Source: a virus
Strand: one strand, 5' to 3'
Length of the DNA stretch: 55,792 nucleotides
IMG/VR virus record: IMGVR_UViG_3300047546_000397
Coordinates: 1-55,792 of that record
Position 1 is the stretch's first letter; the number at the start of each line of letters is the position of its first letter. This document shows positions 1 through 55,792 of the stretch, in pieces. Below the pieces are notes generated by a model, which ran no database searches, was not told the DNA's origin, and saw only the letters and a program-made list of their open reading frames with translations. The translations under genes and the position numbers were made by a program.

Positions 1-333
1 CTCTCGTTTTTCAACGACTCTCTTTGTTCTCTCTCTGATTTGCGTTTCAATAACAACATTTGTCTGCTGTGATTTCGCTTCTGCATCTTTCACTTTCTCC
101 TCTAGTTCAGCCACTCGTTGACGCCATTCTTGCTCTACGCTATAGCCTCCTTTCCAATATATACCGACACAGAGCAGTGCTATGGAAACATATTTGATTA
201 TGTTCGCATAGTTGCTAATGAATAATAGTCTGCTACCTATGAAACCTAAGATGGTGCCTATGACACCACAAACTAAAACTGTATTAATAATGAATAGAAG
301 AAAACCAGAGGGCAAAAAACTAAGAAGCCACAT
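1..333 (-). CDS. Membrane-anchored coiled-coil protein, spanin- or holin-like (cut by window edge)
   Basis: I read this ORF directly; it opens with ATG and stays open to the window edge, so the C-terminus is missing. The first 35 residues hold a hydrophobic segment (LLFIINTVLVCGVIGTIL), a second one follows around residues 45-58 (YVSIALLCVGIYW), and after that the chain is charged and helical (EEKVKDAEAKSQQ), as in a coiled coil. Membrane anchor plus charged periplasmic coil is the plan of i-spanins and of some holins or other inner-membrane phage proteins. The start overlaps the end of the preceding small gene by 14 bases. Function is an inference from topology only. Confidence 0.6.
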   Translation of the reverse strand, partial: MWLLSFLPSGFLLFIINTVLVCGVIGTILGFIGSRLLFISNYANIIKYVSIALLCVGIYWKGGYSVEQEWRQRVAELEEKVKDAEAKSQQTNVVIETQIRERTKRVVEKRE

Positions 334-553
334 TTGATTTTCTCTTTAGGAATGAAATGAATGTCGCTGTCTTGCGTTTCTTGACACCAGGTTCACCCTG
401 TGGTCCTACACCAAGACCAGCAATAGCACCGCCGCCGACTGCGTTTGCTGGTGCGCCCATGGCACCAGCATCTTCTTTGAGTGGTTTACAGACTTTATCG
501 GCATTACACCAATAATAACCCGCACCACATTCTTTTTTGAATTCGTTAGACAT
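320..553 (-). CDS. Small conserved phage protein with paired-cysteine N-terminus
   Basis: A 77-residue protein. I chose the ATG giving MSNEFKKECGAGYYWCN because a late promoter motif lies exactly five bases upstream; longer readings run back into the preceding gene. The N-terminus has three cysteines (ECGAGYYWCNADKVCKPL), a pattern I associate with small proteins of aquatic T4-like phages. The middle is Gly/Ala rich with a short collagen-like stretch (GPQGEPG), and the C-terminus is basic. There is no recognisable Shine-Dalgarno site before the ATG. Function unknown; the late promoter and neighbours suggest a virion or late role. Confidence 0.6.
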   Translation of the reverse strand: MSNEFKKECGAGYYWCNADKVCKPLKEDAGAMGAPANAVGGGAIAGLGVGPQGEPGVKKRKTATFISFLKRKSNVAS

Positions 554-558
554 AGTTT

Positions 559-566
559 TATTTATG
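559..566 (-). promoter_or_regulatory. Late promoter CATAAATA, leaderless spacing
   Basis: Minus-strand CATAAATA, one base from the T4 late consensus TATAAATA. It is separated by five bases from the ATG of the downstream small gene, so a start site at the usual distance would fall on the ATG itself. Confidence 0.5.
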
Positions 567-569
567 TGT

Positions 570-1286
570 TTAGTACCCTGTTCCACCAACATTATAGCCA
601 GTATATACAGTCCATGATGTACCTGTGCTGTTTCCAATCATTACATAACTTTGATTTGCAGTTACACCACGATTTGATGGCCCCAAATCACCGCCTGTGA
701 GTTTTGCTGTAGAACTGTACAAACCGGAAATGACACCAACATTATTATTACCTCTTGCTTGTACACCAACCAACAATTCAATCCAAGGACTACCACCAGT
801 CAGACTTGGGTTAAAGAATGTCAACTCATATACCATGTTTGGGCTACCCGGTGTGCCAGTTGTTGATGATGTTCCTTCCCAACGCAATCTCTTATAGTCT
901 GTGCCCGAAGTAAAACTTGAAACTCTTTGCCATGAATTATCTGCGGCAGCAAAAAATATTTTATTGAGAGCAGGTGAAGATGCACTTAAACCATTGAATT
1001 GATTTGAGCCTGAACCGAATGTTACATAGTAATTTGAGTTTGGAAAAAAACTAGTATAACCAGTATTATTGTATGTCCATGTAAATGGTAAAGTCACATT
1101 TGTATTTGCATCATCACCAGTTGATGAAATGATAGATGTCCAACCAGATGCAGGAAATGGACTTTGTGCGCCAGCACCCAGAACGGGTGCCTTTGTGCCA
1201 GTATTTAATGTATAAACACCACTAACTGGTATCTGTGAATCAACGTAGATTCCACCAGTGATTGTGATGCCGGGTCCGATTATCAT
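570..1286 (-). CDS. Putative virion or tail-fibre-associated protein, beta-rich
   Basis: A 238-residue protein rich in Gly, Ser, Thr and Asn, low in charge and without Cys, as is common for beta-structured fibre, decoration or receptor-contact proteins. It opens with a Gly/Ile-rich stretch (MIIGPGITITGGIYVDS) typical of phage adhesin segments and ends in GGTGY. Its ATG overlaps the stop of the preceding gene as ATGA, so the two are translationally coupled. I recognise no catalytic motif. A structural role is inferred from composition and position in a late block. Confidence 0.55.
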   Translation of the reverse strand: MIIGPGITITGGIYVDSQIPVSGVYTLNTGTKAPVLGAGAQSPFPASGWTSIISSTGDDANTNVTLPFTWTYNNTGYTSFFPNSNYYVTFGSGSNQFNGLSASSPALNKIFFAAADNSWQRVSSFTSGTDYKRLRWEGTSSTTGTPGSPNMVYELTFFNPSLTGGSPWIELLVGVQARGNNNVGVISGLYSSTAKLTGGDLGPSNRGVTANQSYVMIGNSTGTSWTVYTGYNVGGTGY

Positions 1287-1675
1287 TTTAGATTTCTGAG
1301 AACTTCTGCGACATTCATATCAATCGGTATTTCTGATGATATGATGTCTGTGCCGTTGATGCCACGAACTCTTTCGGGCATAAGATTTAAAAATATCAGA
1401 TATGTTTTAAGAATGCTGTAATCACTCTTATTGGTGTGATAAAACATTATTCTTGTTGACACTTCAGGACCAAAAATGTTATACAAAACAACAATGTGAT
1501 TGAGTATTAATCGCTCACGCATTTCACCATGTTTAGAGTAACGTCTGAATAATCGTTTGAGATAATTCAATCGCTTCATATCTTCAGTGAACTCACTCAT
1601 GATACAGTTAGGCCTATCATAAGCCTTAGCAGCATATAACATGATATTTTCTTCAGTCAGATTCTCAAACGACAT
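1283..1675 (-). CDS. Conserved hypothetical protein of T4-like phages
   Basis: A 130-residue, mostly helical, charged protein beginning MSFENLTEENIMLYAAKAYD. I recall close relatives starting in the same way in marine T4-like phages, which is why I take this ATG rather than an in-frame TTG 14 codons upstream that lies on the far side of a terminator hairpin. The ending is SEIPIDMNVAEVLRNLK. No enzymatic motif is visible. The ATG is eight bases past the hairpin and lacks a clear Shine-Dalgarno site. Confidence 0.65.
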   Translation of the reverse strand: MSFENLTEENIMLYAAKAYDRPNCIMSEFTEDMKRLNYLKRLFRRYSKHGEMRERLILNHIVVLYNIFGPEVSTRIMFYHTNKSDYSILKTYLIFLNLMPERVRGINGTDIISSEIPIDMNVAEVLRNLK

Positions 1676-1704
1676 AATAAATGCGGCTGACCGAAGCCAG
1701 CCGC
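1673..1704 (-). terminator. Hairpin terminator with C(UUCG)G tetraloop
   Basis: Minus-strand stem GCGGCTG/CAGCCGC extended by a G-U and a C-G pair closing a UUCG loop, followed by ATTTATTATG. It starts ten bases after the stop of the virion protein gene. The U-tract is imperfect, so partial read-through is likely. Confidence 0.6.
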
Positions 1705-1713
1705 TATAATCAA

Positions 1714-2292
1714 TCAAGAGTCAGGTGCAATAGCGTCATCAGATGCGTCACCAGTCATTGAACCCATTGCTACCAGAGTTTCAAATGTGGTGCGACCATT
1801 GCGTCCACCCATTGTAAAGGTGAATGCAGTGTTTCCAAATGTATTTGCTGTTGGTGTACCAGTATACAGACCAGCATTTGAAACTGAGATGCTAGAAATT
1901 CTACCCGTAGCAGCCGTTGTTACACTGACTTGTGCAGAGGTGTTATTTGTACCACCACCAGACAATACCAGTGTATATGTGCAGGCCGATGCTGCTGGAC
2001 CTACAGCGTCAGTGTTTGCTGTAACTGACACAACAGGACCAGAACCTTTTGTACGTGCTACCCAACCAGCATGTGTTGGTTGACCGTCAGTGATAAGTGG
2101 CTCTTCTGTCGTATCTATACCGAATACACCAAACTCTACATTTGTGCGGGTTGCACTCATGTATGTGTTACCAAATACTGATGAAGTTTCCGAATTAGCT
2201 ATACTTTCACCAGTGGTTGATACATCGTAGCCTGTTAGACCCGAAAAGTTTGGAGCATTGTTAGATGCGTCTACATTTCCCCAAAGTGGCAT
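1714..2292 (-). CDS. Small virion structural protein
   Basis: A 192-residue Gly/Ser/Thr/Asn-rich protein beginning MPLWGNVDASNNAPNF and ending with a GRNGRTTFETLVAMGSM-type motif. From memory this start and this ending mark a conserved structural protein of marine T4-like phages, in which THAGW plus the ETLVAMGS box recur. A strong AGGAG site lies seven bases before the ATG and a CATAAATA late promoter 28 bases upstream, so it should be expressed late. A terminator follows. Virion location is inferred from the family, not visible as a motif. Confidence 0.65.
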   Translation of the reverse strand: MPLWGNVDASNNAPNFSGLTGYDVSTTGESIANSETSSVFGNTYMSATRTNVEFGVFGIDTTEEPLITDGQPTHAGWVARTKGSGPVVSVTANTDAVGPAASACTYTLVLSGGGTNNTSAQVSVTTAATGRISSISVSNAGLYTGTPTANTFGNTAFTFTMGGRNGRTTFETLVAMGSMTGDASDDAIAPDS

Positions 2293-2320
2293 GTTTTTCT
2301 CCTATAAATCTTTGATTGTT

Positions 2321-2328
2321 TATTTATG
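2321..2328 (-). promoter_or_regulatory. Late promoter CATAAATA
   Basis: Minus-strand CATAAATA 28 bases before the ATG of the virion protein gene, leaving room for a leader with an AGGAG ribosome site. It overlaps the last codons of the upstream gene. Confidence 0.6.
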
Positions 2329-3766
2329 TTTTCTGCATATCGCTAGACAATTCGGGGTCTTTTTGAAACTTGTCCGATGCCTCTTCTTGTTCTTGCTTTT
2401 TTCCTTTTGCAGCATCTCTTACGATTTGTGCTTTACGGGATAGAGTTCTTGCTGCTGCACTTGGCTCGTCAACGGCTTCACTTACAGTCTTCCAGCCACC
2501 TCCCTTTGACTTGTACCACTTTGATGCCCAACCGTTGGCATATGCAGAAGGATACACATCAAACTTTTGTTTTGCTAGTGCTTTTGCTTTAGACCACAAT
2601 GCAGGATTGGTCGGAGCATTCTTTTCTTCAAGATACTCAATCTCTTCGTTGACATGACCATACTTCTTTTTGTACCAATCAGGCATGCCATTCTTTTTTC
2701 TCCAATGTCTTACAGTCGCAGAATCATTTGCTTGGTCACGATACTTGTTTTCTGCTGTTGTGTTATGACTCTTCATTGCTTCTGCTGCTTCATGTGCATC
2801 TTTGGCAATGTGAACTAACGCTTCATTAGATTTCTTATGATACTCATGACCTTCTAGTGGATGACGCTGTGATGGACGGCCTTCTGTCAGTTCAACTTCT
2901 TCTTTGTTGTATTTCTTTTTCAAATATTTGGCAACCTTACGAGCATATTCATCTTTCACTTCTTCTTTCATACCCTTAGGCTTGATACCTTTCTTCTTCA
3001 TGTTGATAGCAATTGCTGCCTGTTGTGCAGGATTTGCTGCTTCATTCAATTCACCACGCAGATAGTTTGCTGCTGTAGAAATATAATCTTCAGCCAATGT
3101 AATCTTTGATTGTACCCATTCAGGAAGATTTGTGTTATCATCCATCATGTCAATCAAATCTTGTGCATTGAACATTAACGAACGAAGTTGTGACATTGCC
3201 ATATCACCTTCATAATCGTATTCACGTGGGTCTTTTGCTTCTTTCATATGTTCCTCGTTTACTCTAGGTGATGCTTGAGTGAAAGATTGAAATGGTTTTT
3301 TTGAAGGTCCAGAAACATGTCTGCCTTTTTTGAACAATTCATATGAAATTCTTCCAGTTTGAATTTGTTCATTCACTTCTGTCTCTTCAGAAACTCTTGA
3401 TGCTTTCATGATACCACGAATTAATGGTGCTTTGAGTTGCTTATGTCTTGGCACAGAAATGTTTTCTTTTGACTTAGGATGGCCGTATACATCATGACCA
3501 CCAGAAGTTCTCTTCAGTGACCAACCAGATTTTTTCAGATGAGCATGTACATCACGTGTCTTCATGCTTGACTCTGGCATCTCATCAAGTTGTTCAACTG
3601 ATTCAACTTTATATTTCTTTTTGATTTCGGCCTGCTTTGCAAGTCTTTCTCTGTCATCAGAAATGCTGTAAGAATGACCTAGTTCTTTGTAATAGTCGGG
3701 ATGTGGTAGTCCCGACTTCTTACGCAGAGCCATTTGTCGTTGATGTAGTTTGTCTGTTATTGACAT
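2324..3766 (-). CDS. Modular putative internal head protein with HicA-like domain
   Basis: A 480-residue mosaic. Residues 15-52 hold the KSGLPHPDYYKELG block found in relatives; 55-62 is a VESVEQLDE linker; 68-123 read as a HicA-type mRNA-interferase fold (TRDVHAHLKKSGW, then GGHDVYGHP with the candidate catalytic His91, then SVPRHKQLK). Later come a basic helical region, a HPLEGHEYHKK...MPDWYKKKYGH module, the YPSAYANGWASKWYKSKGGGW module near 385-435, and a charged tail. Linkers carry L-x-E tripeptides (QLDE, ELNE, ELTEG, YLEE). It overlaps the HNH gene upstream. A packaged protein is inferred from the shared linkers; whether HicA is active cannot be judged here. Confidence 0.65.
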   Translation of the reverse strand: MSITDKLHQRQMALRKKSGLPHPDYYKELGHSYSISDDRERLAKQAEIKKKYKVESVEQLDEMPESSMKTRDVHAHLKKSGWSLKRTSGGHDVYGHPKSKENISVPRHKQLKAPLIRGIMKASRVSEETEVNEQIQTGRISYELFKKGRHVSGPSKKPFQSFTQASPRVNEEHMKEAKDPREYDYEGDMAMSQLRSLMFNAQDLIDMMDDNTNLPEWVQSKITLAEDYISTAANYLRGELNEAANPAQQAAIAINMKKKGIKPKGMKEEVKDEYARKVAKYLKKKYNKEEVELTEGRPSQRHPLEGHEYHKKSNEALVHIAKDAHEAAEAMKSHNTTAENKYRDQANDSATVRHWRKKNGMPDWYKKKYGHVNEEIEYLEEKNAPTNPALWSKAKALAKQKFDVYPSAYANGWASKWYKSKGGGWKTVSEAVDEPSAAARTLSRKAQIVRDAAKGKKQEQEEASDKFQKDPELSSDMQKT

Positions 3767-4281
3767 AATTCTCCCATTTTCTTTACTTTTCTTCTGTGAA
3801 GATTTAGTTTGTCACAGGCATCTTTGATGCTACTATAAACAACACCATCAATTTTTACTTTTTTAGAACTACCTTTAGGATGATTGCTTATAGCATTATG
3901 TATTTTACCTGGTCTCTTTGACCAGTGATTTTCTCCTGATAATTTAGCGACAACTTCAGGTAAGTGCATAGGATTTATGTCGCCAAAAAGTTTTTTGTCG
4001 TTATTATGTTCTCTTTTAGACCAATGATTGATACCCGACATTTTTTCTTTGACTTCAGATTTGTGCATCGGATTGTTATACTTCATCATTTCCATTCTTG
4101 CTTCTTGAATGTTTATTTGACCAGAAAGAGTTTTCCATGCAATCTTATCTTGCCAACGGCCATGTTCTTCCCAAAGTTTTTTATGTGCTTCGGCGTGTTC
4201 TTCAATTGTCAATTCAACCAAATTGGATGGATCATCAGACCCACCCATATGCTTTGGAACAATATGATGTTTATGTTTCAT
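3757..4281 (-). CDS. HNH homing endonuclease with NUMOD3 and NUMOD1 repeats
   Basis: A 174-residue free-standing homing endonuclease. The N-terminal HNH core is KHKHHIVPKHMGG...NLVELTIEEHAEAH, with the His pair and the EEHAEAH helix. Two NUMOD3-like DNA-binding repeats follow (NPMHKSEVKEKMSGINHWSK and NPMHLPEVVAKLSGENHWSK), then a NUMOD1-like C-terminus (IDGVVYSSIKDACDKLNLHRR). The ATG overlaps the stop of the upstream gene as TGATG, and the 3' end overlaps the next start. It cuts DNA to promote its own spread into phages lacking it. A second copy of the family lies next to gp23 near the right edge. Confidence 0.85.
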   Translation of the reverse strand: MKHKHHIVPKHMGGSDDPSNLVELTIEEHAEAHKKLWEEHGRWQDKIAWKTLSGQINIQEARMEMMKYNNPMHKSEVKEKMSGINHWSKREHNNDKKLFGDINPMHLPEVVAKLSGENHWSKRPGKIHNAISNHPKGSSKKVKIDGVVYSSIKDACDKLNLHRRKVKKMGELCQ

Positions 4282-5306
4282 CACGACTTCTTCTTAGCCA
4301 TAGATGTTGCGGTTGCGTAAAGAACTGATTTTGCACGTTCACCGTAACGCTGTTTGAAACCAGAAAGTTTTTTCTTCATACCCATTACATAATCTTCTTT
4401 CTTCTTGGCTTCACCTTTTGTCAGTTCACGTTCATCAATTTGCTCAACTGATTCTGGCATTGTCTTTACACCGACAGTTTTACCGGCAGCAATTTTTGGT
4501 TGTTTCTTCTTGGCTTCAAAACTTGCTTTTTGGTCTTCATATTCTTTTGTCCACTCGTCATTTGTTGGCTCTTCAACGATGGTTTCAACAAAGCCATTTA
4601 CCTTGTCGGCATCAAGCACTTCAATTTTTGTACCGTCAATGTCCATCTCTTCAGTTTCAATTGGTGCTAGAACTTTCAGACCATGCTCATTGTACAGTTC
4701 AAGCATTTCTGTAAATGATGCTGACTCATTAACACGTGTTGAACGCTTGTAGTTTTGACGGGCACCATAACCACCCTTTTTCTTTGGTGTATCATCTTCA
4801 TCATCGTCATCTTTGTAGTCACGCTTATGTACAAGACCTGTTGCTGTTTTTGTGACTGAACCTGTTGCTGTCTTACCAGCATCCATGCGCTTTTTAGCAT
4901 CTGCTACAGTTGGAAATGCTTCGTTCAGTTGCTCTTGCTCTGATGCTTCAACTTCTTCATTCTTTTTACCATAGTAATCATCTTTGTACATGCGTGATGT
5001 TGCCTTACGCAGACCTTTTGTGCGGTTTTTTGTCTTGTCTGCAATTGCTTTGCTTACATATGAACCAAGTGCTTTTCTACCTGCTGGTGTATCACCAACT
5101 TCGTCTAATTGTTCAACTTCTTCTTTTTTCAGTACACCACGACCAACCAACACATCTTTGTGTGTAATCTTATCTTTTGGATGTGCTAGTGCTGCCAAAG
5201 ATTTCTCTTTGTCGGTTTTTGGTTGTGAGCCATGACTTGTTTCTGCCATGATTTTTGCTGCTGCTTCTGCGACACCTTTCAGTGCTTTGTCATTGAAAAT
5301 TGACAT
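4281..5306 (-). CDS. Modular putative internal head or core protein
   Basis: A 341-residue charged protein. I start at MSIFNDKALKGVAEAAAKIM because a perfect AGGAG lies seven bases upstream and relatives begin this way. Linkers with the L/I-x-E signature occur at EEVEQLDEVGD, EQLNEAFP and ESVEQIDEREL. The acidic run DYKDDDDEDD, basic stretches and a terminal ERAKSVLYATATSMAKKK box are typical of proteins I know only as hypothetical in aquatic T4-like phages. The middle (SFTEMLELYNEHGL...) is a separate folded segment. Neighbours are other linker-bearing proteins and a structural protein. Role as capsid core or packaged protein is inferred. Confidence 0.6.
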   Translation of the reverse strand: MSIFNDKALKGVAEAAAKIMAETSHGSQPKTDKEKSLAALAHPKDKITHKDVLVGRGVLKKEEVEQLDEVGDTPAGRKALGSYVSKAIADKTKNRTKGLRKATSRMYKDDYYGKKNEEVEASEQEQLNEAFPTVADAKKRMDAGKTATGSVTKTATGLVHKRDYKDDDDEDDTPKKKGGYGARQNYKRSTRVNESASFTEMLELYNEHGLKVLAPIETEEMDIDGTKIEVLDADKVNGFVETIVEEPTNDEWTKEYEDQKASFEAKKKQPKIAAGKTVGVKTMPESVEQIDERELTKGEAKKKEDYVMGMKKKLSGFKQRYGERAKSVLYATATSMAKKKS

Positions 5307-5329
5307 GTTGTTCTCCTGATTTAGTTTTG

Positions 5330-6643
5330 TTATCTTGTGATCTCTTCCCAATCCATTGATGCATAGATGTCTGCACCGGCTAGAGTGGTGGCAGCACACA
5401 ATGTGAGTTCATACGGTGTGCCTGTTAGTCCATTTCTTTCTAACTGAAATTTAAATAATGCTTCTTTCAAAATATCAATTGGTGATGCACTTTGATTTGT
5501 TGCTCCCGTCCAGCCCGATGCTAATATTCTACCGCCGGTAATTGATGCACCATCAACTTTATATTCTACGGCAGAGTTATCTCCTGCGCTGACCCAAGTT
5601 CCAGCACCTGTGTTTGCAGCGGCTCTGACTTGCCAGTTATAAAATGCGTTGTTTGTAATACCTAAAATTGATAGTGCGGTCATAATCACAACGGCGTCTA
5701 AACGATTCTGCTTTAGTCGTATAGATAAAACAGAATAATATGTTCCTGCTGGTGCTCCCAAATCTACTGGTGAACCAATTGGTGTTTGAATTGCTTGTTG
5801 TGAACCATATAATTCATAACCACCCTCTGAAATTACTGTTGAACAGATTTGTTTCAAAGTAGAATTACTTGCGGTAACTCCAGTATTCTTGATTTCATAT
5901 CGCAATGGTAGTGTTGCAGTTGTCATATAAGGAACTGTGTTTACATTATCATTGTGAAATATGTGTGCTGGAGTTAGTTTACCATCAACGACAAATCCAC
6001 AACGAACATCACCAACACCAAGCCATTCAATATCCATCCAAAGAATGTTTGTTTTGCTTACATTTAAGCCACCAACGTGTTCAGCACCACCGGCTTGTGC
6101 TGAGTATCCTGTGCCGTCAAACTTGTCTATATTCCAATTTGATTGTGCAACTCTTTCTTCTGTAATCGTACCTGATGTGTTGCTTCTCAGTACAAAGTAA
6201 TTTGTTGTACCATCATTTTCAAAATAGATGCCGTTCTCTGCACCGTGATATCCGACTCTTTGACGCACATTTGCTTTCGGTTCATTCATAGCAAATGTTG
6301 ACATAATCAACAACGATTTACCTGGCTGATATGAAAACACTTTTGTTGTTTCACGAATGACTTCTGCGTTCGCTGTGGTTCCTACAGTCATTGTAATCAT
6401 GCTTTGATTATTTACAAAAGCATATGAACTATTTCCTGCTGTGTTAGATGTTGCCCACAGTCCATTGTCAGCAAAACGGTGTGTGCTATCAAATAGAGTA
6501 AGTGGTTGTGATATACGCAAACGGCCAAACGCATCTGTCAAAGTGCCAGACGGTGAAAGACGATCAGACATCATATTCACTTCATAACGAGTGAATACTT
6601 GTCCTGAATCTATCTTATGTAAGTCCGTTCTAAATTGTGCCAT
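5330..6643 (-). CDS. Virion structural protein
   Basis: A 437-residue neutral, Gly/Ser/Thr/Asn-rich protein beginning MAQFRTDLHKIDSGQ. The block SDRLSPSGTLTDAFGRLRIS followed by LTLFDSTHRFADNGLW is one I recall from structural proteins of marine T4-like phages. Beta-rich composition and the absence of catalytic motifs fit a fibre, whisker or capsid-exterior component. It lies inside the block of putative internal proteins, 23 bases upstream of the next gene. Assignment as structural is by family memory; the exact place in the particle is unknown. Confidence 0.65.
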   Translation of the reverse strand: MAQFRTDLHKIDSGQVFTRYEVNMMSDRLSPSGTLTDAFGRLRISQPLTLFDSTHRFADNGLWATSNTAGNSSYAFVNNQSMITMTVGTTANAEVIRETTKVFSYQPGKSLLIMSTFAMNEPKANVRQRVGYHGAENGIYFENDGTTNYFVLRSNTSGTITEERVAQSNWNIDKFDGTGYSAQAGGAEHVGGLNVSKTNILWMDIEWLGVGDVRCGFVVDGKLTPAHIFHNDNVNTVPYMTTATLPLRYEIKNTGVTASNSTLKQICSTVISEGGYELYGSQQAIQTPIGSPVDLGAPAGTYYSVLSIRLKQNRLDAVVIMTALSILGITNNAFYNWQVRAAANTGAGTWVSAGDNSAVEYKVDGASITGGRILASGWTGATNQSASPIDILKEALFKFQLERNGLTGTPYELTLCAATTLAGADIYASMDWEEITR

Positions 6644-6663
6644 AAATTAGCAGTTCCACTTTC

Positions 6664-6891
6664 TTATTTTGGCTTTAACTCCGGATATTTTTTATGCATT
6701 TCTTCCCTTGATAGTTCATGCATATCTTTCCACATTTTTGCTTCTTTTTTAGTTTTTGTGGTTCTAATATGACGGCCATTTTCATCATGCACATTATATT
6801 CAACATCGGCTGTTGTTCTGCCACGATAACTTTCTTTCTTAGTTATTGTTGCTTTCTTTTCTTCAACTATGAAAGACTTAAATGTTTTCAT
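6664..6891 (-). CDS. Small putative internal protein with capsid-targeting-like leader
   Basis: A 75-residue basic protein starting MKTFKSFIVEEKK. The first ten residues match the plan of the T4 internal-protein capsid-targeting sequence (MKTYQEFIAE), including an I-x-E tripeptide at residues 8-10 where T4 gp21 would cut. The rest reads as a small alpha/beta fold (YNVHDENGRHIRTTKTKKEA). The ATG overlaps the stop of the upstream gene as TAATG, which decides the start over an in-frame codon four residues earlier. Packaging is inferred from the leader. Confidence 0.65.
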   Translation of the reverse strand: MKTFKSFIVEEKKATITKKESYRGRTTADVEYNVHDENGRHIRTTKTKKEAKMWKDMHELSREEMHKKYPELKPK

Positions 6892-7646
6892 TAGCAATTC
6901 CATTTCCTTAACGCCTTATTGATACGTGAATCTGGATCACGTGCTGTCTTTGCTGATGTCAGTCTACGCTTCATGCCGCCCATTCTTGCACAGAATGATT
7001 TACGACGATTTGCTGCTTTTGAACCAGGTTTCAGTTTGCTTGGCTTTGTTGTTACAGCCATAGATAGTTTTGAACCTGGATTCTCACGACGATATGATTC
7101 AATACCTTTACGATTCAAACCACCGGACTCAGATTTACCTTCTTTACGCTGCCATGCTGCAACTTCTTCTAGTTGCTCTAACTGTTCATCTGTCAGCGGA
7201 CCGTCATCTGCTTCATATGATTCGGTTCTTGTTCCTGGCACAGGTTTGTAACCATGTTTTTTATAAATGTCTTTGAACTGAGAAGCAACTTTCAATAAAT
7301 GACCGTCAGCATTTTGTACTGATATCATTTTTTCATCTAAATTTTCAACCTCTTCATTAGTTTTGCGAACACCAGTAACACGGTCTAAGGCACGATCAAC
7401 ACCAGCCTTACGTTGTTTACCCATGTCTTTTTCTATGCGGTCGTACATATTAGGCTTTATGCCTACTTTTTTAATATGTTGTTTTGTAGCAGCACCATAA
7501 TATTCACCAGCCAATTTTGAAGAGATTTCATCAATCTGTTCAACTTCTTCTTTTACACATGAGCCTTTATCGTAGGCTTTTTTACCTGGTGCTGGTTTAT
7601 AACCCGGCCAGCATCTTTCTGTCATGTAATCTTTGAATGATTTCAT
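6891..7646 (-). CDS. Modular putative internal head protein with KSFCARM C-terminal module
   Basis: A 251-residue, strongly basic protein. The leader MKSFKDYMTE resembles the capsid-targeting sequence, ending in M-x-E. It is followed by the Cys-containing block RCWPGYKPAPGKKAYDKGSC, an EEVEQIDE linker, a helical module around 42-90 (LAGEYYGAATKQH...RKAGVDRALDRVTG), a second linker (EEVENLDE), a third (EQLEQLEE), and a C-terminal module KSFCARMGGMKRR...NKALRKWNC. I recall the last block from phage and giant-virus proteins of unknown function. The ATG overlaps the preceding stop as ATGA. Packaging and processing are inferred. Confidence 0.65.
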   Translation of the reverse strand: MKSFKDYMTERCWPGYKPAPGKKAYDKGSCVKEEVEQIDEISSKLAGEYYGAATKQHIKKVGIKPNMYDRIEKDMGKQRKAGVDRALDRVTGVRKTNEEVENLDEKMISVQNADGHLLKVASQFKDIYKKHGYKPVPGTRTESYEADDGPLTDEQLEQLEEVAAWQRKEGKSESGGLNRKGIESYRRENPGSKLSMAVTTKPSKLKPGSKAANRRKSFCARMGGMKRRLTSAKTARDPDSRINKALRKWNC

Positions 7647-10309
7647 ACGTAGTTTCTCTTTTTGAATGTTGTTAATGAGATGCCTTTTTTCTTCAGTTCA
7701 TCTTCTTTCTGATCACCGATTGATGCTGTTGTTTCATCACCAGTAAGTTCAGCAAGTCTACAATTTTTTACACCATGTTTAGGACATGTAATTCCAGCAG
7801 CAGTGCCATTGCATGAAACTTGTGTTGCTTTACCATCACTGTTTGGTTTTTCACCCATGTCTCTAGCAGGAGATTCACCAGCACCCGCCATCGAAATACC
7901 AGATTCTATTCCTTTGTCGATTGACTCTTCGATTTTCTTCTGGAAGTTTTCTTTGATTGTGGCAAGACTGATTGTTCTTCTTCCTTCGGCAACTGGTTTG
8001 TCAAGGGCTGATTGGTCTTTTCTTCCAACACTGGCTCTAACTTTTCCAAGTTCTTTGGCTGTTGGGGTGGAATTATTTTGTCCATAAACTGCTTCAATCG
8101 CAGAATTATCAGGTGAATGTACTTCATACAAATCCTCTTTGAGTTTTACAACATATCTCTTGCCTACTTTTGCTACTGTGCCGCCTTTTTGGTGTGCTTC
8201 TTTTGCTGCTGAACCACGAATGAAAAACAATCGTGTCTTACCATTCTTGTCTGTCAATAGTTTTTGTTTCTTTGTTTCTTCACTGATCTTACCTTTACCA
8301 TAATTTGATACATTGATTGGTTTACCTTCACGTTCTGGATTTGGGTCATGACGGCGTTTTGCCGCAACTGCTGATGCACGTTCTTTCTTTGACAATGATG
8401 CTGCTTTTGCATTTGACATGCACTTTGGTTTTGCTTCACCTGGTTTTTCACGGGCGCAAGGACCAATTGCTTCACCTTTAGAATTATATCTCTTCCAACC
8501 ACCTTCTGGATGACTAGGATTAAACCAATTGCGTAAATCTTCTTTAATCATGTCTTTTCCTAGTGTGAGTAAATTGAATGCACCTGAGTCAGACATGGTA
8601 TTTACTTCTTCTTCGGCCATTTTCTCTTCATCTGTTTTTAACAAACGAATTGTGCGTGTGACTTCTTCTACTGTGTCACCAGTAATTGTAACTGTAACTG
8701 CTTCGTTGATAAACTCTTCAAATGCTTCGTTGACACTCTTGGCTGCTCTAGCACGTTGATGACGATTGGGTTGTGTTCTCACTACAACCTTATTACCAGA
8801 AGTTTTACCTATTTCTCTTTCCTGTCTCTTTTGGTGTGTTTCGACAGTCTTTGCAATCTTCTCTACTGGTACAAGACTACCATGCACTGAACGATGTGTT
8901 ACATGGCCATCTTTACCATAACGACCGAATCCATAATACTCAAGACCCATCGTATTCATTTGATCGTGTGTGCCAGCATCGGCGTGTGGCTTCATATCTT
9001 TACGAATTGGTGTAGTATCTTTCTTGCCTAACTCTGTGGCAATCCAACCTTTTGCGTGATCGTTCTTTGGTGGTCTACCAACAAACTTCTGCACGTTCTT
9101 GTAGATTTGTTCAAGTTCTTTTGTTTTTGCATCTACAACTTCTGGTGCTGCTGTACGTAAATCTTCTGAATTATCAAACTCAACATAACCATCACGAAAC
9201 ATTTTACCAAACATTGGTCGTGCTGCTTGTACAGAATCCCATTTTTCTTTACGAATGTTTTCTGGCACCGTTCGACCACCACGCTGACCACGCTCAACAT
9301 TTCTTGCCTTTGACACTTCATCATCGGTATTGACCATAATCATTTGAGTTTCGTAACCCAACTTCTCAAGCATATCTTTAATACTTGCATACTTTTCTGG
9401 GTCATCGCCAGTGCCGTTAATGATAACACCATTACGACCGTGAAGTGCAAGACGTTGACGCAACTCTGTAACATTCTTTGCACGTTTACGAACAACTTCA
9501 CGCTGTGCTTCTTCATTGTCTGGCATTTTTTTATCAAGGCCTTGTTTGTCCATCAAATACTCAAATGCTTTATCTGAGTTGATTTCTGTCATACCATGAC
9601 CATCAAGTGTCTTACTTAACACATAGTCTTTACCTGAACCCGGACCACCGCCAAGAAACACTGCTTTGAAAATGCCTTTATCATGTACACCTTCACGAAT
9701 GATTTCTTCGTGCAATCTCATACCTTTACGTACATCATTGAACATTTGTTTGACATGTGCATGAGACATTGATGATGGTGCGCCTTTCTTGAATGATTCA
9801 AGATCACCACTCTTTGCATGTTCACGCATCTTTGAGGCAGAAATGCCAGTTACACCTTCAGCATCAGGATCACGTTCACCTGCTGAATGCACTTTGATTT
9901 CTTTGAAATTAAAACGGGCACCTTCGTGTGTGCCATTATACTTGTGAAGCAGTCTGTGATATTCTTCTGTACGATCAGAGCCGCCAACCATGTGTAGGTG
10001 AGTTACACCTTGCTTGTGTAGTTTTTCGGCGTGATCAAAGAATGTGGGTGCCCTAGTAGATGCTGCTGTGAAGTTTGTGCCAGGAAATGCACGTTTGGCG
10101 TGTTTGACTTTTTGATCTGCTGTAAGAGGATTTTTCTTTGCGTCCTGTGAATGTGACAGAACGATGTGATGAGAACCGCCAACCTTGTCAGCAATCTCTT
10201 TGACTTTATTGACTAGTTTTTCGTGACCATTTGTAATCGGATTCATGCGCCCAAATGCTAGAACGGCATGTCTCTCTTTCTGTTCACGTAGAAAATCTCT
10301 AAATTTCAT
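7643..10309 (-). CDS. Nucleotidyltransferase/P-loop kinase fusion, putative packaged protein
   Basis: An 888-residue multidomain protein. Leader MKFRDFLREQ ends in an L-x-E site. Residues 14-195 are a cytidylyltransferase-like fold: FGRMNPITNGH (the (T/H)xGH motif), HMVGGSD, and GISASKMR equivalent to ISxTxxR. A linker with LHEE and IREG follows. Residues 214-400 are a P-loop kinase (GGGPGSGKDYV, then INSDKAFEYL and an Arg-rich lid), similar to zeta-toxin or polynucleotide-kinase folds. The C-terminal half holds basic modules including GGWKRYNSKGEAIGPCARE and more L/I-x-E tripeptides. The two-enzyme order recalls NadR (NMN adenylyltransferase plus kinase), but the substrate is not shown. Confidence 0.7.
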   Translation of the reverse strand: MKFRDFLREQKERHAVLAFGRMNPITNGHEKLVNKVKEIADKVGGSHHIVLSHSQDAKKNPLTADQKVKHAKRAFPGTNFTAASTRAPTFFDHAEKLHKQGVTHLHMVGGSDRTEEYHRLLHKYNGTHEGARFNFKEIKVHSAGERDPDAEGVTGISASKMREHAKSGDLESFKKGAPSSMSHAHVKQMFNDVRKGMRLHEEIIREGVHDKGIFKAVFLGGGPGSGKDYVLSKTLDGHGMTEINSDKAFEYLMDKQGLDKKMPDNEEAQREVVRKRAKNVTELRQRLALHGRNGVIINGTGDDPEKYASIKDMLEKLGYETQMIMVNTDDEVSKARNVERGQRGGRTVPENIRKEKWDSVQAARPMFGKMFRDGYVEFDNSEDLRTAAPEVVDAKTKELEQIYKNVQKFVGRPPKNDHAKGWIATELGKKDTTPIRKDMKPHADAGTHDQMNTMGLEYYGFGRYGKDGHVTHRSVHGSLVPVEKIAKTVETHQKRQEREIGKTSGNKVVVRTQPNRHQRARAAKSVNEAFEEFINEAVTVTITGDTVEEVTRTIRLLKTDEEKMAEEEVNTMSDSGAFNLLTLGKDMIKEDLRNWFNPSHPEGGWKRYNSKGEAIGPCAREKPGEAKPKCMSNAKAASLSKKERASAVAAKRRHDPNPEREGKPINVSNYGKGKISEETKKQKLLTDKNGKTRLFFIRGSAAKEAHQKGGTVAKVGKRYVVKLKEDLYEVHSPDNSAIEAVYGQNNSTPTAKELGKVRASVGRKDQSALDKPVAEGRRTISLATIKENFQKKIEESIDKGIESGISMAGAGESPARDMGEKPNSDGKATQVSCNGTAAGITCPKHGVKNCRLAELTGDETTASIGDQKEDELKKKGISLTTFKKRNYV

Positions 10310-10341
10310 AATCCCCCTACCTCTGCGGCAGTTGTTTACAT

Positions 10342-10355
10342 TATTTAGTATTTAG
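10342..10355 (-). promoter_or_regulatory. Tandem CTAAATA late promoter candidates
   Basis: Two adjacent CTAAATA motifs on the minus strand, 32 to 45 bases before the ATG of the 888-residue protein. CTAAATA is a variant of the T4-type late -10 element that I recall for marine T4-like phages. The second copy overlaps the upstream stop codon. Confidence 0.45.
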
Positions 10356-11059
10356 TAGATTTCCGTTGCTCCTGTGCTGGCCATGACACCTTGACAGTGT
10401 ATTTTGTCTAGTTCTACAAGACGATCTGGCTCAATATTGAAGAAATGTGCATGTTCTGTGTCAACACCGGCATCTTGAACTACACCAATGTTTCTTCTAC
10501 AAACGATTGAATAATCATCGATCAGACTTGGGCAAAATGAGAACAAACGAGTGATCAACAAATCAGTGAATGTCTCAGCAGCATCACCAGCAAGCCATGT
10601 AGGTATTCTTTTCTTAAACACATACTTACCAAAGTGATCATGCTCTGCGATGTCAAATTCATCATGAAGTATGGTTCTTGCAGAAAACTTGTACACTCTA
10701 CGAACAGAATGCATCAGACGTTTCAACTCAGGTGCTTGTTTTAGAAGCATCATCATTTTTAGCATCAACACATTTTCTGCTTCACTTTTGCGACCAACAG
10801 CAGCAAACTGTGCTATGTCTTTATCACCAGAAAAGTCAGCAATCAAATCAACAAGACCACTCATGCTGTCATACTTTTCTTTTTCTACTGGTTCTGGTGA
10901 ACCATCAGCCAAAATTACTATTGCATCAGGACATTTCTTTCTGAGTGATACAAGACCTTCAATCGTTTGTTGTAATCTATCTTCACGACTGAGTACGCCC
11001 ATGTTTGGATTAAGAGCAGATGTTACAATGAATAGTTGAAGTGAAGGAATCAATGACAT
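10352..11059 (-). CDS. Unknown protein of glycan cassette, possibly glycosyltransferase-like
   Basis: A 235-residue soluble protein and the last gene of the cassette. It begins LFIVTSALNPN, then RLQQTIEGLVSLRKK and AIVILADGSP, a layout reminiscent of GT-A-like proteins that accompany LPS or capsule clusters (nucleotide-binding strand, Arg/Gln-rich helix, Asp at the strand end). A later block YKFSARTILHDEFD recalls the FKISGRY segment of the same group. It overlaps the preceding gene by ten bases. I do not recognise a catalytic DxD with confidence, so the function stays open. Confidence 0.5.
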   Translation of the reverse strand: MSLIPSLQLFIVTSALNPNMGVLSREDRLQQTIEGLVSLRKKCPDAIVILADGSPEPVEKEKYDSMSGLVDLIADFSGDKDIAQFAAVGRKSEAENVLMLKMMMLLKQAPELKRLMHSVRRVYKFSARTILHDEFDIAEHDHFGKYVFKKRIPTWLAGDAAETFTDLLITRLFSFCPSLIDDYSIVCRRNIGVVQDAGVDTEHAHFFNIEPDRLVELDKIHCQGVMASTGATEIY

Positions 11060-11721
11060 TCGTACTCCGAAAATAATTTAATTGTTTTATATGTCGCTTT
11101 TGATTTCAATACATGAAGAATTGTGTCAGTAATTTCTTTTGTATCCAACAACTTGTCTTTATTTGGATGACCATTTTGCATCGGTGTATTGATACCACCG
11201 GGATGAATACTTGTCACACGAATTTCATCCATTTGTGTATAAATCTCTTTACCAAGAACATCAGCAAAAGCAGTAATAGCGTGTTTAGACGCTGAATAAA
11301 CTGCTTCCCATTCCAGTGGCATAAGACCTGATACAGAATTGATGAAGAAAATTTCACTATGTTTATTCATCAACTTGTATGCTTCTTTGGTCACATACAT
11401 CGTGCCTTTGACATTCAAATCAATGATTCTGTCTATTGACTCAAATGAAAAATCATCTCTGAATAAACCCCATTGATATACGCCAGCATTGTTTACAAGA
11501 ACATCAATGTGTGTACCAATTCTTTTGAATGCTTCTTCAACTTGTTTTGATTTTGTGATGTCACATTCTATCCATTGAAATGTATCTGGAAAAGAAAAAA
11601 GATTGATAGATGGTTTGGTACGTGAAAGGCCATATACAAAGTAACCTTCATCAATCAGTCTATCTGCTATATCATAACCAAGACCATAACTACAACCTGT
11701 CACCACAGCCACTTTACGCAT
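11050..11721 (-). CDS. Short-chain dehydrogenase/reductase
   Basis: A 223-residue classical SDR. The Rossmann glycine motif is TGCSYGLG near residue 8, followed by NNAG near 90, the catalytic Ser in INSVSG, and YSASK as the Tyr/Lys pair. It would reduce or oxidise a small hydroxy compound with NAD(P)H; in this cassette the likely substrate is the cyclitol or sugar made by the upstream cyclase. The start overlaps the cyclase stop as TAATG. All catalytic residues are present. Confidence 0.85.
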   Translation of the reverse strand: MRKVAVVTGCSYGLGYDIADRLIDEGYFVYGLSRTKPSINLFSFPDTFQWIECDITKSKQVEEAFKRIGTHIDVLVNNAGVYQWGLFRDDFSFESIDRIIDLNVKGTMYVTKEAYKLMNKHSEIFFINSVSGLMPLEWEAVYSASKHAITAFADVLGKEIYTQMDEIRVTSIHPGGINTPMQNGHPNKDKLLDTKEITDTILHVLKSKATYKTIKLFSEYECH

Positions 11722-12857
11722 TATATCTCCTCAAAAACATCAATCGCTAATTTCATTTCATCTTCTGTAATGTCATTCACAATCTTGTAGTTGCCAATAG
11801 CAATAGGTAGTGGCGCATATTGATTGCCATTACGATGTTTAGTCGCATCACGAAGACTTTCTAGTAACAACTTCATGTTGGTAAAGTCTTTGTGAAATGT
11901 TTTGAGTTTCAGTCTCTTTGCTACAGTAAAGATTCGTTTCAGTTGAACAGTATCAATGTAGCCACGAATGAATGAGATACATGAACTGTACAGACAATCT
12001 AATGCTACTGCTTCACCATGTAGCAATTCAGGTATATTAGACATTTCAATTACAGGACTAAATGTGTGACCAAAATCTACGCAACGATCTAATCGTTTTT
12101 CCCACAGATTAGGTCCTAGTTCTGCAATCATGTCTGTGATAGCAAGATTGATGACACGAACTGGTACGGCACCATACTGAAACTTTTCATCAATCAGTAT
12201 TTCTGCATTCTCTTCTAGTAGATGAAAGAGTTCTGGTGATTTGATGACAGCAAGTTTGAATATCTCTGCAATGCCATTGACAATTTCTCTTTCATTTTGT
12301 GTACGAATAAATTTCTTGTCGATGTATGTCGCAAGTGGTGGATAATAAGCACCAATTCGATTGCGTCTGCCTAGATGATTGACACCGACTTTAGAACCTA
12401 CAGAAGCGTCAACGATGGCAAGAAGTGTTGTGGGAATTTTAACGTAGGGAATTCCACGACGGTATATGCTACAAGCAAAGCCAACAATATCCAGCAGAAC
12501 ACCTCCGCCAATTGCGATAATCGGTTCACGGCGTAATACTCCATTCTGTTCAAAAAAGTCTAAAATACGATCAACATTCTTCCAATTCTTATTTTCTTCT
12601 TTACAATCTACACAAAGTATTTTACAACTTAACTTGACCGCACCAAAATATGTCGCAATGCTATCTTTGTATAGATCATGTACTTCAGAATCAATAACAA
12701 TAATTCTGCGATCACTATTCGTAATGTTTACAATGTCTTGATTACTTGGGCTGAAGATGTCAGCAGAATATGTAAGTTTGAATTCTACTGGTAATTCTGT
12801 TTTGACTGACCAAGTTCGTTTAAACTTGTCATAATCCATCATAAAATCTAAACTCAT
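11721..12857 (-). CDS. Sugar-phosphate cyclase, sedoheptulose-7-phosphate cyclase type
   Basis: A 378-residue member of the 3-dehydroquinate-synthase superfamily, which uses NAD and a divalent metal to close a sugar phosphate into a carbocycle. Seen motifs: GGGVLLDIVGFACSIYRRG, KIPTTLLAIVDASVGSKVG, RNRIGAYYPP, metal-site candidates in NGIAEIFKLA, DFGHTFSP and LLHGEAVALD. True DHQ synthases read GHTxGHA at the second His site; here it is GHTFSPVIE, as in 2-epi-5-epi-valiolone-type enzymes that take sedoheptulose 7-phosphate. Exact product cannot be read from sequence. It overlaps both neighbours (ATGA upstream, TAATG downstream). Confidence 0.8.
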   Translation of the reverse strand: MSLDFMMDYDKFKRTWSVKTELPVEFKLTYSADIFSPSNQDIVNITNSDRRIIVIDSEVHDLYKDSIATYFGAVKLSCKILCVDCKEENKNWKNVDRILDFFEQNGVLRREPIIAIGGGVLLDIVGFACSIYRRGIPYVKIPTTLLAIVDASVGSKVGVNHLGRRNRIGAYYPPLATYIDKKFIRTQNEREIVNGIAEIFKLAVIKSPELFHLLEENAEILIDEKFQYGAVPVRVINLAITDMIAELGPNLWEKRLDRCVDFGHTFSPVIEMSNIPELLHGEAVALDCLYSSCISFIRGYIDTVQLKRIFTVAKRLKLKTFHKDFTNMKLLLESLRDATKHRNGNQYAPLPIAIGNYKIVNDITEDEMKLAIDVFEEI

Positions 12858-13807
12858 TTCATCGCCTTACTAAACAATTTACATGCATGAACATAAAAAT
12901 ATTTTGCTTTGTCAACATCATCTGCCAGTAACTTGAAGGGTAGCATACGAATGAACTGTGATGCTTCAAGTATATCTATGAGTTTCATTTTATCTTCTGG
13001 TAACTCAGAGATGAAGTGTTTGTTGAACATATCAAAGTGATCTGTGCCATCGTTTGGATTAGATAAATTAATTCCTTTCACGTGAACATTGTGGTCATTG
13101 ATAAGACCATAATAACTACGTGAACACTGAAGCACTTGTGCGTAGTCAAGATATTTGGTATTCCACATACTCTCTTCATACACATCAATAAAAACTACAC
13201 GGTCTTCTTCAAATGAGTACATGATATTCTCAAGTGTTGGATTACCATGTATATTACATTCATCATCATTTTCTAATTCTGAAAAGTATTCTTTCAGAAC
13301 ATGAAGATAACCACCCACACCTGTAATAACTTCACCATTGAAATGATATGTGCCATAATAAAAGAAATCTTCAAACTCTTTTATTTTAATAGCATCTTCA
13401 ATTTTTTGTTGTATCTCTTCAATAAAATAAAGTTTTGGTGCGCCAGCAATAGGTTCTTTTCTGATTGAGTGTAGTGTATTCAGTCCTTTCCAGACTGCTT
13501 GACTTATTTTAAAGATTTGTTCTTCACTTAGTGTGTCTTTGCTAAGAATGCTTTTAATGTCACGAAAGCCCTCAAGATATTCTAAATCAAACCATGCTTC
13601 AACACTAGTAGAATCAACATTTACAACTTTGGGAAATAGATTAGGATATAGTGTGTTGTATTGCTGTAGTTTCATTAACTGAGAATACCAACGCACAAAA
13701 CCATATTCACGATTTCCTACACGTGAGATTTCTTTGCGTACAATCTTCTCATCTGGTAGCCAATAAGTTCTACTTAATGAGCCACCCTTCAATGATATAG
13801 TTTTCAT
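12854..13807 (-). CDS. Aminoglycoside/choline-kinase-like phosphotransferase
   Basis: A 317-residue protein of the APH/choline-kinase fold. The N-terminal lobe shows GGSLSRTYWL...KIVRKEIS with the ATP-site Lys. The catalytic loop reads CNIHGNPTLENIMYS, where the family normally has HGDxxxxN: the catalytic Asp is replaced by Asn. The metal-binding strand VVFIDVYEE follows. In LicA/LicC-like pairs such a kinase sits beside a nucleotidyltransferase, as here. The Asp-to-Asn change could mean a different mechanism or loss of kinase activity. Coupled by ATGA to both neighbours. Confidence 0.7.
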   Translation of the reverse strand: MKTISLKGGSLSRTYWLPDEKIVRKEISRVGNREYGFVRWYSQLMKLQQYNTLYPNLFPKVVNVDSTSVEAWFDLEYLEGFRDIKSILSKDTLSEEQIFKISQAVWKGLNTLHSIRKEPIAGAPKLYFIEEIQQKIEDAIKIKEFEDFFYYGTYHFNGEVITGVGGYLHVLKEYFSELENDDECNIHGNPTLENIMYSFEEDRVVFIDVYEESMWNTKYLDYAQVLQCSRSYYGLINDHNVHVKGINLSNPNDGTDHFDMFNKHFISELPEDKMKLIDILEASQFIRMLPFKLLADDVDKAKYFYVHACKLFSKAMK

Positions 13808-14526
13808 TTTGCACCTAGTGTTTGCCTTGCTATCTCAATACCGTATTCTTGTGGACTGCCTAGCACAATTGTCTCTTGACTACCACCAAGAGGATTCATG
13901 AATACTTGTTTATTAGATTGTATCATACTTTGCATCACATCCGCAATGTATAACTCACCATCTTTTTCGGCTAACTTGTTGTAATACTCTAGGTAAAGAT
14001 GGCCAGTTAGAAAACCATAGAAGCCTGACGATGCGTATGGTGAGATTTGTTTCTTTTCTACAATTTCGATTACCGTGTTTTCATATGCTCGAACATACGA
14101 ATACTTTGGTGAATTGCCTACGAACACATCAATGTATGCATCGTGCTTGGCAGTCAAGTCATCTGCAATGAAATCTATACGACGACCTTTGATGATCGTA
14201 TCTGCATTATGTACAAATGTTGGTAGATATTTGTTGTTTAGTTGTTCAATACCAATTGCTGCTGTATGTGCTTGACCTTTTGTGTCACCAATATACAGAA
14301 TGTTGCTATCATTCCAACCTAGTGGTTTGATTGCTTCGACAAGTTGTTCTTTGAAATAGATGTCTCTTTTGTTAGCAACAAGAATAAGTTGATTGACCCA
14401 ACCAATGTTTTTCAAAATGTCATATATGATTGTTTTGCCATTCCAAGGCAAAAGATATTTTGGTATGTCAAAGCCAACATCATGAAAGCGGGTATTGTAT
14501 CCCGCCATACAGATTATCAGATTCAT
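13804..14526 (-). CDS. Nucleotidyltransferase for sugar or cyclitol phosphate
   Basis: A 240-residue nucleotidyltransferase with the NTP-binding start IICMAGYNTRFHDVGF and the PKYLLPWNGKT block that positions the phosphate substrate, and HNADTIIKG supplying the metal-binding Asp. It would activate a sugar-1-phosphate or cyclitol phosphate with NTP for glycosyl transfer. I start at MNLIICM because its ATG overlaps the upstream stop as ATGA. Length fits small LicC/RfbA-like enzymes. Next to a kinase and a cyclase, it completes a make-phosphorylate-activate set. Confidence 0.8.
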   Translation of the reverse strand: MNLIICMAGYNTRFHDVGFDIPKYLLPWNGKTIIYDILKNIGWVNQLILVANKRDIYFKEQLVEAIKPLGWNDSNILYIGDTKGQAHTAAIGIEQLNNKYLPTFVHNADTIIKGRRIDFIADDLTAKHDAYIDVFVGNSPKYSYVRAYENTVIEIVEKKQISPYASSGFYGFLTGHLYLEYYNKLAEKDGELYIADVMQSMIQSNKQVFMNPLGGSQETIVLGSPQEYGIEIARQTLGAK

Positions 14527-15236
14527 TTCAGCCATTCTTCCATATCATTTCTCAATAGTGAATGCCATGTTCCGTTGTACTCACCTGGTGAAAATGGATG
14601 ATTCACATCACAATATACAAGATTATCACCAACAAGTCCGTACTTTTTCCAGTTTGCACTCATGAAATCTTCCATCATGAACTGTACACCTTCTTTATAG
14701 AACTCATCGTAGTGTTGATATGCGTATGAATACTTGTCCATATTCTCTGATGAAGAGAAAGCAAACTGATCGTTACCAAAATCACGATTCGGTGACATAC
14801 GACAATTTGGTATGTACAGTTTACTGTTGTCTAATTCATCAAATGGTATACGAATGTTAATCGCAAAGTCAAATCGTGAACGAACAACCCAATCAAATTT
14901 CATTTTGTGATATTCTTCATACTCACGTTTTGTTCGCATACACTCATAGATTGCAAACATTTGTGCCCATGTTGACATACGACCATCTTTAACTTTCCAG
15001 TTTGGTGATGGTGGTGGTGTGTTTGTATACTTTGATAAATCAATCGTAGGATTTGGTGATGTAATGAAACTGTGAGCATTATACTTTGAAAGTATTTCTT
15101 GCATCTGCTCACCGGGCATTTCCCATGAATGTAAAAACACAGTTACATCATTGTTCTTGATAATATTCTCATAATGATATGCGTGACCTTTTTCCCACAT
15201 TCTTGGCTGGCCAGAAATACATAGTGCTATTTTCAT
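14523..15236 (-). CDS. Glycosyltransferase-like protein of surface-glycan type
   Basis: A 237-residue protein beginning MKIALCISGQPRMW, then NNDVTVFLHSWE, and later FDWVVRSRFDFAI and NDQFAFSSSENMDKY. This sequence of blocks is one I know from proteins in capsule/LPS clusters and large phages that are treated as glycosyltransferase-like. The RSRFD block holds acidic residues in the place of a DxD metal site. Overlaps upstream and downstream starts by ATGA. Acceptor and donor are unknown. Confidence 0.55.
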   Translation of the reverse strand: MKIALCISGQPRMWEKGHAYHYENIIKNNDVTVFLHSWEMPGEQMQEILSKYNAHSFITSPNPTIDLSKYTNTPPPSPNWKVKDGRMSTWAQMFAIYECMRTKREYEEYHKMKFDWVVRSRFDFAINIRIPFDELDNSKLYIPNCRMSPNRDFGNDQFAFSSSENMDKYSYAYQHYDEFYKEGVQFMMEDFMSANWKKYGLVGDNLVYCDVNHPFSPGEYNGTWHSLLRNDMEEWLK

Positions 15237-15913
15237 AGTTCTCTTCCTACGTTTGCTTTGTTGTCTGTGATGCCAAATGGCTTGAGTTGTTCTTTTTCCA
15301 TCACAACCATACTATTGTAGAATGAAACCGAATACAGATTGTGATATACATCTAATGCTTCTTGTGAAATTGGTGAGCCTTGAAAGTGTTGTTGATTGAG
15401 AATATCAGTTGCTCGTTTACAATGTTCTGTGAACGTGCCAGCACCACGAAACACACCACCCCACGGCTGTGGCCAGTAACTTGTATGTGTGTCTTCACAA
15501 ATGTAAACACCACCTTCTTTGATATGTGGAAAAACTTTATTGAGTGTGGTGATTTGATGATTCATTACATGTGAGCCATCATCAATCACAATGTCAAATT
15601 TGTTTTGCGTTTTAAGAAACTCATCCCAAAACCCTGGATCACTTTGATCACCCATCACAATCTTAACGTCACCATTATATTCATACTTCAAACATTCTTC
15701 GTTGATGTCGATAGCAACAACTGATGTATCGGGACCAAAGTATTTCAACCACATCTCAATTGAGCCACCGCCCAACACACCAATTTCAAGTATGCGTGGT
15801 GCTTTGTGAGTAAATTTACTCAGATGTCTTTCATATACATCAAAGTAGCCTGACCATTTGGTAGAACCTTTTTCAAGTTCCCAAAATAATTCTTTGATTC
15901 TATTTGTCGTCAT
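15233..15913 (-). CDS. SAM-dependent methyltransferase, sugar O-methyltransferase-like
   Basis: A 226-residue class I methyltransferase. SAM motif I is RILEIGVLGGGSIEMW, motif II VVAIDINEE, and the catalytic/metal block is FDIVIDDGSHVMNHQ, typical of the MycE/MycF-like and cephalosporin-hydroxylase-like group that methylates sugar hydroxyls in the presence of Mg. Start taken at MTTNRIKEL; the next upstream gene ends 14 bases inside it. In this cassette it probably methylates the nucleotide-activated sugar or the transferred residue. Confidence 0.75.
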   Translation of the reverse strand: MTTNRIKELFWELEKGSTKWSGYFDVYERHLSKFTHKAPRILEIGVLGGGSIEMWLKYFGPDTSVVAIDINEECLKYEYNGDVKIVMGDQSDPGFWDEFLKTQNKFDIVIDDGSHVMNHQITTLNKVFPHIKEGGVYICEDTHTSYWPQPWGGVFRGAGTFTEHCKRATDILNQQHFQGSPISQEALDVYHNLYSVSFYNSMVVMEKEQLKPFGITDNKANVGREL

Positions 15914-16742
15914 ATTTCGCCTCAATCACTTTACGCCATTCTGGCACACGATCATACTGATGTACAATAGTATACTCTATTCCCGTTGAAGTTACAACCT
16001 TGTCACCTTCCAGTTTCGGTGATGGTTCTAATAGATATGGTCTAAACTGTTCAATCTTAATTGGATCAGCAGTTGTACCTAATTGACATGCCCAACCTTC
16101 TTCTGATTTCATGTACATTGATGTTTTCACATATGGATGTCTAGAAACCATCACATTGAATACCGCTTGATCAACAATTGGTATTGGGCGATTAATACAA
16201 TTCAAAAATAATTGCAATGTCAAATCTCTCATCGCATGTCCACGGCCGGCAAGAACACCTACATTGAAAATTGTATTGTTCTTGAAATCATCATAAATGC
16301 CTTGACCATAACATTGTGTAATATTTTCACGACCCCATGGCTCATCTTTATATTTCATGCTTTCAGAAGAAAATACTAAGTCTTCTTGTGCTGAAAGATT
16401 CTCTTCTAACCATGTAACAGGATTTTTTTGAAAGATAACATCTCGTACATCAGTGGTAATCACATAACGATAGTCGTTGCTTTTGAGCAGTTTGTAAATA
16501 TGAACAAATCGTTCAACATGCACCATCAAATTTGATTGATAAGTTAGATTACCTTCAGTGTCTTGATTGAATGCAATGATTGAGAATCCTGCATTAGATA
16601 CTTTTTGTACAGTATCTTTATCACAATTCATAAGAATCAGAACTTTGTCACCTTCAAAGCCTGATTGATTGATTGAGTTGACCCAATACTTTAGTTTGGA
16701 CCAATCATAGTTGTTGGCACAGCCTACGATCACATCTTTCAT
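15900..16742 (-). CDS. GT-A-type glycosyltransferase
   Basis: A 280-residue protein, first gene of the glycan cassette, with TTGGAGA before the ATG. It starts DVIVGCANNYDW, then YVITTDVRDVIFQKNP, where TDVRD corresponds to the DxD metal site, and later NVGVLAGRGHAMRDL and IVDQAVFN, the block that closes the donor site in this family. It should transfer a sugar from a nucleotide donor; donor and acceptor are not visible. No membrane segment. Confidence 0.65.
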   Translation of the reverse strand: MKDVIVGCANNYDWSKLKYWVNSINQSGFEGDKVLILMNCDKDTVQKVSNAGFSIIAFNQDTEGNLTYQSNLMVHVERFVHIYKLLKSNDYRYVITTDVRDVIFQKNPVTWLEENLSAQEDLVFSSESMKYKDEPWGRENITQCYGQGIYDDFKNNTIFNVGVLAGRGHAMRDLTLQLFLNCINRPIPIVDQAVFNVMVSRHPYVKTSMYMKSEEGWACQLGTTADPIKIEQFRPYLLEPSPKLEGDKVVTSTGIEYTIVHQYDRVPEWRKVIEAKYDDK

Positions 16743-16757
16743 AATATCTCCAATAAT

Positions 16758-16943
16758 TTATTTTATGTCTGTTGTTGCCCAGCTTCCTGTGTATTTTTTA
16801 TATTGTTGTTGACTTTGACCAGGCGTGTCATCAAGATATTTAGCAGTAAGTTCTGGTCTACCCCACTCACCACCACCTGCTTTAGACACAAACTCTTGTC
16901 TGCTATCTTTATTTGCCTTGAGATAATCTTTGAATGTTTTCAT
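16758..16943 (-). CDS. Small putative internal protein with capsid-targeting-like leader
   Basis: A 61-residue protein starting [15 protein letters not shown]. The first eight residues match the leader shared with four other proteins in the window, but the cleavage position reads L-K-A rather than L-x-E, so processing may differ. The rest is polar ([21 protein letters not shown]) and ends in [11 protein letters not shown]. The start overlaps the Fe-S carrier stop as ATGA. Packaging is a guess from the leader. Confidence 0.55.
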
Positions 16944-17263
16944 ATCGTGAATGATGAACCACAACCACAAGTTGCAGTTACGTTTGGGTTTTTGATTGTG
17001 AATGATGCACCCATCAAATCTTCTTTGTAATCAATCTCTGCTTCATTCATGTATTGTAAACTTATACTATCTATGACAACACCAACACCATCTCTTTCGA
17101 ATGTCATATCATCTTCATTTGGTGACAACTCTTCAAGTGTGAAACCGTATTGAAAACCAGAACACCCACCGCCTTGAACGAACACACGGAGTTTCAATGA
17201 AGGATCTTCTTCAGCAATAATTGTCTTAATCTTTCTCACAGCAGAATCAGATATGGTAATCAT
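16940..17263 (-). CDS. A-type iron-sulfur carrier (IscA/ErpA/HesB family)
   Basis: A complete 107-residue A-type carrier: [12 protein letters not shown] start, [17 protein letters not shown] with the first Cys, and [10 protein letters not shown] with the C-terminal CxC pair. All three cluster-binding cysteines are present. The protein moves Fe-S clusters from the scaffold to apo-enzymes in the cytoplasm. In a phage it is an auxiliary metabolic gene; a candidate client in this window is the radical SAM enzyme. It abuts the upstream small gene within one base. Confidence 0.9.
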
Positions 17264-17535
17264 TATCCCCTCGTCAAAGTCAGAATTTTTTGCATCTGTT
17301 TCTCAATGATAGGACCACGATTAGGCCAGTGAATGTATGGCTGACTTGCGGTCTTATATAGATTCGTCAGAAATGGCATGATGATCTTTTCTACTTGTTG
17401 AAGTCTTGCTTTGTACTCTTCAACGGTTTCATCTTTCTCAGCAATGACTGCTTGATACTCAACCTCATCTACTGTAGAAAAACCAAAGTCATCATCTGCA
17501 TACTCTGCTAAAATCTTATTAATATCGTATTCCAT
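17263..17535 (-). CDS. Conserved hypothetical small protein
   Basis: A 90-residue acidic, helical protein. I start at [20 protein letters not shown] because its ATG overlaps the previous stop as TAATG and relatives I recall begin MDFDIN. The block [17 protein letters not shown] is the conserved part; the rest suggests a coiled helix ([17 protein letters not shown]). No known function. Coupled to the ligase-like gene upstream and the Fe-S carrier downstream. Confidence 0.65.
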
Positions 17536-18758
17536 TACTTGTCCCATGCTTTCTGTGCGTTAAAGTTTTGTCTGCTGAACTCTAGTCTATCCACTAGTTT
17601 CAATGCTTTACCAACATGATCTACAGCAACAAAACCTTCTGGTGCTGTAATACGGAAACCATCATCAGTACGAACAAATGTACCAATGCTCTTGATAGTT
17701 TCTAACTTACGAATAATCATCAATTTAGCATCAACAATTAGATTCATCAAGTCGAATATTGATTTGAGTTGAATGGCATTTGAACGATAGAAACGCATCA
17801 CCTCATTCTTCTCTTTGATGCGTTTTTGTTTTGTGTCTTCTTTCTTTGCTGCAAGAATTTCTTTGTTCAATTTCGCTTCGACATAGTTGATTAGTTCTTG
17901 CGTATGAATTCTTGTGTCAGCAATCTTTTTGCCTTCACGAACTTTTGTGTTATTGAATGTTTTGATTTGTGTAAGAAATACATCTGATGCGGCAATTCGA
18001 TTCAATGTCAGTGCTGGTATTGATTGAAACACTCTACCTGCATTTGCAAGAATCGACGTAATTGCTGCTGTCTCTTCTTCAGTAAATGTAACAGAACCAG
18101 ATGCATCAGTGAATGAAGCATCACGAAACCAAACATCTTTTGTTGTCTTCAAATGCCCAATGTCGATGTTAAAAGATGCTTTCATTGTCTCTAATGTTTT
18201 ACCCGAATATGATGTATGAAACACCACACCAATCTGTGCGGCCAGCATTGTTTGTGCTAACTTTGATTTTGCTGGCACCGCATATACAATTGTATTTGGT
18301 TGAAATATAATATAATCTTCACCAGATATCGTTTCTTTCTTAATGTCGCCTTTACTGAACATCATATCGCCCTGCAACACACCTTTGATGCCCAACTTAG
18401 GCAAGAATGCAAGTGCAAGTTTTAGTTTCTGATTCAGTCCACCACCAGGATGATTTGCATCAATATCTTCATCAGTATAATTCAATTTTGCATTTTTTGC
18501 AAACACTGATTTAGTGCCAACGAAAAAATTACCGTTCTCTGGATTTGTACCAGCAAAGATAGCAGGTGCGCCATCCCATTTTGTGGTTACATTTATTTTT
18601 GAACCTGTATGACCGGCAAGCATATTACGCAATGAACGAAGAAAATCTATTGCTTCACGTGCGCCAGATACACCACCATTTAATACATTGTCTTCAAGAT
18701 GCTCAAGATGAACATTCTTGCCTTCTTTACTTTCTTTGAGATAATCCATGAATTTCAT
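17535..18758 (-). CDS. Ligase/nucleotidyltransferase-like protein with capsid-targeting-like leader
   Basis: A 407-residue protein I associate with an uncharacterised T4-like phage family (I recall DUF6267, not verified). Leader MKFMDYLKES ends in an L-x-E site. Residues 58-65 read TTKWDGAP, matching motif I (KxDG) of covalent nucleotidyltransferases, with Lys60 as candidate adenylated residue; 126-132 reads GVLQGDM, like motif III; 374-380 EGFVAVD and 386-391 ALKLVD resemble motifs IV and V. Together they suggest a DNA/RNA ligase-like fold. Coupled by TAATG to the nuclease-like gene. Activity and packaging are inferred. Confidence 0.6.
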   Translation of the reverse strand: MKFMDYLKESKEGKNVHLEHLEDNVLNGGVSGAREAIDFLRSLRNMLAGHTGSKINVTTKWDGAPAIFAGTNPENGNFFVGTKSVFAKNAKLNYTDEDIDANHPGGGLNQKLKLALAFLPKLGIKGVLQGDMMFSKGDIKKETISGEDYIIFQPNTIVYAVPAKSKLAQTMLAAQIGVVFHTSYSGKTLETMKASFNIDIGHLKTTKDVWFRDASFTDASGSVTFTEEETAAITSILANAGRVFQSIPALTLNRIAASDVFLTQIKTFNNTKVREGKKIADTRIHTQELINYVEAKLNKEILAAKKEDTKQKRIKEKNEVMRFYRSNAIQLKSIFDLMNLIVDAKLMIIRKLETIKSIGTFVRTDDGFRITAPEGFVAVDHVGKALKLVDRLEFSRQNFNAQKAWDK

Positions 18759-19894
18759 TAGTACAATTTTCCAAATGGTCCGAATTCTCTACCTTTTTTC
18801 TGCGCCAAAAATGTCATGTCAGTAAATAAATCATCCATTCTCTCTTTTGGTAAAGATGTTACGTGATACAAGAAATTGAGTTGCATCAACTTTGATGTGG
18901 CAATGTGTGGATCTTTTGTAAAAACAACCTGGAAGTTTTTTATCATTTCGTCGGCAGTTCTACAGTTACCAACGTCAACTTTTTTCTGTTTGATATGATC
19001 AAATGCTTTTTTAGCATATTCTATTGAAGTGGGATCATTAAATTCAGCTGAAGTTTTTGGATATTTTTTATAATTGTTTATAAAATCAACATCATATTTC
19101 TTCAAAAGAGTGGCAAGTTTATCTAGAGGTGTTTTACCTAAACGAGCAGCAGCTGCGCCTTTCATTGTAGGTTCAAATTTTAAATTTGCTAATTCTGATG
19201 TTGTGTTTGGTTTAATTTGAAAATCTACTTTCTGAGGTTTGTCGTCTTCAACTACGTCAACGACCACACGACAATCTTGTGTTTCAAAAAACAATCCATT
19301 TTTTAAACCAAGAAAACATTTCATCGAAGAAACATCAAAGTTATAATTTTTTACATCAGGAAATAATGATTCATCTAAGTTCACTTCTTCATACTTTGCT
19401 TCTTTTCCTGAAATAAGTTTAAGAGATATTCCAACCAATTTTCTTTCTCTGTAGAGAGTTCTCATTATGGAATTTAACTCTACAATTGATGCCATTCCCT
19501 CTTTATTCATTGCGCCTTTTATTTCACTGATGACTTTAGTTTCATTACATACACACCAAATATCAGCCGGATCCCATGAATCTTTTTTGGGTATTCTAAA
19601 CTTTTGAGCAACTAATTTTGTAATAAAATCCATGAATCCACCATCACGTGTGAACTCTGTAAATTTTGTACCAGCAAACTCTTGAAGTATTCTTTTCTGT
19701 TGTGCATAATATGCCTTTATCCAAGAATCATTTATGGCAGGATATATTTTAACTAGTTCTGAAAATTTTTTATCTTTTCTAATATCGTCAGGGCTACTAT
19801 ACTTAACATTATCATTGAGAGCTCTACGAAAAATCCAAGCAGAACCAAGTTCTTGCATTTTAGTTAATTCAGCAGCCGAATAAGTTTTTGCCAT
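18758..19894 (-). CDS. Hypothetical protein, possible PD-(D/E)xK nuclease fold
   Basis: A 378-residue protein beginning MAKTYSAAELTKMQELGS. Residues 106-113 read SWDPADIW and 153-160 LVGISLKL; an Asp before a strand followed by a hydrophobic strand ending S-L-K is the pattern of restriction-type (PD-(D/E)xK) nucleases. A TTGGAGGT ribosome site and a CATAAATA late promoter precede it. It is coupled to the ligase-like gene, so a break-and-seal pair is possible. The nuclease idea rests on two short motifs and is tentative. Confidence 0.55.
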   Translation of the reverse strand: MAKTYSAAELTKMQELGSAWIFRRALNDNVKYSSPDDIRKDKKFSELVKIYPAINDSWIKAYYAQQKRILQEFAGTKFTEFTRDGGFMDFITKLVAQKFRIPKKDSWDPADIWCVCNETKVISEIKGAMNKEGMASIVELNSIMRTLYRERKLVGISLKLISGKEAKYEEVNLDESLFPDVKNYNFDVSSMKCFLGLKNGLFFETQDCRVVVDVVEDDKPQKVDFQIKPNTTSELANLKFEPTMKGAAAARLGKTPLDKLATLLKKYDVDFINNYKKYPKTSAEFNDPTSIEYAKKAFDHIKQKKVDVGNCRTADEMIKNFQVVFTKDPHIATSKLMQLNFLYHVTSLPKERMDDLFTDMTFLAQKKGREFGPFGKLY

Positions 19895-19916
19895 AAATTA
19901 CCTCCAAAATAATGAG

Positions 19917-19924
19917 TATTTATG
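19917..19924 (-). promoter_or_regulatory. Late promoter CATAAATA
   Basis: Minus-strand CATAAATA 22 bases before the ATG, with GGAGGT between the two, ahead of the nuclease-like gene. It is inside the gap after the methyltransferase stop. Confidence 0.6.
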
Positions 19925-21196
19925 CTATTCTAAAAATGCCTCCAATGTACTCTTTTTGTTGAACTCATAGTCAGAATTTCCTTTACGGAATGTCCATATG
20001 GGTTCGATGAACACACTTTGTAATTCTTCAGCATTTGGTCGTGCCATCATACGCATACCAATCTTGCCGATATAATTTGATTCTGGAAGTGCGGCGAAAT
20101 GATCTACCATATCATCACACAGATTTAGTCGCACACCATTCTTTGCTCTTGGTTCAATAATATTGATCATCATGAATCCATTTTGTCGAATTGTGGGCCA
20201 CACCATCTCTGTAACTTTGAAAAAGAAATCATACTTCCAGCAGTCAAATGAATTGTATCTTGACCACGATTGTTCTGATACTGCTGCTGTGTCTGATGCA
20301 TATTTTTCTGTTTCAAAATATGGTGGTGAAGTAAAATACAAATCAAATGTGTCTCTGTACAACGACCAATCAACATCTTCTGATGGTTTACGCCAAATCT
20401 TAACTGTCTTTTTACCACGACATTCAAAATAATCTTCTTTTTCAATCAACTTAGGGGTACCACCTATGATCTTTTCATACTCTACACATTGTTTCTTGTA
20501 CACTTCAAACACATCTGGATTAGGATCACAACCAACATATAGTTTGGTATTTGGTGTGCCATAAAAACCAGCAAGTCTGTCACCCCAGCCACATGATGTA
20601 TCTAGAATATTTTCTGCACGATGACGTTCATACAAAGCCTTTGCTACGGTAGGTTTGAACTGTGTTGCTGTATATGTACCCAATCTAAATGCCGCACGAA
20701 ATGCACTGTCATCAATATCTTTACCTTCCATGACACCTGTTCTCCAAAAGTGCCAATTCATCTTTGATAATTTATCTTCATTATACCATATTTCCATCGG
20801 TGAGTCAACAGAATTCGAACCACATTTCATGCGATTTTCTTGTTGAAAGTAGTTTGATACCGAGTTGTAATAGTGAGTCTTGTCGATAACACCCAAAGGT
20901 CTATCTGAGTATTTGTATTTGTATTCATAGCGTTCTAATACAACATCAAAATCTTTGTACAATTTTTCCATTGAAGTGTTGTAGAACTCATGAAACAATT
21001 CACGCATGTCTTGTTTGTGAATTATTTTTAGAGGAAACTTGGTGCCTGCTTTCGTGATAAAACATGCCAAAGAATCTCGAATGTCATCTTTTTTATATTT
21101 TTCAATGAGCGCATTCCAATCGTCATTACTGATTACTGGAATGTGTCTTTCATCTTGATGTTGGCCAAAGTAATCTACAATCTCACTTAAAATCAT
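19925..21196 (-). CDS. SPPY-type DNA methyltransferase
   Basis: A 423-residue class I methyltransferase. SAM motif I is ILDTSCGWGDRLAGF, the acidic end of strand two is VGCDPNPD, and the catalytic motif is FDLYFTSPPYFETEKY, the TSPPY form seen in N4-cytosine and some N6-adenine DNA methyltransferases. An N-terminal region of about 190 residues with no known motif precedes the catalytic part. The start overlaps the helicase stop by ATGA. A paralogue of the same plan lies at about 39 kb. Target base and site are unknown. Confidence 0.75.
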   Translation of the reverse strand: MILSEIVDYFGQHQDERHIPVISNDDWNALIEKYKKDDIRDSLACFITKAGTKFPLKIIHKQDMRELFHEFYNTSMEKLYKDFDVVLERYEYKYKYSDRPLGVIDKTHYYNSVSNYFQQENRMKCGSNSVDSPMEIWYNEDKLSKMNWHFWRTGVMEGKDIDDSAFRAAFRLGTYTATQFKPTVAKALYERHRAENILDTSCGWGDRLAGFYGTPNTKLYVGCDPNPDVFEVYKKQCVEYEKIIGGTPKLIEKEDYFECRGKKTVKIWRKPSEDVDWSLYRDTFDLYFTSPPYFETEKYASDTAAVSEQSWSRYNSFDCWKYDFFFKVTEMVWPTIRQNGFMMINIIEPRAKNGVRLNLCDDMVDHFAALPESNYIGKIGMRMMARPNAEELQSVFIEPIWTFRKGNSDYEFNKKSTLEAFLE

Positions 21197-22599
21197 ACTT
21201 TAAAGCCTCCAAACTTATTTTTCATCGTAGACTGTCTTTCACGATCACCAAACGTATTCAATGGTTTATCATCAACTTGACCTGAATCTACAAGATCATC
21301 TTGTGCTGATTGTTCTACATCATACAGTTTCATTTTGGCTCTGTCAATACCCACGACAAATCTTTTGAAATAGTTAGGATCATTGTAACGATTTTTTAGT
21401 TGCTTAATTAGTATCTGATTCAATTGTTGCAACTCTTCGGTACTTATCAAAGCAAACATAAAATCTGCTGTTGCTGGTAGCCCAAACGACTCAGAAGTGT
21501 CTTCCAGACCGGGATCCGAACTCGTAAAGCCGCTTCTGGTGGTCTGTGTAGCAGAAACTATAGGAACGTCAAACTCGACCGCCAGACCCCTCAATTCTTC
21601 TGCAATAGCCTTAACATAAGAATAACTATTTACGTTAGCGCCGGGTTTGATTCTAGCACTTGCACAAATGTTAAGATAGTCAATGAAGATGATGTCAGGA
21701 TGGAAACTTTTCTTTAGTTGCAATTCATTTAACAATGCTCGAAAATGCAATGCTGATGCTGCCGCTGTTGGATACTCTTTGATGATAAGTTTACCATGTG
21801 TGTTGACTTTCAATGCAGAGAATTTGCGGTCATAGTCTTGCTTTGAGATAGAGTTCAAGTCTGCAATGTCAATGTTCAATAGATTGGCATCGATACGTTC
21901 TGCAATTCTTTCTTCAGCCATTTCCATTGTGATGTACAACACATTCAGACCTTGTGATAAACAAGAACCTGCAACGTGACACATGAACAATGATTTACCA
22001 ACGCCAGTTCCAGCAAGTGCAATGTTCAATGTTTTCTTTGGTAAACCACCTTTGGTAATCTTGTTGAACAAGTCAAGATCAAATGGTATCTTTGTTTCGT
22101 GACGATGATAGAACTCAAATCGATCATCAGAATCATCAATATAATCGTGACCAACTGATCTGTCAAATGATACACCAAGTGCATCACTCAACAACTTAGG
22201 TATCATACCCTTGTCTTCTTTGTTAGCCTTATCATCAAGAATATTGACAGACTTCATGATGGCATTATAGATTGCTTTATCTTGACAAAACTTCTCTGTT
22301 TGTTTGATTAGCCATTCTGTATCTGTTGGGTCATCTTTATCTGCATTTATTTCACGAATCATCTCAACTGATTTTCTGACCTGATCTTCAGTTAGTTTGC
22401 GTGATTCAGTGAAATTAATTACAAGAGATTCGTAGGTAGGAAGATGTTTAAATTGGTGAATGTGTTCATCAATTTCGTTGAACACAATTTTTTCGGTGCT
22501 GTCAGTGAAGTATTCTGTTTTTATGAAAGGTAAAATCTTTCTTGCATAATCTTCATTGTAAATTAAGTTCTTCAGTATGGTAGTTTCTAGTCTTTTCAT
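21193..22599 (-). CDS. 41: Replicative DNA helicase gp41
   Basis: A 468-residue DnaB-family helicase that unwinds the lagging strand and recruits primase. The N-terminal helical domain (MKRLETTILKNLIYNEDYAR) is followed by the RecA-like core: Walker A ALAGTGVGKSLFM, Walker B IIFIDYLNI, then VSATQTTRSGF. It ends GDRERQSTMKNKFGGFKV. Start chosen at MKRLETT, consistent with the family, overlapping the upstream gene by 47 bases. Size matches T4 gp41 (about 475). Confidence 0.92.
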   Translation of the reverse strand: MKRLETTILKNLIYNEDYARKILPFIKTEYFTDSTEKIVFNEIDEHIHQFKHLPTYESLVINFTESRKLTEDQVRKSVEMIREINADKDDPTDTEWLIKQTEKFCQDKAIYNAIMKSVNILDDKANKEDKGMIPKLLSDALGVSFDRSVGHDYIDDSDDRFEFYHRHETKIPFDLDLFNKITKGGLPKKTLNIALAGTGVGKSLFMCHVAGSCLSQGLNVLYITMEMAEERIAERIDANLLNIDIADLNSISKQDYDRKFSALKVNTHGKLIIKEYPTAAASALHFRALLNELQLKKSFHPDIIFIDYLNICASARIKPGANVNSYSYVKAIAEELRGLAVEFDVPIVSATQTTRSGFTSSDPGLEDTSESFGLPATADFMFALISTEELQQLNQILIKQLKNRYNDPNYFKRFVVGIDRAKMKLYDVEQSAQDDLVDSGQVDDKPLNTFGDRERQSTMKNKFGGFKV

Positions 22600-22924
22600 C
22601 AGGCTTTTCCAAAAGTATTTCTGTGAGTATATCACCAATCATTGTAACAAACTCTTCATCATTTTGCAAGTCATTCATATCAAATGATGAGGAGTTGATG
22701 ATTGTGTAATCAAACGTAAGTCGGGCAAAGTCGCCTTCTTCTACAATCTTTGCTTTGCCATATTGATAAACAACACCAGCATACTTACCTTTGAGTATGC
22801 CGATGTTTGTTGTGACATCATCTTCTTCAGATGATAGAAAATGGAAGTCTTCGTCAATCTGATACTTCGGCTTCTTCTTCCAAGGATACAGTTTCGCCCA
22901 TAATGCTACTATAAGTGATTTCAT
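22553..22924 (-). CDS. Hypothetical protein between uvsX and gene 41
   Basis: A 123-residue acidic protein, MKSLIVALWAKLYPWKKK then KYQIDEDFHFLSSEEDD and a beta-rich middle. Genes at this position between uvsX and 41 are common in marine T4-like phages but I know no function. With this ATG it overlaps the end of uvsX by 71 bases, unusually long for this genome; no in-frame ATG offers a shorter choice, so a non-ATG start is possible. Confidence 0.6.
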   Translation of the reverse strand: MKSLIVALWAKLYPWKKKPKYQIDEDFHFLSSEEDDVTTNIGILKGKYAGVVYQYGKAKIVEEGDFARLTFDYTIINSSSFDMNDLQNDEEFVTMIGDILTEILLEKPDEKTRNYHTEELNLQ

Positions 22925-23915
22925 ATTTCTTCCTTACAAACTCCTTGAACCTTTCATCAGCAAGAATATCCTTCCAAAATTCTTCTGTTTGTGTTTCTGC
23001 AAATCTCTTTTTGTCTAACACTTCACCAGTTTCTTGGTCAACTTTGGCATACCAGCCATTACTTGGCTTCACAACGAAATTACCTTCGATTGCGATATCC
23101 AATAAGCCAGACCACTTGTTAATACCACCATCAAAAGATACAGTAACAGGTATTTTAGATTTTTCACGGACATATCTACTTTTCTCTACGTTGATGATGA
23201 AGTTGTAGCCAACGATTTCTGAGCCATCTTTGTCTTGTTGACGACCAAGAATCCAAATTGTATCGGCTGAGTAATAAGAGCCTGTGCCACCACCAACGAT
23301 GTCTTTCGGAAACATACCAATTTCTTTGTATGTGTGATTAACAACAACCATTGGTATATCTTTGATCGTTAGATGTGGTGTGACCATACGAAACAAAGAC
23401 TTCATCTGCTTTGCTCGGCTCATGTCAGCAACAGATTTACCTTCAATTGAATCTTCAACTTCTTTCTTTGATGCCAAATTACCAATTGAATCTAATACAA
23501 TAATTACTTTGTCAGTCTTTTCAATATTCTGTAACTGATTCATGATGTCATGTTTCAACTGTTCAACATCAGTAATTGGTGTGTGTAGCACACGTTCAGT
23601 GTCAATATCAAAAGCATCAAAGTAACTTTGTGGTGTGCCGAACTCAGAATCATAAAACAAAACAACAGCATCTTCATACTTTTTCATGTATGATTTTGCC
23701 ATGAGCAAAGCAAATGCTGTTTTGAAATGTTTTGATGGACCAGCAAACATCGTCAGCCCAGGTGTCAAACCACCATCTAGATTACCTGATAGCGCAACAT
23801 TCACAATTGGCACATCAGTTTGAATCATGTCTTTGTCTGTAAAAAACTTAGATTTAGAAAGCACCGATGTTTCTTTGATCGTTGATGCTTTCTTTAGTTT
23901 ATCAAGTACGCTCAT
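22854..23915 (-). CDS. uvsX: RecA-like recombinase UvsX
   Basis: A 353-residue strand-exchange protein that forms filaments on ssDNA with the help of UvsY. Walker A is GPSKHFKTAF, the same unusual form as T4 UvsX (GPSKSFKS, with Phe before Lys). Walker B KVIIVLDSIGNL, the DNA-loop region MSRAKQMKSLFRM and VVVNHTYKE are in order. The acidic tail EEEAEVSD matches the family. It overlaps the membrane protein gene upstream by 14 bases. Confidence 0.92.
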   Translation of the reverse strand: MSVLDKLKKASTIKETSVLSKSKFFTDKDMIQTDVPIVNVALSGNLDGGLTPGLTMFAGPSKHFKTAFALLMAKSYMKKYEDAVVLFYDSEFGTPQSYFDAFDIDTERVLHTPITDVEQLKHDIMNQLQNIEKTDKVIIVLDSIGNLASKKEVEDSIEGKSVADMSRAKQMKSLFRMVTPHLTIKDIPMVVVNHTYKEIGMFPKDIVGGGTGSYYSADTIWILGRQQDKDGSEIVGYNFIINVEKSRYVREKSKIPVTVSFDGGINKWSGLLDIAIEGNFVVKPSNGWYAKVDQETGEVLDKKRFAETQTEEFWKDILADERFKEFVRKKYEITYSSIMGETVSLEEEAEVSD

Positions 23916-24813
23916 TTATATCTCCAATGTCTGCAATTTTATCTTTTGGTATTACCGTATGTTTATCATCTACAAAGAATGATTCTAATGTACGTGATGG
24001 TGTGCTGTCAAGTTTTTTCTTCTTTACTACCCTTTTGATTGGCTCAATGTCACCTCTGTCTTCTTTGATTCGTCGATATGTTTGATTTGCTGCTATCAAT
24101 AACAATACCGCTAATGGGTCAAACACAATAATGATGACAAAGATGACCAGTCGAACTGCTTTATCAATTAAGTCTCTATCTTGTGTGCCATAAACTACTT
24201 CAGCAACATATTTTATAGGCCCCAAATCTGATTCAGCCTTTTTAACTTCCAAGGATAAAGGAAACCTTTCCTCCGTAAGCGACTGTATCTCTTTTTGTAA
24301 CCTCTTAGTCTCAGCAGTGATTCTCTCACGGTCTTTCTGTTGGGCTTTGCGGATCTGATTCGCCCGTTCGGCACCCTTTTCGTCTTTCGAGCGACCCATA
24401 ACTTGATCGACAGCCGCATCATATTGTTCAAGGTTCTTGTTGTTCCTTTCGATCTGCGATTGAATAACTTTGATCTTTTCATCATAGATTTCTACCTTTG
24501 CTGCTTGTGGTGCTATTGTGCTTGAATGTTCAATGTGTGCTTTTGACAGATAACCAAAGATACCCATTGATGTGATACCCATCAACAACACGACTGCAAT
24601 AAGAAAATAAAGTTTGAGTGCAGAGAAAGTTGTCTTCCAGTGATTGTATACCCATGATACAGTTACCAGTTTTGCTGCTTCAAGCACAGAACCCATGATG
24701 ATGATAGGCCAGTATGAACCTGGAAATATCTGAGCAAGACCAATTACCGAGTAGTATGCAGCAATACCCGATAAGGCAATAGCAGTCAAAAATGGTAGTA
24801 TTACATGTATCAC
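23902..24813 (-). CDS. Membrane protein with central coiled coil
   Basis: A 303-residue protein with hydrophobic segments near residues 5-27, 36-55 and 66-88, a long charged coiled coil (about 105-215, EKIKVIQSQIERNNKNLEQ...), a further membrane pair near 220-245 (LVIFVIIIVFDPLAVLLLI) and a basic tail. Such a protein between genes 43 and uvsX is found in related phages and is of unknown role; anchoring of replication complexes to the membrane is one possibility but not shown. Coupled to gene 43 by ATGA. Confidence 0.75.
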   Translation of the reverse strand: MIHVILPFLTAIALSGIAAYYSVIGLAQIFPGSYWPIIIMGSVLEAAKLVTVSWVYNHWKTTFSALKLYFLIAVVLLMGITSMGIFGYLSKAHIEHSSTIAPQAAKVEIYDEKIKVIQSQIERNNKNLEQYDAAVDQVMGRSKDEKGAERANQIRKAQQKDRERITAETKRLQKEIQSLTEERFPLSLEVKKAESDLGPIKYVAEVVYGTQDRDLIDKAVRLVIFVIIIVFDPLAVLLLIAANQTYRRIKEDRGDIEPIKRVVKKKKLDSTPSRTLESFFVDDKHTVIPKDKIADIGDINERT

Positions 24814-27338
24814 GTGAAGAAACTTTCAAGTGTGTATTGCTTCTCTGTCTTCCAACCAATGCAGTCAAGAATCAATTTAATTGGCTCAACGAAAGACTTT
24901 TCAAACTGTGTTTCATAATCAATATATTCTTGCAGACCAAACTCTTTTGGTAGTCTTGTTGGAAAAGAAACGACTGTATCTCTAAACGGGTTTGGTGTTT
25001 TGAGATAGGCGAATTTCAACTTTTCACCTTCTTGTATCAAAGGATACTTAGTCAACAAGTTGTGCTGTTTAAGGAAATGATTATACAGTATTGCACCCTT
25101 CACATGAATTGGTGTGCCTTTTCTGTATATTGTAGCAGAATCAGCATATTCTTTCAAGCCATTACAACCACGTGGAAAAGAAATATCTTCAACAGGCAAC
25201 TTTTTGAACTCTTCTCTGAAGTCAGCAATAAATTGTTGCACTGTTTCTTCATCGGTGTTTACAATTAGATCAACTAGTTTGTACATTTTATCACGCACAA
25301 CGGTAGGTGTTGATGACTTGACCATCTCAAGACCCATAACTTTGAGTTTGGGTTTTGCATATTGTACACCTTCGTTATTGTACACATTCAGAATATAACG
25401 TTTCTTTGCTGTCCAAATGCCTTTGTCGGACAACCCTTCACGTTTCATTTGCATCTTTTGGTCGTATGCGTGAACATACTCAGCAAGAGTCTGATAACTT
25501 TCATCAATGTAAGGTTGAATTTTCTCTTCACAGATTTTGTCCATGAAGGTGATAACTTTCTCAGTCGATGGCTTCTGTTTATAGACAGAATCAACCAATG
25601 GACCAAGATTGAGATAGATCGAATCTGTATCTGAAGCAATAACATAATCTTTATCGGTTTTTAATAATTTGTTTAGATATTCGTTGAGTTTGTTTTCAAT
25701 CCAACGAATTGACAATTGGCCTGCTTGTGTAACAGCAAGTGCTTGTCTCAAATCATAGAACCGAAAATACTGTGAACCCATCGCACCATAAGCAGAGTTC
25801 AATGAAACTTTTTTAGCCAACTGAAGATTGTTATATCTTGCAATCAACTTTTCAATTTCTTTTTTCTTCAATACATCTTTTTCATTTTCATAATCTTGCT
25901 GCTCTTTCAACATCAACTTCTTAAACTTCTTGCGATCTTCATACATCTCAATCATCATTGCTGGCAAGAAACCTTGTTTGTCTGTACGAAAGAATTGACC
26001 GTTAGGTGTGATGGTTACATTGCTCATCACACTTGTGTCAAGTTCTCTGTCAAGCAAACTTTCTACTGATGCTTGTGTTGAAAGGCGGCGCATGTCATCT
26101 GTGTAGTCTTCTTTCTCAACTAATGTTTCTGGTGAGATATTATATTGCATAATCAAATGCGGATACAGACTGTTCAAGTCAAATGATGCAACCCAATTGT
26201 GTAAACCAATCTGTGGTTCTTTGACATATGCACCTTCAAATGCTTCACTCTTCTTTGCAACACGGCGTGGTGGAACAACAATTTTTTTCTCTAACAGATA
26301 GTTATAGATCAGTGCATCCCACATTCTTGTTTGAGCAAAGACATCATCATAATTTGTTTTAGTGTCATATGCCAGAGTAAGAGCAAGTTCAACCAACTTC
26401 AACTTGTCTTCCAGTTTCAACACAAGATGAACGTCTTTGATGTTATACTCAATAAACTTTTGATGATCAAGTCTGTAGAGTTGATGTAGATTATCATACT
26501 CATCATATGATAGTTTGCTTTCACCAAGTTCTACACTAGCAACAGTTTCTAATCGATAGTTCTCAATGTTTTTGCCACCGGGAGCATACCATTGATACAA
26601 TTCAAGATAGTCAAGAACAGAAATACCAATCAAGTCATAAACAGTTTGCTCTTTACCTTTGAACATGGTCTTTCTTTCCGAATAGACTGACCATGGCGAC
26701 AACTTATTTACTACATCATCCCCAAATAAACGTGTGAAACGATTGACAAGGTAAGGAACATCAAAGAACTTGATATTCCAACCAGTAACAACGTCAGGCC
26801 AATTGCTTGACCAGTCAGCAATAAACCGTTCACACAAATCGATTTCATCTTCGCAACGAACGTAAGTTTCTTCACCTTTCACCCCATAATTACCATAACC
26901 ATAAACTGTAGTACCGCCATTCAATTGATGAATGGCGATTGCTGTAATAGGCTCAGTAGCCTTGTATGGATCGGGAAAACCATTTTCTGAACCAACCTCA
27001 ATGTCTATGAATACGACAGAGAGATGAGAAATATCCCAATCAATAATGCCTCTAAAATTGTCAGCAATGAAGGCGTATTCATAGCGTGTATTGCCGTAGA
27101 TTTTAAAGTTTGAAACATCTTCGTAACGTTTGACAAAATCACGTGCCTCCCGAATAGTATCAAAAGTCATAGGCTCTAGTGGCTCATTGAACAATGAACG
27201 CCACTGAGATGGTTTATTAGATTGCACAAACAAAGACGGAGAGTATTTGACTTTGCTCTTTACTCTCCGCCCATTGTTTACTCCACGAAAAAGAATGTTA
27301 TTGCCGTGGACACAAACATTTGTATAGTATTTTGACAT
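24810..27338 (-). CDS. 43: DNA polymerase gp43 (family B)
   Basis: An 842-residue family B polymerase that copies the genome with the gp45 clamp. The exonuclease domain has VFIDIEVGSENGFPDP (ExoI) and GWNIKFFDVPYL (ExoII). The polymerase domain has DLNSLYPHLIMQYN (motif A, SLYP), KKVSLNSAYGAMGS (motif B) and YVIASDTDSIYLN (motif C, DTDS). The C-terminal residues KQYTLESFFT resemble a clamp-binding peptide. It ends in overlap with the membrane protein gene. Confidence 0.95.
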   Translation of the reverse strand: MSKYYTNVCVHGNNILFRGVNNGRRVKSKVKYSPSLFVQSNKPSQWRSLFNEPLEPMTFDTIREARDFVKRYEDVSNFKIYGNTRYEYAFIADNFRGIIDWDISHLSVVFIDIEVGSENGFPDPYKATEPITAIAIHQLNGGTTVYGYGNYGVKGEETYVRCEDEIDLCERFIADWSSNWPDVVTGWNIKFFDVPYLVNRFTRLFGDDVVNKLSPWSVYSERKTMFKGKEQTVYDLIGISVLDYLELYQWYAPGGKNIENYRLETVASVELGESKLSYDEYDNLHQLYRLDHQKFIEYNIKDVHLVLKLEDKLKLVELALTLAYDTKTNYDDVFAQTRMWDALIYNYLLEKKIVVPPRRVAKKSEAFEGAYVKEPQIGLHNWVASFDLNSLYPHLIMQYNISPETLVEKEDYTDDMRRLSTQASVESLLDRELDTSVMSNVTITPNGQFFRTDKQGFLPAMMIEMYEDRKKFKKLMLKEQQDYENEKDVLKKKEIEKLIARYNNLQLAKKVSLNSAYGAMGSQYFRFYDLRQALAVTQAGQLSIRWIENKLNEYLNKLLKTDKDYVIASDTDSIYLNLGPLVDSVYKQKPSTEKVITFMDKICEEKIQPYIDESYQTLAEYVHAYDQKMQMKREGLSDKGIWTAKKRYILNVYNNEGVQYAKPKLKVMGLEMVKSSTPTVVRDKMYKLVDLIVNTDEETVQQFIADFREEFKKLPVEDISFPRGCNGLKEYADSATIYRKGTPIHVKGAILYNHFLKQHNLLTKYPLIQEGEKLKFAYLKTPNPFRDTVVSFPTRLPKEFGLQEYIDYETQFEKSFVEPIKLILDCIGWKTEKQYTLESFFT

Positions 27339-27643
27339 TAAAGTTTAAGACCTGGTGGTGCTATCTCAATGCGACTGAACATTTTTCTGTATTGAGATAG
27401 TAAATCGGTCACAGGTGTATTGACTGTTAAAATATCATCATACTTGAATTTGATGCCTTTGTCAAACTCTTCAACAAATGCAAGGTATGGTGCAAAACCA
27501 ACACCACCAGGATCATTTGCGGCACGTGGTGGCACAGCAATCACTTGCATTGGATTTTTTACTACAATATCGTCACCTTGTTCAGTGACTTCACCAATAA
27601 TTGTTTGATGTGTTTTAAATGTAATACAAACTATTTCACTCAT
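27338..27643 (-). CDS. Small Sm-like hypothetical protein
   Basis: A 101-residue protein whose first half looks like an Sm fold: short strands CITFKTHQTIIGEVTEQGDDIVVK, then the NPMQVIAVPP block. T4-like phages of aquatic hosts often carry such a small gene before 43. An RNA-binding role is possible by analogy but there is no direct evidence. Coupled at both ends (ATGA and TAATG). Confidence 0.6.
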   Translation of the reverse strand: MSEIVCITFKTHQTIIGEVTEQGDDIVVKNPMQVIAVPPRAANDPGGVGFAPYLAFVEEFDKGIKFKYDDILTVNTPVTDLLSQYRKMFSRIEIAPPGLKL

Positions 27644-27870
27644 ACTGTTACCTTTGTAGATGGTTCATAAACATCAAGTGTTACCCACTTTTTTGGAAAC
27701 AACATTTCACGACCAACAAAGTCGGCAATGTCATATGTCGGATCATCAACAAGGCCAATCAACTCAACCTTGTCATCAAACTCACGGATTACAAGATCAT
27801 ACTTGTATGCTTTAGGAAGTTTAGTGTTTGTTTCAGCCAGTTGTTTAGCCACTTTTGTAATATTACTCAT
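27640..27870 (-). CDS. Hypothetical protein
   Basis: A 76-residue alpha/beta protein, MSNITKVAKQLAETNT then YKYDLVIREFDDKVELIGLVDD. A GGAG site precedes the ATG. I do not recognise it beyond conservation of position in related phages. Confidence 0.6.
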   Translation of the reverse strand: MSNITKVAKQLAETNTKLPKAYKYDLVIREFDDKVELIGLVDDPTYDIADFVGREMLFPKKWVTLDVYEPSTKVTV

Positions 27871-27873
27871 AAC

Positions 27874-28368
27874 TTACTCCTTACATTGAATAACTTTAAC
27901 ATCACATTTTTTCAAAAATTCAATACCTGATTCACTTCTGTAGGTTTCTTTGAAATAGACCTCCTTGATTCCTGACTGATATATCATTTTAGCACATTCC
28001 AAGCACGGTGCGTGGGTAATAAACATTGTTGCCCCTTCACTTGAGTTCGTTGACCGAGAAACTTTCGCAAGACAGTTTGATTCGGCATGAAGCACTTCTG
28101 GCTTAGAATGTAGTTTTGACCATCCATGTGCAGTTTCAGTATAACCATTATGCATCATGAATTTATCACTTTGTCGGCATTCTTCTTTGAGAATGTATTC
28201 AACATCTTCACAATTGTTATCCCAGCCAGATGGCATGCCATTATATCCAATACCGATAATTGTGTTGTCTTTGACGATTACACAGCCAACTTGTAATCTT
28301 TTTGCGGTAGAAAGTTCAGCATAGACTTCTGCTGCCTTCATGTGGGCTTGTATAAATTTTTCTTTCAT
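27874..28368 (-). CDS. cd: dCMP deaminase
   Basis: A 164-residue zinc deaminase making dUMP from dCMP for dTMP synthesis. The Zn motifs are VLHAESN (HAE) and THAPCLECAKMIYQ (PCxxC). The N-terminus KRLQVGCVIVKDN fits the fold. I start at MKEKFIQAHMKAAEVY since upstream in-frame codons are only GTG and the first ATG gives a normal family N-terminus; no clear Shine-Dalgarno site is seen. Length agrees with phage dCMP deaminases (about 190 in T4, slightly shorter here). Confidence 0.88.
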   Translation of the reverse strand: MKEKFIQAHMKAAEVYAELSTAKRLQVGCVIVKDNTIIGIGYNGMPSGWDNNCEDVEYILKEECRQSDKFMMHNGYTETAHGWSKLHSKPEVLHAESNCLAKVSRSTNSSEGATMFITHAPCLECAKMIYQSGIKEVYFKETYRSESGIEFLKKCDVKVIQCKE

Positions 28369-28419
28369 AGATGTAAGCACTCACTTCACTCGTAAGGCAC
28401 GACGAAAAAATGTTTCCGA

Positions 28420-29235
28420 TTACTCTAATATCACAAGTGCTTTTCTAGCCACCGATGCTTGATTAGCATGTAAGAAGAATGGCAAGAATCTTTCACCTAA
28501 GAATCCTGGATAACGCCACGGTAGTGGCTCTGATGTTGTAGTTTGTGTTGGATATACTTTATTTGTATTTTGCCACACGTATTCTAATATTTCGAATAAC
28601 TCAGATGCATACTTTCTGAATAATTGTTTACGCATGACGTAACACGTTTCAAAACTTGCGCCATTCTCATCCCACCACTGCATACTGTCTCTGTAATCTG
28701 GCAATAATTTTTCAATGCCTTCAAGAAACAGATTTAGATACTCTTCTGGTTGTGATTGTAAGTATTGTGTACGAACAGAATAAGGCAATGGTGTAATTGG
28801 ATTTGTGATTGCATCATGTGTTTCAAGAAGTTTCAGTGCTGCTGCTTTCTGTTCGTCAGAAGCCATGTAATCAGCACTTTCTTTTGTGGGTGGCATTGCT
28901 GCTTTCAACACATTCTTGTCTAAGTCGCCTTTGAAGTCAAGATAACGACGATATGTTGTACACCCGATGAAGTCAGCACGTGCGTGTTTCCACAAATAAT
29001 ACTCGGATGCTTGTTGACCTAAAGCACGAAGAAACTCATCTTCACTACGTGTACCATAATAATGACGATATTCATACACACTCTTGTGATGAGAAGTGTT
29101 TATCCAGTTACCTGGTCCCGGTGGATGCCAACCATATGGTGCATGACTACCAGCATACGCAGCCTTCAACCAAGACGATTCGTGATTAAAAGGAAAGTCC
29201 TTATGAAAATGACTTACCATTAGTAGATCAGTCAT
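28420..29235 (-). CDS. DUF4422-like glycosyltransferase
   Basis: A 271-residue protein with FIGCTTYRRYLDF, ETCYVMRKQLFRKYASELF and YPGFLGERFLPFFLHAN, the order of blocks in the DUF4422 family of capsular glycosyltransferases. Start MTDLLMVSHFHKDF chosen; a run of purines (AAGAAGAG) lies upstream and the ATG overlaps the end of the 54-residue gene. Donor and acceptor unknown. Outside the two sugar cassettes, it adds to the glycan-modifying load of the genome. Confidence 0.7.
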   Translation of the reverse strand: MTDLLMVSHFHKDFPFNHESSWLKAAYAGSHAPYGWHPPGPGNWINTSHHKSVYEYRHYYGTRSEDEFLRALGQQASEYYLWKHARADFIGCTTYRRYLDFKGDLDKNVLKAAMPPTKESADYMASDEQKAAALKLLETHDAITNPITPLPYSVRTQYLQSQPEEYLNLFLEGIEKLLPDYRDSMQWWDENGASFETCYVMRKQLFRKYASELFEILEYVWQNTNKVYPTQTTTSEPLPWRYPGFLGERFLPFFLHANQASVARKALVILE

Positions 29236-29392
29236 CTTGTGTCTCTTCTTTTCTCTTCTTCTTGAACTCAATACGTGGTGCAATGATTGCTTGAATCATC
29301 TCACGTTTGTAGTCAAATTTATGTTCACCTTTAAGACTTGACAGTAAAATCTTCAAGTCTTTTTTCATTTTAAAATTTTGATTGGGTTTCAT
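29228..29392 (-). CDS. 54-residue basic hypothetical protein
   Basis: A short ORF in the gap between the oxygenase and the DUF4422 gene: starts MKPNQNFKMKKDLKILLSS, then EHKFDYKREMIQAIIAPR, ends KKKRKEETQDD. It is supported by tight coupling: its ATG overlaps the upstream stop (TAATG) and its stop overlaps the next start. Strongly basic; function unknown. Confidence 0.6.
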   Translation of the reverse strand: MKPNQNFKMKKDLKILLSSLKGEHKFDYKREMIQAIIAPRIEFKKKRKEETQDD

Positions 29393-29970
29393 TACCATGT
29401 CCAAGAAACGTATGAGTATCGTGTGCCTTTCGTCACTAAGTCAACTCTGTGTGGATAAAGAAAGTTTGATGGGAAAATCATAATCTCACCTGCCTTCAAA
29501 GTTATGGGTGTATCTTGCCAAAACACCAGATCACCACCTTCATATCCGCCATTCAAACCACCAAGAACAGTGAGTGTTGGTATACCTTTGCGCTGACCAT
29601 CAAACATTGAATGAATGTGATCACAGTGAAGTTTCATCTGCGTGTCTTCACGATAACGGTTAAAACGAACCTCGGTGTATCCTTGCCAAGAAGCATACCA
29701 ATCGCAACCCCATTCCGCAAGTTCTTGGTGATATCTTTGTAGACCATCCCAAATTCTTTGCATAATGTATTCTTTGTGTTTTACATTTGACCATGTAACG
29801 GCAAGTTCGTGTTCATACGAATGATTGGAATTGTTATGATAATCATAAAATTGATGTGTTTGAAACTGACCCTCTACTAGTTCTAGTTCGTCAACAGTCT
29901 CTTCACACACTTCTGGTATGAGCCAATCAGAATAGATTTTGAGATATGATCGTAAGTCTTTGTTCATCAT
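29392..29970 (-). CDS. 2-oxoglutarate/Fe(II)-dependent dioxygenase
   Basis: A 192-residue oxygenase of the prolyl-4-hydroxylase type. The iron ligands are KLHCDHIHS (HxD) and PHRVDLVTKGTRYSYVSW, giving the distal His and the Arg that binds 2-oxoglutarate. Such genes are frequent in marine T4-like phages; the target (protein, nucleic acid or small molecule) is not known. The ATG pair lies ten bases past a terminator hairpin, with only a weak AAAGA ribosome site; the GTG upstream lies inside the hairpin and is unlikely. Confidence 0.82.
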   Translation of the reverse strand: MMNKDLRSYLKIYSDWLIPEVCEETVDELELVEGQFQTHQFYDYHNNSNHSYEHELAVTWSNVKHKEYIMQRIWDGLQRYHQELAEWGCDWYASWQGYTEVRFNRYREDTQMKLHCDHIHSMFDGQRKGIPTLTVLGGLNGGYEGGDLVFWQDTPITLKAGEIMIFPSNFLYPHRVDLVTKGTRYSYVSWTW

Positions 29971-29981
29971 GTATCTTTCAA

Positions 29982-30001
29982 AGTGGGGCTTGCGCCCCAC
30001 T
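29982..30001 (-). terminator. Terminator hairpin with GNRA loop
   Basis: Minus-strand AGTGGGGC-GCAA-GCCCCACT, a perfect eight-base-pair stem with a GCAA tetraloop, followed by TTGAAAG. It lies between the Hsp20 stop and the oxygenase start. The U-run is short, so pausing or RNA protection is an alternative role. Confidence 0.6.
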
Positions 30002-30003
30002 CA

Positions 30004-30483
30004 TTACGCAGCCTGTTTTTCTTCTTGTAGAAGTTGAGGCTGAAATGTTTTGAGTTCATTACCAATCTCAATCTTACGTGGTTTCTTATGCTCTGGAACG
30101 ATGTTCTCAAGTCCAATGCGTAGAATACCATCTTTGTATTCTGCACCCTTTACTTCAATGGTGTCAGCAATAGTGATTGACTTAGTGAAAGAACGTGTAC
30201 CAATACCACGATGTAGATATTCCAAGTTTGGTGTTCCTTCAATCTTTTCACCTTTGATAGTCAATGTATTTTCTTGTACCTGAATATCAATTTCATCTTT
30301 ACTGAAACCAGCAACAGCAAGTTCTACCGCATACTTATTCTCGTCTAGTTTGATGATGTTATGTGGTGGAAAGTTATTTACTGGTTTAGTTTCGTTTAGA
30401 ATTGATTCTACATCACGAATAAAGTTTTCGAAGCCAAGTGTCTGATGAAACAATGGTCCAAAAGCAATACGTCCTACTGTCAT
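30004..30483 (-). CDS. hsp20: Hsp20 small heat-shock protein
   Basis: A 159-residue alpha-crystallin family chaperone. The crystallin domain runs from NIIKLDENKYAVELAVAGFSKDEI through NTLTIKGEK to DGILRIGLENIVPE, with the closing IxI-like strand. Start MTVGRIAFGPLFHQTLGF chosen since AAGGAG lies eight bases upstream; an in-frame ATG seven codons earlier precedes that site. Small heat-shock proteins keep unfolded proteins soluble and are a hallmark of aquatic T4-like phages. The final stretch is Gln/Glu rich. Confidence 0.92.
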   Translation of the reverse strand: MTVGRIAFGPLFHQTLGFENFIRDVESILNETKPVNNFPPHNIIKLDENKYAVELAVAGFSKDEIDIQVQENTLTIKGEKIEGTPNLEYLHRGIGTRSFTKSITIADTIEVKGAEYKDGILRIGLENIVPEHKKPRKIEIGNELKTFQPQLLQEEKQAA

Positions 30484-30513
30484 AGTTTTCTCCTTTTTAA
30501 GCAAGTTAAATTA

Positions 30514-30534
30514 CGTGACCCCGAAGGCATCACG
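30514..30534 (-). terminator. Hairpin with C(UUCG)G-type loop after small ORF
   Basis: Minus-strand CGTGATGCC-TTCG-GGGTCACG, a stem with one bulged G and a UUCG loop, overlapping the TGA of the upstream small gene and followed by TAATTTAA. Weak terminator or processing hairpin. Confidence 0.45.
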
Positions 30535-30718
30535 ACTTACTTGCAACCACAAATGCTGTGCGGTTGACAAGATAAGTTCTTTGGGGATTACTTTGACTAA
30601 AGACTTTAATAAACTCGTTACTACCTTCTTTAATCACGTTGTCGTAATCCCTAGTATACACTTCTTCTTTGGTATACTTATTAATCAGTTTGATTGCATT
30701 GTTTTTCACTTTGTTCAT
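30530..30718 (-). CDS. Small hypothetical protein downstream of regA
   Basis: A 62-residue basic protein, MNKVKNNAIKLINKYTKEEV, ending QRTYLVNRTAFVVASKS. It follows regA by 12 bases and is followed by a hairpin. A small gene at this position occurs in related phages. Function unknown. Confidence 0.6.
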   Translation of the reverse strand: MNKVKNNAIKLINKYTKEEVYTRDYDNVIKEGSNEFIKVFSQSNPQRTYLVNRTAFVVASKS

Positions 30719-30730
30719 GATATGCCACCA

Positions 30731-31135
30731 TTATTCGGTTCTACCTTTTTTACCTATGTTATATTTAGCAACTAATTCCCAATCATCTTTCTCTTTGAAA
30801 GAGATGATTTTAATTTGATGAATTGGCGCCATGTTGTTTTCAATTATATCATAGTTTATAATTTTTAGCAAGCCCCATTCTTCAAGTAAATTGGCAATAG
30901 CATTACGTCTTTGTATATCATTTTCGGTAATTGTAGATAACTTACCATCTAAAGCAAACAGTTCTTTAAAGTGTACAATGTAATACTTGCCTTGCTTGTG
31001 CAATATATGGCAAGATTGATACAACACTCTTTCTTTACGACTTGAGACACCGATTCTTGTGAGTGTCTCACGAACTTTTAAAAAGTCATCTTGATTCGGC
31101 AAGACAACTTCAACAAACTTAGATAGATCAACCAT
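30731..31135 (-). CDS. regA: Translational repressor RegA
   Basis: A 134-residue RegA homologue (T4 RegA has 122), the protein that binds ribosome sites of early phage mRNAs and blocks their translation. Conserved blocks: FVEVVLPNQDDFLKVRETLTRIG, LYQSCHILHKQGKYYIVHFKELF and the RRNAIANLLEEWGL helix. It comes right after gp62, as in T4. Later part (KIISFKEKDDWELVAKYNIGKK) agrees with the family. Confidence 0.9.
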   Translation of the reverse strand: MVDLSKFVEVVLPNQDDFLKVRETLTRIGVSSRKERVLYQSCHILHKQGKYYIVHFKELFALDGKLSTITENDIQRRNAIANLLEEWGLLKIINYDIIENNMAPIHQIKIISFKEKDDWELVAKYNIGKKGRTE

Positions 31136-31136
31136 G

Positions 31137-31523
31137 TCATTTCCTTAACCCACCTATAGAGGTTTCTTCTTTTAGTTTTTGGATTTCTTCTTTGCTCAGT
31201 AGTCGCAAAGCCTCACGTGCTTTGGAGTCGGACAGGCCATAGACCATTTTGATACATTCCAAATCATCGTTTTTTTCAGCCTTAGCCCACTTCGCAAACG
31301 GTCTTTTCATAGACCTGACAGTATTTAGTAAATAGTCGAACTGTAGTTTCTTTTCAAGATAGTGCCTACTATTCATCTCATTCGCAAAGACCAGACAGTC
31401 TTTGTGCTGAGATATGGCTCGATTTACTAGAAACGGATTGTAGTCTCTCTCAGTTAAGTCATCTACAATCAGTTGCTTTTTAGTCTGTAGAATGGCTGTG
31501 GCATAGTCAAACGGATTGCTCAT
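31137..31523 (-). CDS. 62: Clamp loader small subunit gp62
   Basis: A 128-residue subunit that pairs with gp44 to load the gp45 clamp. Start MSNPFDYATAILQTKKQ is fixed by the ATGA overlap with the gp44 stop. Blocks such as NPFLVNRAISQ, LQFDYLLNTVRSMKRPFAKW and YGLSDSKAREALRLLS match gp62 relatives. Shorter than T4 gp62 (187), as in marine relatives. Confidence 0.85.
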   Translation of the reverse strand: MSNPFDYATAILQTKKQLIVDDLTERDYNPFLVNRAISQHKDCLVFANEMNSRHYLEKKLQFDYLLNTVRSMKRPFAKWAKAEKNDDLECIKMVYGLSDSKAREALRLLSKEEIQKLKEETSIGGLRK

Positions 31524-32449
31524 TTGAACTCCACATTCGCCATGATTTCCGTCAGACAAGCAACAAGATTGATTTCATGATCAGCAACGAATGCCTGCTT
31601 GTATTGATAGTCGGCAAGAATTAGAACTGCTTGTGGTATACTCTGAGGCTTTGCAATGTCATACAAAGCATCATAGAGTTTGCGAAAGAATGTCGTGTTA
31701 TCAATGTCTGTACTTGCTGCCCATTTACGGACGGATGTAAAGTCTTTTTCTTTCAGATGTTTGACAATCTGTGTGATAGAGATATCACCAATCTGAGAGA
31801 GGATGCCTACATCAATCTTGCCGAGTTTGGAATAGCGTTGTAGTTCATTAATAACACGACGAAAATCTGGAAAGTGTTTCTTGACTACTTCAGCAATTAC
31901 CTTTTCGTCAAATTCAACTTTCTCTGTATTGAGTATGTGTGTGATGCGTTTGAAGAAAGCACCGGCCATCTTTTGCTTTTCACCATTCTTCAAATTAAAT
32001 TCAATGACTGCACAACGACTGTGTAGTGGGTCAATGATTTTGTTTTTGTAGTTACAAGTGAAAATAAAAGAACAGTTTGCAGCAAACTCTTCAATCGCAT
32101 TACGCAGAATTGCTTGTGCGTTTGGTGTTAGATAGTCTGCTTCATCTAGAATGACAACCTTTCGGCCGCCAGATAGAGAAATAGATGATGCATAGTTTTT
32201 AATTTTGACACGAATCGTATCAACACCGTTCTCATCAGAACCATTGATTATCATGTAGTCGCAACCGATTTCGTTGCACATGGCCTTGGCGATTGTAGTC
32301 TTGCCCACGCCCGCTCCACCAGCCAGAAGGAGATTTGGTATCTCCTTCTGATTCACGTATTCTTGAAATGTTGCCTTCAAGCGTTCTGGTAAAATACAAT
32401 CTTCCACTGTTCGTGGCCGATACTTTTCTGTCCACAGAAGATGTTCCAT
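31520..32449 (-). CDS. 44: Clamp loader ATPase gp44
   Basis: A 309-residue AAA+ clamp-loader subunit. Motifs in order: EKYRPRTVEDCILPE, Walker A LAGGAGVGKTTIAK, Walker B KVVILDEADYLT, sensor 1 FIFTCNYKNKI, and the SRC arginine finger in DPLHSRCAVIEF. It opens gp45 on primer-template DNA. A sigma70-like promoter lies 33 bases upstream. Size is close to T4 gp44 (319). Confidence 0.93.
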   Translation of the reverse strand: MEHLLWTEKYRPRTVEDCILPERLKATFQEYVNQKEIPNLLLAGGAGVGKTTIAKAMCNEIGCDYMIINGSDENGVDTIRVKIKNYASSISLSGGRKVVILDEADYLTPNAQAILRNAIEEFAANCSFIFTCNYKNKIIDPLHSRCAVIEFNLKNGEKQKMAGAFFKRITHILNTEKVEFDEKVIAEVVKKHFPDFRRVINELQRYSKLGKIDVGILSQIGDISITQIVKHLKEKDFTSVRKWAASTDIDNTTFFRKLYDALYDIAKPQSIPQAVLILADYQYKQAFVADHEINLVACLTEIMANVEFK

Positions 32450-32481
32450 GGTAACCTTTCACAAAAATCATAATGTAATAT

Positions 32482-32510
32482 ATTATATCAGTCAGCGTTC
32501 AATTTTGCAA
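32482..32510 (-). promoter_or_regulatory. Early promoter before gene 44
   Basis: TTGCAA-N17-TATAAT on the minus strand: exact -10, -35 with two mismatches. It lies across the end of the upstream 71-residue gene and would drive 44-62-regA. Confidence 0.5.
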
Positions 32511-32703
32511 GAACTTCAAGATATGGTTCTTTAACTTGCCAATCAATGTTGTTGACACCATAAATGACAGTTCTTGGCTGCAATTGAGCATTCGTATCCG
32601 GCTGAATCAACTCAAAGACGGAAGCAACAATGTCTTTGTTGATAGCAATTGAATCACCGTCAAAGTTTGATGATGCATTAGTAAAAACAACGAACTTACC
32701 CAT
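32488..32703 (-). CDS. Small hypothetical protein between genes 45 and 44
   Basis: A 71-residue protein, MGKFVVFTNASSNFDGDSIAI, with strand-rich composition (VVFTNA, TVIYGVNNIDWQVK) and a short tail. Position between clamp and loader is shared by related phages. No function known. Confidence 0.65.
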   Translation of the reverse strand: MGKFVVFTNASSNFDGDSIAINKDIVASVFELIQPDTNAQLQPRTVIYGVNNIDWQVKEPYLEVLAKLNAD

Positions 32704-32705
32704 GA

Positions 32706-33386
32706 TTAACCTTTCTCATATTTTGAACCAGCTTCAGTTGCAATCCAATACTGAATGTTCATTGACTTATGCTTGAAATGTGCAATGCCTTTTGAGGATA
32801 TTGTAACTGCATAAGCACCAGAAAGCATCTTCAAGTTTTCGGTTTTGAAGAGCATTTTGTATTTGTTACCATTACTTTTTGAAACTTCTAAAGACTCAGT
32901 GTGTGCTGCATCATTCTGTGAATCAAATGCAGTCACAGAGATTTTGCTTCCATCAGATTCAACGGCAATGTGTGGTGAAGACAGAACATTGGCTGCACGT
33001 AGAATCCAATCAAAGTCTTCAGCACTCAAATCAAACTTGATTTCTGGATTGTCCAGTTCCAGATTTTTGTCTGGTGCTGCAACAATCATGCTAGTGGCAC
33101 AAAAACGATATTTGATTTTGCTACGACCTTGCAAACCAGAGATGAGTACATTTGCCTCATCAAAGTCAATGACCGGCTCTTCTTTGTGAAGAGAAAGAAC
33201 GGACAAAAAGTTGTTTAGATCATATACACCAAACTCTTTTGGAATCTCTTCAGAGACAACAGCCTCGGCAAGAATATTCTTGTGTGTAGAGATGGTACGA
33301 ATTGTTTTACCTGGTTTGAAAACAATGCCTTGATTGATACTAGCAAAGTTTTTCAACACAGACAAAGTTTCATTTGAAAGTTTCAT
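32706..33386 (-). CDS. 45: Sliding clamp gp45
   Basis: A 226-residue clamp (T4 gp45 has 228). Begins MKLSNETLSVLKNFASINQGIVF, with the EFGVYDLNNFLSVLSL block and KFDLSAEDFDWILRAANVLS, and the closing IQYWIATEA. It tethers polymerase to DNA and activates gp55-dependent late transcription. A promoter with exact TATAAT lies 38 bases upstream. Confidence 0.92.
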   Translation of the reverse strand: MKLSNETLSVLKNFASINQGIVFKPGKTIRTISTHKNILAEAVVSEEIPKEFGVYDLNNFLSVLSLHKEEPVIDFDEANVLISGLQGRSKIKYRFCATSMIVAAPDKNLELDNPEIKFDLSAEDFDWILRAANVLSSPHIAVESDGSKISVTAFDSQNDAAHTESLEVSKSNGNKYKMLFKTENLKMLSGAYAVTISSKGIAHFKHKSMNIQYWIATEAGSKYEKG

Positions 33387-33389
33387 AAT

Positions 33390-33659
33390 TTATTTCCTCG
33401 TCAAATCATGGTTGTGTAAGGCCATTATAGCATAATGTACAACTTTCATCAAGTCATCACGATTGTAGCCGTTCTTTTTGCCGTATCGTTGTGCGTATTT
33501 GATGATGTTACCAATAAAGAATCCTTCACCATGCCCACAATCAATGATGAATTCTGAAGTTTGGAATTTGTTTAGTGAGTAGTGTTGACCGTATGTCTTA
33601 TCAACGTATTCTTTTATGTCTTTAAGAATACGGTCTTCACTGTACTTGTAATCTATCAC
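33390..33659 (-). CDS. DUF3310-like small protein
   Basis: An 89-residue protein with GEGFFIGNIIKYAQRYGKKNG and DDLMKVVHYAIMALHNH, the core of DUF3310, a family of phage proteins once named after a nucleotide-kinase-like protein SaV. The start is GTG overlapping the previous stop as GTGA; there is no ATG. Helical, with His-rich surface. Biochemical role not settled. Confidence 0.7.
   Translation of the reverse strand: MIDYKYSEDRILKDIKEYVDKTYGQHYSLNKFQTSEFIIDCGHGEGFFIGNIIKYAQRYGKKNGYNRDDLMKVVHYAIMALHNHDLTRK
33424..33452 (-). promoter_or_regulatory. Early promoter before gene 45
   Basis: TTGATG-N17-TATAAT with an extended TGC before the -10. It lies in the 3' end of the DUF3310-like gene and is placed to drive gene 45. 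Confidence 0.5.
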
Positions 33660-34471
33660 AGTCTACCAGTATACTGAGCAACGGCGGGCATGTTGCCAGT
33701 AAATGCGTATGTACCAATATGCTGTGTCTTCATCCAAGGACATAACCAAACTTGTCCACCAATCTTGCGCCACATCTGACAGAACATGTAATCTTCTGAT
33801 AGATAACGTTCAGAGCCTCCACCAACACAAGAATCGGCTGTGTCAATCACCGTATCAAAGTATGCATGAATGTAACGTGAACCATCAAAGTGTGCTTGAC
33901 CAACATGGTCGGGTTTGTATTTGATTTGAGGATAAGCATCCTTCATTTTATCGAACACACCACGTTTAATCATCATGTGACCTGTGCCAATCTCCATCAC
34001 TTCAAGTGGGTCAGATACTTGAAATTGTTGTGTGCCTTTCACCACATTGAATACATATTCACCAACAAGATTCTCAAGTTCTCTTGGGTTTAAATCTGGA
34101 TGACGACGAGCAGTCTCAGCAATATTACTCCAATTGATTGACTTCTTTGGATATGGACCACCAATTACATCTTTATCAAGTGCAAGTAAGGCAACAACAT
34201 CGTTCGGATCAAAATGAATATCCGAATCGATAAACATCATGTGTGTAAAATCTGTGCGTAGAAACTCATCTACTAGATAATTTCTTGCTCTTGTGATGAG
34301 AGATTCGTTGAAGAGGAAGGAAAACTTTGTTTCAATACCGTAACGAATCATAACGGTTTGAAGGTCAAGACATGATTTCATGTACAGACCGTGATTCATT
34401 CCACCATACATGGGTGTGGCAATGAACAGTTTATTTTTTCTTAGTTGTTCAATATCGACTTGTATTTGCAT
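33656..34471 (-). CDS. GT-A-type glycosyltransferase
   Basis: A 271-residue protein with LFIATPMYGG near the start, FSFLFNESLITRARNYLVDEFL, and FTHMMFIDSDIHFDPND, where DSD is the metal-binding DxD. Later GTGHMMIKRGVFDKM and a C-terminal ERYLSEDYMFCQMWRKIG block are typical of this phage family. It would transfer a sugar to an unknown acceptor. Expressed downstream of a terminator, with no clear promoter of its own. Confidence 0.75.
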   Translation of the reverse strand: MQIQVDIEQLRKNKLFIATPMYGGMNHGLYMKSCLDLQTVMIRYGIETKFSFLFNESLITRARNYLVDEFLRTDFTHMMFIDSDIHFDPNDVVALLALDKDVIGGPYPKKSINWSNIAETARRHPDLNPRELENLVGEYVFNVVKGTQQFQVSDPLEVMEIGTGHMMIKRGVFDKMKDAYPQIKYKPDHVGQAHFDGSRYIHAYFDTVIDTADSCVGGGSERYLSEDYMFCQMWRKIGGQVWLCPWMKTQHIGTYAFTGNMPAVAQYTGRL

Positions 34472-34482
34472 AATCTATCCAT

Positions 34483-34521
34483 AAAAAAGAGTGAGAACAC
34501 ATAATATATATGCTCTCACTC
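34483..34521 (-). terminator. Strong intrinsic terminator
   Basis: Minus-strand GAGTGAGAGCATA ... TATGTGTTCTCACTC, about 13 pairs including G-U, then TTTTTTATGG. It follows the helix-turn-helix gene and precedes the glycosyltransferase gene. Confidence 0.75.
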
Positions 34522-34540
34522 CACCAGTTTTTAGCCTAAT

Positions 34541-34810
34541 TTAGGCAAAGGCCTCACCGCCTAATGCAGCATGTGCTGCTGCTACCATTGCCTTAGTTGG
34601 TTTACCAAGACGATAGATAGTAACGGTGCGACCGTCATCCAACACACGTTTGTTGGTGTAGATGCAATGACCTTCTGAACGAAGTTCTTCAATGCGGGCA
34701 CCCACATTTTTAATACCAAAACGGGCACGTGCTTGTGCTGGTGTTAAAGTATTGTAACCAGAGTCCTTGGAAAGATACGCAAGGATTTTTTCTTTAACTG
34801 ACTTACTCAT
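34541..34810 (-). CDS. Small helix-turn-helix (winged helix) DNA-binding protein
   Basis: An 89-residue basic protein, MSKSVKEKILAYLSKDSGYNT then TPAQARARFGIKNVGARIEELRSEGHCI and TNKRVLDDGRTVTIYRLGKP. The helix-turn-helix followed by a two-strand wing indicates DNA binding, so a regulator is likely. Start fixed by GGAG seven bases before the ATG (an in-frame TTG is one codon upstream). It has its own perfect sigma70 promoter and a structured leader, and a strong terminator follows: a single-gene unit. Confidence 0.75.
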   Translation of the reverse strand: MSKSVKEKILAYLSKDSGYNTLTPAQARARFGIKNVGARIEELRSEGHCIYTNKRVLDDGRTVTIYRLGKPTKAMVAAAHAALGGEAFA

Positions 34811-34831
34811 CAACTTACTCCATTAAAAATT

Positions 34832-34873
34832 AGTCGCACAAAAATTCAAAAAGTAGAGGCGACTTTTCTCTAC
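34832..34873 (-). ncRNA. Predicted H-type pseudoknot in 5' leader
   Basis: On the minus strand: stem 1 GTAGAG with CTCTAC; AAA as loop 1; stem 2 AGTCGC with GCGACT downstream; no bases between stem 2 strand one and stem 1 strand two; a 15-base A/U-rich loop 3. Both stems have six perfect pairs. Placement within a few bases of the predicted transcription start and before the ribosome site suggests mRNA protection or translational control. Confidence 0.45.
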
Positions 34874-34882
34874 ATACTTAAC

Positions 34883-34911
34883 ATTATATAAAAAAAGAGA
34901 GAGTGTGTCAA
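34883..34911 (-). promoter_or_regulatory. Perfect sigma70 promoter inside a terminator hairpin
   Basis: TTGACA-N17-TATAAT, no mismatch. The -35 box is the terminator loop, the spacer is its 3' arm and U-tract. It faces the small helix-turn-helix gene. Confidence 0.75.
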
Positions 34912-34920
34912 CACTCTCTC
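34890..34920 (-). terminator. Intrinsic terminator after cobS-like gene
   Basis: Minus-strand GAGAGAGTG-TTGACA-CACTCTCTC followed by seven T. The loop is a -35 box for the next promoter. Confidence 0.8.
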
Positions 34921-34921
34921 A

Positions 34922-34941
34922 GGCAATAGTGAATTACTGCC
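34922..34941 (-). other. Second hairpin right after the stop codon
   Basis: GGCAGTA-ATTCAC-TATTGCC, seven pairs with one G-U, starting at the base after the CobS-like stop and before the main terminator. Possible RNA-stability element. Confidence 0.4.
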
Positions 34942-36123
34942 TTAGAACGGTTGTTCTTCAGAAGTAGTCACCGGTACTTCATCGGTAACAACTGGTGCAG
35001 CATTAGGATCAATACCGGCATCAATCTTAGTATACAGATCAAGGAAGGTAATCTTAGTATCGGCATCAAAACGATTCAAGCAATACTCAATTGCTTTTTT
35101 CTTATCACCGTAGATACCGAAAGTTTTAACAATGTGAACTAGACGGCGGGTTGAAATAACTTCATCGCAACCACCATCATCAAACGTGCTACGAATTACA
35201 TTTGCCCAAGACACTAGATTTTTGGCAAACACGTTATCAGAACGATTTACTGAATCAAGTTCTTTGTTGACAATCTTTTCTTCAACTTTAGCAGGTGGCC
35301 ATTGTTGTTCCATTGTGTTAGGAAAACGTTCAAGAAACGCCTCATTCAACACATTGGTAAACATATAACGACCATCTTCAGAGCCTTTACCTTTCGTATT
35401 CGCAGTAGCAAACACAGTAAAGCCGGATGCGGGTGTAACCAACTCATTCTTTTTCTTTAGCAAGAATGGCTTACCCTCAAGTACACGTTGCAAGCACGAT
35501 AAGTTTTGTGCGCCGTAATCAATCTCATCAATACAGAGTACAGCACCCTGACGAGCAGCAACAGTCACAGGACCGTCACGCCATTCCATTTGACCATTGA
35601 TTAGAACATAGTTACCAAGCAAGTCACCCTCATCAGAATCGGGTGTCATTGATACGCAAACAAATTTGCGTTTTGCTTTAGCACAAGCCTGTTCGATACT
35701 CATAGTCTTACCATTACCAGATTGACCAGTAATGAACACAGGAAAGAACTGCTTTGATTTCACAATTGACAACACATCTTCAAAGTTACCAAAAGGTACA
35801 TAGTTGTCATATTGATAAGGTATCAAATTTTCAACTTCCAAATCAGTTGTCACATTTGCAATGCGATTACCTGAGTTGTTTTCTGGTTTTGTCATTGGTA
35901 TCACTTGTGCTGCTAGATTGATCGCAGGTGATGCATTAGACGCACTAGGAACACGATATACGCCACGTTTGATCTTATTAGACTCTTCATTAGTGAACCA
36001 GTACGGAATAGCAAGGCCAGCATCAGCAGCAACATCTTTCACTTCTGATAACGTCAGCTGAGACTTACCTGTTGCAATAAGAGCATCAATAAGTTTCTGG
36101 CGTTTTTCGGCACGACTTGACAT
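34942..36123 (-). CDS. cobS: CobS/MoxR-like AAA+ ATPase
   Basis: A 393-residue AAA+ protein. N-terminal region of about 100 residues with a helical DNA-binding-like part, then Walker A VFITGQSGNGKTMS, Walker B AVLCIDEIDYG, sensor ATANTKGKG, and the arginine region NEAFLERFPN. CobS drives cobalt insertion with CobT and CobN in aerobic B12 synthesis; MoxR relatives remodel proteins with VWA partners. The neighbouring VWA gene supplies the partner, but CobN is not in this window. A GGAG site and a perfect promoter precede it. Confidence 0.85.
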   Translation of the reverse strand: MSSRAEKRQKLIDALIATGKSQLTLSEVKDVAADAGLAIPYWFTNEESNKIKRGVYRVPSASNASPAINLAAQVIPMTKPENNSGNRIANVTTDLEVENLIPYQYDNYVPFGNFEDVLSIVKSKQFFPVFITGQSGNGKTMSIEQACAKAKRKFVCVSMTPDSDEGDLLGNYVLINGQMEWRDGPVTVAARQGAVLCIDEIDYGAQNLSCLQRVLEGKPFLLKKKNELVTPASGFTVFATANTKGKGSEDGRYMFTNVLNEAFLERFPNTMEQQWPPAKVEEKIVNKELDSVNRSDNVFAKNLVSWANVIRSTFDDGGCDEVISTRRLVHIVKTFGIYGDKKKAIEYCLNRFDADTKITFLDLYTKIDAGIDPNAAPVVTDEVPVTTSEEQPF

Positions 36124-36155
36124 AATATAAACTCCATTTCACATTAGGAACTACC

Positions 36156-36184
36156 ATTATAAAGGAAAACCGCCACTTTGTCAA
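36156..36184 (-). promoter_or_regulatory. Perfect sigma70 promoter before cobS-like gene
   Basis: TTGACA-N17-TATAAT. The -35 box spans the loop of the terminator hairpin of the upstream gene. Leader of about 26 bases with GGAG. Confidence 0.75.
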
Positions 36185-36192
36185 GTAGCGGT
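36169..36192 (-). terminator. Terminator hairpin after VWA gene
   Basis: Minus-strand ACCGCTACT-TGACAA-AGTGGCGGT, nine pairs with one G-U, then TTTTCCTTT. Its loop holds most of the next -35 box. Confidence 0.65.
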
Positions 36193-36198
36193 TTGTTA

Positions 36199-38493
36199 TC
36201 AAACTGCTATCATACCAATGAAACGTGATACCAGAACACGATTGACTTGACGATTCTTAGTAAACTTACTGAATGCCTTAGTCAAAGAAGTTGTGGTAAC
36301 TTTTTCTGGTGCCGTAAAGTCTTCATCATCAATACTCAAATCAGAACCACCAGGCAGAATAAAGAATGATTCGTAACCAGGATTCTTTGATTCAAGAAAC
36401 TTTTCCTTACGAACAATTTTGATGTACTTCATGTAAGCATCTCTTATTTGTAAGAAATTTTGCCGTTCATTTTTACGCAATTCATCAAGTTCAGCATTGT
36501 GTAAACGGCGGCGTACAGCACCTTTCAATGCTTGTTGAGGTGCCAAATAAAAACCAATGATTTTCGCACCAGTTGTTTTGGTCAACCATTTAGCAATAGC
36601 AATACGCACACTGTCTTCACCTTGGGTCATCTCTTGTTGAATCTTGTTTTTCTTATCACACAGAAAAACGTTTTGATAATCAGAGTTGAAAAAGTTACGT
36701 GAGCCAGTGCCAACATTGTTGGTCACATGAAACGAATTGATATCGTCAGCATCACCATCATGTACTACACACAGATTCACAATGTCAAGATTGTTGACGG
36801 TGCGAAACTCATTGATGATTGGTTGACAAGCAATCAATGCCTCAGTCATTGGCGTATTCGACAATGAATCTGAAGGTGGTCGATTAAAATTTCTACCACC
36901 AGCATAACGACCGGAATGCCAAGCATCCATAAGGCACAGAATATTCTTGACTGCTTTAGAAAATTCTGAGTTGCTCATTTTAGAATTGATCATCTCACGC
37001 AGATACACAGATGACAACCACATTTCATTGTTGTTTTCTGAAAAACATTCCGATGTTTTGCTTGTGTAATCGATTTCTTCACCGGGATAATCAATGCTGC
37101 AACGAACATGATCAGCATTACCAAAACCATAAGCAGTGAATGGTATGTTTACTTTACGGCAAAACATAGCCAGAATCAAAATCTGTTCATATGATGCAGA
37201 CAGATTATCGGACATTGAACCAGACTTATCAAGCAACAAAACAAGACCATGCGATTTGCCTTTTGGCACACGCATCACTTTCTTGAAAATGTTATCATCA
37301 ATTTGATATTTGAAAATGCGACTAATATCAATGTCACCAGTTGACGATACTTTGGCTTTAGAAAACTTATCAGCAGCCTTACGCATTTCGAATTCTTTTG
37401 CTAACAGTGAAATGAATCGCTCATTCTTACGGCGAAAATCATTGTATAGACTGTTAGCAACCGTTTCATATGATTCTGGTCGTTGCTCTGAAAATTCTTT
37501 AGTCAGAACCTCTTGAACACGTTTTGCTGGTGTAACAATTCTTGCCAAGTTAGGCTTAGGAATATCAATGTAACGATACTCACGTGCGTTTTTAGCAATG
37601 AGTTTGTTTTCATTCTGACGGAAGTTTTCATCAGTTTCACAACGTGGCTCAGAAGATGATTGATCTTCATTTACACTTTGTGATTCTTTGTTACGAACTA
37701 ATTCGTTTTTAGTTTCGCCGTCAACATCACCATCTTCATCAGATTGTTCACCATCACTTGACGATGATTCTGTTTCTTGATCACCATCTTCACCTTTGGC
37801 TTTAGTCTTAGACTTTTGTTCACCTTGTCCATCAGTCTCAGCATCACCTTCATTTGAACCAGGATTGGTTTCATAATCATCACCTTCATCACCAAAGCCG
37901 AAGTTGTCTTGAGGTGTATTAGTCTGTGATTGTTCTTCTTTTGAGTAATCCCAAATCTCATTGGTAAGTTTGAGAACATCATCCCAAGTTTCACATTCTT
38001 GAACACGATCAACAAACTCTTGTTCTTTTGCATTGAAACGAACATCAGGCAAAGAGTAACTAGACTTTGTGTAGATATTCAAACGATCAATGAACGGTAA
38101 CGAATTGACACTACGACCTTTCAAGCCGAAGAAATCTTTTTCCATCAGTTCATTGAAGCCGTTGACAAACGAACGGCGCAGACCGGGATAACGGCGTTTC
38201 TGTCGTTTCTCAATACGTGCATCTTCAACTACATTCAAAAAGCCTTTGTAGTTTGCACCACGATTGTGTACAGCACCATGCCAACCATCAGCAGGTGTGT
38301 CGATAGCGTGACCAACTTCATGACCCATCAATAAGTCATAAAGATCGCCAGACATTTTTTCCCAAATAGGGCAAGTTAGAACACGATTTTTGGGGTCGAA
38401 CGATGCTGTAAATACTTTAGCATGTTGAACGACAAGATTCTCGGTTGCCATAAGTTTGGCAAGACCGGACTTTTGATTTTGAATGTTGCTCAT
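36199..38493 (-). CDS. CobT-like VWA protein with HExxH motif
   Basis: A 764-residue protein. N-terminal part has LLMGHEVGHAIDTP, a zinc-protease-like HExxH, and NVVEDARIEKRQ, as in CobT-type proteins. A long Asp/Glu/Ser/Gln-rich low-complexity region spans about 210-300. The C-terminal VWA domain has the MIDAS motif VLLLDKSGSMSDN and MDAWHSGR. CobT pairs with CobS in cobaltochelatase; outside B12 synthesis such VWA proteins work with MoxR ATPases on protein complexes. Two promoters lie in the 130-base gap upstream. Whether HEVGH is active is unknown. Confidence 0.8.
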   Translation of the reverse strand: MSNIQNQKSGLAKLMATENLVVQHAKVFTASFDPKNRVLTCPIWEKMSGDLYDLLMGHEVGHAIDTPADGWHGAVHNRGANYKGFLNVVEDARIEKRQKRRYPGLRRSFVNGFNELMEKDFFGLKGRSVNSLPFIDRLNIYTKSSYSLPDVRFNAKEQEFVDRVQECETWDDVLKLTNEIWDYSKEEQSQTNTPQDNFGFGDEGDDYETNPGSNEGDAETDGQGEQKSKTKAKGEDGDQETESSSSDGEQSDEDGDVDGETKNELVRNKESQSVNEDQSSSEPRCETDENFRQNENKLIAKNAREYRYIDIPKPNLARIVTPAKRVQEVLTKEFSEQRPESYETVANSLYNDFRRKNERFISLLAKEFEMRKAADKFSKAKVSSTGDIDISRIFKYQIDDNIFKKVMRVPKGKSHGLVLLLDKSGSMSDNLSASYEQILILAMFCRKVNIPFTAYGFGNADHVRCSIDYPGEEIDYTSKTSECFSENNNEMWLSSVYLREMINSKMSNSEFSKAVKNILCLMDAWHSGRYAGGRNFNRPPSDSLSNTPMTEALIACQPIINEFRTVNNLDIVNLCVVHDGDADDINSFHVTNNVGTGSRNFFNSDYQNVFLCDKKNKIQQEMTQGEDSVRIAIAKWLTKTTGAKIIGFYLAPQQALKGAVRRRLHNAELDELRKNERQNFLQIRDAYMKYIKIVRKEKFLESKNPGYESFFILPGGSDLSIDDEDFTAPEKVTTTSLTKAFSKFTKNRQVNRVLVSRFIGMIAV

Positions 38494-38522
38494 TCGATAA
38501 CCTCGACTGTCATTGAACTAAC

Positions 38523-38551
38523 ATTATATACGATATGCTGAACTTTGTCAA
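38523..38551 (-). promoter_or_regulatory. Perfect sigma70 promoter P1 before VWA gene
   Basis: TTGACA-N17-TATAAT. Shares the -35 surroundings CTTGACAAAGT with two further promoters in this region and the start TATAATGTTAGTTC with the cobS promoter. Confidence 0.75.
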
Positions 38552-38569
38552 GTGTTGCAAGATTGACAA
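38545..38569 (-). repeat. Inverted repeat over the -35 box
   Basis: TTGTCAA-N11-TTGACAA, seven perfect pairs, with one arm being the -35 box of P1. Candidate operator. Confidence 0.45.
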
Positions 38570-38598
38570 CGTTTTTGTTCGTCAGAGAACATTCATAT

Positions 38599-38627
38599 AG
38601 TATACCCTACAGTTCAAACTTTGTCAA
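38599..38627 (-). promoter_or_regulatory. Sigma70 promoter P2 before VWA gene
   Basis: TTGACA-N17-TATACT, one mismatch in the -10. It overlaps the methyltransferase stop codon and lies 76 bases upstream of P1. Between P2 and the ATG I see only P1 and its repeat. Confidence 0.65.
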
Positions 38628-40201
38628 GGCTTATAAAAGACGAATATTGGTTCGTATTTTAACCACAAGTTATTAACTTTGCAATAGTTTTTAGTCTTGG
38701 GTAGACCTGTCTCAGGGTCAACACGATTGTCACCTGGCATTTGTGCAAGTGCCATTTTTAACTTGCCCTTATATTCCAAGCCGAACTCTTTCAGAAAGTT
38801 GATCGAATCTTCTTCCAAAGGTAAAGATGTTTTGTCGAAGATTACATCAGCAATATTCCACAGTAAGTATCTATCTCGTTTCAAATACTCTGCACAAGTT
38901 TGTAATGTTTGACGAAGAAAACCATCACGCCATGCTTCATACTGACCGAACTTTTTGTATGACTGAGTATCATCTTCTGAGTAAGCCTCTTTCATAAAGT
39001 AAGGTGGTGAAGTAAAGATTAAATCTAACTTACCTTTATACTTTTGAAACTTGGGGTCATTGTGTATTTCTTCCGAACCATGTTGAAATATTTCGTATGT
39101 GTGTGTCTTTGGAAACAATCCCATAGCACGATAAGTTTTTGTATTAAAAAAATCTGCTACTTGATGATACTTTGTTCTACCATCAGGTGTGTTGTGATCA
39201 GTGTTTGGATCAGTTCCAATGTAATGTATGTTACGACTGTCATCAATAGACATAGCACCAAGTAAACGGCCACCCCATCCAGCAGAAGGATCATAGATAA
39301 CAATCTGTTCTTGATTCTTAAAGGGTTCCGTATATCGTTCGTACAAGTATTTGGCTGTTAATGGAGGGAAGTTGACCGCATACTGACAGAACGACACACG
39401 GAAAGCTTTGAAGCCGGCTGGAAAAAGTTTTTGTCCTTTCTCATACAGACGAATACGATATGTGTTTACACCATCTTTGGCATCAATATTTGTAAGACAT
39501 TCTTCTGGTATGTTCAGTGAAGCAATGTCATCACGTGTGAGCATGAACTCAGCATCTTTTGATTCTTTTAAGTTTACATTGTATCCCGTATAATTTTCTT
39601 TTTCTGTTGGGTCTAGCCAATATCCATGTGTGCCATAGCCACGTGCAACAGATTCAAACCAATCAACAAATTCTTTTACAGAATTAGGTACAAACTGTGC
39701 TGTGCCTATTTGAATCATGTGACCTGCACGAATGGGCAGTGAGTGATGATAGAAAGAGTCTCTTTTGAAATGTCTAGAAGCATATATCAAAAAGTTTTCT
39801 AGCAAGTCATCACGTGCAAAGTAATCATAGATAGATTTACCATTCTCAACTTTTTTGGAATAGTTAATCTTTGTCTTCATCATTGTTGGAAACCACTGAT
39901 TGACGGCATTGCCAACAAGGCTGGTATTGCGAATTATATCTTTTTCATTTGTTAGTTCATCAGTCTCTTCAAACTTCCATGTTGGAAAAGAAGTCAACTC
40001 ATTGAACTGATCAATGATTTCTTGTTCATTGTAACCAACACGTGGTGGGTTACCTCTCACATCCCAATTAGTAACAATTGATTTACGAAGGTCTATAATC
40101 CATTGACGAAACTCATCCTTCGTCATTAACAACACTTGATCAAATGTTTTGTTTATGTCAGACTCTAAAAACTCTGTGTTTCGTTCGTAAAAATATTTCA
40201 T
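38624..40201 (-). CDS. SPPY-type DNA methyltransferase, second copy
   Basis: A 525-residue methyltransferase. SAM motif I is IYDPSAGWGGRLLGA, then IGTDPNTD, and the catalytic block LDLIFTSPPYFMKEAYSED. Layout (long N-terminal region, GWGxRL, TSPPYF) matches the methyltransferase at about 20 kb, so the two are paralogues or share an origin. Start MKYFYERNTEF chosen since its ATG overlaps the upstream stop as ATGA. Likely modifies DNA; target unknown. Confidence 0.75.
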   Translation of the reverse strand: MKYFYERNTEFLESDINKTFDQVLLMTKDEFRQWIIDLRKSIVTNWDVRGNPPRVGYNEQEIIDQFNELTSFPTWKFEETDELTNEKDIIRNTSLVGNAVNQWFPTMMKTKINYSKKVENGKSIYDYFARDDLLENFLIYASRHFKRDSFYHHSLPIRAGHMIQIGTAQFVPNSVKEFVDWFESVARGYGTHGYWLDPTEKENYTGYNVNLKESKDAEFMLTRDDIASLNIPEECLTNIDAKDGVNTYRIRLYEKGQKLFPAGFKAFRVSFCQYAVNFPPLTAKYLYERYTEPFKNQEQIVIYDPSAGWGGRLLGAMSIDDSRNIHYIGTDPNTDHNTPDGRTKYHQVADFFNTKTYRAMGLFPKTHTYEIFQHGSEEIHNDPKFQKYKGKLDLIFTSPPYFMKEAYSEDDTQSYKKFGQYEAWRDGFLRQTLQTCAEYLKRDRYLLWNIADVIFDKTSLPLEEDSINFLKEFGLEYKGKLKMALAQMPGDNRVDPETGLPKTKNYCKVNNLWLKYEPIFVFYKP

Positions 40202-40995
40202 CCTGCTACATTCCAATAAAGTACATCACGTGATTGACCATGAATTTTTTGATAGTTTTTCATAACACTCCAACCTTTTGCATCATATGTAGGTGCTGAT
40301 GGAAATGGTGGCACATCATTTTCTTTTACCGGTTTGTCAAACTTGTACGGTGAAACATGGTGAATAGCACGACCGATTTCTCTATCAGACATCTTATGTC
40401 CAACTTGAACTACATGTATTGTAGCATCAGGCCATGCTAATTGCAAGCCTCTTGTCAATGTACCTGATGAACCCACCGACCAAACTTCTTTTGGGTTTAT
40501 AGGCATAGACCTAGCAACTTTAATAATTGATGCGATTACAGTGTCATGATATAAACCAAGAGGTAATAACGCTCTTTCTTCTGGTTTCTCTGCCACATAT
40601 TTTCTGGCACGTGACTCAGTTACATTCAACATACCAGATGAAACCCAATGATATTCTGCACCAAGTTCTAAACCTAGTTTTTGATATGGGTGTAGTTTGT
40701 CTAGACTACGTTCTGCCATGAATAATACTGTTTTTTTATTGTATCTTTTACATATCACAGGCAAACTTATTTGTGCATAACCAGTTGCAGGAGAAGAACC
40801 ATACACCCATTCTTTTATATTTTTATTTTCGGATGCATGGCCAATAAAGTAATCAGCAAATCGTATTTTGCTGCCATAATTTAAAAGATCATCTCGTACT
40901 ACAGCAACACCATCACGCATTTCAATGATTGGTGCTGGATTAGGGTCTTTCCAATCACCAATTAGATCAAGGTAGTCTTCAGGAGTAAATAGCAT
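40198..40995 (-). CDS. PLP fold-type-II-like protein (ACC-deaminase/desulfhydrase-like)
   Basis: A 265-residue protein resembling fold-type II PLP enzymes: VVRDDLLNYGSKIRFADYFI matches the KRDDL...GNKxRKLE block with the PLP-lysine region; VYGSSPATGYAQIS sits where SNHxRA binds the carboxylate; VWSVGSSGTLTRGLQLAW corresponds to the phosphate-binding GSGGT loop; PTYDAKGW ends it. Start MLFTPEDYLDL chosen; it overlaps the deformylase by 17 bases. Substrate unknown; phage PLP enzymes can act in DNA-base hypermodification, which is only a suggestion here. Confidence 0.65.
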   Translation of the reverse strand: MLFTPEDYLDLIGDWKDPNPAPIIEMRDGVAVVRDDLLNYGSKIRFADYFIGHASENKNIKEWVYGSSPATGYAQISLPVICKRYNKKTVLFMAERSLDKLHPYQKLGLELGAEYHWVSSGMLNVTESRARKYVAEKPEERALLPLGLYHDTVIASIIKVARSMPINPKEVWSVGSSGTLTRGLQLAWPDATIHVVQVGHKMSDREIGRAIHHVSPYKFDKPVKENDVPPFPSAPTYDAKGWSVMKNYQKIHGQSRDVLYWNVAG

Positions 40996-41572
40996 TATCT
41001 TTTTGTTTCTTGTTGTTACGAACAATTTTCTTTACGATTTTGTTTGCCTTTTGTCTTGCCATTTTCAACGCAAGAGGCTTCACAAGATTAGTATATCTTA
41101 CTCCGTTGAGATGATCAAGCTCATGTAGAAAACAACGTGCAGATAACCCATGAAGTTTTACCTGATTTAAGCTGCCGTTTTCGTCTGTGAACTCTACCTC
41201 AATCCATGATGGTCTATCGACATTCAAAAACAATCCTGGAAAAGAAAGACAACCTTCTTTGTCTTTTACATACGGACCTTCATCTATAACTTTGGGATTA
41301 ATACACACCAATTGAAATTCTTCTGTGCCAATCACAAACATTCTTTCGGCAACACCACATTGATTTGCTGATAAACCTAATCCAGCATAAAGTTTCATTG
41401 TCATCTTCAGTCTTTTAGCCAGTGTGACTAATGCTGGTGCAGGAAATCCACCGGTGTATTCTGGTATCTTTTGACCGAGCATATGATAATCTTCACCAAA
41501 CACACGAAGAGGATCAATCTTTTCTATTTGTTGTATACCAGCAGTGGTATCAATAATTAATTTTTCACTCAT
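40979..41572 (-). CDS. def: Peptide deformylase
   Basis: A 197-residue deformylase with all three motifs: GLSANQCG (GxGxAAxQ type), EGCLSFPG, and FLHELDHLNG (HExxH). It removes the formyl group from new proteins, using Fe or Zn held by the Cys and two His. Slightly longer than cellular enzymes at the C-terminus (basic tail KKIVRNNKKQK). Common in marine T4-like phages, where it is thought to favour turnover of particular proteins. Confidence 0.92.
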   Translation of the reverse strand: MSEKLIIDTTAGIQQIEKIDPLRVFGEDYHMLGQKIPEYTGGFPAPALVTLAKRLKMTMKLYAGLGLSANQCGVAERMFVIGTEEFQLVCINPKVIDEGPYVKDKEGCLSFPGLFLNVDRPSWIEVEFTDENGSLNQVKLHGLSARCFLHELDHLNGVRYTNLVKPLALKMARQKANKIVKKIVRNNKKQKDNAIYS

Positions 41573-43275
41573 TTCACTATCCTTGAAAAGTTCTTTACCT
41601 TATCGAATCGAATTGTATTTGCAAATTTATCTTGTAGTATGTCACCCTTATGGCTGATAACAAATAGATTTACATCATCAAGTGAGTGTAATATCTTCAT
41701 CAAATCTTCTGTACCACTTGTATCTAAACTTGAATCAAACACCTCATCTAGTATCAACAGATTAGTATTAGTAGAATTTTTTAGTTTTGCTACGGCACGC
41801 CATGTCAACATCAGTGCCATATCGATACGCTGCTTCTCACCTTCTGAAAAATTGTGATAAGAAAACTCATCACGATGTCTTGATTTAATTGTCTCTTTGA
41901 ATGACTCATCAAGGTTGAAGTTCACAAAGAAATCCATGTTCGTCAGATACTTATTCACCAACTTGTTTATTACAGGCAAATATTGTTTGATGATATTTGT
42001 TTTGATACCAGTGTCTTTTAACAATGAAGAAGCAACATCGTAGTATGCCTTTTCATCCAACAACTGTTTTAGTTCATCTTGTGCTTGTTCAACTTCTTTC
42101 TTGATAATATCAAGTTCATTTTCATCAACGTTTTCTTTGGGCTTTTGTACTTGTTTGATTTGTTTTTCTAGTTTAGCAATCGATTCATTTAAACCTTTTA
42201 CACTAGTTTGTGTTGTTGCCAATTGAATACGAACATTTGATAGTTCTTTTTCTTTCTCACGCAGTTCAGCAACAACACTTTCTTGTTCAGTAATCTTTGT
42301 CTGAAGTTCCGCTAGACCACTAGCAAGTTCGTGTTCTTTTGTGCCAAGTTCACTGAGTTGCCCCTCTTTAAACTCCAAGGTAATGGCTTGCCTACAGGTT
42401 GGGCAATCAGCATTGTGTTCATAGAACTCTCTATCTGTTCCCACTTTGGATATTTTGCTTTCAATCTGAGATTCAACTTTTTTAAACGCTGTAATCTTCT
42501 TTTCATTTTCAGGAATTTTAGCACAGATTTCTGATAAGGTTTGCTTGGCTTGCTCCAGATTGTTAATGTCATCATGTAAGGTGCGTATGGTTTCTCTGTG
42601 CAGAAGTATCTCTTTCTCATACTCTTTTACCTTCTCCTCATTGTCTTGATTGAGTTTGTCTTGATGTTCTTTCTTCAATTCATATTTCTGAAGCAACAAT
42701 GCTATATCATTCTTTTTTGATACTGTCTGATCTTTGTTAGTTGCCAGTCTTTCTTTGATGAGGCTATTCATCGTAGAAAAAATTTGTATGTCTAATAAAT
42801 CTTCAATGATTGCTCTACGGTCAGCAGCAGACAGCTGCATGAACGGTGTAAAGGATGCTGAACCAAGAATAACGATCTGTGTAAAAGACTTATAGTTTAG
42901 TTTGAGAATAAATCTCTCTAGATAGTCTTGATAATCTCTTACAGCCGCATCTTGATTCAGCAAAACCGTATCTTGGTAGATTTCAAAAATGTTTGGTTTG
43001 ATACCACGAACAATCTTAAACTCTTTATTACCAATAGAAAAGTCTATTTCAACAACACAATCTCTATTGTTTATACTATTTAATAAATTAGGTTTGTTGA
43101 CATTACGAAATGGTTTGCCAAACAAACCAAAGCATAAGGCATCAAGCATTGTTGATTTGCCAGAACCATTTGTACCAACTATTAATGTGTTAGCATTACT
43201 GTTAAGTGCTATCTCGGTAAAGTAATTGCCTGTACTTAACAGATTTTTCCAACGCAGAGTTTTAAATAATATCAT
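41569..43275 (-). CDS. 46: Recombination nuclease subunit gp46 (Rad50-like)
   Basis: A 568-residue SMC-like ATPase working with gp47 in DNA end processing. Walker A LIVGTNGSGKSTMLDAL, Q-loop region FTQIVILGSASFTPFM, a coiled coil with zinc-hook CPTC (HNADCPTCRQA), signature HNFSEGEKQRIDMALML and Walker B LLILDEVFDSSLD. Size equals T4 gp46 (560). Coupled to gene 47 by ATGA. Confidence 0.95.
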   Translation of the reverse strand: MILFKTLRWKNLLSTGNYFTEIALNSNANTLIVGTNGSGKSTMLDALCFGLFGKPFRNVNKPNLLNSINNRDCVVEIDFSIGNKEFKIVRGIKPNIFEIYQDTVLLNQDAAVRDYQDYLERFILKLNYKSFTQIVILGSASFTPFMQLSAADRRAIIEDLLDIQIFSTMNSLIKERLATNKDQTVSKKNDIALLLQKYELKKEHQDKLNQDNEEKVKEYEKEILLHRETIRTLHDDINNLEQAKQTLSEICAKIPENEKKITAFKKVESQIESKISKVGTDREFYEHNADCPTCRQAITLEFKEGQLSELGTKEHELASGLAELQTKITEQESVVAELREKEKELSNVRIQLATTQTSVKGLNESIAKLEKQIKQVQKPKENVDENELDIIKKEVEQAQDELKQLLDEKAYYDVASSLLKDTGIKTNIIKQYLPVINKLVNKYLTNMDFFVNFNLDESFKETIKSRHRDEFSYHNFSEGEKQRIDMALMLTWRAVAKLKNSTNTNLLILDEVFDSSLDTSGTEDLMKILHSLDDVNLFVISHKGDILQDKFANTIRFDKVKNFSRIVK

Positions 43276-44348
43276 TCAGTAGTGGTACTCAAAGCCTCAA
43301 CGTAAAGTTCCTGCATAATATTTTTGAGTTTATCAGGTTCCACATTGATTGTCATGTTATCAATATACTTCGAAAGAATCGTCATCGTATCTTCTGCTTG
43401 GTCAATTAGTTCTTGATCAACATCACCTGTTGTGTCGGTAAAGTCTTCAACTATGGATATGTCAGCAGCACCAGCCTTGTAGATGCTATCAATTACAAAG
43501 TCAAATAAAAATGGGTTTATTTTGTTGACTACCACAACTTTGACGTAACAACCTTCATAATCCGAATAATTCATAAATGAAGATTTGTATCCTTCAGCAA
43601 AATGTTCAAGTTCATCATTGTAATTCAACTTATGAAACATTCTGTATGGGTTTTTAACAAACTCTTGCTCACGGGTATGTGTGTCAAAGATAACAAAGCC
43701 ACGTGGGTCATTATAATCTGCCCATGTCATTTCATTCGGTGTACCAACATAGTAAATATGACCGTCATCAGAACGATGATGAAAATGGCCAGACAAAACT
43801 ATATCATACTTGTTAAACAGTGACTTGTCAACACCTTCGTGGCAAATGTTGCCACGGTCCATTTCAAAACCTTTTATTTCAAAATGACCAAAGACAATTT
43901 GTGATTTAGAGTCTTTTAGTTTTTGAAGAATTTCTTCTTGGTTATCATCGCATATCCAAGGTACCAGATCAACATCAATACCGTCAAACTGCATTGTATT
44001 GAAAGTATCCAGTACAGTAATATTATCATAACCGTCTAAAAGTAATTTGGATGAATTAACCTGTAGGGTGTTTTTGAAAGCAACATCATGGTTGCCAAGG
44101 AACGTGATGAATGTGATGTTGTTTTCTGCAAGTTTATCAAAGAAATATTCACGACACAAATAGAGTGAATTGAAGTTAATAAACTTACGGCGGTCGAAAA
44201 GATCACCAAGTTGTACAACGGTAGTAACATTGTGATCCTTTAGATAGGGGAAAAAGACGTTCGTATAGAACTTCTCTATGTATTTATGAAAATCTAAAGA
44301 GTCACCTCTCATACCGAAATGAGTATCACCAAGCACACATATTTTCAT
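43272..44348 (-). CDS. 47: Recombination nuclease subunit gp47 (Mre11-like)
   Basis: A 358-residue metallophosphoesterase nuclease partner of gp46. Motifs: CVLGDTHFGMRG, VVQLGDLFDRR, FLGNHDVAF, VFGHFEIKG, LSGHFHHR, all metal-ligand blocks present. T4 gp47 has 339 residues. It follows gp55 by four bases. Confidence 0.94.
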   Translation of the reverse strand: MKICVLGDTHFGMRGDSLDFHKYIEKFYTNVFFPYLKDHNVTTVVQLGDLFDRRKFINFNSLYLCREYFFDKLAENNITFITFLGNHDVAFKNTLQVNSSKLLLDGYDNITVLDTFNTMQFDGIDVDLVPWICDDNQEEILQKLKDSKSQIVFGHFEIKGFEMDRGNICHEGVDKSLFNKYDIVLSGHFHHRSDDGHIYYVGTPNEMTWADYNDPRGFVIFDTHTREQEFVKNPYRMFHKLNYNDELEHFAEGYKSSFMNYSDYEGCYVKVVVVNKINPFLFDFVIDSIYKAGAADISIVEDFTDTTGDVDQELIDQAEDTMTILSKYIDNMTINVEPDKLKNIMQELYVEALSTTTE

Positions 44349-44352
44349 ATTA

Positions 44353-44892
44353 TTATTCTACATCATCATCTAGAAATTGTTCAAGTCCCTCCGACTTCTT
44401 TTCCTTTTTCTTTTTCTTATTTTCCTCAAAGTTGTGAATAAACTCTGAGATATTATCATACAATTCAAACTGTTTCATGTTACCGTTTTCATCTTCGTAC
44501 ATCTCACCCTCATCAAGCAAACCGAATTGTTGTGTGGCTTTATACTTCACATATAGTTGTTTCTTTTCACGCATAATTCTACGCAGAAACGCATAGTAAA
44601 TTATCTGTGTAAAGTAAGCAAATGGATTTTTTGATTTAGCAGGATCAAAGTTACGAAAGTACATCAGACAATTTTCTACACCATCTGATATCATTTCATC
44701 ACGATATGTGTATGAAATAAAGTTTGGCTTACGTGATAGATGTTCTGCAATCTTTAGAAAACACTCACCAATGTAATCTGGTATCTTTGGTTCTGGTTTA
44801 CTATTAGTCTTCGCATCTTCACAATCTGTTCTATATTTTATAAGTGCTGCTAGAAAGTCTGCGTTGTTGACGTAATGATTTGATGTTGTCAT
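44353..44892 (-). CDS. 55: Late-transcription sigma factor gp55
   Basis: A 179-residue minimal sigma factor (T4 gp55 has 185) that directs host RNA polymerase to TATAAATA promoters. Region-2-like core: YTYRDEMISDGVENCLMYFRNFDP and NPFAYFTQIIYYAFLRRI. The charged end (EENKKKKKEKK, EGLEQFLDDDVE) is the clamp-binding type of tail. Its ATG overlaps the epimerase stop as TAATG, so it is co-transcribed with the sugar cassette. Confidence 0.92.
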   Translation of the reverse strand: MTTSNHYVNNADFLAALIKYRTDCEDAKTNSKPEPKIPDYIGECFLKIAEHLSRKPNFISYTYRDEMISDGVENCLMYFRNFDPAKSKNPFAYFTQIIYYAFLRRIMREKKQLYVKYKATQQFGLLDEGEMYEDENGNMKQFELYDNISEFIHNFEENKKKKKEKKSEGLEQFLDDDVE

Positions 44893-45824
44893 TATACATT
44901 ACCGTAAATGTTATTCTTCAAGTATGTATATCCCTTGATGAGTTCTTCTACACCATCATCTATTGTATAATAAGGCAACCAACCTGTTGCTTCTAATTTT
45001 TCATTAGAGACAATGTAATTACGTTGATCTGGGTCTTTCTTGATATCGCCTTCTATAACTGTGAATGTTGGTATATGTTTCTTGATAATGTCACAGAGTT
45101 CTAATTTAGATACATTTGCTGAAGACAGACCTACATTGTAGATGTTGCTCTTCATTTCATCAAACTGATACATGGCATGTAGAAATGCTTCACATACATC
45201 ACGAACATGAATGTAGTTACGTTTGAAGTGACCTTCAAAGATGATTACATATCCATCATTAACTGCACGATAAACTAAATCGTTTACCAGCAAATCTGTA
45301 CGCATACGTGGTGACATACCAAACACTGTAGCCAAACGATAACTGATTGAGTTCTCACGTTCCATCAATCGTTGTTCTACAGCAACTTTATCAATAGCAT
45401 ACTTTGAGATTGGTCGCAGTGGTGAATCTTCTGTACAGAAATTATTTTCATCACCTGTACCATATGCAGAGTTGGTTGTCGGCATGATGATACGCTGTTC
45501 ATCAGAAACGGCATTCAACATCCAGAACATGGCATCTTTGTTTGTTGTATCTGCACCAACAACATCTTTATTGCACAACGGTGCGCCAACAAGTGCGGCA
45601 AGAGGTATAATGACATCTGCTTTCTTCAGCAATGGTGACATGTGATGTGGATTACGAATGTCACCATTTACAATAGTAAGTTTTTTGTTTTCACAAAGAT
45701 GATTTAAACCTGTTTGTTTATACATGAAGTTGTCAATAAGAGTTACTTCATGATTCATCTGCATCAAATACTCAGTCAGAATGCAGCCAATATAACCTGC
45801 ACCACCAGTCACTAATATATTCAT
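44892..45824 (-). CDS. NAD-dependent nucleotide-sugar epimerase/dehydratase
   Basis: A 310-residue extended SDR. Rossmann motif ILVTGGAGYIGCIL, then GDIRN, the Ser/Thr of TTNSAYG and the YAIDK (YxxxK) catalytic pair, with RNYIHVRDVCEAFLHAM typical for nucleotide-sugar binding. It would epimerise or dehydrate an NDP-sugar in the membrane-glycan pathway of the cassette. Two bases separate it from the 3-dehydrase gene. Confidence 0.85.
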   Translation of the reverse strand: MNILVTGGAGYIGCILTEYLMQMNHEVTLIDNFMYKQTGLNHLCENKKLTIVNGDIRNPHHMSPLLKKADVIIPLAALVGAPLCNKDVVGADTTNKDAMFWMLNAVSDEQRIIMPTTNSAYGTGDENNFCTEDSPLRPISKYAIDKVAVEQRLMERENSISYRLATVFGMSPRMRTDLLVNDLVYRAVNDGYVIIFEGHFKRNYIHVRDVCEAFLHAMYQFDEMKSNIYNVGLSSANVSKLELCDIIKKHIPTFTVIEGDIKKDPDQRNYIVSNEKLEATGWLPYYTIDDGVEELIKGYTYLKNNIYGNV

Positions 45825-45825
45825 A

Positions 45826-47001
45826 TTACACCCTATTCAATACATTTGTTATTTCATCAATTGATATTTTGCTTAATGTTGGGTAGTTACCAACATAGAA
45901 AGAATAAAAATGCATGTGATCAGTATTCGGATATTTCACGTAATGATCTTGAGGTACAATACCTTTTAGATATGGCTGTCTCAATTGATTACCACCACCT
46001 GCTGAACCACGACGAAACTCAATCTCTTCATCACGCATCTTATGCATCAGTCTTTCTACAAAATCTTTGTTAGCATATTCTGGCTGTAAAACAATGTTGA
46101 ACGCATAGTTGCTACAACCAATCAATCTGAAGTCCACCTTATATTTCTTCTGATCTAGTTTTGATAAGAAGTAAAAAAGATTCTCATTTCGTAGTTTAAC
46201 ATTTTCATCCAAATGTTTCAACTGATTTTGACCAAGTATGCCGCCAATCTCATTGTTACGCATATTGTATGCAGCATAAGCAAAGATAAAGTCTGAGTTC
46301 AACTCTGGATATTCTGCCTTATATTTTTCAGCCATTATCCAGTCACCACATTCACGAACCATGCCATGTGAACGAAGCATACGAACTGTGCGATAAACTT
46401 CTTCATCATTTGTACATACCATGCCACCTTCAATAGTAGACATGTGATGTGCAAAGTAGAATGAGAAATTTGACATCCAACCATAACTGCCAAGTAATTT
46501 ACCATTGTGTGTTGCACCATGTGATTCACACACATCTTCAATTAAAGGTATGTTGCGATGACGTAGCACTTCTAATACTCTGCCAGATAAACAATCAAAG
46601 CCTTGTGCATACGTAATAAATACTGCACGTGTTTTGTCAGTAATCGCATTGAGTATACCAAACTCATTCATACCAAGTGTATCTAAATCAATATCAACAA
46701 ACACTGGTGTGAAACCACATTGAAGAATAGATGCAATGTCAGACACCCATGTAAATGGTGGTACGATGACTTCACCACCTTCTGGATGTTTAATCTTCAA
46801 CATTGTCATTGATAAAAGATTAGCAGAAGCACCTGAGTTAACAAACACAGAGTATTTTACACCCAACCATTTGCTCCATGCTTGTTCAAAAGCATAGCAC
46901 TCTGGACCGTTTGTAAGTTTAGGATTATCTTTTTTAAGGTGTTCTATTACCAAATCTAAATCTTCTCTAGTAATATTATCTGACATTAGAGGGTACTTCA
47001 T
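45826..47001 (-). CDS. ColD-like NDP-4-keto-6-deoxysugar 3-dehydrase
   Basis: A 391-residue DegT/DnrJ-family protein. Where aminotransferases carry the PLP-binding Lys, it reads SFYFAHHMSTIEGG: His185 replaces Lys, as in ColD and RfbH, which use pyridoxamine phosphate to remove the C3 hydroxyl. The four cysteines of the RfbH Fe-S cluster are absent, so it is ColD-like. Other blocks (NSGASANLL, PPFTWVSDIASI, EDVCESHGA) agree. Start MKYPLMSD has GGAG five bases away; an ATG one codon earlier overlaps the upstream stop. Confidence 0.85.
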   Translation of the reverse strand: MKYPLMSDNITREDLDLVIEHLKKDNPKLTNGPECYAFEQAWSKWLGVKYSVFVNSGASANLLSMTMLKIKHPEGGEVIVPPFTWVSDIASILQCGFTPVFVDIDLDTLGMNEFGILNAITDKTRAVFITYAQGFDCLSGRVLEVLRHRNIPLIEDVCESHGATHNGKLLGSYGWMSNFSFYFAHHMSTIEGGMVCTNDEEVYRTVRMLRSHGMVRECGDWIMAEKYKAEYPELNSDFIFAYAAYNMRNNEIGGILGQNQLKHLDENVKLRNENLFYFLSKLDQKKYKVDFRLIGCSNYAFNIVLQPEYANKDFVERLMHKMRDEEIEFRRGSAGGGNQLRQPYLKGIVPQDHYVKYPNTDHMHFYSFYVGNYPTLSKISIDEITNVLNRV

Positions 47002-47003
47002 CA

Positions 47004-47987
47004 TCACTCCATTATAATTTTTGAGCCTTCAAAATCAAATCTAAAAGGCACCCATACATTGATTTCAGGTATTGCTTGTTTGATTCTTTCATGTGCATCA
47101 GGTGGTGCAAGAAACATAAAGAAACCACCACCACCTGCACCCATCAATTTGCCACCGTATGCGCCAGCATTGATGGCTTTATTGTATATTGTATCTATGT
47201 AATCAGTTGTAACAGTGTTCGTGAGTTGTCGTTTGCGACTCCACTGATACTTCAGTAGTTCACCTATCTCTTTTATTTTACCATGACTTTCAAAAATATG
47301 CAATGCTGTTTCGGTAATTGTTGTAATTTCTTCAAGTAATTTTTTAGACTTACCTTCTTTGATTGCATCAACTTGTTGCTTGGCATGTACATTTGAAAAT
47401 CTATCAATACCAGAAAAACCTAGCATGATGTGTTCTTCTAGGTCTAAGACATAATCATCTTTGATTCTTAGATCACGAACATTCATGTTTGCACCAGAAA
47501 GTTCAAGAACACGGATGCCACCATATGCTGCCATAATTTGATCTTGAACACCGACAGATTCACCAATATAATTTTGTTCTATATTGATAGCATCTAGTGC
47601 TAGGCCATATGGTGTTGGTAATTTACCTTGTAATGTGAGTATGGCATGAATCAGTCCAACAGTAAATGAAGAAGATGATCCAATGCCAGAACGAGCAGGA
47701 AGATCGCCATCGTGAGTAATAGAAACGCCGTTAGGTATACCATAATATTTCAAACACTCCCTTACAGAAGGATGGTCTATTTGTGAAACATCTGATACGC
47801 TCTCAATCTTAGAGTAAATAACTCTGTTTACATAATCAAAATAAGGTGGTAAAACTTTTAGATTTATATAGCAATAATGCGCCATAGCAGCAGATATGAT
47901 TTTAGTCTGCCTTGACTGAAACCAATCTGGATAGTCTGTACCACCACCAAACAAAGAAAGACGATAAGGAGTTTTAGAAATTATCAT
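47004..47987 (-). CDS. GHMP kinase, heptose-phosphate-kinase-like
   Basis: A 327-residue small-molecule kinase. TPYRLSLFGGGTDYPDWF is the start seen in D-glycero-D-manno-heptose 7-phosphate kinases (HddA); LPARSGIGSSSSFTVGLIHA is the GHMP ATP loop; GGKLMGAGGGGFFMFL is the C-terminal motif. A 7-carbon substrate is therefore plausible. In the cassette it would phosphorylate a heptose or related sugar made with transketolase. Confidence 0.85.
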   Translation of the reverse strand: MIISKTPYRLSLFGGGTDYPDWFQSRQTKIISAAMAHYCYINLKVLPPYFDYVNRVIYSKIESVSDVSQIDHPSVRECLKYYGIPNGVSITHDGDLPARSGIGSSSSFTVGLIHAILTLQGKLPTPYGLALDAINIEQNYIGESVGVQDQIMAAYGGIRVLELSGANMNVRDLRIKDDYVLDLEEHIMLGFSGIDRFSNVHAKQQVDAIKEGKSKKLLEEITTITETALHIFESHGKIKEIGELLKYQWSRKRQLTNTVTTDYIDTIYNKAINAGAYGGKLMGAGGGGFFMFLAPPDAHERIKQAIPEINVWVPFRFDFEGSKIIME

Positions 47988-48891
47988 TCAGTGTCTTAAT
48001 AATATTTTCTTTACTCAAACCATGTTTCTTCAATAAGTAATCACGACCACCGTTCTCAAACAAATACTCTTCTGGTAGTGTAATCACTTTTACTTTTTTA
48101 TTCAGTGAGTTTCTTTCTGACATTGCTTCAAGCACAGCAGCACCTAAAGAGCCACATGGTGTTTGTTCATCAATTACAATCACACCACCACATTCTTGAA
48201 GCAACATATTTAATGTATTTGGAAATGGTTTGGCACGAATCAAATCAACACCAACAATTTTGTCAGGGTTTTCTTTGTAGGCATCGGCAATAACATGTGA
48301 CATCTTACCGGAACCAATCACAAGAACTTTCTTTGAAGTAACAGTGTCGCCCATCAAACGATAAGTTAAGTCTTGTGTGAAGTTTGTGACAGGCAGTTCT
48401 GGTTGATCATGTCTATCAAAACGAACGTAGCATAACTCAGGTTTGTCTAACAGTTTATTTGCCAATCGTTTTGCTGAACTAGCATCTGACAACGTATAGA
48501 TGTTGAGATTAAGTACCGAACGCATACAAGCAAAATCTTCGGTGATGTAATGTGTAGGACCAGCATCAGCATAACCAATGCCAATACCAACTGAAAGAAT
48601 TGCAATTGGTAGATTCATCATTGATGGTCCACATTTGATTTGTTCAATCGCACGAAGAGAAATGAATGGTGCCATCGCATAACAAAATACTTTCTTACCT
48701 TGTAATGCCAGTCCAGTTGCAATATCAATCATTGCTTGTTCTGAGATACCACAATGAATAAAGTTGTCTGGATAAGTTTCACGCAGAGAATCTAATGCTG
48801 CTGCACCAAAGTCAGCAGATAAAAAATAAATGTCTCTGTCTGTTTGTAGTCTTTTGTTTATCTCTTCAATGAATGCATCACGCTGTAACAT
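47974..48891 (-). CDS. Transketolase, C-terminal (central plus C) subunit
   Basis: A 305-residue transketolase half with the Pyr domain (FIHCGISEQAMIDIATGLALQG with the catalytic Glu, then GPTHYITED) and C-terminal domain (VLVIGSGKMSHV). Start taken at MLQRDAF, seven bases after AGGAG; the longer reading places the start before that site. Works with the N-terminal subunit next to it to move two-carbon units between sugars. Confidence 0.87.
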   Translation of the reverse strand: MLQRDAFIEEINKRLQTDRDIYFLSADFGAAALDSLRETYPDNFIHCGISEQAMIDIATGLALQGKKVFCYAMAPFISLRAIEQIKCGPSMMNLPIAILSVGIGIGYADAGPTHYITEDFACMRSVLNLNIYTLSDASSAKRLANKLLDKPELCYVRFDRHDQPELPVTNFTQDLTYRLMGDTVTSKKVLVIGSGKMSHVIADAYKENPDKIVGVDLIRAKPFPNTLNMLLQECGGVIVIDEQTPCGSLGAAVLEAMSERNSLNKKVKVITLPEEYLFENGGRDYLLKKHGLSKENIIKTLNDNF

Positions 48892-49648
48892 CATTAATCT
48901 CCTTGCGGCATTGTTCAATTTCTTCTGGTGTAATTGGTTGCATGTAGTGCCATTCAGGTTTGTTCTCCATCAATGAGAAGCCTTTACCTTTGACTGTATG
49001 ACACAAAACAATTTTTGGTTGATATGCTGCTTCATCTAAAGCATTCATAATTTCTTTTGTATTATGCCCATCAACTGAGTGTATGTCAAATGGAAAGCCA
49101 GACAACTTTTCACGAATACTATTGAGCATCAAACAATCATCTGTCTTACCAAGAATGATAAGATTGTTGATGTCAATAAAGATTGTCATATTCTTGATTT
49201 GGTGATGAGCAACAAACAACAATGCTTCCCATGTTGAACCTTCATACAGTTCACCTTCTGAAATAACAACGTGAACGTGACTGTTTGGATTAGCAATTGC
49301 CATACCAGCACCAACACCAATGCCATGACCAAGTGAACCCGATGTCATGTCGATACCAGGTATAGAAATGTTACCAAACACACGAAGACATGTTGGTTTA
49401 CCTTTACCCCAATTATCCCAATCTTCTTGAGGAATAATATTGAAGTCACGCAGAATAGGATACAATGCTACTGTCGCATGACCCTTGCTGATAATAACTT
49501 TATCTTCAAAGCCAACATAACCACCATGATACAATGTGGTGACAATCTCTAGCATTGAGAAAGTAGAACCAGGATGTCCTTGTTTTACTTCAACAAACTT
49601 TTCAAATAATTCTTTACGATATAAGTTTGCTTTTCTTTGCAAATCCAT
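48878..49648 (-). CDS. Transketolase, N-terminal (TPP) subunit
   Basis: A 256-residue PP-domain half: KQGHPGSTFSMLEIVTTLY, SKGHATVALYPIL, MTSGSLGHGIGVGAGMA, and the TPP/Mg motif SEGELYEGSTWEALLF followed by IDINNLI. The canonical GDG reads SEG, a variant seen in split transketolases. Start MDLQRKANLYRK is set by GGAG eight bases upstream. Overlaps the second subunit by 14 bases, so both are made together. Confidence 0.87.
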   Translation of the reverse strand: MDLQRKANLYRKELFEKFVEVKQGHPGSTFSMLEIVTTLYHGGYVGFEDKVIISKGHATVALYPILRDFNIIPQEDWDNWGKGKPTCLRVFGNISIPGIDMTSGSLGHGIGVGAGMAIANPNSHVHVVISEGELYEGSTWEALLFVAHHQIKNMTIFIDINNLIILGKTDDCLMLNSIREKLSGFPFDIHSVDGHNTKEIMNALDEAAYQPKIVLCHTVKGKGFSLMENKPEWHYMQPITPEEIEQCRKEINDVTA

Positions 49649-49650
49649 AA

Positions 49651-51171
49651 TCAATCTCCAAGTATTTTTCGTTTCAATTTTATTTTTGACATTTCTGTAA
49701 GGTTGTGTCGTGAATCAGCACCAAACTTTGTTTCAACAAGATTCAAGAATGGCTCATGTGAAAAGTATTTGTGCCATGCTTCATCACGGAACTTCAACAC
49801 TTCTGCACCAGTCAATGTCTTTGTGCGTAGCGGTTTACAATCATAAGATAAGAATGCAAACTCTTCAAACTTCTCTGGTAAGTCCCAACCATTGTTCTTG
49901 GCGTACATATACAATGGACTGCCTGGCAATGCCATTGCAGCGTAGAAGTTAGCATGTTCAGTGTTCAATTCCAGTGACAAGTCAAGAGTCTCTTGCATTG
50001 TTTCCATTGTATCTTCTGGAAAACCAAACATGTAGTTGCCAAGAATGTTGATGTCGGCCGCTTTAACATCAGCAACAACACGACGAATATCTACATCTTC
50101 AAACTTACCTTTTTCAATCTCAAGTCTTACATTTTGATTTGCTGCTTCAATACCAAGACATAACCAATTCACACCTGCTTCTTTGAACAATTCTAATTGA
50201 TCTTTGCGTACAGAGTCAACACGTGCGTAAGCCCAAAAGTTAAAGTCCATACCACGTTGCTTGATACCCTCAAGAATTGGTATGTAATACTTTCTGTTTA
50301 GAAAGAACATCTCGTCAGTCAGTCGTACAGTGCGAACACCATTCTCATACAAATACTCAAACTCTTTGAGCATCAATTCAGGTGACCAGAAACGCATACC
50401 ACGTGAGTCAGATGAAACTGTGCCTTGTTCATATGATGTACGATTCACAATATTAATCATACAGAAGTTACAACCAAATGAACAACCTAGTGAAGTAGAG
50501 ATAGCAGCAAACGGTGTGCGACCATCATCTTTGAAATAGTTGTGCCAATAATGGGCACGATACTTATCTAGTAATTTTCTTTTCTTTGGTAACAAATCCC
50601 ATGCGTAGCCGGGCATCACACGGTCCATATCTTTTGTTTGTACAATCTCACCCGGCGCACCTGTAGCAGCAAAGCCTTGCTTCTTATAAACAAGACCACG
50701 AACTTTATCTAGATTGTCTTTGTAGTTTGTCTGAAGTAAGTCTAGAAGACCGTATACACCTTCATTGATAAAAACAAAATCAACGTATGGTAAACCAATC
50801 ACATCATATGGTAACGCTGATGCGTGTGAACCAATGAAGACTGTTTTGATTGATGGGTGTGAGAGTTTAAGTTGTGTTGCTAGTCTAGATGCACCAATCA
50901 TCATTGTGGTGCCTGAGTTTGGATTTTGTCCGTAGAGAACAAATACTGCTATGTCTGCGCCAGTGTCAGCAATTTTATGTGCAGCAAACTCTATGTCTCT
51001 TGCTGGGTCAGCATCAAAGTCTAGAATACATGGGTCATGACCTTCGACACGAATAGCATTTGCTAACAGTAATGCCCATGTTGGTGGCTCAATAGCCGAA
51101 TACTTATTAGCAAGGTCTTGATATGCTTGTGAAGCACTGCTTGGTATAACAAATGTCACCACTTTTGACAT
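49651..51171 (-). CDS. B12-binding-type radical SAM enzyme
   Basis: A 506-residue protein. Residues about 1-150 have the Rossmann fold of the B12-binding domain (CILDFDADPARDIEF...VFVLYGQNPNSGTT...VFIGSHAS), but the DxHxxG cobalamin His motif is missing. The radical SAM core has TSLGCSFGCNFCMIN, giving the CxxxCxxC cluster (Cys230, 234, 237), then VRLTDEMFFLNRK. Members perform methyl transfers or other radical steps on sugars and other compounds. First gene of the sugar cassette, after the Sm-like gene. Confidence 0.87.
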   Translation of the reverse strand: MSKVVTFVIPSSASQAYQDLANKYSAIEPPTWALLLANAIRVEGHDPCILDFDADPARDIEFAAHKIADTGADIAVFVLYGQNPNSGTTMMIGASRLATQLKLSHPSIKTVFIGSHASALPYDVIGLPYVDFVFINEGVYGLLDLLQTNYKDNLDKVRGLVYKKQGFAATGAPGEIVQTKDMDRVMPGYAWDLLPKKRKLLDKYRAHYWHNYFKDDGRTPFAAISTSLGCSFGCNFCMINIVNRTSYEQGTVSSDSRGMRFWSPELMLKEFEYLYENGVRTVRLTDEMFFLNRKYYIPILEGIKQRGMDFNFWAYARVDSVRKDQLELFKEAGVNWLCLGIEAANQNVRLEIEKGKFEDVDIRRVVADVKAADINILGNYMFGFPEDTMETMQETLDLSLELNTEHANFYAAMALPGSPLYMYAKNNGWDLPEKFEEFAFLSYDCKPLRTKTLTGAEVLKFRDEAWHKYFSHEPFLNLVETKFGADSRHNLTEMSKIKLKRKILGD

Positions 51172-51185
51172 AACGAAAATTCCTA

Positions 51186-51605
51186 TTAATGTAGTTTTTT
51201 ACCTTTTGCCTCATGTATACTTTGAAGCACTTCATCCATAATTTGTTGTTCTATATTTTGTTCTTCTTCACCTTCTTGTTCTTCTAGAAGATTGTTTATC
51301 ATCTTATCTGAATCAGCCATTTCTTCAATTGTACGTTCAACAAGTTTGTCATAATATCGTATCATTGATTCTTTTGGTTCAACAACAGTCACAATGTCTG
51401 AATAATAAATCATTGCAGAGTTTTCTTTTATCAATTCAACTGGCAACCAAGGCATCATCATCATAACTGTTTGGCCAGTAGGCAAACGACGAAACACAAT
51501 ACGCATGGGATCATTCAATTGTATTTGATCTGAGTTATCATCCTCAAACATAGAAGCCATGATATCTTCACCAGATTGCATTCTTATAAGTTTAACGTTA
51601 TGCAT
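51186..51605 (-). CDS. Sm-like hypothetical protein with acidic tail
   Basis: A 139-residue protein. VKLIRMQSGEDIMASMFEDD, QIQLNDPMRIVFRRLPTG and TVMMMMPWLPVEL form the short beta strands of an Sm-like fold; the C-terminal half is helical and acidic (MADSDKMINNLLEEQEGEEEQ). Follows uvsW with an eight-base overlap. RNA binding would fit the fold but is not shown. Confidence 0.6.
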   Translation of the reverse strand: MHNVKLIRMQSGEDIMASMFEDDNSDQIQLNDPMRIVFRRLPTGQTVMMMMPWLPVELIKENSAMIYYSDIVTVVEPKESMIRYYDKLVERTIEEMADSDKMINNLLEEQEGEEEQNIEQQIMDEVLQSIHEAKGKKLH

Positions 51606-53079
51606 TCTTGACCTCTATATTGTAAAACTTGTATTTAAACTTTTCTTCATCGTATATTCTAACACGGTCCTGCAAATGTTGCAAGGTATAATTTACATGT
51701 TTGCCTATACGAAAATCATCGGCAATGTCATATAGAACAGCCTCAGTTTTATTATCTCCGATTCTTAAACCCCTACCGATTGATTGTAAATTTCTTACCC
51801 TTGATTTAGACGGTGAAGCAAAAACAACATTGTGAAGATTACGAATATTGATGCCTGTACTGAATGTGCCGTATGATGCAACAATGATTGCATCATTTTG
51901 TTTTTCTGTAATGGCACGAACTTGCTCACGTACATCAACATCTGTGCCACCATAAACAAAAAACACGTGACGGTTCTTTGCTTTCTCTTCAATCATTTTA
52001 TGTAGATGTTTACCATGCTTCTCTACTAGATTGAACAACACAAGTGAGTTGCCTTCAAGTGACAACACCAAATTACGAATGAACTCATTTCTTGCGGCAC
52101 TTCTTACTATGTAGTCTATCTCAGATTGATAGTCCCATCCTCTGGATAGTTTACACACCTCTTCTGAATATTTTAATACCAAACACTTAATACGAAAGTC
52201 TGCTAGTTGTTTGTTCTCAATTAGTTTGGCAGTAGTAGTAGATTGATACAGTGGACCAAACAAACCTTCTAGTACAAGACGATGAGTTTGTGTGCCGTCA
52301 ATTGTACCCGTACAACCAATGCGATATGAGGCATTCTTCAGACCAGTCATGATGGTAGTCAATGACTTGGCTTTGAATTGATGTGCTTCATCACCTAAAA
52401 CAAAATCGAACTGTTCAAAGTATTCTGCTGGATTCTTGTAAATAGATTGCCAAGTAGTAATCGTCAGAAATCTATCCGTATGCTTATCTTTTCCTGAATA
52501 CTGTCGATGGGCATTGTTTGCGGCATCGTAACCATAAGATTCAAAATCAGAATACATTTGCTCAACAAGAGAAGTTGTAGGAACAATTAGAAGTCCTTTC
52601 TTGTAACCTTTGTATTGTAGATATCGTAATATCAGGTATTGAATCAGTGACTTGCCTGAACCAGTTGGCGACAATAACAACATTCTTTTGTTTCTAACGG
52701 CAGTAATGAATGCTTTGTATTGATATTCCCTTACACCTTCTGTTATAATGCTCTTGTCCAGATAAAGTTGCTCTAAAAACTCATTAGCCTCTATTGCTGA
52801 AAAGCTCTCTGCATTGTTTACAGTAGCATCAATCTCAAGTTTGTAATCCCTCTCTTCACAAAACTTCTCAATGTAAGGTACAAGTCCATGATAGATGTTG
52901 TATGTACGTAAGTCAGCAAGTCTTATTTTACCATCCCAAAGACGGTTCTTGTATGCTGGCATAAATTGATAACCAGGTACAAAGAAAGTAAAGTAGTCTG
53001 CAAGTTCTTGTGCCACACTTTTCTCACACTCAAACCTGATAAATGCTTCATTCTGTTTATGTAAAATTAAATCAGACAC
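51598..53079 (-). CDS. uvsW: RNA-DNA and DNA helicase UvsW
   Basis: A superfamily 2 helicase for recombination and for the switch from early origin to late replication. N-terminal domain aligns with T4 UvsW (FECEKS, FFVPGYQF, NRLWDGKIRLAD). Motif I LLSPTGSGKSLIQY, motif II VLGDEAHQF, motif III IGCTGTID, motif VI QSIGRGLRIGDN. Start taken at GTG giving 493 residues, close to T4 (503), overlapping the UvsY end; a TTG eight codons upstream is possible. Confidence 0.93.
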   Translation of the reverse strand: MSDLILHKQNEAFIRFECEKSVAQELADYFTFFVPGYQFMPAYKNRLWDGKIRLADLRTYNIYHGLVPYIEKFCEERDYKLEIDATVNNAESFSAIEANEFLEQLYLDKSIITEGVREYQYKAFITAVRNKRMLLLSPTGSGKSLIQYLILRYLQYKGYKKGLLIVPTTSLVEQMYSDFESYGYDAANNAHRQYSGKDKHTDRFLTITTWQSIYKNPAEYFEQFDFVLGDEAHQFKAKSLTTIMTGLKNASYRIGCTGTIDGTQTHRLVLEGLFGPLYQSTTTAKLIENKQLADFRIKCLVLKYSEEVCKLSRGWDYQSEIDYIVRSAARNEFIRNLVLSLEGNSLVLFNLVEKHGKHLHKMIEEKAKNRHVFFVYGGTDVDVREQVRAITEKQNDAIIVASYGTFSTGINIRNLHNVVFASPSKSRVRNLQSIGRGLRIGDNKTEAVLYDIADDFRIGKHVNYTLQHLQDRVRIYDEEKFKYKFYNIEVKNA

Positions 53080-53506
53080 CTTGTATAAACTTTTCCCAAT
53101 CAATAAACGAACGCAGTTCCCAAGTTCGATTGTTCAATTCTTTAAGTATTGCATTACAGACTTCAACAATTTCTTCATGTAGCAATTTTTTTGCAAGATA
53201 CTTATTGATATCTTCATCTGCTTCTAAGTATGTATTGATTTCAGATTTGAGTGTGTAAGGAAAAGGTTCCCAGCCACGCTTCTCAAGTTCTTCTTCGTCA
53301 AGTCTGCCAGTGTAGTATTCCCATTTTAATTTACGCCATTTATTGTAATTGAACTCTGCTTCTTTGGCTAGCAGTCTGTGAGAAGAGAGAATGTTCAAAT
53401 ACTTCGAATGAAGTTTGGGAATATCAATTAACGCCTTGCCAGGTTCAGTCCGGTCAATGTTTGAATCCGCAGTCCACATCTGTAATACTTCGTCAAGTTT
53501 GATCAT
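53072..53506 (-). CDS. uvsY: Recombination mediator UvsY
   Basis: A 144-residue homologue of T4 UvsY (137). It loads UvsX on gp32-coated ssDNA. Recognised by the WRKLKWEYYTGRLDEEELEKRG block (T4: ARLDYYSGRGD), helical DNA-binding N-terminus (KLHSKYLNILSSHRLLAKEAE) and position before uvsW. A sigma70-like promoter and AGGAGGT site precede it. Confidence 0.88.
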   Translation of the reverse strand: MIKLDEVLQMWTADSNIDRTEPGKALIDIPKLHSKYLNILSSHRLLAKEAEFNYNKWRKLKWEYYTGRLDEEELEKRGWEPFPYTLKSEINTYLEADEDINKYLAKKLLHEEIVEVCNAILKELNNRTWELRSFIDWEKFIQGV

Positions 53507-53524
53507 ATTATACCTCCTATCAGG

Positions 53525-53553
53525 AGTATATCACAATTAAAATAATTTGTCTA
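53525..53553 (-). promoter_or_regulatory. Early/middle promoter before uvsY
   Basis: TAGACA-N17-TATACT on the minus strand, one mismatch in each box. It lies at the end of the tube-like gene. A start seven bases downstream leaves a leader of about 12 bases with AGGAGGT. Confidence 0.55.
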
Positions 53554-54076
53554 CGTTGTAATAGGTGAATCTGAATGTGACATCGGCAGTAATAATCGTA
53601 TCTGGTGTGTCAGTTGATGATACAACAAAACCAGAAAGTGATATTGGAAATAAATCTTTGAAATTAAAACGATAATATGGTTTGTTTGACGCCGATAGCA
53701 GCGTCACTGCACCATCACAATATTGAGGTGTTTTTGTTGGTATTGCTGAAGCAAATTGATTTAGTTTGGCTAGATTCTGATACTCTTCGTATTCTGTCGG
53801 AAACGTTAATGCACGAAGCCAATCATGTATTTCTAACCATGACAGTAGTTCAGCATCAACAATGAAAGTAACATTCAATACATCATAGATTGCTTTTTCA
53901 CCTGGAGCATACAATTCAACAAACGGGTTTTGCACCGGTATCTCAGATGTAGATAAACCAGGCAAAGAAATTGTTTGAGCAAAGTATTGCAGATTCGGTG
54001 TACGAGCCAAGTTCAGCGTAAACTTGTTAGGCTGTAGGCTATTTGGATTTGTAGGGTTACGTGTGAGAACTGTCAT
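53537..54076 (-). CDS. Tail-tube-like protein (gp19/gp54 fold)
   Basis: A 179-residue protein. LQPNKFTLNLARTPNLQYFAQ, TISLPGLSTSE and VPVQNPFVELYAPG-type blocks with DVLNVTFIVDAELLSWLEIHDWLRALTFP fit the tail-tube fold of gp19 and related baseplate/terminator proteins. In marine T4-like phages the gene after 23 is gene 3 (tail terminator); this position would suit gp3, but I cannot decide between these from sequence. The late promoter leaves no leader and no ribosome site. Confidence 0.65.
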   Translation of the reverse strand: MTVLTRNPTNPNSLQPNKFTLNLARTPNLQYFAQTISLPGLSTSEIPVQNPFVELYAPGEKAIYDVLNVTFIVDAELLSWLEIHDWLRALTFPTEYEEYQNLAKLNQFASAIPTKTPQYCDGAVTLLSASNKPYYRFNFKDLFPISLSGFVVSSTDTPDTIITADVTFRFTYYNVDKLF

Positions 54077-54081
54077 ATGTG

Positions 54082-54089
54082 TATTTATG
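54082..54089 (-). promoter_or_regulatory. Late promoter CATAAATA, leaderless spacing
   Basis: Minus-strand CATAAATA five bases from the ATG of the tube-like gene and overlapping the HNH gene end. Confidence 0.55.
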
Positions 54090-54639
54090 TGATTTTTTTA
54101 CATGACCATCCACGAACATGATTCCTAGACATATTGCCTTGATCTAGTCCATTTTCTATACAATACTTTCGGAGATTTACTATTTCAAATGTATTACCTT
54201 TGGGATCCGTAAGTTGCCATTTAGCAGATAATTTTTGTGATGCTTTTATTTTTTGAGACTCTGGTTGACTGAAATCTTTTTTCATCAAAGCAATTTTTCT
54301 ATAGTGGTCAGAATCAAACTTTCCTTTTTTTATTTCACTCATTTTGGCAAGAGTTTCGGGAGAATGTTTTCTACCTAAATTGGCTTGTCTAATTTTCTCA
54401 CCAAATCCTTCTGGCTTCTTTTTTCCTTTTTGTGCCATTGAAATCTGTCTTAGTATTTCATCTTTACCAATTTGACCAGATAGACCTAACCATGCCAACC
54501 TATCTTCATCACGACCATATTTTTCATACAGTAAACGGTGTGCTTCAGCGTGTTCTTCTATAGTCAATTCTACTATATTTGATGGTTCATCTGTACCACC
54601 CGCATGGCGTGGTATTATGTGATGTTTATGTTTTATCAT
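54085..54639 (-). CDS. HNH homing endonuclease, second copy
   Basis: A 184-residue free-standing homing endonuclease whose first 55 residues parallel the copy near 4 kb (KHKHHIIPRHAGG, NIVELTIEEHAEAHRLLYEKYG, AWLGLSGQI). A NUMOD3-like repeat follows (KKKPEGFGEKIRQANLGRKH, SPETLAKMSEIKKGK), and the C-terminus (LTDPKGNTFEIVNLRKYCI) is a DNA-binding domain different from the first copy. Inserted between gene 23 and the tube-like gene, a common site of homing genes in T4-like phages. ATG chosen for family match. Confidence 0.83.
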   Translation of the reverse strand: MIKHKHHIIPRHAGGTDEPSNIVELTIEEHAEAHRLLYEKYGRDEDRLAWLGLSGQIGKDEILRQISMAQKGKKKPEGFGEKIRQANLGRKHSPETLAKMSEIKKGKFDSDHYRKIALMKKDFSQPESQKIKASQKLSAKWQLTDPKGNTFEIVNLRKYCIENGLDQGNMSRNHVRGWSCKKIT

Positions 54640-54644
54640 ACTTT

Positions 54645-54652
54645 TATTTATA
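54645..54652 (-). promoter_or_regulatory. Late promoter TATAAATA, leaderless spacing
   Basis: Exact T4 late consensus on the minus strand, five bases from the HNH ATG. It lies after the gene 23 terminator. Confidence 0.6.
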
Positions 54653-54678
54653 ATTCGCAAACTTTATGTGAAAGATTG

Positions 54679-54707
54679 TAAAAAAGAAGCACCCGAAAGT
54701 GCTTCTT
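54679..54707 (-). terminator. Intrinsic terminator after gene 23
   Basis: Minus-strand AAGAAGCAC-TTTCGG-GTGCTTCTT then TTTTAC: nine perfect pairs and a U-tract, 31 bases after the gene 23 stop. Isolates the capsid transcript from the homing gene. Confidence 0.8.
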
Positions 54708-54737
54708 CAAACCCACTCTTAACGGTGGTTTTATCTA

Positions 54738-55792
54738 TTACATCAGATTTTGGATTCTAAATCCTCTGTAGTAGTTGTTGCTCTGAGTATTCAGAGTACC
54801 AAGACCTTGTGTTGTGCCTTCTGCGAATGGATTTGCTACCAGACCGTAACGAGTCTTGAAGCCAATCTTTGGTTGGAATGTACCAGTGTCAACTGCACGA
54901 ACCATTTGCAGCGGTACGTATGGGCAGTAGAACATACCAGCATCGTATGCGTTTGTGCCTTTGTAACCAACTACAGCAAACTCAGATGTTGAGCCTGTTG
55001 GGAAGTATGGATCGATGTAAACTTTGATACGACCGAAGATTGTACCAGCAAATGTGTTGCCAGTGTCATCAACTGTCAGTGATACTTGACCAGCCAGTGC
55101 TGAGTTGTAGTCAAGAATACCAGACATTGCCAGAGCAGATGCTACGTCTGAAGAACAGATGACGATATTACCTTTACCACGACGAGTCAACTTAGCAATT
55201 TGGTTTGCTTCACGCTCAATCTGGAATGCCAGACCTTTAATCTTTTCAACCATCCAACGACCGTTAGAATCTGTGTCAAGGTTAAATGCACCAGCAGTTG
55301 TTGTACCTGCTTGGCAACCTGGCTTAGCGATTCTGTAGATTGTACGGATAACTTCACGGTTGATTTCAGCAAGAATTTCAGCGGACAGAATGTTAGCCAG
55401 TTCTGTTTCAGCGTCAAGACCATGAACTGCTTTCAAGTCTTGTGCCAGTTCCATTGAGTATTCTGCTTTCAGCGCACGTGTACGTGCTGTTACAGTGACT
55501 TTCTCAATTGAGAATGCCATTTCTTGGAATGTGTTACCAGCAGCGCCGTCACCCAGTGCTTCAGCAGAACCAGTTGTCATTGCGCCAGTTGGAGCAGCGT
55601 TACCAACAAACAGATAGTCAGTTGTGTTACCTGCGATGCTCATTGAAGAAGCAACGATTGCGCCATTAGCACCTGAGAATGCTGTGTTTGCTTCGTTGTA
55701 GAATGCTTCTGTACCAGTTTGACCAGCATAACGTGTACGCATTGCAAAGATCAGACCGGTTGGGCCTGTCATTGGCTGAACGCCGCAAACGT
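54738..55792 (-). CDS. 23: Major capsid protein gp23, C-terminal part (cut by window edge)
   Basis: The last 351 residues of gp23, open to the right edge; the N-terminal part with the prohead-protease site is outside. Recognised by VQPMTGPTGLIFAMRTRY, EMAFSIEKVTVTARTRALKAEYS, MELAQDLKAVHGLDAE, the VICSSDVASALAM block and the ending NYYRGFRIQNL. It is the hexamer-forming shell subunit. GC and codon bias look higher than in neighbours, as expected for a very highly expressed gene. Strong terminator follows. Confidence 0.95.
   Translation of the reverse strand, partial: VCGVQPMTGPTGLIFAMRTRYAGQTGTEAFYNEANTAFSGANGAIVASSMSIAGNTTDYLFVGNAAPTGAMTTGSAEALGDGAAGNTFQEMAFSIEKVTVTARTRALKAEYSMELAQDLKAVHGLDAETELANILSAEILAEINREVIRTIYRIAKPGCQAGTTTAGAFNLDTDSNGRWMVEKIKGLAFQIEREANQIAKLTRRGKGNIVICSSDVASALAMSGILDYNSALAGQVSLTVDDTGNTFAGTIFGRIKVYIDPYFPTGSTSEFAVVGYKGTNAYDAGMFYCPYVPLQMVRAVDTGTFQPKIGFKTRYGLVANPFAEGTTQGLGTLNTQSNNYYRGFRIQNLM

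Follow-up and report, generated by a model that had tools for sequence, protein, structure and literature searches.

C7-cyclitol chemistry is known from antibiotics, from enzyme inhibitors, and from the sunscreens of bacteria and animals. Acarbose and compounds of the gadusol type are among the known products of cellular cyclases of the EEVS and DDGS (desmethyl-4-deoxygadusol synthase) types (PMC9200736, PMC4426668), and during acarbose biosynthesis the C7-cyclitol is activated by a 1-kinase and a nucleotidyltransferase (PMC9200736). We describe here an eight-gene cassette in a 55,792-nt stretch of viral DNA (IMGVR_UViG_3300047546_000397; the whole stretch is referred to as the window) that appears to combine the same types of enzyme. 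In the acarbose pathway (AcbC, AcbU, AcbR, and AcbS), an EEVS, a 1-kinase, and a nucleotidyltransferase feed a transferase step (PMC9200736), and the likeness of the cassette to this scheme is one of enzyme types, judged by sequence. The two differ in that no cassette counterpart was found for the 7-kinase, the 2-epimerase, or the phosphatase, the kinase and nucleotidyltransferase belong to families other than those of AcbU and AcbR, and the expected end product is a glycan, whereas acarbose is a secreted inhibitor; neither a ROK-type 7-kinase nor a 2-epimerase is encoded by the eight genes, the rest of the phage genome being incomplete. The original prediction for this DNA knew of no such pathway in a phage, and the open-access papers searched, among them few from subscription journals and no preprints, likewise described neither an EEVS in a phage nor a viral route to a C7-cyclitol.

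Results

The cassette occupies positions 10352 to 16742, and its eight open reading frames all lie on the minus strand (Table 1). They had been noted to overlap at every junction, and measurement bore this out for all seven: H/G, 26 bp counted from the TTG start of gene G or 14 bp from the ATG four codons later; G/F, 4 bp (ATGA); F/E, 13 bp; E/D, 4 bp (ATGA); D/C, 4 bp (ATGA); C/B, 1 bp (TAATG); and B/A, 10 bp. Family searches agreed with the functions first proposed for the cyclase, the short-chain dehydrogenase/reductase (SDR), the nucleotidyltransferase, and the methyltransferase and agreed weakly for the kinase-like protein; of the glycosyltransferase-like proteins, H was recovered by a sequence family, whereas A and F were recognized through modeled folds and not through sequence families. 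No membrane or export gene is present among the eight.

Table 1. Genes of the cassette and of its borders, with window coordinates
Feature	Length (aa)	Position	Strand	Basis or remark
Gene H, glycosyltransferase-like (TTDVRDV motif)	280	15900..16742	-	PHROG glycosyltransferase family, E 4e-6
Gene G, SAM-dependent methyltransferase	230	15233..15925	-	TTG start, or ATG at 15913; Methyltransf_24, E 7e-6
Gene F, GT-A-fold glycosyltransferase-like	237	14523..15236	-	AlphaFold2 model
Gene E, sugar-1-phosphate-type nucleotidyltransferase	243	13804..14535	-	NTP_transferase, E 4e-11
Gene D, APH/choline-kinase-like kinase, HGN for HGD catalytic loop	317	12854..13807	-	APH, E 0.02
Gene C, EEVS-type sugar phosphate cyclase	378	11721..12857	-	ValA 4p53, fingerprint, tree
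Gene B, SDR, predicted cyclitol reductase	223	11050..11721	-	adh_short, E 6e-41
Gene A, GT-A-fold glycosyltransferase-like	235	10352..11059	-	AlphaFold2 model
Downstream border gene of insertion, cytidyltransferase domain	888	7643..10309	-	Counterparts in Melnitz-2 and DLP_6
Upstream border gene of insertion, phrog_455	407	17535..18758	-	Melnitz-2 and DLP_6 counterparts, 45-47% identity

Gene C is a member of the DHQ_synthase family (Pfam E 6e-36), and its best match in the PDB is ValA (4p53; 284 bits, 41% identity). The replacement of GHTxGHA by GHTFSP noted earlier is present: gene C reads DFGHTFSP where the DHQS sequences compared have N-x-GH-xx-[GA]-H. The shared catalytic residues that were examined are retained in gene C and are invariant in 80 viral copies. 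All 80 also carry Asp and His at D261 and H341, the positions reported to form the EEVS fingerprint (Kean 2014), where DHQS enzymes have Asn and DDGS enzymes have Ala/Thr; the same pair occurs in one distant non-EEVS cyclase (L182) that may be EboD-like. An Asp preceding the GH metal-ligand motif, together with Pro at P268, is likewise found in 80/80 viral copies, compared with Asn and His in 14/14 AroB sequences. In a tree constructed without EVS, EboD, DOIS, or aminoDHQS references (EVS-type cyclases make a different epimer), the viral cyclases formed one clade (support, 99/96); grouping with true DHQS enzymes had been named in advance as the outcome that would count against a cyclitol route, and the viral enzymes instead nested inside the cellular ValA-type EEVS-like group. 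Joining the viral and AroB sequences was weakly rejected (p-AU 0.044). A DDGS (sunscreen) identity was also considered and rejected: gene C lacks the Ala/Thr fingerprint, the GHTW motif, and a tree position with 5tpr, and joining the viral and DDGS sequences was rejected at a p-AU of 6e-5.

These results bear on the possibility that gene C is a phage-borne AroB that boosts the host shikimate pathway and that the adjoining glycosylation genes are unrelated to it. The Pfam and NCBIfam matches are named for DHQ synthase, but the score of gene C, 215 bits, falls under the curated aroB cut-off of 305; the EEVS fingerprint, the replacement of the second His by Pro, the tree position, the topology test (weak as its rejection is), and the linkage of the cyclase to the rest of the cassette all argue against an AroB function, which on this sequence evidence is largely refuted and which we regard as exceedingly improbable. 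Gene C is thus classified by its residues and phylogeny as an EEVS-type cyclase and not as a 3-dehydroquinate synthase. It resembles ValA (EEVS, AcbC type) in sequence (41% identity), catalytic residues, Asp/His fingerprint, and tree position; it differs in being viral and not actinobacterial and in its neighbors, which encode glycosyltransferases, an SDR, a nucleotidyltransferase, and the APH-like kinase.

The APH match of the kinase-like gene D is stronger in a Myxococcales relative (E 2e-7) than in the window, and a gene D profile matched only kinase-fold entries of the PDB, all weakly. The sequence HGNxTLEN is conserved, with Asn at the position of the catalytic Asp of kinases with the same fold; the loop is HGN or LGN in 80 homologues with a readable motif, cellular ones included, and an HGD loop is absent. 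Asn194 and Asp208, which align with Mg-binding positions of the fold, are invariant. Relatives of gene D were found only in genomes with the module, partial and weak profile matches within larger open frames of 10 Pseudomonadota genomes not being counted as members. Gene E matched PDB entry 4evw (E 6e-19). Neither gene D nor gene E is closely related to the kinases and nucleotidyltransferases described for acarbose, and we therefore infer their substrates from linkage. Gene D could be an inactive pseudokinase, in which case gene E would activate another compound and the NDP-cyclitol route would be wrong in detail; the Asn at the catalytic position wherever the motif is readable, even in cellular homologues, is in keeping with this reading, but the presence of gene D in every well-flanked locus, the purifying selection acting on it, and the invariance of Asn194 and Asp208 make it unlikely.

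Among the putative glycosyltransferases, gene A had no match in family searches and gene F matched DUF7796 below the cut-off, with no glycosyltransferase family match by sequence. The AlphaFold2 model of gene A (pLDDT 94.2) resembles glycogenin and GT6 enzymes and that of gene F (pLDDT 82.7) resembles GT6 enzymes, both with a TM of about 0.5, and as modeled both proteins have the GT-A nucleotide-sugar transferase fold. The PHROG family is the sole family match of gene H; its TTDVRDV motif is partly invariant across 20 viral copies, and a gene H profile had no match among PDB sequences. All the glycosyltransferases of the cassette seem soluble by crude hydropathy. Gene G matched a PHROG methyltransferase family (E 4e-23) and, weakly, RMNT_CmcI; of the 43 well-flanked viral loci, 35 have this gene, and in the other 8 it was not found.

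A single-sequence scan of genome contigs gave no matches, which appeared only after ValA had joined the query alignment. The cassette was present in 39 viral contigs retrieved with a window protein and in further, diverging ones. The core of nucleotidyltransferase, kinase, cyclase, and SDR (E-D-C-B) is fixed in all 43 well-flanked viral loci, and the glycosyltransferase set varies by lineage. Median dN/dS ranged from 0.035 to 0.137 across the cassette genes, every one of which is, on these ratios, under purifying selection; this, together with recurrence across viral contigs, argues that the cassette is not a chance assemblage. The carriers are T4-like phages, a widespread group. In Melnitz-2 and DLP_6 the counterparts of the border genes lie one small gene apart with no cassette between them, and by this comparison the cassette is an insertion at a junction where related phages have none. 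The DNA polymerase and capsid resemble those of cyanophages, the capsid also those of Methylophilales phages and DLP_6; a cyanophage origin was rejected, however, as psbA was absent from 19 related contigs. Sugar-metabolism nucleotidyltransferases of cyanophages (cultured T4-like phages) are distant relatives of gene E (24-28% identity), but no gene D relative or EEVS-type cyclase was found in 50,697 phage records. A phage-borne supply of sedoheptulose 7-phosphate was also discounted: 19 contigs held no transaldolase, and both halves of a split transketolase occurred in just two of 20 cassette-bearing records, one of them the window, and so are not part of the conserved system.

Related modules occur in rare cellular genomes (Woesearchaeota, Prochlorococcus, and Myxococcales), where genes for flippases or glycosyltransferases lie nearby; in the Prochlorococcus and Myxococcales modules an aldo/keto reductase replaces the SDR. 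The Prochlorococcus SAGs AG-355-I04 and AG-424-E20 (L047 and L052) keep the E-D-C order and encode homologous proteins; their module differs from that of the phages in being cellular, in the reductase replacement (seen in L047), and in having no match to A, F, G, or H at the locus. In Woesearchaeota SI075_bin66 (L042), all four core genes have homologues that are adjacent as in the phages, but their order is D-C-B-E, a Wzx-like flippase flanks them, and a GT2 gene lies further along.

Discussion

We consider it probable, from gene content and conservation, that this operon enables its T4-like carriers to synthesize and use a C7-cyclitol, or carba-sugar, in nucleotide-activated form. The cyclase would convert sedoheptulose 7-phosphate, a substrate assigned by family and most likely drawn from the host pentose phosphate pathway, to 2-epi-5-epi-valiolone; reduction of the valiolone ketone by SDR B would give a cyclitol of the valiolol type, which the APH-like kinase D would phosphorylate, at C1 by analogy, and nucleotidyltransferase E would convert the phosphate to the NDP-cyclitol. 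A, F, and probably H would then assemble a cyclitol-containing glycan, with optional O-methylation by G in most lineages. This order of steps, from reduction through phosphorylation to nucleotidylation, is putative, as are the product and its purpose. The original prediction, that the phage makes, activates, and transfers a cyclitol, fits the conserved core and the three glycosyltransferase-like proteins; the acceptor and the methylation of the cyclitol are putative parts of it, the methyltransferase not having been found in 8/43 well-flanked loci.

The operon might instead yield a free small molecule, such as a sunscreen, an osmolyte, or a glycosidase inhibitor, as the known cellular EEVS/DDGS products (PMC9200736, PMC4426668) and the methyltransferase in the cassette would suggest. 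We think this improbable, given a nucleotidyltransferase in every well-flanked locus, three glycosyltransferase-like proteins, cellular modules that adjoin flippase or glycosyltransferase genes, and a cyclase fingerprint that is not that of DDGS. For the activated cyclitol, the likeliest acceptor would be a virion protein or the precursor of a cell surface glycan on the cytosolic side, and DNA is a less likely candidate. Attachment to phage DNA bases, as T4 does with glucose, would suit the T4-like background and the apparent solubility of the glycosyltransferases, but the glycosyltransferase set differs between lineages while the core is constant, and a gene of the thymidylate synthase/dCMP hydroxymethylase family was absent from 9/11 cassette-bearing records (some of them fragments), which leaves T4-type glucosylation unsupported and DNA attachment very unlikely. 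A Gtr-type modification of O-antigen involving a GtrA flippase was rejected as well, 11 records containing no GtrA.

Taken further, we give about an even chance to the proposal that this is a largely viral route, a cargo of T4-like phages that bacteria and archaea carry only rarely, and that it yields a nucleotide-activated carba-sugar for a surface or virion glycan. If so, carba-sugars would be building blocks of glycans as well as parts of antibiotics, and phage decorations made with them would not be readily removable by ordinary glycosidases, because glycosidase chemistry needs the ring oxygen. Enzymes from the cassette could also be put to use in the production of NDP-carbasugars. The phage, Prochlorococcus, and Woesearchaeota gene sets provide concrete material for asking whether organisms put carba-sugars into glycans, and a virus-borne route to an activated cyclitol, placed beside glycosyltransferases, would widen the known glycan alphabet as well as the range of viral metabolism.

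Organization and conservation of the cassette

An eight-gene coupled cassette had been noted originally, and the window sequence bears this out, with overlaps at 7/7 junctions between the eight ORFs (A to H); the same 55,792-base virus record holds T4-like head, tail, replication, and late-sigma genes. The iron-sulfur gene adjoining the cassette also accompanies it in the majority of related phage loci.

Features of the window and of related loci
Location	Strand	Feature
2324-3766	-	480-aa protein with internal HicA toxin-like domain (E 9e-10), unusual within a far larger phage protein
7643-10309		Border gene
10352-16742	-	Cassette; transcription order H (GT-like), G (methyltransferase), F (GT), E (nucleotidyltransferase), D (kinase-like), C (cyclase), B (SDR), A (GT)
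16940-17263	-	HesB/IscA-type iron-sulfur biosynthesis protein (Fe-S_biosyn, E 4e-21)
17535-18758		Border gene
19925-21196	-	Large protein, DNA methyltransferase-type similarity and phrog_12517 match; TSPPY motif
38624-40216	-	Large protein, DNA methyltransferase-type similarity and phrog_12517 match
44892-51171	-	Second sugar-type cluster: NAD epimerase, DegT aminotransferase, GHMP kinase, split transketolase halves, radical SAM/B12-binding protein
47974-49654		Split transketolase
L132, L135: 9763-12688		Two copies of gene A, then diverged methyltransferase
L043 (Halomonas dongshanensis): 7935-12714		EEVS-like cyclase, then SDR, membrane-protein-like ORF, PfkB kinase, ORF resembling ROK kinase

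When the window's cyclase was used to scan viral contigs, 39 loci were returned at 72 to 100% identity, most of them with all eight genes in unchanged order; a profile scan gave 108 encoding stretches, from which the best 80 loci were retained (identity down to 53%). Among 43 viral loci with sufficiently long flanks at either end, all 43 contained E, D, C, and B, whereas F (40/43), H (39/43), A (39/43), and G (35/43) were less frequent; the core is thus fixed, and the glycosyltransferases and methyltransferase are variable. Core-only phages carry other genes, some F-like, in place of the variable ones, and in L159 to L162 gene E is displaced or distant. The doubling of A and the diverged methyltransferase in L132 and L135 indicate that the variable end can duplicate and swap genes. 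Median dN/dS lay between 0.035 and 0.137 for each of the eight genes. In Methylophilales phage Melnitz-2 and Stenotrophomonas phage DLP_6, counterparts of the border genes are separated by one small gene, with no cassette, and we therefore regard the cassette as cargo at a conserved junction.

Assignment of the cyclase

Gene C matched the 2-epi-5-epi-valiolone synthase (EEVS) ValA (4p53) at 284 bits and 41% identity, 5tpr, which we take to be a desmethyl-4-deoxygadusol synthase (DDGS) structure, at 218 bits, and the best 3-dehydroquinate synthase (DHQS) at 142 bits; the aroB model gave 215 against a cut-off of 305. An alignment of 80 viral copies showed no variation at the metal ligands or at most of the shared catalytic residues tested (K340 varies), and had Pro at the P268 position, where DHQS has His. 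Also invariant were D261 and H341, presumably the two fingerprint residues reported in Kean 2014, placed by alignment; ValA and 75 cellular relatives have Asp/His at these positions, where DHQS has Asn/variable and DDGS has Ala/Thr. Two fingerprint sites distinguish EEVS from DDGS (PMC4426668). Asp/His by itself is no proof of EEVS, because L182, a distant cyclase outside the EEVS clade, shares it.

In a maximum-likelihood tree, the viral cyclases formed a single clade (99/96) within EEVS-like enzymes, their nearest neighbors being sequences from Prochlorococcus, Woesearchaeota, Myxococcales, and Halomonas, and DHQS and DDGS fell outside, so the valiolone-type cyclase originally proposed does not cluster with true DHQS. 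In a second tree that omitted long branches, a grouping of the viral clade with DDGS was rejected (p-AU 6e-5), its grouping with AroB was weakly rejected (p-AU 0.044), and the branch uniting viral and cellular EEVS had modest support (70/46). The cyclases of L032, L034, and L035 carry a 15-residue insertion directly before the conserved LLHGEA metal-ligand motif, and that of L033 is equal in protein length.

Related modules in cells

A Woesearchaeota locus (L042) has D-C-B-E adjoining a Wzx-like flippase; a GT2 gene lies farther off. In Myxococcales (L041), E-D-C precedes an aldo/keto reductase-methyltransferase fusion, a GT61, and one more glycosyltransferase. Two Prochlorococcus loci (L047 and L052) have E-D-C, and the surrounding regions hold a cytidylyltransferase, a GT9-like gene, and a sulfotransferase; these genomes also encode a separate true AroB. 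An aldo/keto reductase comes next in L047, and in L052 this position is taken by an ORF of 359 aa whose start matches, the family search annotating L047 only. An unrelated reductase standing in for the SDR supports a reduction step following cyclization. Kinase D occurred in 4 of the 11 genomes searched, exactly the four with the module, where it adjoins the cyclase. The module is rare in cells: it was found in 1 of 200 genomes sampled from the genus Prochlorococcus, and no full-length kinase match was found in 399 Pseudomonadota genomes. The Halomonas locus L043 appears to be a different, uncharacterized C7-cyclitol operon.

Proposed pathway

On the best reading, the predicted route runs from C through B, D, and E to A, F, and H: C would convert sedoheptulose 7-phosphate, presumably host derived, to 2-epi-5-epi-valiolone, B would reduce this to a valiolol-type cyclitol, D would phosphorylate it, E would form the NDP-cyclitol, and A, F, and H would transfer it to a glycan, with O-methylation by G. 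In acarbose biosynthesis, AcbU serves as valienol 1-kinase and GDP-valienol is the product of AcbR (PMC9200736), an activation logic that D and E, which belong to other families, would parallel by analogy. The catalytic loop of D reads HGN throughout, in place of HGD, which makes this putative kinase the weak point of the pathway. The window's transketolase, both halves of which occur in just 1 of 19 other cassette-bearing records (that of L008), could be a source of sedoheptulose 7-phosphate or act in building a branched sugar.

As modeled with AlphaFold2, A (pLDDT 94) and F (pLDDT 83) resemble GT-A enzymes (glycogenin and GT6 galactosyltransferases), and TM-scores of ~0.5 speak for a GT-A fold, not for donor or acceptor identity; H is considered GT-like on the basis of a PHROG match (4e-6). 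Crude hydropathy gave no obvious membrane segment in any of the eight cassette proteins, the sole peak above 2 lying in the cyclase at its conserved GGG region.

Host, acceptor, and novelty

DNA polymerase had its top matches in Synechococcus cyanophages (52 to 53%), and cyanophages, Methylophilales phages, and DLP_6 were among the capsid matches (~65%). Most cyanomyoviruses carry psbA; neither psbA nor transaldolase was found in 19 related contigs of up to 172 kb, so the group is probably not a typical cyanophage one. Gtr-type O-antigen exchange is counted against by the absence of GtrA from 11 records, and T4-type DNA glucosylation by the absence of a thymidylate-synthase-family gene save in two outlier contigs, several of the records being fragments; these absences speak against the Gtr and T4 types only, and another surface or DNA target may be used.

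Among 50,697 phage records, gene C matched only DHQS-like sequences at <33% identity, and gene D had zero matches. The open-access literature searched described neither an EEVS in a phage nor a C7-cyclitol pathway in a virus, in agreement with the earlier statement that no such pathway was known in a phage. The chemistry is known; the carrier and the operon logic are new, and the product of the cassette is probably new as well.
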